Shown here: positions 1 to 64,000 of the stretch, one piece after another
Layout: the number at the start of each line of letters is the position of its first letter
Numbering within the stretch: the stretch's first letter is position 1
NCBI GenBank assembly: GCA_037974665.1
Contig: CM075768.1
Span: forward strand, 7,713,501-7,777,500
Origin: Ehretia macrophylla
Lineage: Eukaryota > Streptophyta > Magnoliopsida > Boraginales > Ehretiaceae
DNA: 64,000 bases
Direction: 5' to 3'
Notes under the pieces: model-generated
Databases searched by the model: none
Told to the model about the DNA's origin: nothing
Seen by the model: only the letters and a program-made list of their open reading frames with translations
Made by a program: the position numbers and the translations under genes

Positions 1-2000
1 TATGAAGTTTTATGCATAAAGGTTGAGTTGATGCAAAGGGGATTGATTGGTTCTACCTTTGAATGGATATATAATGCATATGATCTTGCAAAAAACTAGA
101 ATGCCTAGCTACTTGAATTTGATATGGCCGAAATACCCCTTGGGTTAGCTTGGATGATTTTTTCAAGATTGTTGCTAGACATGTGCTTTGTGTTTAATCT
201 TAGCTTGCATATGTTTTATAAGTGTCATTTAATGCTATATGTATGTTAACAAACGTTGTTAAAGTGTTAAAGATTGGAATATGAGTAGTATATGATGCAT
301 ATGTGTGCTAGTAGTTGATCTAGATTTTATGACTTGATGCATATGATACATGTGAACATGCTTGTTGTGTTTTAGTCATGTGATGATTGTGTACATGTTG
401 TATGTTCTATGTCATTTATGTATTAGATATATGACTTGTGCTATGTAGCTTGTTTAGCTTTTGATAGATTATGTATATGATGCTTTTCTATGTTTTATGA
501 GCTTTATCTTATATAGAGATGTTGGATGTTGGATGGATCATGGATTTGGTTTATAAATAGTTGAATGGTTGTAAATTCATATGATGGCTTTGTAATCTTA
601 ATTCATTTATTCATTTGTTTGTAATCGAGATGTTAGTCTCATTTTTGTTTTGCAAATGAGTGGACTTTGTAGTAAGGCATTTGATGTATTTTCTACAAAG
701 AGATTTGCAAAAGAAGTTGAAAACATTCAAGGAGTTGATGGCATTCGGATTGTTGAAGAAATCAAGGAGCCAAGAATTTGAAGACATGTGATGTGTTTTC
801 CTTAGTTATAATAGATTAGTTTCTATAGGCTTGATTTGTCAACAACTAAGTCCATGATCCACCATATTGTATGATTTTTGCATATGTGTTTATTTGTCTG
901 CTTATATGTGATGTTTGCTTATAAATGAACTAATGTGCAAAGTGAGACCTTAAAGAGCAAAATCTTCCTATGTGCAATTCAATATTAGATTGTAAAGCGG
1001 TAAAGTGTTTGTCGTTGCCCTCCACTATCCTAGGTCTATATGTGCTTGATTAGGATTATGTGTTTTGCTTACCCAAAGGTAGGAAGGACATGTTCCATGA
1101 TAAGTATGATGTTCACCTAGCAAGCATAGGGATGTTGTGTAGCTGACAATATCTCGTGGCAAATAATGCACCAAAACTGAGGTTCGAGATCAAATTGTGG
1201 CATCACACTTTGATGGTGGGAGTAATCTAACTAGATCACATGCCCAATAATGCACCAAAGATGAGGTTATGGTGATTTAAGGGCAAAATGGCCATATCTT
1301 ATATGGTGATATAGATAGCAATAGCTGTTAAATCTTTCTATGTATACTTCAATAATGCACCAAAACTGAGGGGTATTCATGTCAAAGAGAACTTGGTCAT
1401 CTATTATTTATTTTTTAATTAGATTCACGTTTCTCATTTAGGAAGTGTGAGATTTGATCAAATTAGTGGGATGTATCATTTAATTAAAGGCCAAATTAAG
1501 TGATTAAACAAGTTGAAGTCAACTAGCAATCTTACTTTTCTGCATGTTTATGGCTACAAGTATGAACCCGATTTTATTTTATATACTAGACTCAATATTG
1601 CATAACGGACCAAACCTTAATGATTAATGTTGTTGTCTAAGAATACTTCTTAGAAACTTAATCATGTCTTAGATTTGTATGCTCTTTGTTTTCTTCTTGA
1701 TAATGTATTGAAAAGAAAAGATTGTGATACTTATAGTTTGATAAGTAAAACAAACTTAATATGCAAAGAGTTGTATTCTTTTCATTGATTGCATAAGGGT
1801 ATGCAATATGTGAAAGAGTATGGTTCTAAACTTATAATAGTTGTGAGGTAAGAATATTTTATTGGCATGATATTGATATTAGTGGAAACCTTTCTTATGC
1901 TTGTATTTCATCTTTGATTACTTGTAATGTAAAGAAGAAAGATAAAAAGAGATAATTTCAATTAGTTAGTTGGAACATAACCTAAAAGATTATTAAGGAT
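1..2000. other. AT-rich stretch without genes, probable LTR/leader of the decayed copia element
   Basis: No convincing coding frame is visible on either strand. The sequence is T-rich with many ATG/TATG words. Between about 1160 and 1375 the phrase AATAATGCACCAAA appears three times at 80-110 bp spacing, with a weaker relative near 1600. Because copia-like coding remnants on the same strand follow from about 2000, this stretch is probably the 5' LTR, leader or gag of that element, but I could not find its LTR borders. Confidence 0.35.
1160..1375 (+). repeat. Dispersed short repeat AATAATGCACCAAA (three copies)
   Basis: Copies lie near 1164, 1244 and 1350, each followed by (A/G)CTGAGG or GATGAGG. 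The spacing is irregular. They look like sub-repeats of a retrotransposon leader or LTR. Function unknown. Confidence 0.5.
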
Positions 2001-2039
2001 TGTATTGGCATGTGTAAATTGTTTTCATGACCAGTTGAT

Positions 2040-4600
2040 CGGGCATTCAAAGAGGATATATTCATTGCATCTTTGTGGCTTGAATGTCAAGGTTATAAAG
2101 CTACAATGAATGGTAAGTCTTCTTTGTATATGGTTGTTATTAATTTATGATTTTGATTCTTATGTAATATAATTGTATGTCCTCTCTGACAGAATCTTAG
2201 TCAAAGTGCGCTTTCGAAGCGTGGAATGGTTTCAGTGTTAGCAAATGGAACAATTGTTGGTGCATTAGCTAAGGACAATTTGTTTGTATAATTTCTGGAC
2301 ATATTTTGTATTTTGTGGATTGTACCTAATGTTGATAGGAATATAGTATCTATTCCTAAAGCTTGTAAAAGGAAATTGTGAATTTTCTTTTATAGTCAAT
2401 GTATGTCAAATTCATTATTGTAATGAACGTATGTTGTTAAAGATATTTTGGTGTAGTCTTCATTATCTTAATATAGACGAAAGAATGTATTGTAAATATA
2501 TTATTAATACCATATATCAAAATTTTGAGATGATTCATGTAATCCGAATCAATTGTAGTCTCTATATGACTAGGTTAAATCTAGTAGTAAGATGATGGTT
2601 TAGTTGATTTTTGAACCGACTTGTGCATCTTATTTATTGGATATGTAACCAAGTCACCCTTGGTGTGTTGAAGAGTTAGAGCTACTAGATTGGGTTGGAT
2701 TAATACATGTTGATGTATGGGGGCTTTTTGTGAATTAGCTTGAACAATATTTTATCCTTTATATAACCAAGGTTATGATTGTCATAGTAAGGTTGTATGT
2801 TTTTGTTGAAGCACGTGTCTAAAGGCTTTTGAAAAGTTCAAAGAGTATTAAACTAAAGTAGAAAAATTATGTAAGAAAAAGTATTGATACTTTATGATGT
2901 GATCATGATTAAGAACTATTAGGATGAATATCTCAAAATTTTAGTATTGTATCATAACTAACAATGCCGGGTGTACCACAACTAAATAGATTTTCTTAGT
3001 GAGGAAACAATGCTTTGTTTGACTTAGTGTGCAAGTTGATAAGTTTGACTAGTCATACTATTTATTTGTATGTTATACTTTCCTTCTTTTAATTTTCTGT
3101 AGAATAGAAGATGCCTACTATTGTCTTTCCTAGAACTTTATATATGTGATATGAGTTTGGAAAGCAACCAAGTATTAAATGTGTTAATTTTTGGATTGTC
3201 CTACTTTTTAGTGGAAAAGGTTTTATTAGGACAAGTAGGAGTTTAGGTTAAAGGTAATTTTGTGTTATATTCTTGTCTTATAGGATATAATTTCTATTTT
3301 AATGATCAAGGTGCATTGATAAATTAGAATGTAATCTTTCTTAAAGAAAATGTTTTGTTCAAGAAGTTGTTGTATTCTAAACTAAATGGAAATTGAGGAA
3401 GTGTCATCTAATCTACAAAATCACCTAAACCTAAGTGTTGAATCTATTCAATTCGGCTCAGAGTGTCATCACGCAAGATCTTTGCAAATCTAGTAGTGTA
3501 TCTCATCCTTTAAAGAATATAGGGATATCTTCTTTAAGATGCACAAAAGTTGTTTGTGTCTTTGAGATAATGATCATTTTGATGATCCTACGATTTATAA
3601 AGAATTGAAATGTGATATCTACTCCAAGAAATGCTTTAATGCAAAACATAATGATTAGACTCCATGTATTTCAACCTTATTTGAATATTGGATCTTCAAG
3701 AGAAAGGTTGACGTTAATGGAAAAAGGGCTGTGACCTTTTATAGCTAGATTAGTTTCTAAAAGATATCATTAATGACAAAGGGTTGTCTATGATGAAGTC
3801 TTTTTACTACTTGTTTTGCTTAAGTCTATTTTTATTATGCTAGTCATTATAGCACATTTTGTATGATTGGGAGATCCTTTTGTGATCTTAAGTAAATTTA
3901 TTGGAATTGTTGCATCCAATTCTAATGAAATAAAAGAGTTTGAGTTATTAAGAATTTGGATGAACCTTGTGATTACAGAACAATTAGTGGGAGCGCAACC
4001 ACTTTTCTCAAACTGTTTGTTGATGATTTGTCTATCATAGTTGATGATATTGGTGATGTGATATTGGTTAAAGTCTAGTTATATTAAAAGTTTCTCCATA
4101 TAGAAGATGTAGTTTGTATCTTGAGAATTCGTTACTATGTTGATAGTGTGAGGAGATTACTTGACATATTCCAAAGATTGTATATAGAGCGATCTTGAAG
4201 GTGTTCAAGATGGATTTTCCAAAGATTGTATATAGAGCGATCTTGAAGGTGTTCAAGATGGATTTTCGAAAAGAATTCAAAAAAAGAATTATTGTCTTTG
4301 AGACAGTAAATCCGTCTAAAGAAAACTTTTCAAAAAACTCTAGTAGTATAGCAATTTGTGTTTAAGCTATCTTATGCCTTGGCAATAAGTGTTTTCATAT
4401 TTGTTATACTATATACAAGGCCCGATATTACGCAAACTGTAAAGTGTTACGAGTTAATATAAGTCCAATACAGGTTAAGAACGCTGGATAGTGCTTGAAT
4501 ATATTCTGAAGTACTTGAGAAGTACTAAAGATATATTTTAGTTTATAGAGGCGGTAAACTTAGTGGTGCCGGATTTATTAGTTCAGATTTTTATCTAAAA
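2040..4600 (+). pseudogene. Heavily decayed Ty1/copia polyprotein
   Basis: Fragments of a copia gag-pol can be read in order in shifting frames. A protease-end-like piece lies at about 2220-2380 (LANGT, then RNIVSIPK). The integrase start is at about 2620-2740 (LIHVDVWG). An integrase-end piece like the usual TPYELW region lies near 3120-3180. RT pieces are at about 3580-4080, including a decayed VDDL-like box near 4020. The RNase H approach region is at about 4420-4540 (ARPDI-like, then KYLRSTKD). There are dozens of stops and frameshifts, so this is a dead, old copy. The order of domains (protease, integrase, RT, RNase H) is what marks it as copia rather than gypsy. The left border is not found; the right border is replaced by an oppositely oriented gypsy fragment near 4625. 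Confidence 0.7.
4171..4266 (+). repeat. 48-bp tandem duplication within the copia RT remnant
   Basis: The sequence starting CCAAAGATTGTATATAGAGC at 4171 is repeated from 4219 with no visible mismatch. It covers the RT stretch that normally reads like YI(D/E)xxLKxFxMD. 48 bp is 16 codons, so the duplication itself would keep frame. The perfect match suggests it arose after most of the decay around it. Confidence 0.85.
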
Positions 4601-4625
4601 TAGTTAATAGAATGTCTATTTTAGG

Positions 4626-5086
4626 GTTGAAGTTACTCACTCTGCCTTTCTAGAACCTGGGCCATTCTGGCCATAGTGGCTGCTATCTCACCCAACACTG
4701 GATCATGTGCCGGAGCCTACCCTGCCTGTACATTCTACCCTGCCTGTTCCCCCTGATCACCAACAACCCTATGGGGCTTCCTTTGCCAGCCATCTATACA
4801 ACCCAAGAGTATTCACAATTATAGCACATAAACAGTTATAGGCAATTATAGCACATAAGAAGCAAATTTCACATAAGGCAAAGTAATCAAATAACTCACA
4901 TTAGTTACATAAAGCACATTAAGCACTTAAGCACGTCATTCACATAAAGCACATTGACTTTAATTAGTTCAACTAACACATAAGACATACATACATGCTT
5001 TCAAGACATGTTCATGTTAAGACCTCTACCCAGCAGTCCAAAGGTCGTAACCCGGTTTACGATAATCATGTTCTGATACTACTCAA
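4626..5086 (-). pseudogene. Truncated gypsy leader and gag N-terminus
   Basis: Read on the minus strand directly inside the LTR end at 5087 there is a primer-binding-site-like TAGTATCAGAAC (5070-5081; usual form TGGTATCAGAGC, initiator Met tRNA). Then comes an untranslated stretch rich in GTGCTTAAGTGCTT / TGCTTTATGTGA words (about 4850-4990). A gag start follows near 4640-4730, with a readable APAHDPVLGEIAATMARMA segment typical of plant gypsy gag. The element is cut off at about 4625, where the decayed copia begins. The internal region after gag is missing from the window. Confidence 0.6.
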
Positions 5087-7251
5087 TGTCACGCCCCAAC
5101 TCGAACCCACCTAAAACCAAGTGGAATTTCGGCATTATAACGACTGTAATATGGACTACCAAATAATTAAACCTGCACAAAACACATCATATATCCACAA
5201 CAACCAACTTTCAACCATAATACATGTCTTTCATCCTAATACCACATCATGATCATCAAATTATAGGCCTCATAATGAGATACATAAGCCTATCCACCTG
5301 TACAATACAAACTAAAGACTTATGGACCTCATTACAAGCATAATAAAATGGAAGGTAAACATTTAAACTTAACATTTAGTACATAAAGTTAACCAACTGC
5401 AAAATAGTAAATACAACAAGTTCATAAGCATAAACATCTACAAGGCAAGCAACTAGGCCTGGGGCTCAACCATAGTATCAACTACTGGCTCAACAGTCAC
5501 ATACTCCACATACTCGACCACCTTAGTTTCACCTGAAATGTTAGCAAACAGGGTGAGTTTCCATGAACTCAGTGAGAAGGGAATAAAGAAGGTTTTGAAA
5601 AAAATTTTGGGTTTTGAAAACTCATTTTGAAAGCATGACATGAACAAGAACATGCAACAGTTATAAAGGTGCGAGAATGTAAATAACCACATAAGAAGGA
5701 TACGCTTGTTCTGTTGATGCTGATCCCCTATATGCCTCATGAACTCATCCTCTATACACCATGCGGATGTACTCCGGATGTACATCAAAACCTACGACCT
5801 AGACCTTGTGAATTCTCCATTCACAACAGGATAAGGATTAGAACCCTAGTAGCCATGTCATCGCCTGGTAAGCCCTATACCGCTCAGTGCAACATGAATA
5901 CTACCGCGTTTGTTTAAAGGTTGTACCCTTTTGCATTCACGCATCACGTATTTACACATAACACATTCACGTATCACAACAAATAAGGGAGAACAACAAA
6001 GTAGCTTGTTTTCCCGAACACTTACGCATTTTATAATCATTTCATAAGGCAACAACCAAGTAGCCAAGCATCTAAACCACATTTAGCATGAACACGACCT
6101 CTTCAACTAGGCCAAACACATTGACATCAATTCGAGACTTGACAACATATTTAGCAACCAAGGAAACTAATTCAACAACTACTCAACTTCTAGCAACATT
6201 TTAGCTCAAAACTAGCCACTTTCAATGCAAAAATGCTAACACATTTACCCCTGAACACCACCTAACATTAAACCAACTTAGCACGCATTAACTACACCCC
6301 GAGGCAGCCCAAATTCCCCCCAAACCATGGTTGTCCAGCTTTGGAATAGTGGCTGTCCAACGCTAGAAAATCAACCATGGTACACCCACTATTTTGCTCC
6401 ATTTCGCATTTTCGTGCAACTACACTATGCTCGGATGTTATATAAACGTGTGTGAACATCATATAAGTGCTAGGAATCAAGATTAAGCTCAATTATAATC
6501 ATACTATTCATCAAATAATTTAAACAATCCAACTATAACAAAAATCTATTCTACGCAAGCTAATACTCACAGAATATGTTCTCTAAGACTTAATTAGCAA
6601 GATACAAGTGTAGTGTTTGCAATATATAGCAATAAAAATGAACTTTGAAAGATTAGTTAGAAAAAGCCCCTCACCTTTTTTGCAAAATAATTGAAAAAAC
6701 AATCGGTAAAAAGGTAGAGCACGTTGATACGAGTCGAAAAATGTTTGGTTTGGCCTTTGGTTCTACCTCTAACACCTTCTATTTGCAAAATTTAGCTAAA
6801 AATCACTATTCCTACAAGATTGCTAGGTCTCGGCTGGTTGAGAGAAGAAGATGATGAATTTTTGCTATTTTATGTGTTATTTGTGTTTAAATAAAAAGTC
6901 AAAGGGGTCAACTAAGGTCAAATGCATTTAAAATGGTCAAAAAGACTAAGTTAGCCCTCCAAATCGTTTCTAAATTCATTTCTAACGCTCTAGTGAATAT
7001 CTAAGGTGATTTTAGACTAATCTAGGATAAATTTTAGCTACAATACACTATTTAACCCTTACGTGGCCAAAGAAGACGAAAAGACACACTTAGGAGTTCA
7101 AACGAGTTTTGAATGCACTTTTAAGCTAATAAATATATGTAAAACATATAATTGCACATATTAAGTAGTAAATTAAGTAAACATATAATTTTTGCACATA
7201 AAAAGTAATTAAACACGTAATTATCACAAAAGTCAAAATCGGGTCGTCACA
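5087..7251 (-). mobile_element. Gypsy 5' LTR (element H), minus strand
   Basis: On the minus strand it starts TGTGACGACCCGATT at 7251 and ends GTTGGGGCGTGACA at 5087, giving the TG...CA ends of an LTR of 2165 bp. A PBS follows at once on the inner side. It shares the three inverted repeats seen in the other gypsy LTRs here: a hairpin with loop CTACTTT at 5987-6015, a hairpin around GAGCGGTATAGGGCTTACC at about 5846-5904, and a GAGTT/AACTC hairpin at 5555-5570 followed by CAGGT at 5531-5535. The right edge abuts a copia integrase region, so H probably inserted into that copia. No matching TSD is visible because the left end is lost. Confidence 0.7.
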
Positions 7252-10160
7252 GGCTTGGACACCTATCTACTAAGACACTTCATCAACTAAATAAAGCTCT
7301 CTCAATCCAATCTCCAAGGTCTCCGACATTTCCATGCTCGAGCTGCCAGCTAGGCCTAATGCATCGTTTTCCCTTTGATTCTCCTGTCTCTCGATCTTTT
7401 TTTGTACTTAATATCATGCATTGTGATGCATGGGGACTTGCTCCCACAATTTCTGTAGATGGTTTTAAATTTTATCTTGTTTTAGTTGATGATTTCACCT
7501 ATTTTGTTTGGTTTTATCCTCTAATTCGAAAGTGTGATGTTTCAGCTATTTTTCTATCTTTTATTTCCATGGTGGAGAATCAGTGTAATTCCAAAATTAA
7601 GTGCATTCAGAGTGATGGTAGTGGAGAATTTGACAATTCCACGCTTCGACAACTTTTTAAAACTCATGATATTCTACATCAAATTTCATGTCCTGCTACC
7701 TTGGAACAAAATGGAGTGGCGGAGTGCAAACATCGGCACATAGTAGAGACAGGTCTCACTCTATTGGCACATTGTAATCTACCACGCAGTTTTTGGAGGC
7801 ACGTGTTTTTACATATGTCAATCTTATCAACAGGTTGCCGACTCCATTATTGAAAAATAAGTCTTCTTATGAACTATTTAATGGAGTGCCACCTGATTAT
7901 TCACCACTGCATTTTTTTAGCTTATTATGCTTTCCTTATCTTGGGCTATTCCGGAATGATAAGCTTGATTACAAAAGTTGTGCTTGCATCTTCGTTTGAT
8001 ACAATCCTTTACATAGAGGATATAAATGTTTTAATCTTTCAACAGGAAAAACTGTTATCTCAAGACATGTCACTTTTGATGAGGCCAAGTTCCCGCATTT
8101 ATCTATTGAAACTACTCATTGTCTAGAGCAAATATTTCATCTTCAACAATTCCCTACTGCTTTGTTGCCTGTTGATGCTCCGTCCGTCAGTATTTCTGGT
8201 AATGACATCTCTCTATCAGTGAGATGAATCAGTGTCCTCAACGTGGGTCTCATATTCCATCAATCAGTGTCCTCAACATGGGTCTCATATCTCCTCATCA
8301 AATCACCAGATGCTCGATTAAATGCCACTATTAATTCTACTTCTAAATTACCATCAACTTCAGATAACAATTTTGAGTCTTTTGGTCACATAGATAAGAT
8401 TCAACACACACAAAGTGAGTCTTGTGCAGGTGCTGAACCTATGATGCAAATCTATACTTCTGACCATGGTTCGCCTATTGACTCAATCTCTCAATCACAA
8501 CAGCCTGCACTTGAACACTAGACTCTTAATCGGGTTCATCACATGGTCACTCGCTCTATTGATGGCACATGCAAGTCTTGAGTGCTATACTCCACGCAAT
8601 ATCTTATTCTGACTTGCTTAATGTCCTCTGTCTACTCTTTACCTCAAGAACCTACTTGTTTTAGTCAAGCTAATAAATAAGTTGAATGAAGGCTTGCTAT
8701 AGAAGATGAATTTCAACCTCTTATTAAAAATCAAATGTGGACTCTTGTCCCACTTTCTCCACACATGAATATTGTTGGCTGCAAATGGGTCTACTGCGTG
8801 AAACAAAAGGTAAATGATTCTTTGGAATGTTATAAATCCTGGGTTGTCACAAAAGGCTACACCTAACAGCCTGGATGCGATTATGGGGACACTTTTAGTC
8901 TTGTTATTCGGCTAGGCACTATACGACTCATTCTTTCTTTGGCTATTTCTCAGCATTGGCCTCTCCGTCAACTCGATGTTAAAAATGTATTTTTACATGG
9001 TGAATTGAATGAGACTGTCTATATGACTCAGCCATAAGGCTTTGTTGATACTTCTCACCCAGATTATGTTTGCAAACTCCACAAATCGCTTTATGGATTA
9101 AAACAAGCTCTTCGAGCCCTGGTATCAAGAGTTCAAATCATTTCTTTTATATTGTGAATTTCAGCACTCACAACATGATGTTTCACTCTTTGTGTGCCAT
9201 TCTTCAGATCATACACTCATATTATTGATTTACATCGATGACATTATTATTATTGGAAATAGCATTAGCCATCTTTAATCTTTTATCTCCTCATTGTCTC
9301 GCACTTTCTCAATGAAAGATCTTGGCCATTTATATTTTTTCTTGGGGATGGAGGTCATTTATCATGCTGGTGCCAATTATTCAATTATTGCACTAATTTG
9401 GTATGGACGGTGCCAAGCCAGTTACAACATCTATGGCCACTACCCATTTAACTCTCGATTAAGGCGACTTGTTATCGGATCCGATAGATTATCCTCAACT
9501 TTTGGGTAATCTATAGTACCTCACGATGACTAAGACTGATCTCTCTTATGCAGTCAACATCGTGTGTCAATTTATGCATGCTTCTCCCCATCTCGTGGCT
9601 ACCAAACTTATATTGAAAAAATGTCAAGCACACTTTGAATCATGGTCTTTTCTTAACTTCAGGTGTCGTGCGCAGTATTAATACTTATAGTGATGCGGAC
9701 TGGGCAAGGTGTTCAGATACCCGTCGTTCTACCTCAGGTTTAGCTATCTACATGGGTCCTAATATGATAATTTGGGGTTCTAAAAAGCAAAAGACAGTGT
9801 CAAAATCAAGGACATAATCAAAATATCGTGCCTTGGCCAGCCTTGGTTCGGAGCTTCTTTGGGTTCTTCAAATTCTGAAATCTCCTTGAGTGAGTATACC
9901 TTTACCTTCCACTATTCATTATGATAATATTGGCTACATTTACATGGCTTCTAACCCCATTATTCATAAATGAAGTAAACATATCGAAATCGACATACAC
10001 TTCATTTGTGAACGGGTTGTAGATGGGACTTTTCAGCCCAAATTTATTGCTAGTTATGACCAACTAACTGATATTTTTGCCAAGCCACTTTTCAGGCCGC
10101 AGTTCATCTTATTAAGAGACAAGCTATCAGTTCTTGCACTACCATCAACTTGCGGGGAGG
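7252..10160 (+). pseudogene. Decayed Ty1/copia polyprotein (element J), Ale/Retrofit-like
   Basis: The stretch opens in the GAG-pre-integrase zone (LGHLST-like). The longest open part (7359-7853) is the integrase core, with MHCDAWG, FTYFVWFYPL, a SDGSGEFD segment and EQNGVAECKHRHIVE. RT follows at about 8640-9380 ([28 protein letters not shown], a YIDD-like IYIDD near 9235, MKDLGHLYFFLGME). RNase H is at 9635-9817 (YSDADWARCSDTRRSTSG) and continues to about 10110 (FAKPL). Stops and shifts interrupt it throughout. A purine-rich CTTGCGGGGAGG at 10149-10160 is the polypurine tract before the 3' LTR. The 5' half is lost where element H sits. Confidence 0.85.
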
Positions 10161-10321
10161 TGTTAACGATATCTAACCAATGTTTATCTATAGCCATTAG
10201 TTTCCTCACAATAGTCTTAGTCTATCTCTAATGTACTTTATCTTGTATTCAAATATTTCAAATCCTCTGTGCAGCTAACTTATGTAAAACTTATATAAGG
10301 TTAATGAATACATCCTAAACA
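10161..10321 (+). mobile_element. Short 3' LTR of copia element J
   Basis: It starts TGTTAACG right after the polypurine tract and ends CCTAAACA, so the ends are TG...CA with short inverted TGTT/AACA-like termini. Length is about 161 bp, at the short end for Ale-type copia LTRs. It holds a TATA-like CTTATATAAGG near 10289-10300. The right end is set by comparison: the 42 bp beyond it belong to a segment that resembles the WSS1B-like promoter. Confidence 0.6.
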
Positions 10322-10363
10322 GTGAGGACAATTGCTTATTTATACATATATCTGGACTCCTTA
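10322..10363. other. Host remnant between copia J and element A, left half of a promoter-like duplicated segment
   Basis: The last bases, TCTGGACTCCTTA (10351-10363), join to 39637 once elements A and G are removed. The joined sequence resembles 41801-41868 in the promoter region of the WSS1B-like gene. CCTTA at 10359-10363 is the left TSD of element A. Confidence 0.6.
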
Positions 10364-10948
10364 TGTGATGCCTCTCACTTGTGAGTTTCGGTCCACAAAA
10401 GTAAGCATGCGTATAATTGTTTCCAACTCTCCAGTTTTTCCCCCATGTACACATGTCTTCACTTTTTTTGTTGCTTTTGTTAAAAAGTTAGAACTTTGGA
10501 ACGCATAATGGTGGAATCTATCGGGATAAGTGTCCACAAGTGGAATTGGTAGGACCAATTAAGAAAGGCTGATGGCAAGATTAAAATAGATATGGTAAAA
10601 ACAAAGAGGAAAGAAACATTCTGACCATGTTAGATATATTCTAACATACATGATCACCAATAGAGGTAATAAATAAGAGAAACAATCCCTGTGTTAAGAT
10701 TTCATGTCAACAAACTTATATTGAACAATGACTGATCACTATTCATTAGTTGCTCAAAAAAAAAAAAAATAGTCACCTTGCAATCTTACAACTTTGAACG
10801 GTTATATATAAATGCATATTATATGTAGATGCCTTCGGACAGTCCTTTTTCCTTCAAACAAACTCAGTTCCTTTTTTCTTCCAACAATCTCACTACCTTG
10901 TTTTTGTGTTGACTTTGGTTTTATACATATCAAAATGGGAAAGTCCTA

Positions 10949-11393
10949 GGCTCCGTTTGTTTGCCGTAAAATATTTTCCCAGAAAACATTTTCCGAATTT
11001 TACGGTGTTTGGTAACACTGGAAAATTAGTCAACCGTAAAATATTTTTCGGTCAAAAATTGCGGCTGCTTTTTCTTAATTTTACGGTGTTTGGTAACACC
11101 GGAAAATTGGTCAACCGTAAAATATTTTCCGGTCAACAATTGCGGCTAGTACAAAATTATGTAAAATGTTTTCATGTCCTTTGGGAGAAGAAAACATTTT
11201 ACAAAATTTACGGCACATCCAAACACCAGAAAATATTTTTCAGTATTCTATTTTCCAGTAAAATATTTTCCTCCAACAAGTTATTTTACGGCAAACAAAC
11301 AGAGTCCTGTAAGATATTTTATTTTTCAGGAAAACACTTTCCACGGAAAATATTTTACACAAGCAAGTTATTTTACGGCAAACAAACGGAGCC
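10949..11393. mobile_element. MITE (445 bp) in the 5' LTR of element A
   Basis: The terminal inverted repeats begin GGCTCCGTTTGTTTGCCGTA and end with its complement (TTACGGCAAACAAACGGAGCC, minus one base). CTA flanks both sides (10946-10948 and 11394-11396), so the TSD is 3 bp as in PIF/Harbinger-type MITEs. The 3' LTR of the same element (GTCCTAGAATT near 26795) lacks it and shows the empty site. Inside are repeated GTAAAATATTTTCC words and a duplicated block of about 80 bp (about 10996-11076 and 11077-11157). It keeps an open frame of 163 codons by chance. Confidence 0.9.
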
Positions 11394-11532
11394 CTAGAAT
11401 AAAAAACTTTCATCTCCTCAAAATTGTCATGTAAAATTGTTTTGCACTAAAGGCTTAGTGATTATTATTTAGATATATATACGATGAAATAGAAAATGTA
11501 AATGAAATAGACTGTGATATTCAAACCCTCAT

Positions 11533-11664
11533 TGGCGGGGGATAAATGCCAATGTTTTAAGACCGTTGACGGCGGGGGATAAATGCCAATGTGTTCAGAC
11601 CCTTAAAGGCAGGGAATAAATGCCAATGTGATAAGACGCTTTACGGCGGGGCATAAATGCCAAT
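11533..11664 (+). repeat. Four tandem hairpin repeats GGCGGGGGATAAATGCCAAT in the LTR of element A
   Basis: Four copies of the unit (TTGGC or CGGCGGGG)-ATAAATGCCAAT are separated by links like GTGTTCAGACCCTT, with a period of about 35-45 bp. In the first copy ATTGGC can pair with GCCAAT around GGGGATAAAT. The 3' LTR has the same array, split by solo LTR I (26930-26978 and 30181-30272). Confidence 0.85.
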
Positions 11665-12078
11665 AATCGAGTAAGATACTATTCTTTTGATAGAATTGTG
11701 CATATTGAATACTATTTAGGCATACCCAATAGTAAGTAGATATAGTTGTCTCTCTGTGTGTTCTTTGAATCATAGATATTGTTATGGTACTTTAGAAAAT
11801 TTTACTGTGGATATGACCCAATTTTATTTATGCACGAACATCTAATTTCCAGAATTTGATACGACTTATAAAAAAAATGACTATTTGGATCATAGAAATA
11901 TTTGATGTTCCAAGAAGTTTTCTTGAGGAATCGCTGCTTACTGAGATTTTTCACTCATTCTTTAAAATGTTTTTTTCCTCACAGAAGGGAAGGAGTAGCC
12001 TTATGGTTTTGATTGGGTAGTGACCTCCTGACGTAAGATTCGACTAGTCACTTGGATTGCTTAGCCATGGACATTGTC

Positions 12079-14471
12079 TGTGAAATCCCAGATTTTATCT
12101 ACACGTGAAATTGTGTGTTTTGACCTGTATATGTGTTATTTGAGTTAGAATTCGCTAATTCTATGATTTATACTCCTATTACATGCTATGTGAGCATTCA
12201 TGAAAGTTTCGTAAAAATCGGCATTGAAAATTTTATCGACGAGTTTGTGAATAGTATTTTTGAAACATGTCCGCTAAAATTTTGAAATTGGTTTTTTTAG
12301 TGTTTGAAAACCTAGTCCTCGGATATTAATAGACCCGTGGCTGATTAAAACGGATTTTAAATTGGATTAGGAATTTTAAAGGCTTTTACACATCTTTTTA
12401 CAAAAATTGAGTTGTATAGCTATTTGTATGTATATGTATGCATATGAAAATGTTGTCACCTATACTTAAACTACTAAATATAGTGTATATGATAGATATA
12501 TGTGTAAGTAAGCAAAATAGTCTAAAATACAACATAAAGACTAAGAAATACAATTAAAAGACTAAAATTGACAACTTTGACTTCAGTATTTTAGTTTGAC
12601 TTAGCATATATATACATAATACATACATATTGCATTAAAACAAAACATAAAACACCTCCAATTCTCACCTACATGGCCGAAACTCCATAGACAAAAAAAG
12701 AGAGTTTTTCAACTATTTTTTCAAAGTACTTTTTCTTGAGAAAACTCATTTGAAGTCCAAATCTCTTCATCCAAAGTTGAATTTTGCTTGTTGGGCATCC
12801 ATTGCACACATTTCTAACATCATTTGGCATCAAAGGTGAGAGAAAAATTTTAGATCTAAGAATGCTATTCTTTGTCAATTTCATATAACTATATTTTTAT
12901 CCGATGTTTTGTTGAATTGTTTATAGATTATTGCTCAGTAGTTGCCAATGATCATTTATATATATTTATAGCTTATTTGATCGGTGGTAGCATATAGTTC
13001 TATTTTTCGGGTATTAAAGTTGGTTTATTGGTTGATTGTTGAATAATTGTTGTTGTGGTGGTTGGAATTGATTGGTTGTTGCTTTTAAAAGTTTGTTAAT
13101 TGCGGGGTAGTAATGTTGTAATGCTGAATTTTTGATTTGAATGTTGTAGCAAAAGTCCGAAAAATTCAGCCTAGGTGCATTGCCAAAATAGGGTTGTTGG
13201 ACTTGTTTTGGATGGCTTTTGGTTGATTTCCGATGGGGCTAATGTAGTTGCATGTGTGGTGGAGTGATATGAAGTGGTTTGGAGGTCATTGGATTAGTAG
13301 AATGTAAGTTATGAATTTTAGAAGTTTGTGTAGTCTTTCTTTGAAATGTTGAAATGTTGTCTTGGTTGTTGGGTCGTGTTGTGTAGTTGTTTCTTGAGTT
13401 ATTGTAAGGTAGATTCAGAATTGAATGCATGTTTAAATGTATGTTAAGTTGGGTGGCCTACTTTGTCATCTAACTTAGTTGTTTTAGTTGTTTATTTGAT
13501 GTTGTGTTGATTGGAATGTTATTAACTGATTGATGATTGATGATGATCTGGAGGACAACTACTTTGTTGTCTTTCCAGAATATGAGATGTTTATGATTAT
13601 TGCCATGAGTCTTGATAGTGTGTGCCACCTCTCGGGCAGTATCGGGCTGTCGGGTTGATAACGGCATGACTATCATAGACTACCCCCAGCTCGCATGGGC
13701 TGAGATACCATGGAGGGAGGGGCTAGATGAGGTACCTTAGTTATGTATTATGGGAGTTATAAGAAGATGGTTGAGATCGTGATGGCGTATGGAGCTACAT
13801 CAACTAGTGTATTCTTTCACAATTGAATGGTTATTTATATGATTGAATTGAAAAGTTGATGTTAATGAGTTTGTTGTTATTGTTGCTTATAGGATGATTT
13901 CCCAAAGGGTAAAGTAAATGTTTTCAAAAGATCTTTCGAATCCTCACTGAGCTTTGTTATATATAAGCTCACCCTCATTTGTTTATTGTCATCAGGTGTA
14001 GTTGAACCAGACTTTGAGTACGTTCCTCAGGAAGCTGAGTATGTGCCTTCTGTGGAGGAGTCTTATGTGTCGGGGTCATATCCATGAGTTTGTCTTAGCT
14101 TTTGTAGCATGTTGTATTGTACAACTTACTTAAAGATAATGATTTGTATGATACTAGTTTAGTGGTCTTCCTTTTGATTATATTAGGTTGCTAGACTAGT
14201 TTATAATCTATTTTGCAAATGTATATTATAGCTCGTGGTATGTTGTTGAAACGGAGGCATATAGCTTGTGGTTGGTATGTAGTTTGGTTGTTTAATATAT
14301 GGTATTGAATGTTGATGAATGGTTGTGGAGTTGTTGATGATATTTGAAGTTGGTTGTGTGTTGTTATAAAGGGTTGGCTTAGAGCCCTGATGTCCGTGTT
14401 ACAAACGTTATAATGCTGAAATTTCGTTGCGTCTTGACTGATTGTAAGTGGGGTCGAGTTGGGGCATGACA
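12079..14471 (+). mobile_element. Solo LTR B (gypsy type, 2393 bp)
   Basis: It starts TGTGAAATCCCAG and ends GTTGGGGCATGACA. TTGTC flanks both sides (12074-12078 and 14472-14476). The empty site is intact in the 3' LTR of element A (GACATTGTCTTCCC near 30684). It has no internal region, so it is a solo LTR. It carries CTACTTT hairpins at about 13454-13478 and 13551-13576, the TATCGGGCTGTC region at 13601-13680, and a GAGCTT/AAGCTC hairpin at 13949-13970 followed by CAGGT at 13993. Confidence 0.93.
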
Positions 14472-14753
14472 TTGTCTTCCTTTTATTTTTGATTGAGTAT
14501 TTAATTTCATATGGTGGTTTGAGAAGTTTGTAAGGATCTTAATATTTGGAATTTTGTATTTCTTGACTTCGAATATTATTATTTCGTTGCGTTTGGTTTA
14601 ACGCTCTGTTAGTTTGTAGTCTAAGTAATACGTGATTATTAATTGTTGGAACTTCAATGCCTTGCGTTCTTAGGAAGGACGTTCCTTCTTAATTCGCGGC
14701 ATGTGACGCCTTATGAATAATAATAATAATAAAAAGTTGAGGCGTTACAATTA

Positions 14754-14764
14754 TGGTATCAGAG
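14754..14764 (+). promoter_or_regulatory. Primer binding site of element A
   Basis: TGGTATCAGAG lies 5 bp inside the 5' LTR end. This is the usual plant gypsy PBS complementary to the 3' end of initiator Met tRNA; it primes minus-strand DNA synthesis. Confidence 0.85.
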
Positions 14765-15095
14765 AGTAGATTATGACCATGTTGGACCTAGGTGCGGGTT
14801 TTGGGTAATGATATTGTATAACGCATAATGTCACTATAATTTAAAATGACTTTTTCTTTTGTTTTAAGTGTTATGTTTTGGTTGTAATATAGGAGAATTA
14901 TGGCCCCTAGAAAGAGGACAACTACAAATGTCCGCCTCATACCTGCCCAAAGCTCAGACGATGACGTACCTATCATTGAACATACGAAGCAACCGATGGT
15001 TAATGATGACGTGGATAGTGGAGAAGATTCTGATGGAGGCAAGGAGGCCCTCTATCAGAGATTGGCGCATAAGGAGTGTCGTGAACACAAAGGAG

Positions 15096-15112
15096 AGCTA
15101 GACGAACATATA
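15096..15112 (+). repeat. 17-bp target-site duplication of the L1 LINE, left copy
   Basis: AGCTAGACGAACATATA here is repeated at 18065-18081, on either side of the minus-strand L1. Confidence 0.93.
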
Positions 15113-18064
15113 TTTTTTTTTAAAAAAAGAAGGATGGTGCCCTCTGAAATTTTATTAATACCAAAAAAAAAAAGTTACAAAACCGAAAGGGGACATATAG
15201 CCTAACCTTCGTGGGAAGATAGGGGACTTACCTACCTCATCGTCCATCTACTCTAAAAGGAGTACAAACACTCATTTTTACAAAGATCTATAAAGAAATA
15301 AAATCTAGAAAATAAATTACAATTAAATCCTATGTCAGACCCTAAAACAAGGCAATCCAAGCTTATCTATCCTGATCATTCCTTGAAGCACTTTATGGTC
15401 TGTTGCATCTTGTAGTATAGTTGCACACAATGCTTTAGCTCCCACATTAGCAAGATAGTTAGTTGGTTGATTACCTTCACGGAGGATGTGAGTAAGAGTC
15501 CCATTGTAAGCATTCAGATATTTTCTTACTCTCCTTAGGTCCTGAGTAATATCCCATGAACCTTGTTTGTTCCTGCACACAAGCTGAACTGCACTTAAAG
15601 AATTCATTTCTTCCCAAACATTATAAAAGCCCAAATCTAAACACAATCTAAGACTATAATTAAGAAGTAACTCAACTTTTATAGTAGATTGAGTGGAGAA
15701 AGGAACAGAGAAACATCTAAACAAGTTGCCTTTACTGTCTCGAATAATACCTCATCCTCCTGCTAGCTTTGATTGACCTTGAACACTTCTATCAACATTA
15801 AGCTTCACATAATTGGAAATAGGTTTCAGCCATCGAACCACTTTAATTTCTTTCATTTTCTTCCCAGAAACAGCACAATTGAAATGTTCGAAAATAGAGA
15901 TGTCACTCTTCCATTGCTTCCTTTTAATGAGGCCAGCTTGGTTTAGTTGGTACACAAGATTGCACACTTTCCAAATAACTTTCTGCCCACACATCTTCAT
16001 GTTTAAATGTTTAGAGGCATTTCTTGTTTCCCAAAGAAACCAAATGATATATAAAGGAATCATGATTCTCACATGACCTTTACAAATGAAATCTCCAGAA
16101 AATAACCAAGTAGAAAACCAGTGAGAATAATTAGAGGAGTTAAGGATATTTACTCCAAACATATTAGCAAAGAACATCCAAACTTCGTTGGCAATCTTAC
16201 CATTAAGAAGACAATGTGGTAATGATTCAATATCCTCATAGCATTGGCATTTAGAGGCAATGTGCATACCTTTCTTTTGTAATCTTTCATCAGTCGGTAA
16301 CCACTTCTTAATAGTCCTCCAGGCAAGCATAGAAATTTTTGTGGGTATTGATTTGTCCCAAATTTTCTAAAAAATGAGTCTTCTAGCTCCTGCATTTTTG
16401 CAAACTTCCCAAGCTATTTTAAGACTAAACTCCCCATTGTTAGTAAAAGACCACACTGGTGTATCAATTAAGCCAGAATCAAATTGAACACTTTTTTTTT
16501 CAAAAAAATAACTAGGCACAATGTCACATAATTTCTTATTGTGCCAATTCTCATTTTCAAGGAATTTATGAACTTGGTAGTCAGGATGGTTTTGATTAGG
16601 AAAGATGTATTGGAGAGGTTATCACCCATCCATATATCTTTCCAGAAACTTATGTTACATTTACCAAGGTTCCATCTCACATAAAGTTCACAATCCTCAG
16701 CAACTGCCTTTATACGTTTCTAGGTTTTAGAATCTTTGATTCTAATTTGAGCTTCCAGGGGATGCTTCCCTTTACAATAGCAATTAGACATGTAAGTGGC
16801 CCTTATCAAACTCCTAAACTTCCACCAAAGCTTAAAAGACATGGCTTTAATAATATCTGAAAAATGTCTAAAACCCAGACCACCTTCCCCTTTGGGCTTA
16901 CAAGCCTCCTCCCAGGTACACCAATGGATTCTTCTAGCAGTGCTAGTCGAACGCCATAGAAATTTATTAAACAAACATCCCAATTTAGTCTACACTTGTT
17001 TGGTAGGTTTCAAAACTTGAAGTAAATACATAGGCATAGAAGTAAGAGTGCTTTGAAGTAGAACAATTTTACCTCCTGCAAAAAGTAACTTATTTTCCCA
17101 ACCTAAAATTCTGTTTTTGATTTTCTGAAGAAGGTCTTCAAACAAAATATTCTTCTTTCTTCCCTTATGAAGGGGCACACCCAAGTAAACAATTGGCAGT
17201 TGTTATCGTCTGAAACTAGTAACCTCAGCAATGATAGAAGCCCTTATGACAAGAGTATGAGAAGGCAAAAAGTAGCCACTTTAGATTGGTTAACTTTTTG
17301 ACCAGATACTTTTTCATAGTCCTCAAGAAATTTCATAATTCTAGCCAGAGAATTTTTGCTACCATTGGAAAAAATAGCAATGTCATTAGCAAATGCTAAA
17401 TGAGAAACAATAGTAGAACAGCCAGTGCTATATTTCATAGAAGGATATGATCTAAAGAGATGGGATAGTCCTCTAGACAGATATTATGCAGCAATGATGA
17501 ACAATGATGGAGATATTAGATCTCCCTACCTGAGGCCTCTTCCATATTTGAAAAAGCCACAATTCTCCCCATTCACCAGCAAAGAAAACTAGCAATTAGA
17601 GATACAATTCTTAATTTTAGAAATCCAGGCATCATTAAATCCAAATGCTTCAAGCATAAAATAGATGAAGTTCCAGTTCAATCTATCATAGGCTTTCATC
17701 ATGTCAAGTTTGAGAATAATATTACCTCATCTGAATTTATGATCTAGCTTGTGGACCATCTCTTGAGCCAACAAAATATTGTCCTCAATATGCCTTCCAG
17801 GTACAAAACCACTATGTTGCTCAGAGATCAATTTTGGAAGTATCTTAGCTAACCTGCCATTCAAAATTTTTGTTAAAATTTTATTAAAGACATTGCATAA
17901 ACTGATAAGTCTGAACTCAGTCCACTTTCTAGGAGCTGAAGTTTTAGGAATGATGGCAATAGCGGTAGCTGTGACCCCCTTAGGGATCTCCGATCCATTA
18001 AAGAAATCCAGGACTGCTTCTTGCAAATCAGTAGCAATAATATCCTAACAATTCTGGTAAAAGA
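15113..18064 (-). mobile_element. 5'-truncated L1-type LINE in gag of element A
   Basis: The 3' end is at 15113, with a short A-rich tail (T-run on +) and an AATAAAATTTC signal. Reading leftward from 18064 the minus strand gives RT motifs (IPKTSAPRKWTEFRLISLCN, then SEQHSGFVPGRH near 17770-17960). Next come the catalytic box region as LAFANDIAIFS (usual FADD, second position mutated, near 17380), a zinc-binding RT domain (WRTIKKWLPTDERL, near 16300), and an RNase H-like domain near 15340-15800. It lacks ORF1 and the endonuclease, so it is 5' truncated as is common for LINEs. Stops interrupt it. The 17-bp TSD proves target-primed insertion. Confidence 0.9.
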
Positions 18065-18833
18065 AGCTAGACGAACATATAGCCCTTGAAAAGTTCCAGA
18101 ACATGCACCCACCCTATTTTGAAAGAAATGAAGAACTCCAAGAGGCTAACAAGTGGTTGACTACTTTGGAAAGAATGTTTTGGACCTTGAAGTATAATGA
18201 AGATCGAAGGATACCCTTTAGCACGCATATGCTCAAAGGTATGGACCTTGATTGATGGAACTTGAAGCTGGAAGAGGCAACAGAAGAATTGACTAGTTGG
18301 GGAGAATTTCGAAGGATGTTTGAAGTTGAATTCTATCCATTTGCTTATCATAATACAAAGGTGGCCAAGTTTGCCAATTTGAGGCAAAGAGAATTGACTG
18401 TTCCATAATATGCAAGGAAGTTCACTGAATTAGCTCGTTTTGCCCCATATACGGTCCTTAACGAGTATGAAAAAGCAAAAAAGTTTGAGAGAAGTCTAAA
18501 TGCTGAAATTCGTATCCATGTTGTGTCTCGTTTACACAACACATTGCGTGAGGTCGTGGAGGCTGCCTTTTTAATGGAGGAAGACTTGAAATCTTTACAA
18601 CGAGACAACAAAAGGAAAAGAATAGCTAGTCCTAGTCAACATAAAGGAGGACAATCAAAGAAACTACTAGTAGCATATGGTAACAATAATGCATCAAAGT
18701 GTACTACACGTGGAGGTTCTTACCCTCTTGAGAAATGTCGTTGGATCATTGTATCTTGTTTCAATTGTGGAGAGAAAGGCCATTTGATTAAGGACTATCC
18801 AATGATGGAATGAAAGATCTGGAACCCCGGACC

Positions 18834-19640
18834 AAAGAAAGATGGAAAGGAGCTGTAAAATCGTACTTGCCTCTTTGCACTCATCAATGCGGATGCTCAA
18901 GCTTCTGAGGATGTTGTGTCAGGTATCCTTCTTGTCATGACAACTTATGCACATGTGCTTGTGGATTCTGGCTCTAATTACTCATTTGTATCCCCTTCTT
19001 TTGCTAAATCATTTAACATTATGCCTACATTACGTGAACTAGAATTATGTGTAACAACTCCCCTAGGGAGATCAATTATGGTTAATGTAGAATATGAAAA
19101 TTGCCTAGTCTCAGTGGGTGATCGACAACTACCTACTGAGTTGATAGAGTTAGAAATGAAAGATTTTGACATAATCCTGGGCATGGATTGGTTAGTCGCC
19201 TATCATGGTCATATTAATTGTTTTGGGAAGAGGGTGATTTTCTATGTGCTCGGAGAAGCTGAATTTGAATTTGTTGGAAGAAAACAACAAGTGCCTAAGG
19301 TTATGTTGGCTTTGAAGGCTCAAAAAATGTTGGCCAAGGGATATAGTGCATTCTTATCAAATGTGGTGAGCACCAGGTCTAGTGAGCCAAAATTGGAAGA
19401 CATACTTATAGCATGTGAATTTCTCGACGTATTTTCTAAAGATATTCCAGGACTTCTTCCTGATATGGAGGTTGAATTCGAAATCAATTTAGTCCCTGGG
19501 ACGGGACCAATCTCTAAACTTCATTACCGCATGGCACCTGTAAAACTCATGGAATTGAAAATACAACTGCATGAGTTATTGGACAAAGGAAAAATTTGCC
19601 CTAATGATAACCTTGGGGTGCACCTATACTCTTTGTAAAA
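18834..19640 (+). pseudogene. Protease and RT start of element A
   Basis: The open run 18916-19638 holds the aspartic protease, with VDSGSNYSFVSPSFA (catalytic D-S-G) and IILGMDWLVAYHG. It then passes through the protease-RT linker ([29 protein letters not shown]) into the start of RT. The protease would cut the polyprotein. The frame shifts at about 19620 where a run of A follows CTTTGTAA; RT continues in the next frame. Confidence 0.85.
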
Positions 19641-20139
19641 AAAAAGATAGGAACATGCGCTTGTGCATTGATTATCGTGAGTTAAACAAGGCTACTATCA
19701 AGAATAGATACTTTTTACCAAGAATAGATGACTTGTTTGATCAATTACAAAGAGCCAATGTATTCTCAAAAATAGATTTAAGGTCAGTGTATCATCAGTT
19801 AAAGATTAAGGCTGAAGACATACCTAAGACGGCATTTAGAACAAGGTACAGGCATTATGAATTTGTTGTGATACCATTTGGATTAATGAACGCGCCAACT
19901 ACTTTCATGGATTTGATGAATAAAGTCTTCAAACCCTTTTTGGATCAATTTGTAGTAGTGTTCATAGATGATATACTTTTGTATTCCAAGGATCATGTAG
20001 AGCACAAGGCACATTTGAGAATGGTGTTACAAGTCCTAAGAGAGAAGAAACTATTTGCAAAACTTAAGAAGTACGAATTTTAGTTGTCAAAAGTTGCTTT
20101 CTTAGGACATATAATCTCAAAGAAAGGTGTGGCAGTAGA
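19571..20139 (+). pseudogene. RT domain of element A, first part
   Basis: It shows the usual gypsy RT boxes in order: [47 protein letters not shown], then [13 protein letters not shown] with the catalytic FIDD box. RT is interrupted right after GVAVD at 20139 by a composite LTR block and resumes at 23287 ([15 protein letters not shown]). A stop (TAG in place of TGG) lies near 20082. Confidence 0.9.
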
Positions 20140-23100
20140 TATGACACCATAACCCAAACATATAGTTATTTTATTAATTTGCATATATTTGTATGCATTA
20201 ATTGACATATTTATTGATTTACTTGCATTTGCCTCGTTTAACGTGCATTACGTTCATTCATGTGTATTTGTGTGTTTTAAATATCGTAGGCATTAATTAA
20301 ATTCTACGGATTTACAATAGCAAAAGTAATTTAGTGAAATTGTAACCGAATGGAAAACTAGCAATAGCATTTAGTTAGGAGGGCAAAGTAGTCAATTGGC
20401 TAACATAAAATCCTATCTACTAAAATAAAACAAACAACATATATCAGTCTCTACACATACATACACACAAAAGAAGAAAAGAAAAAAGAGAAAAAAAATA
20501 GGAAAAAAAGGAAAGAAGAAGAGGAATTGAGCCTTGTACATCCATGTTTACTTGCAATTCTTCCATTTTAGCAAATTGAAGATGAAGGATGAGGAGCTAG
20601 GGCCTAAGATTGCATATTTGAACTCGTCTTATCTTGTTCTACGTATCTACCGATTGTTTTTCACATTGTGGAACAAAAAAAAGTGAGGGCTATTTTCTAA
20701 AATTGAGTTTTAAAGTAAAGTTATTGGTTATATAACTACTTATATATGTTGTATATGCTTATATATTTTTATGATTCATGCTAGATAAGTTGTTTAGTGC
20801 ACTTTAATTGAATTTTAGTTAGATGGAAGTATGACTTGATGTAGATGTTGTATAAGTTGAGTTAAATGTTGTTAAGTGTGGTCGGAGTCGATTAATGTTA
20901 TGAAGTGGTTTTTCGGGCTTGTTGGGCTTATTTTAGATGGCTTTTGGGTTGCTCTTGTGGTGGTTTAGGTGCTTGCTTAAGTGGTTAAGTGATAGGAGAA
21001 GGTTCAGCGGTTGTTTGGTTGTTAAATTTTGAGTTATGTTGATTGAAAGTTGGGTTTATGTTACTTTGAATTACTTGAATGTTATCGTAGGTTGTCTTGC
21101 ATTGTTTGTGTGGTTGGAACTTGAGTTGGTATTAAGTAGGCTCGGGGTTGGTAAAATGTTGAAGTGTGTGTTGAGTTTGGATGATCTACTTTGTCATCTA
21201 ACTAAGTGTTTATAAGTGTTGAGTACTAATTGTTGAAGTGTTGAATTGTTGGTTGTAAATGTTGTAGTGTTGGGAGACAACCTACTTTGTTGTTCTCTCA
21301 GGATGTAAGTGTTAAGTGTTAAATGTTGTGAGGCATGATAGGGTTGTGTCACCTCGAGCGGTATTGGGCTTGCCAGGTTGCATTGACACGATTATCATGT
21401 TCTATCCCCTATCCCGCATGATCGGAGAATGTTCATGGGGTGTGGGTCTAGCTTGGGTACTTCCGGAATATATCAGTGGGAGAAATAAGAAGTTGGTTGA
21501 GTTCGTGACGACAGTATAAGGAGCTACATCAACAAGTGTTATTGTATCCTTATTGTTTGGTTACTTATATTGCTATATTTGAATTGTTGATGTTTGTTGT
21601 GCATTCATTGTTTCCAAGGGTGTTTTTGAAAGGTTTTTCACAAAAATGATTTCAAAACCTCCTATTGAACTCTTGCTGAGTTGGTGGAAACTCACCCTAT
21701 TTGCTAACCTTTCAGGTGAGCCTGAGTAGGAGCCAGTGTATGTGCCTCAGGAAGTTGAGGTTGAGCCTTATATGGATGAGTCATATATGCCAGAGCCTCA
21801 CCCTTGGGTGCTTGCTTGGATGTCTCACATGTTGTCTTAAGCTTATGTTTATGTTGTATTGTATCAAGTCTTGGAGTTTGTAATGTTGAAGTTTAATTTA
21901 AGTTAGTGGTTTGTATTTAATGCTAGCTTAGTTGGTTTATTTTGGTTATGTATATATTGATAAGCTAGCTTAGTAGTCGATTTTGAATATGTTTATTATG
22001 GTTTGTCGTAAATGGTTGATACGGAGGCATTATACTTTGTTTTAAATGTTGGTTGGTCAGAATATGAAATATTTTGGTTGCCTTGTGGTTTGTTGAAGTT
22101 ATTGTTGGATGTGGGTTGTTTGAAGTTGAACCGGTTTAGGGTTCTGTTGTCCATATTACAGATGTTATAATGTCGAAGTTCTGCCACGTCCTGACTTGAT
22201 CATAAGTGGGGTGGTGTTGGGGCGTGACACCTTTTACAATGAGTAAATCTTGTTCTTGTTATCGACTCTTAATTGATATATTCAAGTTATAGCTTGCTTA
22301 TTCCTATGTGCATTTATACATGCATAACATGTTTTATGAAATCATTTGTGAAAAGATCAAATGTTGAGAAAATTCCCTTCCTGGTAACCCTCATTGAGCT
22401 AGTCGTAGCTCACCCTTTTCTCTATCATTTCAGGAGAGATATCGAGGATTTCTGTCTTATGTGATCCTTGTTTGTTGATGTGATTGATGAACTACTTGAT
22501 ACACTAAACTTATTCTTTTGGACAATATTGATGTAACTAAATACTACTATTCTTTTAAGGCCTAGACACCTAAAGGTTGGTTAGATGTTAGGTTTGAACA
22601 GGTGATTCGAGGTTTTGTGAATATATAACTTGTTGATGTAACCTGTTATGGCCGATGACCTTGGTAGTACTTTTGGAAACTTTACAGATTATAAAATGGG
22701 TGTACAAGTTGTCAATTTATCAATTACAAGTTTTAAGTGTTACAAACATCATGTTTCGGCCTTAGCCTTCAAAAGTGTCCGGGTCGGGGCGTGACATATA
22801 TGCTTGTTGTAGATGTTTGTGTTGCTAAGGGTTGAAATTTGCATTATAATGGTGGCTTTGTTGGAATTATGTAAATATGTCTTAAGTTGTTTACTTTATG
22901 TTTGGAAGTTGTTAAGTTCTGAATCCATGTAAGTAAGTAATATGTATGCCTTACTTTAAAGTTGGTAGTAGATGGATTTGGTTGTATATGGCATATAAGC
23001 TTGGCCAAGTGTTTAAGCCTAAGCTCGGTAGTCTACATTGAACTTGTGTACCTTTATGTCTTTGTGTAAGATAGCCTGGACAACTGAATTTGTAGAGTTG

Positions 23101-23286
23101 ATGTATGCGTAATGACCAATGGATGTATTGTTTGAATCTTCTGTTGTTAAATGAAGTGTTGTACAGGTTTTGGTTTGGCCTAAGTACAAGAGAAACTCCA
23201 TTCGTTTTTTTTCGTTTTTCGTGCCTTGAGGATTGGATCAGGTTGTTATATCGAGACTTTGTTCCGTGAGGGATCGGGTCATCACA
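20140..23286 (+). mobile_element. Composite LTR block: one LTR start, three LTR-like ends
   Basis: GTAGA at 20135-20139 and 23287-23291 flanks the block as a 5-bp TSD. The start (TATGACACC) looks like TGTGACACC with one G-to-A change. There are three 3'-end signatures: GTTGGGGCGTGACA ending at 22229, CGGGTCGGGGCGTGACA ending at 22796, and GGGATCGGGTCATCACA ending at 23286. The part 20140-22229 is a complete LTR-like unit with CTACTTT hairpins (21180-21198, 21272-21299), a TTGGGCTTGCC hairpin (21333-21399) and GAGTT/AACTC (21679-21694). The segment 22230-22796 repeats only the 3' third, with GAGCTA/TAGCTC at 22396-22411. The segment 22798-23286 is the last part of a third LTR. This may be nested insertions that later lost their left parts by recombination. 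Confidence 0.75.
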
Positions 23287-23870
23287 GTAGACCCACAAAA
23301 GATCGAGGCCGTGACTAATTGGCCAAGTCCATCTTCGGTGACTGAGATACGTAGCTTTCTTGGACTGGCAGGTTACTACCATAAGTTTGTTGAAGGATTT
23401 TCTCGAATAGCTACCCCTATGACGTGCCTCATGCGAAAAGGAGCAAAGTTTGAATGGAGCCTCGAATGTGAAAAGGCCTTTCAAGAGTTGAAACGTCGCC
23501 TAGTAACGGCACATGTGCTTATACTTCTTAAGGGTACCAAAGGTTTTTGCCATGTATAGTGATGCATCTCGTAGTGGACTGGGATGTGTATTGATGTAAC
23601 ATGACAAGGTTATTGCATATGCTTCAAGGCAGCTGAAAAACTATGAACAAAATTATCCCAGTCATGATTTGGAATTGACAACTGTAGTATTTGCTTTGAA
23701 AATGTGGAGACACTATCTATATGGAGTAACTTGTGAGGTGTTTACGGATCATCAAAGCTTAAAGGACTATGACGTGGAAATACACTATCACTCAGGAAAA
23801 GCTAACAAAGTAGCCGATGCTCTGAGTAGAAGACCCCATGGTGGAGTGTCAACACTGATCACATCACAAG
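23287..23870 (+). pseudogene. RT end and RNase H of element A
   Basis: RT resumes with [15 protein letters not shown] and [19 protein letters not shown], and ends with [18 protein letters not shown]. RNase H follows ([14 protein letters not shown], a stop where Gln is usual, [44 protein letters not shown], then [23 protein letters not shown]). Between DHQSLK and DYDVEI about 20-24 residues that are normal in this family (the YLFTQKELN...RRWLEL part) are missing in frame, a deletion of roughly 70 bp. A frameshift lies near 23555. Confidence 0.85.
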
Positions 23871-23934
23871 AGAAGTTGGTTGAAAAAATGGAGAGTTATG
23901 AATTGAAGTACTCCATAAGACCGATGGTTCTATT

Positions 23935-25328
23935 TTGGCACATCTCACGGTGCAACCAACATTGCTAGAAAGAATCAAGGTCGCACAAAAACAGGACTGG
24001 TATTTGGAAGGTATTCGAAAAGAGTTGGAAAATGGGCAAGAGTTTTACCTTCAATTACATGGAGACGATACCTTGAGGTTTAAAGGAAGGTTGTGTGTTC
24101 CTCAAGACTCAGAGATTAAAAAAGAAATCCTTGATGAAGCTCATGGATCACGATTTACTATCCATCCAGGAGGAACCAAGATGTATAATGATTTAAAGGA
24201 CCATTTCTGGTAGAGAAATATGAAGAGAAAGATTGGAGAATATGTGTCCAAATGCTTAACGTGTCAAAGGATTAAAGCAAAACATCAAAAGCCTTCTAGG
24301 CTATTGCAACCATTGGGCATCCCAGATGGAAATGGGATTGCATATCAATGGATTTCATAACAGGTTTACCCAAGACTCAAGAAAAGAATGATGCTATTTG
24401 GGTGATTGTTGATAGGTTGACGAAATCAGCTCACTTTTTACCCTTCCTATTTGGGACAACCACTGACAGCCTTGCTAAAATGTATATTGCTAAAATAGTA
24501 AAACTTCATGGAATACCAAAGGAGATAATTTTTGATCGTGACACAAGGTTTATATCCCATTTTTGGAAAAGCTTTCAAAAGAATATGGGGACTGAGTTAA
24601 AGCTGAGTTCAGCATATCATCCTCAAACTGATGGTAAAAACGAGAGGACAATTCAGATCTTAGAGGACATGCTCTGAGCGTGTGTGTTTGACCATGGGGA
24701 TAGTTGGGACAAATATATCACTCTTGTAGAATTTGCATACAATAATAGTTATCAAGCGAGTATAAGAATGTCCCCCTTTGAGGCACTCTATGGGAGAAAA
24801 TGTCGAACATCGTTATATTAGGATCTTGGTGAAAAGAAATTGTTAGGACCACAATTGATTGAGGAAACAGAAGAGAAGATAAAAATGATATGTGAAAGGA
24901 TTAAGAAGGCCCAAGATCGACAGAAAAGTTGTGTTGACACCAAACAGAATGAGTTAGAGTTCAAAGTAGGGGACCATGTCTTCTTAAGGATTTCCCCAGT
25001 GAAGGGCGTTGTGAGCTTTGGTAGTCATGGAAAGCTGAACCTGCACTACATTGGACCTTTTGAAATCTCAGAAAGAATTCGAAATATGGCTTATCGACTT
25101 GCATTGCCATAATCCCTTGCTAGTGTGCATAATGTTTTTCATGTTTCCCAATTAAGAAAGTACATTTATGATCCGAGTCATGTGTTCCGCCATGAAGAAG
25201 TTCAAGTAAGGGGAGATTTGACCTATGAAGAGGAGCCCATCCGGATCGTGGATCGTAAAAAGCAGATCCTCAGAAGGAGAGTCATTCCATATGTGAAAAT
25301 TCAATGGAAGGGCCGATCAGAAAGATAA
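23935..25328 (+). pseudogene. Integrase and chromodomain-like C-terminus of element A
   Basis: The zinc-binding H-H-C-C region runs from HPGGTKMYNDLKDHFW through CLTCQRIKAKHQKP. The DDE core keeps D in MDFITGLP, D in FDRDTRF (usual SDRDPRF) and E in TDGKNERTIQ. The C-terminal part has FKVGDHVFLRISPVKG, LNLHYIGPFEISERI and NVFHVSQLRKYIYDPSHV, then LTYEEEPIRIVDRKKQILRRR. That last tract is typical of the region leading into the type II chromodomain of Del/Tekay elements. Stops sit at about 24211, 24675, 24819 and 25111 and all fit C-to-T or G-to-A changes of Trp, Arg or Gln codons. The integrase would insert the cDNA; this copy cannot. Confidence 0.88.
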
Positions 25329-25420
25329 GTAACTTAGGCATTGGAAGCTGATGTTTGAGAGAGATACCTGCATCTTTTCCAAGATCAAGGTATGTAGTTT
25401 CGAGGACGAAACTTTATTTT

Positions 25421-25432
25421 AGGGGGGAAGAA
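25421..25432 (+). promoter_or_regulatory. Polypurine tract of element A
   Basis: AGGGGGGAAGAA immediately precedes the 3' LTR start (TGTAATGCC at 25433). It is the plus-strand primer site in reverse transcription. Confidence 0.85.
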
Positions 25433-25779
25433 TGTAATGCCTCTCACTTATGAGTTTCAGTCCACAAAATTAAGCATGCGTATGATTGTTTCCAACTCTC
25501 AAGTTTTTATTTTCCCATGTGCACATGTCTTCACTTTTGTTGTTGCTTTTGTTAAAAAGTTAGAACTTTGGAGTGCAAAATGGTAGAATCTATCGAGATA
25601 AGTGTCCACAAGTAGAATTGGTAGGTTGGTGTTAAGAAAGGCTGATGGAGGTTAAAATAGAGATGGTAAAAACAAAGAGGAAAGAAACATTCTGACCATT
25701 CTGATATATTCTAACATACATGATCACCAATAGAGGCAATAAATAAGAGAAACAATCCCAGTGTTAAGATTTCATGTCA

Positions 25780-26587
25780 GGATAAATAATTCTTCGGTTA
25801 CTTCAAGTAGTATAATAGCTTATCTTTAGCAAACATAATGTTATGGCATGTATCATTACACTAAAGTGCACAATTATCGCTTGTATAATTTATTAAAAGG
25901 TTGACAAGTGGGAGAATAGTCATGAAACAAAATAATAGTTTGGTTATAAAAAGCCATAGTAATGAAGTTCTGAGATTTTTAGACTCCAAAGCTACAAAGA
26001 AAAAAAAAAGATACACAAAACAGAGACAAGCTAGTAATTTCGGGTGGCAATTTTTGTGGTTTTGGGTTTGGTATCTCAGATTTAATACTTTGTTGGCAAC
26101 ACATCTTAGGTAAGTTAGGTGATTCCCTTCCTTGAAAATTACCCCCTATTGTATGATAATACGTATGAAGTTACAGCTATGAAAATATGGGTTTATGTTT
26201 ACATGCAATCTATTGTAGATTTAGAATTTAGAATTTAGAATTTCATATTTTATGGTTTTATATTTAACTTTACGTCATCCTTATTTGATTTATATTTGAC
26301 TTTATGTTACTCTTATAATCCCTTAGCATATGTGATTTTTTTTGGATGTAGACATATTATGCATCATTAGGTTTAACATGCCATAGGTTTGAAATTGACA
26401 AACAACATTCAATTGTGTTTAGGGTCGAATGATAAGTATGGCATTATAAATTTTAATAATTAGAATAAACACCATATATATATATTTCATAAGATTTGAC
26501 ACGAACTTTCGTAAGGCATAGAAAAGAAAAGAACAATATTTATGTACTATGTCTTGCATCAGGGATTTTGGTAACCATATAGCCATC
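25780..26587. mobile_element. 0.8-kb segment present only in the 3' LTR of element A
   Basis: The 5' LTR reads CATGTCAACAAAC. The 3' LTR reads CATGTCA, then about 808 bp, then CACAAAC. So this is either an insertion here or a deletion from the 5' copy. The segment is AT-rich, holds AGTGGGAGAATAGT (like the purine-rich ends of copia elements) near 25909, and has no recognised coding domain. No clear TSD is visible, so the class is open. Confidence 0.55.
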
Positions 26588-26978
26588 ACAAACTCATATT
26601 GAACAATTACTGATCAGTATTCATTAGTTGCTCAAATAAAAAAAATAGTCATCTTGCAATCTTACAACTTTGAACAGATATATATAAATATATATTATAT
26701 GTAGATGCCTTCGTACAGTCCCTTTTTCTTCAACCAAATTCAGTACCTTGTTTGTATGTAGACTTTAATTTTATACATATTAAAATGGGAAAGTCCTAGA
26801 ATTAAAAAAAAAAAAAAAAAACAACTATCATGTAAAATTGTTTTGCACTAACGGCTTAGTCACTATTATTTAGATATATATATACGATGAAATAGAAAAG
26901 TAAATGAAATAGATTGTGATATTCCAACCCTTATTGGCAGGGGATAAATGCTAATGTGTTAAGACCCTTGACGGTGGG

Positions 26979-29900
26979 TGTAACATCCGAGACTTTCATC
27001 ATATTCATAATTAACTGTTGCATACCTTCATGAGCATTGTAATGTGCATTTTCTTACTTTGAACGTTATTACTATTCACAATGAAAATTTGACTGTTTAA
27101 TTTGCTTTATTTTATATTTTTCCAAGGTTACATGACTCTTAAGATGAATGAGAAAAATGAGAACTTGAGCATTGTTTGCCGGGAACGCTCGTTAGGAAAA
27201 TAGCTTTGGTATCGTATGAATAGTAAAACATAGTGTAACATTGAAATTAGACTAGCTAGCATTTAATTGAACATTTAGACATTATGTTGAGCCTTGTCTT
27301 GCACCAATAGTAACTAAAATCCTACAACACTCAATATATAACATACATTTTACACCTAGCAACACATAAGCACACAAAACAAATAAAGAAATCTCCTTTA
27401 CTTGTAACCAAGAGTCCCCCCTACTCGACGGCAACCAAGAGAAGAAAAGGGAAAAATTTTACTTGCAATCTTCATCCTTTGGCTCAATCAAGTAATTCTT
27501 GGGTGATTTCAACTCCTTCCTAGCCTAACACTAGCATATCTCAAGCATTGAGGTGAGGGAATTTGCATTTTTGATCATTTAAAGTTTGTGATATGTTATG
27601 AAATTTCTTAGATTTGTTGTTTATAGCTTATGAATTGCTTGAATAATGCAAGTTACCTTTTTTACAGGCTATAGAGACCAAGTTTGTGTAATTTTGAAGC
27701 TTGTTAGATGGTTGAATACAAATGGTGTATTGTAGGAGATGATGAAGAGTGTCAAAGTTAGGGTTTTGTTAAAATTTGACTATAAGCTTGATTTTATGAT
27801 ATCTATAGATGCTATAGGTGTTAATGAAGATAGATTAATGATCGTATGTGATTAAATAGTTTGGAACTTAGGTAAAATTGCATAAATAACTTGATTTACA
27901 AAGGAGTTTCGGGTGAAATGCGAATCCGGGCAGATGTGAATGTTATATTTAGTGTTTATAGGGTGAGGTAGTGCTAAAAGTGCGGTTATGTTACCTAATT
28001 GAACATCAGTTAAGGTACTTATAGTTAAAACACATAAAGGGGCTTTCGGGATTTTTGCGGTAATTGCGGGTTAAAGGGTGGTTCCAAGGGTCCTATAGGT
28101 GTCTTAAAGTATCATTAGAAGAATTTAATAGCTTGTTTAAGAATCTTGAACCTCGTCCTTCGATTGTGAGTCAAATAGTGTTAGTAGGCAAATGAGACAT
28201 TTTGGACAATTGGTTCGTTTGAGTGTTTTGGTTGCTTATAGAGCTTCGTTCTGTTTGGTTAGTGGTTAATGAATGCTTAGAATGCTCGTAGTGTCCTTCT
28301 GTAGTTTGGAAGATAGCTATTTAATTGTAAATGCAAAAGGGGTCGTTTGACCAAGTATTGACCGTGCTCATTTTGAGTTGGGGGTTTGTCTTGTTTGTGC
28401 ATGGAAGTACTTTTAGCTCAATTGTGGCATTGATTAGATGTATGGTTAGTATAGCTGTAGTTCAAACGTGCTAAGTGGACTTTCGGAGTTCTGTTGGGAA
28501 AGTGAGATTTCGTAGCGTAGAATTGTGCCTAAGAAAGGGTAATGAAATCGGTTTTCCAATCTCGTAGCTCGTTTGGTTGTAAAAGCCTTTAGAAGTTAGA
28601 GTATGAATAAATGTTTTGATAATTTTCTTGCATTGAGTTAGTATTGCCTACTTAGTTATTGTTATTGTTGTTATTGTTGTTATTGGCCATGAATGACATC
28701 TATGAGATCTCTTGTGATAAGTATGTGTTCTATTATATGCTAAGTTTGAACCATTGAACCAATTCTCGCACCTTGGAGCTTGGTAGAGGTGATGGAGTCT
28801 TCATCCTTATGTGCATAAATAGTTTATTTTCTTGTTCATAGATTATGTGATGTAGTATAATTGTTAAAGTAGTGTGCTTATTGATTATATATTGTGTGTG
28901 AGGGCAACCTACTTTGTTGTCCCTCGATTATGTGATTATAGGTTATCTTATTTGTTATCATCTTAAGTGCATTGCATTGTGGTTGCGCAACCATTTGGGT
29001 ATGGTAATGTCGGGGAAGCTGGGCGGCATCGGGCTTGCCGGTATACCTCGGCTACCATGGTTATCTAGTCTTTCTCTTGCTTGGGATGCCGCCTAGGGAA
29101 AGTTGGGTCGTAGGATCGGGGTACATCTGGAGTACACCCATTTTGGAGTTATAAGGGATGCCGGCTTATCGTTATCATTATCATTATTATATTGGAATTT
29201 CTGTTTGTGGTTCGTGGTACGAGTTCAAGGTCTTCTGGTATTCCTTATTGTGTACTTCTCACTTGGACCATAAGTCCTTAGGGAGTTACCTTATATCCTT
29301 TTTATATGTACCTCTCGCTTGAGCACTAAGTCCTTGGAGAGTTACATTTGATAGTTATCTTTGTTGTGTTCTTTACTATGTTAAATAACTTGTATAATTG
29401 TATTGAGTGTTATATTGTTATTGTTACTTTTAGATTGCTTATTATAATTGTTCTATGGTGGTTTCCTATTGATAATCTGTTTATTGTTGACTATTGCATT
29501 GCATGAAACTATTTTCCAATCTCCCCAATTAAATGTTCCCTCCCTCATTGGGCATACGTGTTTTGTATGCTCGCTCCCTCTTTCTAACCATTTCAGGTTC
29601 GGTGCCTTTGGAGTGTAAGAAAAAGAAAGTTCGAGAGTCTATTTGAATAGATGTCCTAGCCGTAGTTAATCGTTTTATGTAAATTTGTGATAATTATGCT
29701 CTTTTGAGGCCTGCGTGCCTTGTGTATATATTTATTGTTGTAAGAATATAATAAGTAAAGGTTAACCTAGTATTTCGTCATGTAACAAATTAGAGATTTA
29801 CTTTATTGTCTAATTTGCTTGCATGCTTGTGTAAATTGAGATGGAAAATGATTGAAAGATTTAACCATTAAGTAGAGAGTATTAGAGTGGTAAGATAAGC

Positions 29901-30180
29901 GGATTTAAAACATAGAATTTCAATAGATTTGATTTTTGCATGCTTGTATGTTATATTGTCATGGACTAAGGCTCGGATGGCCTTAGTGTTGGGAAGGTTG
30001 CGTGGTTGAAGTTTGGAGTTGTTGAGAATGTTAAAGTATGTGGATTTGTGATTTTATCTTTTGTTTATAGGTATCCAGTTAGGCCTAGAAACAAGAGAAA
30101 CTCCGCCCGTTTTTTTTCATTTTTCGTGCCATGGGGTATTGGGTCGGGGCTTCAGTCTCGTGAGGGATCGGGGTGTTACA
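26979..30180 (+). mobile_element. Solo LTR I (gypsy type, 3202 bp)
   Basis: It starts TGTAACATCCGAG and ends GGATCGGGGTGTTACA. It sits inside a GGATAAATGCC repeat unit of element A. The flanks GTGGG (26974-26978) and GCGGG (30181-30185) form a 5-bp TSD with one C-to-T change; the 5' LTR shows the empty site GACGGCGGGGG near 11569. It has no internal region. It has the module hairpins: GAGGG...CCCTC with loop CTACTTT at 28900-28925, a hairpin around CATCGGGCTTGCCG at 29001-29058, and GGGCATAC/GTATGCTC at 29550-29572 followed by TTTCAGG at 29592-29597. Confidence 0.92.
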
Positions 30181-30971
30181 GCGGGGGATAAATGCCAATG
30201 TGTTCAGACCCTTAAAGGCGGGGGATAAATGCCAATGTGATAAGACCCTTTACGGCGGGGGATAAATGCCAATAATCGAGTAAGATACTATTCTTTTGAT
30301 TAAATTGCGCATATTGAATTCTATTTAGGCATACCCAATAGTAAGTAGATATAGTTGTCTCTCTGTGTGTTCTTTGAATCATAGATATTGTTATGGTACT
30401 TTAGAAAATTTTACAGTAGACATGACCAATTTTATTTATGTATGAACATCTAGTTTCCAAAATATGATACGACTTATCAAATAAAGAAATATGACTATAT
30501 GGATCATAGAAATATTTGATGTTCCAAGAAGTTTTCTTGGGGAAACGCTGCTTATTGAGATTTTTCTCTCATTCTTTAAAATGTTTTTTCCTCGCAGAAG
30601 GGGAGGAGTAGCCTTACGATTTTGACTGGGTAGTGACCTCCTAACGTAAGATTTGACTAGTCACTTGGATTGCTTAGCCATGGACATTGTCTTCCCTTTG
30701 TTTTTGATTGAGTATTTAATTTCATATGGTGGTTTGAGAAGTTTGTAAGAATCTTAATATTTGAAATTTTGTATTTCTTGACTTCGAATATTATTATTTC
30801 GCTGCATTTGGTTTAGACGCTCGGTTGGTTTGTAGTCTAATTAATATCGTGATTATTAGTTTGTTGGAAATTCAACGCCTTGCGTTCTTAAGAAGGACGT
30901 TCTTTCTTAATTCGTGGTATGTCACGCCTTATTAATAATAATAATAATAAAAAATTTGGAGGCGTTACACC

Positions 30972-33463
30972 TGTGACGCCCGAGATTTTAGCCGTACATT
31001 TATTTACTGTTGCATCTATTGTTTGCGCATTTCTTTCTGTGCCTTATTAATTGGCTTCTTTAGCTACTATTCATCCCATTTTCAAACTATATTATATTAG
31101 TGAATTAGCATTTTTATTAAATCACATTAATTGTTAGAGGAGTGAGAAAAATGTGCAATTGAGCTAGAGGCGATAGGAGAGCTCGTTTAGAAAATATTTT
31201 TAGTAGTTAAGTGAATAGTGTTACGTAACAAACTTAGAGATTTAAATAACTAACATTACTTTTCATCTTAGGCTCGTTTTTAAGTTAATAACACGCATTC
31301 TAGTGACCTTTTAAATACCCAAACTTGACCCCACCTCAACTTAATCTTATATAAATCACATAAGCTCATTAAAACACAAAAAAAAAAAAAAAAAAACAAT
31401 GTGCAGGAATTACTGTAGCAGGCCGAAAATACCAAAGGAGAAGGAAAAGAGCAGATTTTGCTTCAACAACCTTGCATCTTGAGCTCCTAGCTTGATCTTG
31501 GGAGGGTTTTGAGCATCCTAGGGCCTTCAACAAGCTTTCTTGTCTTCAAAAATTGTGAGGGAGATGCATTTCATTTCTTTTAAAGTTCATGCTCTTATGT
31601 TGAATTTTCTTGATTTGTTGATATTAGCTATATAACTTGTTATGAATGCTTCCTATGAGTTATTTAATGTCTCTAGAGCTAACTTTTGAGGTTTGCTAAC
31701 ATAGTTAATGGTTGAATGTTGAATTTGATCAAAGAGGTGATGAATAGTGCCTAGAATTAGGGTTTTGAGAAAATTTACTAATTGGCTTGAATTGATGCCT
31801 CAATTAGGTGCTCTAGACCTTAGGGAAGTTAGTTGAAAAGCCACGTTAGGTTGAAACACTCGAATTTGAACTTAATTGCATAATAAGCTTACTTTAAAAA
31901 GGGGGTTTTATACGTTAAGCAATCTGGGCAAATTTGGGCATCGATTTGGGTATCCTTGAGCTAAGGAAGCACCTTTGGTGCTTTTGTTTTGCGAAATTGG
32001 GGTTCGGTTAGTATGACTATAGTTCAACCCCGTTCGGGGCCTTCCCGAACTTTTGCTTCAAAAATGAGTTTTAGTGACTTTAAAGGGTACCTTTGAGCTT
32101 AATTAGGAATATAGAAAGACTAGGGTATGATTGGGAATCTCGAACCATGCTTAGGAGAAAGAAAGCTCGGCTAAAGAAAGGGAAAATGTAGTGTTTAGAC
32201 ATTTTAGTTGCATTTGAAACTTGTTGTGTGTTAGTAATACCTTGCATTGATTATTTAAGATGTATTTAAGTTATTTGAGTAGATTATTGGAATTAGTTGT
32301 GTTGATTGTTACTTTTGGTATCTTAAATTTAATATCGTGCATATATGCGAGGGCGGCCTACTTTGTCGTCCCTCTTACGTGTTATGTGTTATAATGATTG
32401 TTTGTGACTTGTATTGGGTTGCGCAACCTAAATCGGACATGGTAGCGTCGAGAAACACGGGCGGCGTCGGGTTTGCCGTGCTCCCTCGACTACCATGGTG
32501 CCTATTCCCTTTCTCGCTGAGGCATACTCCACTACCCCAGAGGCGTGGTTCACCTGCTGGGCATGGACCTACCTCGGGAGAAAGGGTCGTAGGATCGGGA
32601 TACATCCGGAGTATCCCAATTGTTGGTGTTTGGGGTTTGCCGGCATGTTCGTGATGCTCGTGGTTCGTGGCTCGTGAATGAAGACTTGGAAGTGGAACCG
32701 TATCCTTTTTAAAAGTGATTAATTGCTTGGCTTATTATCTTGTTGATTTACATGGCTTATATATGTTTTCTTGTGTTTGCATATCATATTGCACGTTGGC
32801 ATGTTGCATCACCTCCCTCACTGGGCAACTTCGTTGCTCACTCCTCATTTAATATGTTTCAGGAGAACTTGAGGTAGACCTTCAGCTAGTAGCGGTAGTA
32901 GAAGAGGAGGAAGTGCTAGTTAAGCAATTTCTGTGACTTCTTGTGTGATAAGGTTGTCTAAAATGAGAAGCTTGCGTGGAGTTGTTGTTGATTGCCTTTT
33001 TGTGACCTTGGGGTCTTGAGTATAATTGGTGAATGTAATAATTTGTAATCTTGTATGTTGGATATAAAGTGGAATGACATGTAATAATCCATAGTAAACT
33101 TATTCTTTTGCATGCTTGTGTGATTAACAAACTTGGAAGTAGAACTTGGCTATTTTTGTATCTAACTACCTATAGTTAAAATTAGAAATGCTTTGCTTGC
33201 TTGTGTGTTATATGTAATTGTTGTTCCAAGGCTCGGATGGCCTTGTGATCGCGGGTGGCCCATAAAAATCTTAGAGGATTGGTTGTAAGAGTTGCTGTTT
33301 GTAGATCTAGCATCATAGGTGTCTTTTGCAGGTACCAGTTTAGTCCTATAAACAGGGGAGACTCCGTCTGTTTTCCCCTAAAATTTTGAGTCCGGGTTGG
33401 AATTGGGTTGTGATTAGTATGGTTAATAGAAGTCACAGTTCCGTGAGGAATCGGGGCGTTACA
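30972..33463 (+). mobile_element. Element G, LTR copy 1
   Basis: A TATA box (TATATAAA) lies at 31348-31355. The module hairpins lie at 32349-32374 (GAGGG...CCCTC around CTACTTT), 32438-32497 (arms CATGGTAG and CTACCATG) and 32823-32839 (GGGCAAC TTC GTTGCTC), followed by TTTCAGG at 32858-32864. The short open frames at 32337-32677 fall in this hairpin region and repeat in all copies; I do not regard them as genes. Confidence 0.92.
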
Positions 33464-34052
33464 GAAGTGGTATCAGAGCTTAGCTAGTTAGCTAGGCGCA
33501 AGCCGGGATAGGGTCTTCGGCTTGTGGGGTAGTGGCCTTAGTGTCAATGTGTTTAGAAAGTGTATGTGCATGTCTTATGTGATAAGAGAGTTAATGTGAT
33601 CAATGTGCTTAAGTGATCAACATGTTTTATTTGTTGAATGAACTAGTTGTGATTTATGTGCTTGTGTGATAAGTGAAATGGATGTGGTTAACGTGCTTGA
33701 TGTGTTTATATGTTCAATGTGTTTATGTGATTAATGCGAGCTATGTGATTAACGTGCCTTGTGTGAATTATGTGCTTTGTGTACTTGAGTGCTCGATGTG
33801 CTTTATATGACTAATGTGAGTATGTGATTAACTTGTTTTATGTGAAGTTGTTGTTTAAATGACTTAGTAGTTTATAATTTGTGTATGTGAACTTGTTGCT
33901 TATGTGACTTTACTTGTTATAAATTACTAACGTGATCAATGTGTTTTATGTGTTAAGCATGCTTATGTGAAACAATGTGTTTTATGTATGAGGGTAACTC
34001 GCTTGTATGTGTAAGAAATTGCGTGGACGCAATTTGTTTAAGGGGGAGAGGA
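33464..34052 (+). mobile_element. Element G, internal region 1 (589 bp, noncoding)
   Basis: It begins with PBS TGGTATCAGAGC (33468-33479) and ends with polypurine tract AGGGGGAGAGGA (34041-34052). In between there are many variants of TGTGATTAATGTG and GTGCTTATGTG, without a coding frame. The same kind of words occur in the leader of element H. Confidence 0.9.
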
Positions 34053-36545
34053 TGTGACGCCCGAGATTTTAGCCGTACATTTATTTACTATTGCATCTAT
34101 TGTTTGCGCATTTCTTTCTGTGCCTTATTAATTGGCTTCTTTAGCTACTATCCATCCCATTTTCAAACTATATTCTATTAGTGAATTAGCATTTTTATTA
34201 AATCACATTAATTGTTAGAGGAGTGGGAAAAATGTGCAATTGAGCTAGAGGCAATAGGAGAGCTCGTTTAGAAAATGTTTTTAGTAGTTAAGTGAATAGT
34301 GTTACGTAACAAACTTAGAGATTTAAATAACTAACATTACTTTTCATCTTAGGCTCGTTTTTAAGTTAATAACGCGCATTCTAGTGACCTTTTAAATACC
34401 CAAACTTGACCCCACCTCAACTTAATCTTATATAAATCACATAAGCTCATTAAAACACACAAAAAAAAAACAAAAAAAACAATGTGCAGGAATTACTGTA
34501 GCAGGCCGAAAATACCAAAGGAGAAGGAAAAGAGCAGATTTTGCTTCAACAACCTTGCATCTTGAGCTCCTAGCTTGATCTTGGGAGGGTTTTGAGCATC
34601 CTAGGGCCTTCAACAAGCTTCCTTGTCTTCAAAAATTGTGAGGGAGATGCATTTCATTTCTTTTAAAGTTCATGCTCTTATGTTGAATTTTCTTGATTTG
34701 TTGATATTAGCTATATAACTTGTTATGAATGCTTCCTATGAGTTATTTAATGTCTCTAGAGCTAACTTTTGAGGTTTGCTAACATAGTTAATGGTTGAAT
34801 GTTGAACTTGATCAAAGAGGTGATGAATAGTGCCTAGAATTAGGGTTTTGAGAAAATTTACTAATTGGCTTGAATTGATGCCTCAATTAGGTGCTCTAGA
34901 CCTTAGGGAAGTTATTTGAAAAGCCACGTTAGGTTGAAACACTCGAATTTGAACTTAATTGCATAATAAGCTTACTTTAAAAAGGGGGTTTTATACGTTA
35001 AGCAATCCGGGCAAATTTGGGCATTGATTTGGGTATCCTTGAGCTAAGGAAGCACCTTTGGTGCTTTCGTTTCGCGAAATTGGGGTTCGGTTAGTATGGC
35101 TATAGTTCAAACCCGTTCGGGGCCTTCCCGAACTTTTGCTTCAAAAATGAGTTTTAGTGACTTTAAAGGGTACCTTTGAGCTTAATTAGGAATATAGAAA
35201 GACTAGGGTATGATTGGGAATCTCGAACCATGCTTAGGAGAAAGAAAGCTCGGCTAAAGAAAGGGGAAATGTAGTGTTTAGACATTTTAGTTGCATTTGA
35301 AACTTGTTGTGTGTTAGTAATACCTTGCATTGATTATTTAAGATGTATTTAAGTTATTTGAGTAGATTATTGGAATTAGTTGTGTTGATTGTTACTTTTG
35401 GTATCTTAAATTTAATATCGTGCATATATGCGAGGGCGGCCTACTTTGTCGTCCCTCTTACGTGTTATGTGTTATAATGATTGTTTGTGACTTGTATTGG
35501 GTTGCGCAACCTAAATCGGACATGGTAGCGTCGAGAAACACGGGCGGCGTCGGGCTTGCCGTGCTCCCTCGACTACCATGGTGCCTATTCCCTTTCTCGC
35601 TGAGGCATACTCCACTACCCCAGAGGCGTGGTTCACCTGCTGGGCATGGACCTACCTCGGGAGAAAGGGTCGTAGGATCGGGATACATCCGGAGTATCCC
35701 AATTGTTGGTGTTTGGGGTTTGCCGGCATGTTCGTGATGCTCGTGGTTCGTGGCTCGTGAATGAAGACTTGGAAGTGGAACCGTATCCTTTTTAAAAGTG
35801 ATTAATTGCTTGGCTTATTATCTTGTTGATTTACATGGCTTATATATGTTTTCTTGTGTTTGCATATCATATTGCACGTTGGCATGTTGCATCACCTCCC
35901 TCACTGGGCAACTTCGTTGCTCACTCCTCATTTAATATGTTTCAGGAGAACTTGAGGTAGACCTTCAGCTAGTAGCGGTAGTAGAAGAGGAGGAAGTGCT
36001 AGTTAAGCAATTTCTGTGACTTCTTGTGTGATAAGGTTGTCTAAAATGAGAAGCTTGCGTGGAGTTGTTGTTGATTGCCTTTTTGTGACCTTGGGGTCTT
36101 GAGTATAATTGGTGAATGTAATAATTTGTAATCTTGTATGTTGGATATAAAGTGGAATGACATGTAATAATCCATAGTAAACTTATTCTTTTGCATGTTT
36201 GTGTGATTAACAAACTTGGAAGTAGAACTTGGCTATTATTGTTTCTAATTACCTATAGTTAAAATTAGAAATGCTTTGCTTGCTTGTGTGTTATATGTAA
36301 TTGTTGTTCCAAGGCTCGGATGGCCTTGTGATCGCGGGTGGCCCATAAAAATCTTGGAGGATTGGTTGTAAGAGTTGCTGTTTGTGGATCTAGCATCATA
36401 GGTGTCTTTTGTAGGTACCAGTTAGTCCTATAAACAGGGGAGACTCCGTCTGTTTTCCCCTAAAATTTTGAGTCCGGGTTGGAATTGGGTTGTAATTAGT
36501 ATGGTTAATAGAAGTCTCGGTTCCGTGAGGAATCGGGGCGTTACA
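34053..36545 (+). mobile_element. Element G, LTR copy 2
   Basis: 2493 bp with TATA box at 34429-34436. The hairpins repeat about 3081-3083 bp downstream of those in copy 1 (the second starts at 35521). Differences from copy 1 are sparse. Confidence 0.92.
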
Positions 36546-37134
36546 GAAGTGGTATCAGAGCTTAGCTAGTTAGCTAGGCGCAAGCCGGGATAGGGTATTC
36601 GGCTTGTAGGGTAGTGGCCTTAGTGTCAATGTGTTTAGAAAGTGTATGTGCATGTCTTATGTGATAAGAGAGTTAATGTGATCAATGTGCTTATGTGATC
36701 AACATGTTTTATTTGTTGAGTGAACTAGTTGTGATTTATGTGCTTGTGTGATAAGTGAAATGGATGTGGTTAACGTGCTTAATGTGTTTATATGTTCAAT
36801 GTGTTTATGTGATTAATGCGAGCTATGTGATTAACGTGCCTTGTGTGAATTATGTGCTTTGTGTACTTGAGTGCTCGATGTGCTTTATATGACTAATGTG
36901 AGTATGTGATTAACTTGTTTTATGTGAAGTTGTTGTTTAAATGACTTAGTAGTTTATAATTTGTGTATGTGAACTTGTTGCTTATGTGACTTTACTTGTT
37001 ATAAATTACTAACGTGATCAATGTGTTTTATGTGTTAAGCATGCTTATGTGAAACAATGTGTTTTATGTATGAGGGTAACTCGCTTGTATGTGTAAGAAA
37101 TTGCGTGGACGCAATTTGTTTAAGGGGGAGAGGA
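36546..37134 (+). mobile_element. Element G, internal region 2 (589 bp, noncoding)
   Basis: PBS at 36550-36561 and polypurine tract at 37123-37134. It has the same length as region 1 and differs from it by only a few bases. Confidence 0.9.
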
Positions 37135-39628
37135 TGTGACGCCCGAGATTTTAGCCGTACATTTATTTACTGTTGCATCTATTGTTTGCGCATTTCTTTC
37201 TGTGCCTTATTAATTGGCTTCTTTAGCTACTATTCATCCCATTTTCAAACTATATTCTATTAGTGAATTAGCATTTTTATTAAATCACATTAATTGTTAG
37301 AGGAGTGTGAAAAATGTGCAATTGAGCTAGAGGCGATAGGAGAGCTCGTTTAGAAAATGTTTTTAGTAGTTAAGTGAATAGTGTTACGTAACAAACTTAG
37401 AGATTTAAATAACTAACATTACTTTTCATCTTAGGCTCGTTTTTAAGTTAATAACACGCATTCTAGTGACCTTTTAAATACCCAAACTTGACCCCACCTT
37501 AACTTAATCTTATATAAATCACATAAGCTCATTAAAACACACAAAAAAAAAAAAAAAAAACAATGTGCAGGAATTACTGTAGCAGGCCGAAAATACCAAA
37601 GGAGAAGGAAAAGAGCAGATTTTGCTTCAACATCCTTGCATCTTGAGCTCCTAGCTTGATCTTGGGAGGGTTTTGAGCTTCCTAGGGCCTTTAACAAGCT
37701 TCCTTGTCTTCAAAAATTGTGAGGGAGATGCATTTCATTTCTTTTAAAGTTCATGCTCTTATGTTGAATTTTCTTGATTTGTTGATATTAGCTATATAAC
37801 TTGTTATGAATGCTTCCTATGAGTTATTTAATGTCTCTAGAGCTAACTTTTGAGGTTTGCTAACATAGTTAATGGTTGAATGTTGAATTTGATTAAAGAG
37901 GTGATGAATAGTGCCTAGAATTAGGGTTTTGAGAAAATTTACTAATTGGCTTGAATTGATGCCTCAATTAGGTGCTCTAGACCTTAGGGAAGTTAGTTGA
38001 AAAGCCACGTTAGGTTGAAACACTCGAATTTGAACTTAATTGCATAATAAGCTTACTTTAAAAAGGGGGTTTTATACGTTAAGCAATCAGGGCAAATTTG
38101 GGCATCGATTTGGGTATCCTTGAGCTAAGGAAGCACCTTTGGTGCTTTCGTTTTGCGAAATTGGGGTTCGGTTAGTATGACTATAGTTCAAACCCGTTCG
38201 GGGCCTTCCCGAACTTTTGCTTCAAAAATGAGTTTTAGTGACTTTAAAGGGTACCTTTGAGCTTAATTAGGAATATAGAAAGACTAGGGTATGATTGGGA
38301 ATCTCGAACCATGCTTAGGAGAAAGAAAGCTCGGCTAAAGAAAGGGGAAATGTAGTGTTTAGACATTTTAGTTGCATTTGAAACTTGTTGTGTGTTAGTA
38401 ATACCTTGCATTGATTATTTAAGATGTATTTAAGTTATTTTAGTAGATTATTGGAATTAGTTGTGTTGATTGTTACTTTTGGTATCTTAAAGTTAATATC
38501 GTGCAGATAGGAGAGGGCGGCCTACTTTGTCGTCCCTCTTACGTGTTATGTGTTATAATGATTGTTTGTGACTTGGAATGGGTTGCGCAACCTAAATCGG
38601 ACATGGTAGCGTCGAGAAACACGGGCGGCGCCGGGCTTGCTGTACTCCCTCGACTACCATGGTGCCTATTCCCTTTCTCGCTGAGGCATACTCCACTACC
38701 CCAGAGGCGTGGTTCACCTGCTGGGCATGGACCTACCTCGGGAGAAAGGGTCGTAGGATCGGGATACATCCGGAGTATCCCAATTGTTGGTGTTTGGGGT
38801 TTGCCGGCATGTTCGTGATGCTCGTGGTTCGTGGCTCGTGAATGAAGACTTGGAAGTGGAACCGTATCCTTTTTAAAAGTGATTAATTGCTTGGCTTATT
38901 ATCTTGTTGATTTACATGGCTTATATATGTTTTCTTGTGTTTGCATATCATATTGCACGTTGGCATGTTGCATCACCTCCCTCACTGGGCAACTTCGTTG
39001 CTCACTCCTCATTTAATATGTTTCAGGAGAACTTGAGGTAGACCTTCAGCTAGTAGCGGTAGTAGAAGAGGAGGAAGTGCTAGTTAAGCAATTTCTGTGA
39101 CTTCTTGTGTGATAAGGTTGTCTAAAATGAGAAGCTTGCGTGGAGTTGTTGTTGATTGCCTTTTTGTGACCTTGGGGTCTTGAGTATAATTGGTGAATGT
39201 AATAATTTGTAATCTTGTATGTTGGATATAAAGTGGAATGACATATAATAATCCATAGTAAACTTATTCTTTTGCATGCTTGTGTGATTAACAAACTTGG
39301 AAGTAGAACTTGGCTATTGTTGTATCTAACTATCTATAGTTAAAATTAGAAATGTTTTGCTTGCATGTGTGTTATATGCAATTGTTGTTCCATGGCTCGG
39401 ATGGCCTTGTGATCGCGGGTGGCCTATAAAAATCTTAGAGGATTGGTTGTAAGAGTTGCTGTTTGTGGATCTAGCATCATGGGTGTCTTTGTGCAGGTAC
39501 CAGTTTAGTCCTATAAACAGGGGAGACTCCGTCTGTTTTCCCCTAAAATTTTGAGTCCGGGTTGGAATTGGGTTGTGATTAGTATGGTTAATAGAAGTCT
39601 TGGTTCCGTGAGGAATCGGGGCGTTACA
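37135..39628 (+). mobile_element. Element G, LTR copy 3
   Basis: 2494 bp with TATA box at 37511-37518. It carries slightly more private changes than copies 1 and 2 (for example GTGCAGATAGGAGAGGG near 38500, where the others read GTGCATATATGCGAGGG). It ends GGGGCGTTACA at 39628. Confidence 0.92.
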
Positions 39629-39636
39629 ACACCTTA

Positions 39637-40730
39637 TTATAACATTTACACCAGCACATGCGAAAGAACAACAACTCACAGACTGCTGCCTTATTTCAAT
39701 AACAATCACCCTTGCAAACAGACATAAGCTACATAATATAGGATATAAATTATTTAAACTTTATCAAGTTTGAAATTTATTAGGAAACATTTTTTTGAAC
39801 TTTTATCAAGTTTAAAATTTCTCCCAAATTTACACGTGTTGTAATTTGTAATATCCTAATCCTGCCTAATTTGTTAAACACATCTACTTAAAATACATTA
39901 TGTATAGTGACAAAAATAGCTTTAACAAATGCATTAAACTAAATGACAATAAAAAAAACCCACTAAACTAGAATATTGGGTTGTGCATGATGGGTTTTTA
40001 TTGACTTATGATCATGCTTGAGAGTTATATATCTCTATAAATGACGTTGTTTGGATTATTAGAAGAGTTAATATTGACTCGTTAATGAAAAACATGAGAA
40101 ATAGTGAAAGAGAGGAAATAGGTGTGCCCCTATATATTATAAAGAAAAAGGGTGGTTAGGTAGCGAATTTTCAACAAGAAAATCTAGTTACCTCGTTTGA
40201 GAAAATTTTGCTTACAATTTTAAACAAGTTCTAACATGAAGAGTTAAATTGTATATGTGAAAATAAGTTTTAAAATCAATTCTATTACATTCAAGATCAT
40301 GGTACATTTTTTTTATTGAGTAAATATTTAAATAACCTCTTAACTTTAAACTTTGTATCTTTTGGTCAATTCTAATTTAGTATCCTGTTAGTTCTCCTCT
40401 ATTTCATACATTTTCAATAAGAAATTGTGTGAACAACATGTGCTAAACAACCAAAAATATATCCATATGCTTTGTTACTTGGGGGATTTTTTTTTTTTTT
40501 TTATATATACCAAAAAACAAAATAAAGGACAAATAGAGTGTGAAATCAGAAATCAAAAGGTACAAAAGAAAATATAAGAGACCAAAATATCATTTTTTGA
40601 AAAGTTAAAATACTATTTCTGAAACCTGAGTTTCCTTTTTTTTTTTTTTGAATTGTGTACAAATTTTCCAAGCCAAAAAAAAAAAAAAACAGAGAAAATA
40701 CATATTTTGATCATGCAAATTTTGGTAAGT
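39637..40730. other. Host intergenic DNA upstream of the WSS1B-like gene
   Basis: No gene is seen. The first 54 bp continue the promoter-like segment that was split by elements A and G. The rest is AT-rich, with long A/T runs at about 40490-40502, 40636-40649 and 40677-40690. Confidence 0.6.
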
Positions 40731-40748
40731 AGACTCTTTGCTGACTTG

Positions 40749-41352
40749 CTGTATTCCATCTGAATGCTCTTGATGGTAGAGCTACAAATACTCAAGCTAC
40801 ACTCTCAGTACAACCATTTATCCATCCTATTTGGCATCCTCCCCCCTCATACACTCTAAAATTTAATTGCGATGCATCTTTTACAGATATCTCTAAACTT
40901 TCAGTTATCGCTACAGTTTGCAGAGACTCTACAGGGCGCATTCTTGGTGGAAGGGCCGCCTAAATCTAAGGCTTAGCTTGCGAACTGGCGTACTCTCTTA
41001 TCATTTATGATCGAATACCACATGCTATTATTGAATCTGATACTACTAAGGTGGTTTTTGCACTCTAGATTCCTCAACTTTCTGATTGGAGACTTTCTCC
41101 GATTATTCAGAATTATTTATCTTTCCTATCCTTTAACACTGGTTATACATTCTGGTATGTGTCGTGACAGGCCAGCTGTGTGACAGATTGGATTGCGAAA
41201 GTAATTAGAGTAAGCACAATTTCTTTTGACTGGACTTGTAATATTCTATTACTCTTACTGTATTTGTGCATGACGATGTAGATGCCGCTGGGATCAGATG
41301 ATTTTGATGTACTAAATGAAAGCAACTCATTCACACAAAAAAAAAAAAAAAA
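40749..41352 (+). mobile_element. 5'-truncated L1-type LINE carrying an RNase H domain
   Basis: AGACTCTTTGCTGACTTG occurs at 40731-40748 and again at 41353-41370, an 18-bp TSD. The insert ends in a poly-A tail (41339-41352). Its + strand encodes a decayed plant L1 RNase H: SYTLKFNCDASFTD, VCRDSTGRILGGRAA, ACELAYSLI, IIESDT, then NYLSFLSFNTGYTFWYV and CVTDWIAKV. Stops lie near 40963, 40972 and 41066. Only the last 600 bp of a LINE were copied. Confidence 0.93.
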
Positions 41353-41394
41353 AGACTCTTTGCTGACTTGGCCTAAAAAAAAAAACAATGGTAA

Positions 41395-41729
41395 GGCTAT
41401 TCTCAATGGAGTCTCTAAAATATAAATTTTTTTTAATTTGGGTATTTTTAGAGACCTCAGTCTCTAAAAATAATACTATTCATGACAAAAGTACGTAAAA
41501 TCCACCACTTTTGACTTAAAAGATACCAATATAGAAATCCAGTCTCTATTTTTTTCAATAAATTTGTAAAATAAAATAGAGAATGAGTCTCTATTTTAAC
41601 ATTTTTTAAATTAAAAGTGGTAGACTCTATGTACTTTTATCATAAATAATATTATTTTTAGAAATTAAAATCTCTAAAAATATCTAAATTAAAAAAAAAT
41701 TATATTTAAACACTCCATTAAATATGCCC
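41395..41729. mobile_element. MITE (335 bp) in the WSS1B-like upstream region
   Basis: The two halves are long imperfect inverted repeats of about 125 bp (left GGCTATTCTCAATGGAGT, right complement GGGCATATTTAATGGAGTG). They share TTTTTAGAGA...TCTCTAAAAATAATA blocks. TAA flanks both sides (41392-41394 and 41730-41732), which fits a PIF/Harbinger (Tourist-like) MITE. Its transcript could fold into a long hairpin. It ends about 190 bp before the TATA box. Confidence 0.85.
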
Positions 41730-41732
41730 TAA

Positions 41733-41950
41733 GTAGATCGCTTTCTCAATCCCAACCGTTGAAGAGGAAGATCAACCTGGTCAGCATACGGCTGCCCACC
41801 TTCTGGACTCCTCCTTATTACAGTTTACGTCAGCATATGCGCAAGAACAACAACTCACCGACCGCTCATGATAGCATCCACACGCCTTCCACACTATGAT
41901 ACGCCGCCTCCCTATCAATATATATATAGACCGCATTTCTTGTTCTTCTC
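41733..41950 (+). promoter_or_regulatory. Promoter region of the WSS1B-like gene
   Basis: A TATA box (ATATATATA) at 41919-41928 is preceded by GC-richer DNA with a TACGTCA-like TTTACGTCAGC at 41823-41833 and GATACGCCGCC near 41899. Transcription probably starts near 41950. The segment 41801-41868 resembles the split segment at 10351-10363 plus 39637-39690. Confidence 0.6.
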
Positions 41951-42022
41951 AAATTTGATAGCCAAAACATTTTTCATTGTGTGCAATCATATCACTCTTT
42001 ATCAAACAGAGCAAAATTTCAG
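41950..42022 (+). other. 5' UTR exon 1 of the WSS1B-like gene
   Basis: The exon has no ATG in frame with the protein and ends TTTCAG at 42022, followed by the donor GTAAAATT. The acceptor TTCCATGGCAG ends at 44063, so intron 1 is about 2.0 kb and lies in the 5' UTR. A (TG)n(TA)n microsatellite lies inside the intron at 42409-42452. Start position is inferred from the TATA box only. Confidence 0.55.
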
Positions 42023-42408
42023 GTAAAATTTTCAGAATATTTTATTGTTGATCTTTATTGATTAATCTTTACCTCGTCTTATTATAATTCAGTGATTAAA
42101 TTGAAAAATTCCTTTGTCTTTTTTGAAATTTTTTGGCTTTAAACATTACTATCAGAATTATGGCTTTTAAACTGATTTTAGGGGGCTAATTTAATATATA
42201 TGCTTACATACATATATATGACGTGTTATCTTTGAGTTGAATAATTGCTATGTGAATTTTGTAGCATTTGGTAATTAAGAAATTTGATTTTTTCGGGAAA
42301 TCTTTTTGTGTAGAATTACTATCAGAATTGCTATGTGAATAGTTGCAATTCCTTTTCAAGTATAAAAAAAAAAAAATTGTTCTTCCTCTTATTGCTCTTT
42401 CACTTTAC

Positions 42409-42415
42409 GTGCGCG

Positions 42416-42452
<37 letters not shown>
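42409..42452. repeat. Compound microsatellite (GT/GC)n(TA)n
   Basis: GTGCGCGCGTGTGTGTATAT runs into about 13 TA units. Such a tract is likely to vary in length between individuals. Confidence 0.9.
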
Positions 42453-42455
<3 letters not shown>

Positions 42456-44066
42456 CTAAATTGCGTCACCGAGGCCCAGTATTTCCATAGTATATATAGT
42501 TATACACATGAGCTGCAGAAAAACAACACACTAAAAAGTAGTTCAGTATTTTGCAGTTATCGTTCTTAAGCAAGTCAATGCTATGTGTGTTGTCTACGAA
42601 AAAATGGAGCCTTATCGTGTAATCAGTGCAAGTATACCTTAATGCTTTGGGATAATAAGCAACTCAAACCTGAAACAGCTTAAAGAAGTTAGTCTTAAGA
42701 TTCAAAAGGCCTAGAAGGTCGTTTGATAAATCACCTTGACATGGGATTCTATACGAACAAATCCAGCTATTTTGAGGATTGGATAATGTTTCTTGCTTGT
42801 TTGAATAGCTGAAAGAGGCTTCTTGTTACTGATTTTGAGGTTAGAATTGGATGTTGTTTTGGGATTGAATTTCGGGATGTTACAGTGACCTTTGAATTGA
42901 GAAAGGTTAGTAAATAACTTTTCTTGGAGGCTTGTCAAGTGTGGATTTGGTAACTTGAAGCCTAAGCCTTTGGAACTCGTATCCATAAGCGTGAATTTAG
43001 TCTATAGAACGGCCCGGGCGATTGTTTACCAAAAACACAGGTCTCTGCGATAGTACTTGGTGGGCTCAACTTTTGGGTAAAGGTTTGATTGTTTACATAC
43101 TGCTGATAGTAACCCGAAAATGGCCATTTAAGAGGTGATAGAGAGTGAGAGGTCCTGATGAAATACTTAAGATTTCATAACAACATGTTTGTTACTGCTG
43201 ATGGAAGGGAAAATAGAGAGGAAGTATTGTACATTTGCTTGATAGGGAATGAAAATTAAAAGGAGAGTGGAATTTTCACTGCTTTGGGTTGACATTTCTA
43301 TTTTCCATTCATAGATAGATTGAAGGAATGAAATGATTGCATGCCTTTCCCATTATTGGATTTGCTCTTTCATCTACTGTACTCAAGAAAGTTCTTTTAT
43401 TTCAGTTTAAAGTGTGATTTGCCTCATGTTAGTTGAAAGAGATGTTCTGCTCATATTCAAAAGTTGACACTATGGGGATTAAGTGCTCGATGACAGCAAA
43501 AATGCCAAAATGCAAGTACTAAATGTGAGAGATGGGTTGTTTTGCATTTATGAAATCTTGTGAATCTGACTTATGATAGAACATCTATACAATTTTTAGA
43601 CGAAAATTTTCAAGATATTCTAAGCACCGTACTTAATGGTGTATTCATAGCTGTATGCACATATTCTTGTGAATGGTCATAAGTTGAAGACTTAATGTTA
43701 GAAGAAGACCTATAATGATTTATGTCGTACATCATCCTGATACATAACAATGAAAAAGTTCTTCTCATCTTGCAGTGAATCAATTTTCATGTTCATGTTT
43801 AAACATGTATTAGGATTTACTTCAAGGAAATTTTGTGATAGGAAGTTGTATATTCTTTGAAAAGTGTCTTTGAGAATTATCTTTAATGCATTTAAGCACC
43901 TAAGACAATAGTTCTGCTTATTTATTGATTAGTCTTTAGTTCTTTTGGAGAGAATGATCATTTATGCATGTTTCAAGTATACTACATTAGTTTAGACCTA
44001 TCACACCTTTATTTATTTATTGTATTTTTACATCCTATTTATATTTGGCATTTTCCATGGCAGACC

Positions 44067-47000
44067 ATGCAGCAAGAAGGTGTCATGAGCTTTTCTGTTA
44101 TATGGAGGGGAAAGAAGTTTGTTCTGGAGATGAATCCTAGTGCTACTCTAAAAGAATTGGGAAATGAATTACAAAAGCAAACCAATGTCAGAACTGATAC
44201 TATGCGACTGATTGTTTCTACGCATAAAAATTCGAAAATGCTTTACCCTTTTGCTGAAGAGCACTCTTGTCTTAGCTTGGAGGCAGCATCCATCCTTGAG
44301 GTTCCACAACTTTACATTTGTTCAACAATATAGCAATAACTTTGTGATGTCAATTTCTTAATATGCTCTTAACTCAAATAATCTTTGGAAAGTGTACATA
44401 CTTGGAATCTGCAAGCATGACAAATTGAGTTCTCCATAGCTTTTGCTTCTTTTCTGTTTACTGATGGAATAGTTCTAGAAAATTGTCTTCCTCAAGTATT
44501 GTTGATGTCTGAAATTTTTTTGCTAAGGTGACTTCCACTCACTTTGATAATTATGGTATCTGTAAATCAATACACTACAAGAAAGTGAGAGTCCTAAATG
44601 GCTTCATGCTGTTGTTGCACATGTCTTTACTTTTGACGGTAATTTCCCCTCTATCGTCCAACCGCTGCCACTCTCTTCTCCTCTCTGCATCTAACTTGTA
44701 CCCCATTTGGTGGAAAAGCATCTGAAGAAATAATGTCTTTCTTATTCAAAAATTCATTATCTTAACTTTATGAGATGAATTTTTTTTGCTTTTCCACATT
44801 TTCATTAAATTTTCATCTTTGGCACATGCATCGTGAGTGCAGCAGTAGCTACTTATAATTATAAATGATGATGATTGCCTGCCTCTGTGTCTAAACATTT
44901 ACTTTGGGATTTGTGAAGCACAATTTTGTTAGCAAACTTTCTGATCTCTGATGATGCCTACCTTCCTATTCTCTGCTGAAAGTATTTTATCTTTAGTAGA
45001 AGTGAGTCTTTTGTTTTGTCATATCGATATAGGGAATTTGTTTTGTGAGAATAACAGCAATTTGAAGTGAAGTTTCATCGAGTAACCTCGATGATCTCTT
45101 AGAATTTTACCCCCTTCTTTCCAAATTGAATATGGTACTTTTTATTTTGCGGCACCTTAAAATGATCTTCAGATACAGTGTCCCATAGTACAAGACTGAA
45201 GATCATTTTTTCGAGGAAAAAAAGAAAATTGTTCTTCAGTCTTGTACTATGGGACACTGTATCTGTTAGAGTTCCAACTCTTTATCTTTTTTTGGATGAT
45301 TCAGTGAATTTTATTGCCAAAAACAAACACAATAACAAGGACATTGGGAACCAATTACATGAAGGGTCACAGACCATACAATCGTAAAAAAATTATGACA
45401 GTTGAAAGAGAATCAAATGAACAGACGATAAAAACAAAAAAAAACAAGAAAGAAAAGGTAAAAACAGTTAAGTAAGCCAAACAGCCCGTGTGTCTGGCGG
45501 AGCCAGTTTTCCATTAACAAAATCTTGAATATCTTGGGAAAGCTTGCTCAACACTGTTTTTCCGTCTTTCTTGTTCTGAAACTTTGAGGGTTCTCCCCTC
45601 TCCATGTTTTGAAACGCTGGTAAAAATTTACTTTGAGTACACGGTGCCAACTTTTTGCGAGATGCATTAATCGGAGGGACCGAGATAAGTTTGCTTTCGC
45701 TGTTAACCACAGCAGGTAATTCAACCTTGTCAATGTTGGTAGTGACAATTCCTTGGACCTGTTCATCTGGACTTAAAACCTCAAACTGGTTGTTACTCTG
45801 TCCTTTGGCCTGACCTGTTCATCTGAACTTAAAACCTCAGAATTGAATATCATCTGTTATTTTCGTTATGAGCCAGCTAATGTTTTGCTCCTCTAAAACA
45901 CTCCAGGAGGATGCTTTAGATGAACTTGAAAAAAATATGTCGGGGAAAATTTATCTTGCTTTTTGTTTTCAGGGAAAATCTATTAGGATGATGGGAGTGC
46001 CTCAAGATGAGGTGGATGAAGTGCTACGAAATGCAAAAGTAGACCACAGAATAGCTGGATTTGATGAAGAGGAAAAAAGAATGCGGAAGAGGATGTTACA
46101 GGGGCAACAACTACTGCAACTTCCGCGAGGAACTTATATCTTCTGTGATTTTCAGACACTTCATATTCCAGGAATAGAGGTATTGCTTATTAGTAACTTT
46201 ACTACATTATTTTTGTGGTCTTCGCCACCAATCTTCACTTCTTCATTCTTCTAATGTCAAAGTACAAGAGAGACTTCTGCTTTCTAGGTTAGAATCCTCA
46301 AAGCTGGAAGAAACCCATTAGGAAGAATGGTGATAATTTTGTAGTCATGGGTTTACTCTGCAATGATGAAGCTGAAATCTTTGAAGATGAGATTTAACTA
46401 GAGATGAAATATTTTGGTGGTTAGACATATTCACAATGAATCTGACATTTTATGTGCATGTTTAAGTGATAGAGGAATAAGCTAATGATTCATTTCTTGG
46501 CTGCTTTATGGCCTTGACAATATTCTTAGCAAGTTGGTTTTGTATCTTGTATCTTTTTGGCATAACTGGAAGAGAGTGTAGTTCACACCAAGATATGATG
46601 GTATTTTCTGTGTTGTATGAAAAACAGAACTAGTATTTCCATTGAGATAGAAAAACCCCACTTGATGATTGATTATTCAGGTAATTATGGTTTGAGTGAG
46701 ACCTTGCAGGACTCAGGCATATGCATGTGGTTTCCTTTATTTAGGTTTCTTTTTTCTTCTGTGTGCATGTTGGGGTTGCATTGGGCTGTGAGGTGTCATG
46801 TGGAGAAATTTGATTATATTAGCCTTCTGTGGATTGTTTACTGACCTAGTTGTGGCATTGTTGTAGTTGAATCCTCCTGCTTCAGAGGCTTTAAAATTGA
46901 TGCATAGACTTGCTGCAGATCCAGGAATCGTGGCAATTATGAATAAGGTATTGTCGGGCAATATTTTTCTGCTAGAGGAACAATAATGTAATATTGTGCA

Positions 47001-50000
47001 CATTTTTCATCAATTTGACAAATGTCTTTTATGGGCTTCTGTAAGCATCGCTGGCGAGTGGGGATTATGACTGAGATGGCACCAGTTGGTTATGTTGGTG
47101 TGAGTCCTAAATGCATCCTTGGTTTTAACAAGGTGAGAATTGAAATGATTAAATACCTGGTTCTTACACTAAGTTCTATACTCTGTTTCTTTTGCTATTA
47201 CTTCTTTTCATTTTCATTTTGTACTTAAATATAGCTTCTTTGCCTTCTTTTTTCTTTTTCTTGACCTTATAATCTGGGGCCACATGTAGAACCATGGAGA
47301 AGAGATATCATTGCGTCTTCGAACTGATGATCTCAGGGGTTTTAGGAAGTACGAGAGAATCAAGATGACTCTTCTACATGAACTTGTAAGACCCGCTTCT
47401 TCTACCCCATTCCCTTCTCTTGACTTGTTGAGCGTTTAAGACCAGAAACTGATTGCTAGAAGTACTAATTTTATTTTTATTTATTTCCCAGGCACACATG
47501 GTACACTCTGAACATGATGAAAACTTCCATGCTCTAGATAAACAGGTAAGCAGTTCCCCTTCCTCTCCCCTCTTTCTCCCATGATCTTCTTTTTCTCTTT
47601 TATCGACAACCATGGCACTTGCAATGGCTACGCCGATCTGAACATGTCAAGCAACTGGAATCAGATTTCTTAGGAAAATAAATATATAGGTGGCTAATTT
47701 GCATAACACTTTATGAGACATGAAAAAGCTGGGATTCCTCTAGAAATAATCCCCATGATTCTCATAAGTGGTTACTCTAATTATGCTAACTCATAATTTT
47801 GAGCAGAAATAAGCATATATACTTTATTTATTCAGAAACACAGTGCTTGAAAACATATCAAGCTTTAGATTGCAAGGAGAAGAGGAAAAACAATAAAAGA
47901 AGGAAGATATTGTATTTAGACATTCTCTTTCCCGATTCTAAAACATATTGGTATTTTGTTATTCATGAATACTACAGAGTTAAAGGAAAAATGTATATAT
48001 CTTAGTAAGTCACAAAAGAATTTGTATGTCAAAATTATATATAATGTTAAAGCTTGCAAGGAGAAGAGGAAAAACAAGAAAAGAAAGAAGATATTGTATT
48101 TAGACATTCTCTTTCCGATTCTAAAACATATCGGTATATTGTTATTTATGAATAGTACAGAGTTAAAGGGAAAATGTATATATCTTAGTAAGTCGCAAAA
48201 GAATTTGTATGCCAAAATTATATATAGTGTCCCAAATTTATCTCTTCCCTGTTGGAGCTATCATTTGTCATAATCACCATTCAAAGTTTGCTAGTCTGTT
48301 GGTAGAGGAGTAAATGTTCTGGCTACCTAACCGAATTCATTAATTTGGCCCCAGAAAGAGATACTATAGATGTGAAGTGTTATTTCTAAGCATGTAATGA
48401 TAACGTCTTTTAAAGGAAGGGAACTGCCTCTTTCGGTTGTGAAAGCCATTTTTTTCATGATCTTTGTTTTTGGACTGATGGCTCTCGTAAAGTTGGTGTT
48501 GATAGTATTCAAGATTGTTTAGATACTTTGCATAGTTGATGTAAATAGCAAGTATCGTTAGGTGCGTTACATAGTGTAAATACTTTTGGGTTGCACCCGC
48601 TTGGTGCATTTTAATAAAATTTTCACTTCTCAAAAGAAAATAAATGATAACATCTGCTCATACCTGGCAGCAAGTGGACTTCATTTTCCATTTAAAACAG
48701 AAGAAAAGAGAAGCTAAAACGACGACTTACATGAGAGGAAACAAACCAACTTCAGAAAAATATGAGGAAACAAACCGACTTCAAAAACATATCTAAATCA
48801 CTCTTTTCATCTCTCCTAGCCTTCTTTCTTTATATCATTTGAATCTGATACTGCTTTTCTGAAACATATAGAATAGAAAAGGAACAAAGGAGAAAGAGAA
48901 TAGAAAAGGAAAAAAGGAGAAAGAAAATAGAAAAACTTAGGTATCTAAACTGAACCAATTAAATCAAGCCTTATCGTTGATCCAACGAAGTTTCTGATTC
49001 CTGTCAAGAGTCATTTTCTTGATTAGCTTCATGCTTGTAAGATTTTGTTTATCTTAACCAACTGATTTTAGGTTTCACTCTAATGCTTAATAGTGAGCAA
49101 CCTCCATACCTTGATAATTTTTCACATTTGCCATCTTAAGTATCCTCTTTAACATGTCTACAACATCTCCAATGGTGCTTTTTCATCTCGTCCTCAACTG
49201 GATCAGACCTATTTTTCATTGAATCACACTAATTTTTATATTGTCCTACCTAAACATCCATCTTATTATTCTACTCCTGATCATACATTCTACCCTTGAC
49301 CACTAATGCGGACATCTTTTGAGCATGTTGGTAGTTTGCTGCCCTATTTTCCAATCTATACAGCACAGCTGGTGAGCTGGTCTTATGGTTGTCTTATAAT
49401 GAAGGGTAATTTCTAATACTACAAGAATCCTAATGCGCTTTTCCGTTTCGTAGCTTTAATTTTTTGATTTGGATCTGCATCAATCTCTCCATTTGACCAT
49501 GGCCGCAAGGTATTTAGAGTTTTCTACTTGGGTTTTTTTATAACCTGTTTGACTTCCACCTCAATCTTCGACCTATTCTTGCTAAAGTTGCATTCTGTAT
49601 ATTCCACCTTTGATTTACTCAGGGCTTAATTGTAGACACTCTCATGTAATGTTAACTTAGTATTCACATTTCTAAACTCATCCATTAATATCTGCACTTG
49701 TTTGGAACTAGAGCAAAAAGATATGGGTTCAGGACTGATCCTTGGTGTAGGCCTATTGTGATTGTAAACACACTAATACACGTCATATGTTTGTCATACG
49801 TGTTTGTTATCACTTCGCTAAGTGCCACACATACTCCCTTCTTCTCTAAAACTCCTCATATGACCTCTCTAGCAATTCGGTCATATGACTTTAGCTACCA
49901 TGTGTATATAGTTCTGGTTCTCCCAGTATTGCTTCATCCCTTAGAGAAAAATATAGCTTCAATAGTAGATTTTCTAGGCATGAAACTGAACCCGTTATTT

Positions 50001-53000
50001 GAAACATATAAATACCTTCTTAATCTTCTCTTAGTCATTTTTTCCCTTAATTTCTCAAAATAATTTATTAATTTAGTCTTTTAATAATTGGCACAGATGT
50101 CGGCTGTATTCTTTGAAAAAGATGTTACGAGTACTTGTTCACTATGCATCAGACTCTTTCATTTCTTTCTTAGCTTCCTTTATAAATGTGTGATACTTCC
50201 CCCGATTCCCTTCATTATAGTACTTCTGTAAAACCTTATAACACACTCTCCTAGCCTTTAACTTGGTTTGGATGTCCTTGCTCTACAAACACCTTTTCTC
50301 CTTCTAAAAGTTCCTTTTTATATACTGGTGACACTATTTGCCACTTAACTCTACTGTCTAGTCCATTAGCACTCCCAATGGCCTCCCAAACACGATAAGT
50401 GCTTGCTCTCAATGCTCTCACCTGTTAATTTCTTATGTCTAGTCCTTAAGCACTCACCCTTTTGCTTAACAAGTTCTTTCCTGTTCTAGAGAAGCTGTTT
50501 GTCATTTAATCCTACACATCGTTAGCACTCCCAATGACCTCTCTAGCATGTTTGTTTAATGCTTGCTTTATAAATGATTTAAGATTCTTACCCTTTAATT
50601 TCCACTCTAGTCCTCGAGCACTTGTGTACCTTCTCTTCTGCTTAACCCTTTCTAAAGGTGTACATCGAAATAGGTGGTTGGAGTCTCTTCTGGGATCACA
50701 CTGTATATAAAAGGCCCGACAGCTTTTTACCTTGCAAGAAAAAAGTCAATATGCACCATTAAAGAACTACTCATAAATAGGTGATCAAGTGTTCCTGCTT
50801 CTTAAAGAGGGTGTTGATAACAATTAGGTTATACACTCCTGAAAAGTCTAGGAATGACGCTTCTATCCTGTAGCCCTATCCTTCGTGCACAATCATTTAG
50901 TCATTTGTGTATTTCCCAACCTGACCATTCAAAATTCACCCTCATAAAGATTTTTCTCCTTGCAAGTTTCCGTGTATTAACGTTCCAAGTCCTCCCAAAA
51001 CACCACCTTGATTTCATTTCCTATGGTCCTGCCTCTCTTCACTTCTATCCGCATAGATATGCCCTCCTTGCATGATTTTTCGTTGTAGCCTTCCAAGTCC
51101 TCATAAGATTTGGCTTTAGTTGATCTATTAATCCATCTTACTGGCATAAGTGCTAATAAATAATAATGTTCAGAGGCTTCTCCCCTAATGCCATTTGACC
51201 GCAATAGCCCCTCTCTTGACATTTACTATATTTTCCTTTAGGTCCTTATTGCAACTATGTTGACCATGTTCTTGATCTCTCCTTTCCCAAATCCCAAAAG
51301 TTTAAATCCTGCCCTTTCTATTTACTTAGTTTTTTCTCCTACCTATTTGTCTCTTGCAGCCAAGTTATGTCCATCCTCCAAGTTTCATTGTATCCACCAC
51401 CTCCGTAAGCTTTCCGGTTTCTCAATACTCTTTAAGTCCCTAATCTTATTCTCATGTTTTTTACTAACTTCTAACCTTTGACTATGAAGTTGCAAGAACC
51501 CTAACCTATTTACCACTACACCTGAAGACTATAATCAGAGAATAGAGCATATTGCCCCAGTGGGTGATATCATGTTATCTCAATCCATAAAAGAAGCCCG
51601 ACATAACATGTATGCTAGTTCATCTACCTAACATAACTCTGCTCCTTTATCAGAGCTTGGGACCAGCTATGCAAATGATGAAGCCCTGACATAGGCAGTG
51701 TTTGAAGAATATCTTTGCAGCGTCCTAAAAAGCGTTTCAAGGCTATTTGTTATTGTACTTTTCATTCTTTTTCCTTTGGGATCTTGAAATTCTCCTTTAA
51801 GTCTTGTAGGGCCTCTTCCATTTCAAGTTTTCAAACTTTGTAGAGTCTGCCGTCGGTTTCTAGCTGCTTGATCCCTTCCATGATTCCAAAATTCTAGTAG
51901 ATAGAAATCATTAGGTCAACAACAGCATAGCCCCCAAAAACATTTCTGATATCGAAAAATCAACCCTACAAATTTCACCATAAAGTTACAATGCGTCATT
52001 GTGTAATCATGCTTTTTCAATTTCAATAATCATTAACAAGTTCATAACTGAATTTATCTTGGACAGCTTAATGAGGAAGCGGCTGCTCTTGACTGGAGCA
52101 AGTCTAGAAGTCACACATTGAGTGGAGTCAAATATTCACAAAGTAATGAAGAGGGATTGGACATTGATAGCAGTGCCAGCTTACCTAGAAAGCTTGGTGG
52201 GCAGACAATTGTATTTCATAATGCTCGTGCATCTTCAGTTGCTGCTGCTTACCATCGCCTAGCAAGCGCATCTGTCAACCTTCCAGAAGCATCAGTGGAA
52301 GAACCTGACCCTGACAATGGTGGATTTGATGAATTTGATGCAGCTGCCCTAGAAAAAAAGGAACTCAATTTTGTGAATATAGAAAATCCAGAAAAACTGA
52401 ACTATGTGCTTAAGCTCGATGACCAGTATTACAACAAGAATGCCAACAAGTCTGAGTCTGAGCCTGATCCTGATGATTCTCTTGGTTGTGAATCAATGAA
52501 ACCTGAACCTCACACAGAATCTGGTGAAAGTAGAATCACTTCAGAGCCAGATCCCGATGATTGTCACAGTTGTGAATCAGTGAAACCTGAACCTCCTGCA
52601 GAATCTGGTCAAATTGGATACACTTTTGAACCAGATCCTGATGATTCAGAGATTACAATTCCTCATATGGAGACTGAGTTGGGTAAAGAACTTGAACCTG
52701 ACAATTGGGAAGTTTCTTCAGTACATGGAACTTCAGTGGGGCAACATGCTTCCGAGTCCATGGATGTCTGCAGTGAAGGAAATACAACTTCTAGAGAACC
52801 TGATTCACACGAGTCCCAAGGCGTAATCATTCAGCCAAAGGCTGACCATGATGATATGATGCACACCATGGGTAAATCAGGAACAGAGCTCACTGATGAG
52901 CCTGTTTTAGATGACCAAGAATTGCAGAGAATCCAAGACTCTGTATCAATCCTTTGCAGTCGTTTGCAGAAGGCAGTTGAGATGCTGAGATCTGAAGTTA

Positions 53001-53713
53001 ATCCTACAGAGGCTACAATGGTGCTGCAAACTCTATTAAAAATAGTACGGTGTGTTTGAACTGTCCATTTTCATCTGAAATCCTTAAATTGTTTACTCCC
53101 TTTATTGACACCAATCGAAGTTGCAATGAAATACTGACGAAACTTTGGGTTTTAACTGCTTGCAGGAATATAATCGAACGCCCAGATGAAGTGAAATTCA
53201 AAAGACTACGGAAGGTACTGCTGCATATTTACTCAAATTTCTGCTCAGTAATTTGACATCTCCTTTTCGTTTTCTGATATTTTAACTTTGTTTTTGGTCA
53301 ACAATGGATGATGTGCGCAGGCTAATCCTGTAATTCAGAGGAATATTCTAGACTACAGAGGTACATGTCTTACATTTTCTCCCAGGATTAGAGTGATGTG
53401 GAGATCGTGTTTGCTTTATATTTATAACTACTGCCTTCTCTCTGTCACCTTTTCTTTTCTTCTTCTTGATCTGGGGTTGAGGGGGCACGGGTGTGATGGA
53501 AGATTTTCAGAGCTTAAATTTTGATAGCGACTTGAGTGATGTGTTCTACTCCGTGTGACTACAGCTGCAGTGGAAATAATATCGTTAATTGGATTCACTG
53601 AAGATGTGATCTTTGACGAGTTTGGAAAGGCTGAAACCTACTTCGTACTAAAGCATAATGATCCGGGTCGGTTGTGGCTTGCCAAGTCATCTCTGGAGAC
53701 ACACACTGCTTAG
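44067..53713 (+). CDS. WSS1B: UBL + WLM + PUB zinc metalloprotease, WSS1B-like (10 coding exons)
   Basis: Exons: 44067-44300, 45973-46179, 46867-46947, 47046-47132, 47290-47385, 47492-47545, 52067-53049, 53166-53214, 53321-53360, 53565-53713. The phases join cleanly to a 659-residue protein. Residues about 7-77 form a ubiquitin-like domain (SFSVIWRGKKFVLEMNPSAT). Then comes GKSIRMMGVPQDEVDEVL. The WLM domain runs from about 149 (LNPPASEALKLMHRLAADPG) and has the zinc site HELAHMVHSEH, residues 233-243, as HExxHxxxxxH; the usual Gly before the third ligand is His. An acidic linker carries EPDPDD motifs and a 28-residue duplication (384-411, 412-439). A PUB domain forms the C-terminus (about 565-650), which in this family binds the p97/Cdc48 ATPase. 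Known Wss1/SPRTN-type enzymes cut DNA-protein crosslinks in the nucleus. An intron splits HEL from AH. The start ATG follows the first acceptor. The Arabidopsis WSS1B match is by domain layout, not by alignment. Confidence 0.9.
45171..45264. repeat. Perfect 32-bp inverted repeat with a 30-nt loop
   Basis: The arms are 45171-45202 (AGATACAGTGTCCCATAGTA...) and 45233-45264 (its exact complement). The left arm is itself flanked by an 11-bp inverted repeat (ATGATCTTCAG at 45163-45173 and CTGAAGATCAT at 45196-45206), so two alternative folds are possible. No coding role. It could be a small foldback element or a hairpin RNA source. Confidence 0.9.
45283..45850 (-). mobile_element. LINE-3'-end-like block with a short open frame
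   Basis: On the minus strand it ends TTTTTGGCAATAAAATTCACTG followed by an A-rich tail, the usual look of plant L1 3' ends. Upstream is an open frame of 80 codons (45710-45468, VNSESKLISVPPINASRKKL...) that I do not recognise. At the other end a segment with ACCTGTTCATCTG(G/A)ACTTAAAACCTCA occurs twice (about 45757-45783 and 45813-45839). No TSD was found, so the assignment is weak. Confidence 0.45.
47872..48231. repeat. 184-bp tandem duplication
   Basis: GCAAGGAGAAGAGGAAAAAC starts at 47872 and at 48056, and the copies stay alike up to about 48231 with roughly 10 differences. Each copy holds CATTCTCTTTCC and TATATATCTTAGTAAGTC. No coding content is recognised. Confidence 0.9.
48650..51480 (-). 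mobile_element. Decayed RTE-type LINE in an intron
   Basis: Read from right to left on the minus strand: an endonuclease start (KLTEVVDTMKLGGWT, then LGCKRQIG, near 51340-51430), an endonuclease end (ASFLDFSGVYNLIVINTLF, KKQEHLITY, near 50750-50870), and RT pieces near 49700-49990 (FGFMPRKSTIEAIFF, SYDRIAREVI, then IGLHQGSVLNPYLFALV). Those RT boxes are typical of plant RTE elements. There are many stops and shifts. The element is antisense to the gene. Borders are approximate; no TSD was found. Confidence 0.75.
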
Positions 53714-53900
53714 TACATTCCTTTGCTACAATGCTACTATCAGATGCACCAATGGGTAAATAAATAGATACGGACTTGCTTTTAGATATGGTTCAATTTC
53801 TTGATGAAGCCTTGTGAATAAATTGTACAATTGTGTATGATCTTGTAATTTTAGACATTGTTTGTATGCAATATATTGTTTGGTAGGTGCTTGTAACATA
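53714..53900 (+). terminator. 3' UTR and poly-A signal region of the WSS1B-like gene
   Basis: AATAAA at 53816-53821 lies about 105 bp after the stop codon, followed by TTGTAC and a T-rich tract with TGTATG words. This fits a plant poly-A region. Confidence 0.6.
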
Positions 53901-54042
53901 AACTGGCACTGGCAGCAACTACACATGCAACAGCGGGTGAAGAAATATAGACACAGCCTTTGTTATCATTTTTACTTGGAAACATAATGTCATGTGACAC
54001 TTGTGTACGATAATCTTTGTCATGCCATTATTCACTGGAATT

Positions 54043-54070
54043 TATTTATTTATTTATTTATTTTTTTATT
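54043..54070. repeat. (ATTT)n microsatellite
   Basis: About four to five ATTT units followed by a T-rich run. Confidence 0.85.
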
Positions 54071-54575
54071 TTTTGTATCATAAGAATTTATGTATTGAAC
54101 GTCATATTTCTCATATACATATTTATAAGGATGAGGTCAATAAGCAACTTGGAATTGGAAATGTTCCTAGTCGTAAAAGGTTTCTCAGGCATATTGTCAC
54201 GCCCAAAACCATATGTCATGAGAAGAAGATACATATTCTAACCACGCAAGGCGCAAACTTAATGCTTTAGAGTATAATAAATATTAGAGTAAATAATCAA
54301 AATGGTCTTTTATCTTTGAAGTTTATGACATTTTCATTTTTTATTTATGAATTGTGACATTTGAGTCTTTTATTTTCAATTTTGTGACAACATTAGTCCC
54401 TTTCATGAAAACTGTTAAAATTTTAACGGATATTGCACATGTAGCTCACGTGATCACTTATTTTCATTTTTAGTAAGGTCAAAACTATTATTTTAGCTTC
54501 AACTGTCTGTATTTTTATCAAATGTTAGAAGCCCCAAATCAATCTCTCTAACCCTAATTTTATTTCTCTCTCTCA

Positions 54576-54692
54576 TCGAAATCCCTAACCCATTTTCCTT
54601 CAAATCCCTAACACATTTTCCCTCAAATCCCTAACCCATTTTCCCTTAAACCCGTAACCCATTTTCCCTTAAACCTGTAACCCATTTTCCCA
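54576..54692 (+). repeat. Minisatellite of AACCCATTTTCCCTTAAA-type units in the MULE 5' leader
   Basis: About five units of 22-24 bp (CCCTAACCCATTTTCC(C/T)T(C/T)AAA) are arrayed in front of the GRF ORF. A related pattern (complement of AAATGGGTT / AAATGGGGTTT) occurs at about 59435-59515, upstream of the transposase on the other side. Confidence 0.8.
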
Positions 54693-54817
54693 AACTCTTA
54701 AGCCATTTCTGAAAACCAAGTTCACGACATCAATTTCGGCGAACTAACTGCGGCAAAATTAATTTTTCATTTAAGCAAATCTTTAACCCACTTCGAAAAT
54801 CCTTCAACTTCGACGAA

Positions 54818-55069
54818 ATGGCTTTATCATGCTATTGTGGAACTGCGACATTGTTGCAAACTTCTTGGACTAACGCAAATCCGGGGAGAAGATTTTTTGG
54901 GTGTTCGAATTATGGTGTCGTTGGAGAATGTGGCTATTTTGAGTGGGTTGATCCGCCAATGTGTGATCTTAGCAAAAATATAATACTCGGTCTTTTAAGG
55001 CCCTTGAATAGAAAGGAGGCTGATTTGAAGAAGAAAGAGGTTGATTTGTGCAACATCAATAGTCTTTAA
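54818..55069 (+). CDS. GRF-type zinc finger protein, MULE passenger (83 aa)
   Basis: The protein opens MALSCYCGTATLLQTSWT and continues NPGRRFFGCSNYG...CGYFEWVD. It has the Cys ligands of the GRF finger: CYCG, FFGC and CGYFEW. The family binds nucleic acid and often appears in MULEs and other plant transposons. A short charged helix follows (NRKEADLKKKEVDL). After the stop, one frame over, the DNA still reads VEDGIIMFLLLLLLLLG, a membrane-like tail typical of these proteins. So a 1-nt shift probably removed a C-terminal hydrophobic segment. No independent evidence of expression. Confidence 0.7.
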   Translation: MALSCYCGTATLLQTSWTNANPGRRFFGCSNYGVVGECGYFEWVDPPMCDLSKNIILGLLRPLNRKEADLKKKEVDLCNINSL

Positions 55070-55990
55070 AAAGGTTGAAGATGGCATTATTATGTTTCTT
55101 TTGTTGCTGCTTCTATTGCTAGGTTAATAGGTTGTGTAATGTAGTTTATGTTAATGGGAATAGATGTAATGGATTGTGTGTATGTACAGTTTCTTATGTT
55201 GTGATGTTGTAATTTGGTTGGATTATTACTAACGGATGTTCCATCCGATCAGTTAATTTTGTCCAAGTGTAATCCAACAATGTATTAATGTATTTGCATT
55301 TTAAGTCTAAGTTGTCGTTTTGTTTTCTTTATTATTTTTTCTATTGGTTCTATTCACAGTGAGCTTGATTTCTTGTTGGTAAAAGTTGGTTTAGAGGTAA
55401 TGCGATAGTGTTGCAAAACTAACCATGAATTTGTTAATGAGGTACAAGGCAAATTTGTTAGGATTGTTTGCATTCTTTATTGTGCTTAATTAGGTGATGG
55501 TCCAAAACCAAACAACTGCCTTTGAAGGTGAAAAAATGGTCTCAGGTGGTGTTCATGGTGAATACATATACGAGAACCCGTTTAGGAATTTTGGAAAGGT
55601 GTCAATAGAATGATACTTGAAATGCTTGAACACAGTAAACGAGAACAAGTTTTTCTATAGACATCATCACTAATGAGTTGTTTAAAAGACCTGTAGAGAT
55701 GACACAGTCCACTCATGAACTATATGCTTACTCCAAGTGAAAGTTAATAACAACCATTCACAACCACAACCTGCTTATTTCATTAACATAAATCACACAG
55801 TGAAAGCTAAAATTATAACAACCATTCACAACCACAACCGGCTTCATTCATTAACAACAAAAAGTAGCATAAAGTTGCAACCTTAGCAAACATCAAGTAG
55901 CATAATGTAGCAACCCTAACAACATCAAGTAGCATAAAGTAATAACCTTAACAACATCAAGTAGCATAAAGTAACAACGTTAACAAAAAC
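55070..55990. other. Noncoding middle of the MULE
   Basis: No gene is seen. Near 55740-55990 the word CATCAAGTAGCATAA(A/T)GTA with links such as CAACCTTAACAA recurs about five times at 30-40 bp spacing, downstream of the transposase remnant. Confidence 0.55.
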
Positions 55991-56003
55991 AAAACACAAT
56001 TGT

Positions 56004-59000
56004 TCAATTCTTTGATGTATAACTAGATGTATTTTTCTTCGAAGATGGTTGGCCTTTTTGCACACTAGTTGAAGTAATAGCCGTGAGAGAATTTAAACCA
56101 ATGCATCTTTGACCCTTCCATATTTGGTCAGTAGCATTCAATGTGGTTGAACCAATCTTCACTTGTTTGTTGACATGCATAGAAGTTGATGGAGATGGAA
56201 AAGGACCTCTCATATGTATGCCTGCTCCTGCTAGAATGAAAGGTGGCTTTTTGGTTTGCATTGCACTAGGTGGAACCTTAATCATCTGCATGTTTAAAGT
56301 TTTCATTAGATTCAATAGTAGTATACATATAAGCCATTGAAATGTGAAATAAGAATGTCATATACAAACCAAATCATTAGCATTTGCATCTCGCATTACT
56401 TGTGCAGCCTTAGTAGGGCACTTTCTCATATCATGGTCAGTCTTAAAGCACATTCTGCACTTCTTTTTGCTCATAGTTTTTCCAACCACATTTGAAGATA
56501 TGTTTTCATTGTTTAAAGGGTCATTTTGTACTTCAGTACAAGGTTTTCTTTTTCTTGACTGTACCTGTGTGGCGCTATCATCAGCATTTTTTTACTATAA
56601 CAAACATCTACAAAGTCCTTTGGATCATAGCCCAGACATACCATTGCCGAAACTGCATGTGCACAAGGGATACCTGACAGTTCCCAACTCCTACATGAGC
56701 AGCTTTTAGCATCCAAATCAACAACATATTGCTTTGAACCTAAGCACCTTACTTGGAATAACTTTTGTTCGCAAAAGGTTGCATTCCAAGGCGCACTCTC
56801 TTCCCTCCTCTTATTCACAATTTTACAAATCTTCGGGCATATAGGATCATCACATTTCATAATCCACTTTCTTCTCTCTTGCATCCTTGTCATCAAGTAC
56901 ATCCTAATTTTTTCCAACATCACCAAGATAGACTTATTCTCAACTTCTATTATTGCAGCATTGAAACTTTCACACATATTGTTTAATAAAATATCACACT
57001 TCGATGTTGACCTAAAATGTGATCTACTTCAAAATTTAGCTGACGCATTTTCTAACCACTCATAAGCCCTTTCATCCAGAACTTTTATTTCATCCATGAC
57101 TGCATTAAACTTTTGCACAATTGTAAATCTAGTTGTTTTCCACATTAAGTCTTTCAAAACTGTACCACCATGCCTTTTCTTGAAGTTTTGATACAAATGT
57201 CTAACACATTATCTGTGTTCAACATTTGGGAGCATGTCATCGATGGCAGGGCGCAAACCGTAAGAAAAGAGAAAACAATAATGTTAGTAACTAAAACAAA
57301 CAATTTACTAGTTATAACACCCATTTTTCAAAAAGGCTAGATTACAAGAAAATAAAAACCTTTTGTCTATCTGTGATGAACACCCATTTTTCTTGATCAT
57401 AAATCTCTAACTCTTGAACCAACAAATTCATGAACCAGCTCCATGATCTCTTATCCTCTTTCTCGACCACAATATATGCAATAGGAAAGATGTTATTGTT
57501 AGCATCTATGCCAATAGTAGTTAGTAGGATTCCAGGATGTGGGCCTTTTAAGTGATAACCATCTAGTCCAATAACAGGTCTATATCCGGCAATGAAGTCT
57601 CTTCGACATGCATCAAGACATATATACAGTCTTAGAAACCTTTGTTCCCTTATCTCATCATCTTCTTCAGTTTCCATACACATAGTTGAACTGGGATTTG
57701 TTCTCCTAATCTCCTCACAGTAGTCCCAAAGCTTTTTGTATTGCTCTTTGTACGATCCCTCAATCACTTCTCTAGCCAAGTCATATACTCTGTAACCTTG
57801 CCTTTTTGAAATGTTGACATTGAATTCATTGTGCACTATTGTCTGGAAATCAGAAACATCACCATACATATTCTACCGGTTGTCATTGATATAGTGCTTG
57901 CACAAGAATCTAGCACTTAAATTTTTGTGATTCACTGCATTGCCACATTTGTGCTTGTTGTACAAGTTTCTTATTACGAATGAACCATTCTCTTTATTGC
58001 AAGCTTCATACACAAACCACTTACATCATTTGCCATGGCATTTGGCCCTAATTCTATCTTTGTCATTTTTCTTCAGCCTTACATCCTTGCATTTTTTAGC
58101 TCCATGTGACTTAATTGCCTCCTTGAGTTATGCTGCATTATTGAAGACCATGCCTAGCTTGAAATGTGGATCAACCATATCAACTTTAGGTCTAAAATCT
58201 TTGTCCCTTGTCTTTATTTTCATTAGAACTACCATGCAAACTGTCCAGATCTTCATCACTAAGGTCCTCTGATGAAGATTCATTTAGAGTCTTATCCTGC
58301 ACCAAGTGGTCAGTGAATAAAAGATCACATTCATCCAACAAATCCTTTACCTTTCTTTTTTGTTTTTTTGTCACTACTGACTCCTACCCCTCCAACTTCA
58401 ATGTTTTCTTCATTTCCATCACTTAAAATATAGTCATTGTCATTCAAAGTAGAACTCTCACTGCCATCAGATTCAACCTCATTATCAACTTCATCAATTA
58501 CCTTCCTTTTCCCTTTAGCATAATTAATAGTCCTATTTCTTCTTCTCGACAATAACTTCATCTTTCTTTTCCTAATTGGATTATCAGGACATCCTATTAG
58601 AACATAACAAAGATATGGTAACTGATTGTCATCATTAACATTTTGATCACCATTAACATTTTGTTCATTATTCACATTTTGCTCGTATACTATCATTGGA
58701 TGAGCCAACTTGACTCATACTACCAACCATAAACACATCAATTACTTCACCCTTCTTCTTTACTCTACACATGTCTAACACTTCAACATCAGTCTTCAAG
58801 AAAACAAAACCCATTGTCTAAGCCCATTCTAGGGATTCTATAGTAATACCCTGCATTCCCCTCATACCCTTAATTTTGTGTCAGTGTGTCTAACTCACAT
58901 AACGACATCTCATCAAAGTGATAGTTTGTCGTTATTGTAGTATTACCACCAACATAATATTTCTCTGGAAAATCCTTAAAAAAACCACCATAATGCAGCT

Positions 59001-59004
59001 TCAT
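56004..59004 (-). pseudogene. MuDR-type MULE transposase, broken
   Basis: It starts at 59004 with a plant MULE N-terminal domain (MKLHYGGFFKDFPEKYYVGG, then FDEMSLCELDTL). Next come an acidic linker (58708-58192), a MuDR domain (FKLGMVFNNAA, then CKWFVYEACNKENGSFVIRN, near 58150-57960), and the DDE core with VIGLDGYHLKG (near 57570) and FITDRQK (near 57370). The SWIM zinc finger CSCRSWELSGIPCAHAV lies near 56650-56700, followed by a low-complexity tail. Stops appear near 58133, 58030, 57873, 57213 and 57034. A probable intron (about 57350-57257) has donor AAG|GTTTTT, but the expected acceptor AG before GTTTGCGCC reads AC. It could have supplied transposase to related elements in the past, not now. 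Confidence 0.85.
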
Positions 59005-59707
59005 ATCAAATGATTCTGAACATATATGTTAATACATTCATATTAGCAACTATTAGAAAAAAAAAATATGTACATAAACCCTGCTAATTCTGAAAAATGG
59101 TAAATTAAAAATCTTTAACAATATAAAATACAATAAGATATCTGGCATAATGTGCATAAACCATTCTGACCTCGCAAACATATAAGACGAATGCCATATG
59201 AAAATGACCAAAATGGTTTATTTTAATCGAAAAAATCTAACAGTATAAAATACAGTAAAGCTCGTTTGGTTCTATAAATGAAATGACAAAAAATTTACTC
59301 TTTTGCACACATCTTATTCTAACAGTATAGAATACAGTAAATCAAGAAATATACATACGATAGACGTTTTCCATTAAAGCTTGTTTGGTTGTAATCAGCG
59401 GCTTTCAAAATGGATCACAGAAACAATAACGAAATGGGGTTTGAGAGATTTGGGTATACTGAAATGGGGTTTAAGGGATTTGGGTATGCCAAAATGGGTT
59501 CTTCCAAAATGGGTTTGCTAAATAAACTAGAAATCCATCTAGTATGGTACCATAAAAGTAGAATTATATCCTAAACTCTTTAAGTAAAATAATTGAATTA
59601 AGAACATCTTCTATCTTAGTTTGTGACGAATCTTTGCTTAAGTTGCTATGCTCCATCATCTCTAAAGCAAATGCACTTACATGAGTATAAGTTTGCCAAC
59701 ATCACAC

Positions 59708-60290
59708 GACCAGGGTCATCCCTTTACACCCTATTTTTTTTTATAGACATGTAACATAGCGAGCCTCAGAGAAACTTATTTCCAATACTAAACTTAAGAA
59801 ACAATTACCAATACTCCAAGTCAGTACTATACAAAACTCTTTAATCTTTTAAAATTCTTCATTTTTCCTTTCTTACCTTTATTCATTTAAATCAATAAAT
59901 TACACACTCCAATTGGACCAACCATTACACATATTTTATCATAAAATTTGCACATCTTAAAGGAAGACATGATTGCATATATACAAAACTTAGGAAAGGA
60001 GGACCAGGGTCATCCCTTTACACCCAATAATTTTATAGACATGTAACATAGCGAGCCTCAGAGAAACTTATTTCCAATATTAAACTTAAGAAACAATTAC
60101 CAATACTCCAAGTCAGTACTATACAAAACTCTTTAATCCTTTAAAATTCTTCATTTTTCCTTTCTTACCTTTATTCATTTAAATTAATAAATTACACACT
60201 CCAATTGGACCAACCATTACACATATTTTATCATAAAATTTGCACATCTTAAAGGAAGACATAATTGCATATATACAAAACTTAGGCAAG
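59708..60290. repeat. 294-bp tandem duplication
   Basis: GACCAGGGTCATCCCTTTAC begins at 59708 and at 60002, and the two copies stay alike through CATATATACAAAACTTAGG with only a few differences. No coding content is recognised. Confidence 0.92.
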
Positions 60291-60554
60291 AAGTTTACTT
60301 GCAGGACAAAAAATAATTAAATAAATATCACACTTATTCCAAGGTCACTCTTCAAGAAAATCTCTCAATTTATGCCCGTCAATTGGTCAAGCTTCACTTA
60401 TAAAATCTTCTCAAAACTCCTTGAGCATTTTAATTAATCGCGTCATCTTGCCTACAAAATGTATATTCATCTCAGTAAAAATGGGTCAAGCCAATATTGT
60501 AAAGACCTAACATGCAACACATAACCTCAAAAACAGAATAATAGAAAAGGAACC
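60291..60554. other. AT-rich spacer, nothing recognised
   Basis: No ORF, repeat or element border was seen here. Confidence 0.4.
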
Positions 60555-60835
60555 TCTAAAATGATGCTCAAAATAGGATTCCACTCTATTTGGATCAATT
60601 GGATCATGCAGTGTATTAAGATTATGTCATATAGCCTCATCAGCAAACGTGAATCTTTACCTCTCCTCAAACAGGTTTTTAAAGGCAAGATGACTTCTTA
60701 TCCCTTATTCATATTTGCCATCTTCAATAAAACCCTCATAATGCTCATTAGGAAATACATAGTGGAATTTTTAAAGGAATTAAGCTTGATAGACATTGGC
60801 CCCTCTTACAAATCTCATTTTTGCTTATGATTCCC
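60555..60835 (+). pseudogene. L1-type LINE reverse transcriptase fragment
   Basis: The + strand reads KIGFHSIWINWIMQCIKIMSYSLISK. This matches the usual plant L1 box GF...WI.WIM.C...VSYS. It then reads FKGKMTSYPLFIFAI (usual RQGDPLSPYLFI), and GIKLDRHWPLLQISFLLMI (usual G.K...N.P.ISHLLFADD). The catalytic DD is lost. No LINE ends are seen. Confidence 0.7.
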
Positions 60836-60889
60836 TTTTCTTTACACAAGTCAAAAAAAGAAGAGGTGTATGTATTAAGAATACCTTTT

Positions 60890-61291
60890 ATGTGTATGTA
60901 CTTTGCAACTAGGCAAAGTCTTAATCATATAAATCTAAGATAAGATTAACCATTTTTTCACAAGGATGAAGAGAGCAAGTTGTAGAAGTGTTTCTCTAAT
61001 TAACTCAAAGGTGAATGGAATAACCAACTTCATCATTAAAGTGTTAAGAATCAAAAGACATATAGACAGAAAAGAGAAGAGAAAAGATTGAAGTGATAAT
61101 TTATTCCTTGAGAAAACTGCTCTATTTATAGATAACACAATAACTAAAATACTAAATATTAGGATTAAAAATCTACTAATTACACCTAACTCCAATGGAC
61201 TAGGTACTCAACTAATTCCAATAGACTAGGAAATCTAATCCCATAATTTGCTAACTTATTTGATTGAATATTTTGACTAGTTCAGTCAACA
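60890..61291 (-). mobile_element. 3' LTR of copia element K, minus strand
   Basis: On the minus strand the LTR starts TGTTGACTGAACTAG at 61291, directly after the polypurine tract AAGGAAGGGAT. It has a TATA-like CTATAAATAGAGC (61120-61132) and AATAAATTATC soon after. The far end is not certain (near 60890, or 60867). Confidence 0.65.
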
Positions 61292-61341
61292 ATCCCTTCC
61301 TTAAACTGATGTTTTCAAACATTCAGTTTAAAAATTAAACT

Positions 61342-64000
61342 TTATCTAATTTGCAAACACCTAATAACTCTCTTAGCTCCACAAATGCGGGCCTTGATAA
61401 ATATGTCTGCCAGTTGATCTTCAGTTCTGCAATGGATGAGATAAATTGTTCCATCCATTGTGAGATCTCTTAAGAAATGATATTTCACATCTATATGCTC
61501 ACTGGCGGAGCTACTTGTTGCTCAGTGGGTTCACATGAACCCACTGGTTCACCAAGGGCACCCCTTAGGCCACCCCTCATTTAATGATAGGTATATAAAT
61601 AATATGTAATATGCTTTAATTTTTTTAAAAAAAATATTACAAAACTCAAATCAACATCACTTCATCACTTCAACTCTTTCAACCCACTCGGCAATCACCA
61701 TCTACCATTCACTATTCTCAAGTCCGACATAACCAAAGTCCAAAGGCATTCAACAAAAAAAAAAAATTGAAGCGGCAAAACAAAGATGATAATTAATTAT
61801 CTTGTAATTTTTTTTATGTAGTATTTGAGTTTGATTAAATTAGAATTTAAATTTAATTTTTGATTAGATTATTTTTTTATCATGAACTATCCAGTGAATA
61901 ATTACTTCCCAACAGTTTTATAATGTCGGCATCAAAAGGATTGAAACACTAAACCAATGATCTATCTTTCTATTTATTAATGTCTGTTTCTTTGTCTCCA
62001 TTAGCGGAAAAATATTAATACTGGAAAATATTAATAGTGGACAACTATTTCATATTGAGCAGCAAATTCTGATGAGAGTAACTGGGAGTTAGTAGATACA
62101 GATTGAAGCCATATTAATATTTATTAAATAAATACAAGTAGGTGGCATAAACTGTTTTCTTTAATTTGTTGTTCTTTCCAGATAAAGTGTATCGCAGGGT
62201 CACTTGATCTCCTATAGCCTTTTTCTAAATTTGTATTATTATGTTTAATTATTTGAATCTATTACCGAAGTCCAAATTGAAAAATGCATAACGTTATATT
62301 ACAATGAGTATGAACGAATTCTAAACTTACACTTAGTAAAAAATAAAATTACACAACATAATACTCTTATACAAATAATTTTGTGTGTATGTGTTGTATG
62401 TTGAATGGAAGATTGATTGATACAAGCCCGTAATGTCAAACACCATCCTCTTCCCTCAGTATCTATTTACTTTCTCTATTTTATATGTTATGTCATTAAT
62501 AGATATATTTTTTTTGTTTATATTTTATATTTGTTATAATGTGCATAAAATGATGGCGAGTTACTTAAATACTTTATTTATACCATAATGTGTTTAAATT
62601 AAATATCAATGTATACATAAATAACTCGAGTGGCGGAGCGGCACCCCCTAACCCCGGGTGCCTAGCTCCGCCACTGTATATGCTTACTCCTACCATGTAG
62701 AACATGATTTTTGGAGAGTTTGATTATTGAAATATTGTCACAAAAAATTATCGTAGGCCCATGTTTCTTAAAATGAAGCTCTTCAAGAATTCTTTTCAAC
62801 CATACAGCTTGACATGCACAAGAGGCTGCAGCAACGAATTCAGCTTCGGGGTTTGACAAAGTGACAATTGGTTGTTCTTTGATGACCATGAAATAGCTCT
62901 TGAACCCAACATAAATACGTATCCGGAAGTGCTTTTTCTATCATCTTGATCTCTTGCATAATCACTGTTAGTAAAGCCAACCACATCTGACTTTTCTCCC
63001 TTTTTGTAGAACAACCCGAATTCTATGGTACCTTGCAAGTACCGAAAGATCCTCTTGGCAGTTTGAAGATGCATCTCTGTTGGATTCTCCATGTATCTAC
63101 TAATGAGACTCACCTAATACATTATATCCGATCTTGTTGCTGTTAGATACATTAAACTTCCCACAATTTGCTTGTAAAGTGTGCTATCAACCTTTTTCCA
63201 TCACAATCTTTATTCAGCTTCAAACCAAACTCAGTTGGTATACTCACGAAATTACAATTCTTCATCTAAAACTTGTCTAATATATCTTGAAAATATTTAT
63301 TCTAGCAGTAGATTGAACCATTTCAATACCAAGAAAATAATGCATTTTTCCAAGATCAAACATATCAAACTCAACCATCATGGATTTCTTAAATTTTTCA
63401 AACATGACACTATCATTTCCAATGAATATAAGGTCATCTACATATAAGCACACAATGAGCATTTTCCTCTATCTTCAATTTTGATAAAAAGTGTTTGCTC
63501 ATATGAACATTTTTGAAAGCCTTATTTCAAAAAATAAGTATTAATTCGACTATACCAAGCTCATGAGGCTTGTTTTAATCCATATAGAGCTTTCTTTAAT
63601 TTATAGACTTTATGCTCATTTCCAATTCTTAACGTAACCTGGAGGTTGATCAATAAATACATGTTCCTTCAAATGTCCATGCAAAAATGTCGATTTCACA
63701 TCCAACTGGAAAATAGGCCATGGGTTTTGTACTGCCAGCGCAACCACTAATCTGATTGTATCATGTCTTGCAACAAGAGCAAAGACTTCTTTGTAATCCA
63801 CACCAAATTCTTGTTTGTAGCCTTTAGCTACCAAGTGCGCCTTGTATTTGTCAACCTCACCATTCTCCTTCAATTTTGTTTTGTAAATCCACTTAACACC
63901 AATCGTTTTGTGCCCTTTTGGAAGATCGATTAACTCCCATGTGTCATTTTTTTCAATAGCTAGGATTTCATCATCCATAGCCTTTCTCTATTTCGATTCT
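61342..64000 (-). pseudogene. Ty1/copia pol of element K (RT and RNase H), runs off the window
   Basis: From the right edge the minus strand reads RT boxes: MDDEILAIEKNDTWELIDLP, GVKWIYKTKLKENGEVDKYK, LDVKSTFLHGHLKE (63616-63978), then CLYVDDLIFIG (catalytic YVDD) and FDMFDLGKMHYFLGIEM (63277-63462). RNase H follows: KRIFRYLQGTIEFGLFY, then RKSTSGYVFMLG, then VTLSNPEAEFVAAASCACQAVW. It ends after the hAT insertion with CRTEDQLADIFIKA and a stop at 61342-61344. Shifts occur near 63610, 63480 and 62880. It resembles Tork/TAR-type elements. The 5' half lies beyond 64000. Confidence 0.85.
61500..62676. mobile_element. Non-autonomous hAT-type element (1177 bp) in copia K
   Basis: TATATGCT flanks both ends (61492-61499 and 62677-62684), an 8-bp TSD as made by hAT transposases. 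The ends are CACTGGCGGAGCTAC and, as complement, CAGTGGCGGAGCTAG. Removing it restores the RNase H frame (GRSKHI joined to DVKYHF). There is no transposase ORF. Just inside the left end GTGGGTTCACATGAACCCAC (61526-61545) is a perfect 20-bp palindrome. Just inside the right end CACCCCCTAACCCCGGGTG forms another imperfect palindrome. Confidence 0.92.

Follow-up and report, generated by a model that had tools for sequence, protein, structure and literature searches.

LTR families in the window

The window, by which we mean the whole 64-kb stretch of DNA that was analyzed, is plant DNA rich in LTR elements. Five LTR families (G, I, B, F, and H) and one fragment (E) are considered here, and all counts given below refer to these families and this fragment within the single window:

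30972-33463: LTR G, copy 1
34053-36545: LTR G, copy 2
37135-39628: LTR G, copy 3
26979-30177: LTR I
about 12080-14471: LTR B
20140-22229: LTR F
7251-5086, minus strand: LTR H
about 22230-22797: LTR fragment E

The three copies of LTR G stand in tandem and are 98.4-98.7% identical; the internal parts between them measure about 590 bp each. Element G has the termini TGTGACGCC..CGTTACA (TG..CA), a 5-bp target duplication (ACACC) on either side, and a putative primer site, TGGTATCAGAGC, directly after the LTR, which we take to be a match to the initiator tRNA. By termini and primer site, these LTRs presumably belong to the Tekay/Del lineage (chromovirus). No frame of at least 150 aa occurs in element G. 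The pol piece that adjoins F, the named relatives of which are plant proteins, encodes no domains other than protease and reverse transcriptase, and it may be part of a different element. What follows LTR H is similar in sequence to the internal part of G. In aligned pieces, G and I are 59-76% identical, and B, F, and H 59-65%. The LTRs of G, I, B, F, and H are homologous, and the families thus do not represent independent origins of the module described below; all five have it by descent from one LTR.

Hairpins of the module

Three inverted repeats had been reported for LTRs G (three copies), I, B, F, and H in an earlier note on this DNA, and the arms named there are present; part of the set had been assigned to fragment E, in which the third repeat is found. 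These repeats are hairpins 1-3 in the following list:

32349-32374 (G1), 35432-35457 (G2), 38513-38538 (G3), plus strand: hairpin 1, LTR G, loop CTACTTT
28899-28926, plus strand: hairpin 1, LTR I
13446-13476, plus strand: hairpin 1, first copy, LTR B
13548-13578, plus strand: hairpin 1, second copy, LTR B
21174-21203, plus strand: hairpin 1, first copy, LTR F
21271-21300, plus strand: hairpin 1, second copy, LTR F
5987-6015, minus strand: hairpin 1, LTR H
32417-32428 (G1), 35500 (G2), 38581 (G3), 28981 (I), plus strand: 12-nt palindrome GGTTGCGCAACC between hairpins 1 and 2
32438-32497, 35521-35580, 38602-38661, plus strand: hairpin 2, LTR G, stem CATGGTAG/CTACCATG, apex loop around TCGGG
29000-29059, plus strand: hairpin 2, LTR I
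13613-13675, plus strand: hairpin 2, LTR B
21333-21400, plus strand: hairpin 2, LTR F
5845-5905, minus strand: hairpin 2, LTR H
32823-32839 (G1), 35906-35922 (G2), 38987-39003 (G3), plus strand: hairpin 3, LTR G
29550-29572, plus strand: hairpin 3, LTR I
13948-13971, plus strand: hairpin 3, LTR B
21678-21693, plus strand: hairpin 3, LTR F, formed in one fold; over a wider stretch another fold is firmer
5555-5570, minus strand: hairpin 3, LTR H
22395-22412, plus strand: hairpin 3, fragment E, followed by TTTCAG|G
32597-32617, 35680-35700, 38761-38781, plus strand: hairpin 4, LTR G, GGGATAC-ATCCGGA-GTATCCC
29118-29139, plus strand: hairpin 4, LTR I, GGGGTAC/GTACaCCC, with one bulged A
5766-5786, minus strand: hairpin 4, LTR H, GATGTAC-ATCCGGA-GTACATC
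21455-21471, plus strand: hairpin 4 remnant, LTR F, which retains the palindrome TTCCGGAA but little of the stem

Two items of the list are additions to the earlier note: an extra, upstream hairpin 1 in both B and F, and hairpin 4, which occurs in G, I, and H and as a remnant in F. Hairpin 4 was not seen in LTR B.

The stems differ between families with pairing kept, as had been claimed. Changes on both sides of a pair affect 5/9 pairs of hairpin 1 (a count reached by 94/500 shuffles), 6/21 pairs of hairpin 2 (a rough figure, since the F stem is loosely placed in the alignment; RNAalifold covariation term small, -0.4), and 3/7 pairs of hairpin 3 (also rough, as the alignment misplaces the I stem; covariation term small, +0.08). 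In hairpin 4 such changes likewise affect 3/7 pairs, equaled in 98/500 shuffles of only four sequences. In G copy 3, the apical part of hairpin 2 has one-sided changes; as we read them, one results in a G-U pair and another disrupts an outer pair.

The further claim, that loops or flanks are fixed, holds for the loop of hairpin 1 and nearly so for hairpins 2 and 4; the constancy of the hairpin 1 loop is partly an effect of discovery, because all copies were first located by the word CTACTTT. It fails for the loop of hairpin 3, which varies; there it is the base of the stem and the flank that are conserved, the latter in the form CCYTCAYTG in G (three copies), I, and E, and not in B, F, or H. 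The apex GGCGTCGGGCTTGCCG given for hairpin 2 is exact in G copy 2 and inexact elsewhere.

The hairpin 4 stems of G, H, and I flank a common loop, ATCYGGA. In G and H this 7-nt loop contains the 6-nt palindrome UCCGGA; the I loop has UCUGGA, which self-pairs through G-U; and the remnant in F retains an 8-nt palindrome, UUCCGGAA, with little stem. The loop is thus self-complementary in 4/4 families with the hairpin or its remnant if G-U is counted; among random hexamers, 1.6% are so by strict pairing and 5.3% when G-U is allowed. In I and H, stretches at the apex of hairpin 2 self-pair at -4.1, matching the hairpin 4 loop of I (-4.2), and the palindrome signal is therefore clear in G, H, and F only.

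Evidence for selection on pairing

For hairpin 1, 82.5% of alignment cells are paired (72.1% in shuffles) and 12 cells are changed on both sides (4.8 in shuffles); these two values and the covariation score are each equaled by 1/500 shuffles, and the number of pair types is not above that of shuffles. Sliding the partner by 1-3 columns lowers the paired cells to 44-67%. Related sequences can beat shuffles without any structure, and shared ancestry of the compared LTRs is removed neither by shuffling nor by the arm swaps that follow. When arms were swapped between LTRs, the native set ranked 3/5040 for hairpin 1 (3/120 with one copy per family), 1, 2, and 2 of 120 for hairpin 2 at three different arm lengths, 2/720 for hairpin 3, and 3/24 for hairpin 4, which F does not form. 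None of 13 control anchors fell in the top 5% of ranks (range 5/24 to 117/120), several of these anchors being first occurrences of a short word rather than homologous sites. Seven of eight slid positions around hairpin 1 ranked 18-90/120; the eighth (+60) ranked 2/120, perhaps because it overlaps the palindrome GGTTGCGCAACC of G and I, and this position speaks against a clean control.

Covariance models recover families that were held out. Built on seven sequences, the hairpin 1 model has nine hits in the window with E <=6.2e-7, among them two G copies outside the training set and the extra upstream copies of B and F; its next match is no better than 0.31. When the model is built from B, F, and H only, I (2.5e-7) and the G copies (2.8e-5 to 4.5e-5) directly follow the five training sequences, ahead of a next match at 0.079. 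A hairpin 3 model from B, F, H, and E is followed, after its training set, by the three G copies (1.8e-4) and I (0.081), with the next match at 0.54. These scores owe much to the kept loops and flanks, and they therefore establish that the module is recognizable rather than that it folds. When the 34-nt windows of each LTR are ordered by z-score, the lowest ten include hairpin 1 in G, I, B, F, and H (both copies in B and in F) and hairpin 3 in G, I, and B; other, unshared windows have similar or lower values. Hairpin 4 is absent from these ten-lowest lists, and hairpin 2 is longer than the 34-nt window.

Chance inverted repeats inherited from one ancestral LTR, with no selection, would account for the homology of the LTRs, for the modest energy z-scores, and for the one slid control of eight that also ranks 2/120, and the sample comprises just five families and a fragment. 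This explanation is very improbable, since the stems of hairpins 1 and 4 diverge yet still pair around a kept loop, and arm swaps mostly weaken the fold. Covarying hairpin structure with matched stem changes is well supported, and the proposal of the earlier note that RNA structure is under selection is supported by the two-sided changes in four stems (for hairpin 4, from four sequences), the arm swaps, and the held-out-family models.

The same inverted repeats might instead act as DNA, as protein-bound palindromes or as cruciform-prone or small-RNA-producing sequence. Perfect palindromes such as GGTTGCGCAACC and TCCGGA would fit such a role, as would the 3/4 hairpin 4 copies that fold better in antisense. 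Against it, the summed fold energy is -286 kcal/mol in sense vs. -226 kcal/mol in antisense, the sense strand is firmer for 14 of 22 hairpins (antisense 7, tie 1), and 35/258 sense-strand pairs are G-U. The sense strand is G+T-rich, which by itself favors sense folds, so that these figures lend modest support to RNA; we regard action as DNA as improbable. The module is most likely a conserved structured RNA element of plant LTR retrotransposons, presumably Ty3/gypsy-type ones.

No Rfam family, hammerhead and others included, reached threshold across the window; for one LTR (31300-33463), the best score was 21.9 bits (E 0.18) against a threshold of 80. Pattern scans for relatives outside the window gave no match in a viral contig collection, and a plasmid collection gave none either. 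One pattern scan of a genome contig collection was without match; another returned four bacterial contigs, which, read by eye, were taken as chance. Scanning the viral contig collection with a protease/reverse transcriptase alignment produced 19 pattern stretches, with no relative among them.

A candidate leader intron around the module

The earlier note placed a TATA box about 1 kb upstream of the module in each G copy, which is right; in the other LTRs the distance is about 0.7-1.6 kb. Its suggestion that the module lies in the leader or at the 3' end of the transcript can be narrowed to a region bounded by GTGAGRG, which resembles a splice donor, and CAG|G, which resembles an acceptor:

31347-31357, plus strand: TATA box, LTR G copy 1
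31555-32862, plus strand: candidate leader intron, G copy 1, 1308 nt, GTGAGGG..TTTCAG, enclosing all hairpins, donor weak
27553-29596, plus strand: candidate leader intron, LTR I, 2044 nt
12836-13995, plus strand: candidate leader intron, LTR B, 1160 nt
20683-21715, plus strand: candidate leader intron, LTR F, 1033 nt
5533-6674, minus strand: candidate leader intron, LTR H, 1142 nt

GTGAGRG follows a TATA-like box in 5/5 LTRs, at 207 (G), 218 (I), 229 (B), 244 (F), and 219 nt (H), the box of F being a loose ATATATC. The motif occurs 21 times in the window on both strands, and seven of these occurrences are the candidate donors. At the other end, the CAG of CAG|G ends 21-24 nt past hairpin 3 in 6/6 families, E included. 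Upstream of the donor, A is enriched (A 0.32-0.41, T 0.24-0.33), and downstream of it T (T 0.36-0.40); plant introns are described as U-rich (PMC3735527). In all five full LTRs the GT..AG ends thus keep their positions and the composition is like that of plant introns, and a leader intron of 1.0-2.0 kb that contains the module is a plausible candidate.

Splice sites were scored with a rough matrix, and the start site was assumed at TATA + 30. On this scale, the candidate donor is the best sense GT site in I (of 266), B (of 213), and H (of 181), ranks 8/209 in F, and is weak in G (31/177); scores for G, I, B, F, and H are -1.1, 4.6, 4.9, 1.0, and 4.8. The best antisense sites score 5.6, 5.4, 3.1, 4.1, and 5.6 in the same order and outscore the candidate in all but B, so that donor strength alone proves nothing. 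Candidate acceptors rank 2/152 (G), 4/194 (I), 3/127 (B), 2/125 (F), and 5/119 (H), and every one of the five LTRs has higher-scoring acceptors, which in G, I, and H lie near the LTR end.

The weak G donor and the equally strong antisense GT sites would suit a leader that has no intron at all, in which the hairpins would fold the leader of the full-length RNA to serve its export, its translation, or ribosome shunting, or would govern polyadenylation in the 3' LTR; structured leaders serve RNA export in plant pararetroviruses, according to a review (PMC12786077). We consider an intron-free leader unlikely, given that GTGAGRG and CAG|G keep their positions though the families are only about 60% identical, and that the donor is the best sense GT site in I, B, and H.

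ATG occurs 5 times in 962 nt of exon 1, 188 times in 6687 nt of intron, and 82 times in 2619 nt of exon 2; because exon 2 is as ATG-rich as the intron, upstream starts would remain in the leader even after splicing. Depletion in exon 1 (5 against 10.7 for the summed shuffle means, significant in no single LTR) was rejected as proof of a leader and gives weak support for one. Downstream of the acceptor, 5/6 families share the phase of a short ORF of 15-29 codons, which in F stops after 4. As the main reading, a coding exon was set aside: two of the five first exons lack an ATG, so that a start shared by all is missing, and ORFs this short often arise by chance.

If the intron is real, the hairpins may control its splicing. 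Hairpin 3, before the acceptor, would act with the others to keep splicing inefficient and thereby spare genomic RNA. The hairpins do lie within the candidate intron, hairpin 3 stands at its fixed distance from the CAG end in 6/6 families, and the post-acceptor sequence looks GAG/GAA-rich by eye; for hairpin 3, splicing control is as good an explanation as packaging, or a better one. It is less suited to hairpins 1, 2, and 4, which in most LTRs lie hundreds of bases from both sites, and the kept loops of hairpins 1 and 4 suggest binding or loop-loop contact. As an account of the whole module, splicing control is somewhat unlikely.

A possible role in packaging and dimerization

By analogy with retroviruses, we tentatively propose that the module is a packaging/dimerization structure within the leader intron, confined to unspliced genomic RNA (probability roughly 0.37). 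It would be transcribed within the LTR, after the promoter and between the GTGAGRG donor and the CAG|G acceptor, so that only unspliced RNA would hold the hairpins. There the hairpins would mark genomic RNA for Gag, and two genomes would pair by loop-loop contact through the UCCGGA loop of hairpin 4. Spliced RNA, which would be without the module, would be left for translation. Copying of spliced RNA would erase the intron from new LTRs, and the candidate intron is kept in five LTR families; if only unspliced RNA is copied, intron and module would persist in the LTRs.

We infer dimerization and packaging from the position inside the candidate intron together with the kept loops of hairpins 1 and 4 and the palindromic loop of hairpin 4. 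That these two loops are kept as the stems drift is as expected for protein or loop contacts. The presence of the module in G, with its lack of longer frames, fits a signal read by proteins from other elements: non-autonomous relatives such as G would keep the module and be packaged by those proteins. The most specific form of the proposal is doubtful, namely, that an LTR-leader intron consists mainly of a multi-hairpin signal for packaging and kissing-loop dimerization, that splicing strips this signal from the mRNA, and that such sorting of translated and packaged RNA is common to autonomous and non-autonomous families.

Comparison with known systems and significance

The packaging and dimerization region of retroviruses (psi/DIS) consists of leader hairpins downstream of the major splice donor. 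Like the module as proposed here, it has several leader hairpins, one with a palindromic loop, positioned after a donor and present in unspliced RNA only. Unlike in psi/DIS, the candidate acceptor and the module here both lie inside the LTR, and the host is a plant. Retrozymes are non-autonomous plant elements with structured RNA, hammerhead ribozymes, inside their LTRs, as the module is inside the LTRs of non-autonomous elements such as G; unlike for retrozymes, the hammerhead is not among the Rfam hits at threshold here, nor is any other family.

Hairpin 4 has a parallel in a Ty3/gypsy element, yeast Ty3, whose dimer site PAL6 is a 6-nt palindrome (CUGCAG) carried by an apical hairpin close to the 5' terminus of its genomic RNA (PMC11381356). 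As far as the accessible text of that source goes, PAL6 apparently lies in the GAG frame, unlike the module, and an intron is not mentioned (PMC11381356). Structured RNA behind conserved stretches within LTRs also has a precedent in the long R regions of retroviral LTRs, for which stem-loops are given as the reason for conservation (PMC3601003); in the available part of that source, the statement concerns retroviruses, and the chromovirus model used there comprises fungal and fish elements.

Splicing is described for several plant LTR elements, including BARE1, Ogre, CRR, Bagy2, and EVADE (PMC3735527, PMC12786077) and Tyran and Varan of sunflower (PMC7730604). As proposed here, these make both spliced and unspliced RNA, one used for translation and the other for replication. 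In the accessible portions of these sources, the introns lie in or between coding regions, and a hairpin-bearing intron in an LTR leader is not mentioned. Plant LTR elements are described as generally intron-free, with a few exceptions, in a 2025 review (PMC12786077), and a leader intron within the LTR, if true, would add a kind to those known. Among the literature matches listed, which mostly exclude subscription journals and so make absence a weak argument, no title concerned such a module or an LTR leader intron.

LTR retrotransposons make up much of many plant genomes, yet to our knowledge hardly anything has been described of the signals by which those of plants are packaged and dimerize. 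The set of hairpins with kept loops offers a direct target for covariance searches, structure probing, and dimerization assays. The module would help to account for the copying of gene-less elements by others, and, if splicing indeed sorts genomic RNA from mRNA as proposed, it would explain the mobilization of non-autonomous families.

Short Reading Frames and Additional Inverted Repeats

Past the candidate acceptor (the putative splice site shortly 3' of hairpin 3 of the LTR module), an ORF in the same phase stays open for 15–29 codons in five of the six families, with 4 codons in family F, and is acidic and repetitive in families B and H. The frames were followed from these positions onward:

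32863
29597
13996
21716
5532, minus strand
22434

LTRs G and I also share a perfect 12-nt palindrome, GGTTGCGCAACC, just 5' of hairpin 2, the long-stem member of the module. Close to the 3' end of both LTRs lies an additional hairpin, AAGGC-TCGGATG-GCCTT, which is exact in LTR G copies 1 and 2; its outer pairing is C-G in LTR G, and T-A plus C-G in LTR I.

32417–32428, palindrome, LTR G
28981–28992, palindrome, LTR I
33227–33245, additional hairpin, LTR G
36310–36328, additional hairpin, LTR G
29966–29986, additional hairpin, LTR I

Other Elements and Duplications in the Window

A retrotransposon pol piece ends abruptly at the start of LTR F, and two self-complementary stretches are foldback- or MITE-like. 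An open frame of 335 aa with repeated EPDPDD blocks, which had no match in Pfam, is perhaps an exon of a host gene.

18859–20083, pol piece (RVP_2, RVT_1)
56516–57872, minus strand, MULE transposase and SWIM zinc-finger pieces
41405–41719, self-complementary stretch (about 315 bp, 79%)
45170–45265, self-complementary stretch (96 bp, 82%)
52052–53059, open frame
59708–60293, tandem duplication (about 294 bp, 96%)
47867–48230, tandem duplication (about 181 bp, 93%)

Insertion and Arrangement of LTRs B and G

LTR B (12079–14471), flanked on both sides by TTGTC, looks like a solo LTR that interrupts a repeat, the other copy of which is found at 30178–30969. LTR G occurs in tandem at 30972–39628, in the order LTR-internal-LTR-internal-LTR with a period of about 3082 bp, and a single target duplication, ACACC, is present at the two outer ends of this array. 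Such an array with a single duplication is what one would expect if a short non-autonomous element had undergone unequal recombination.
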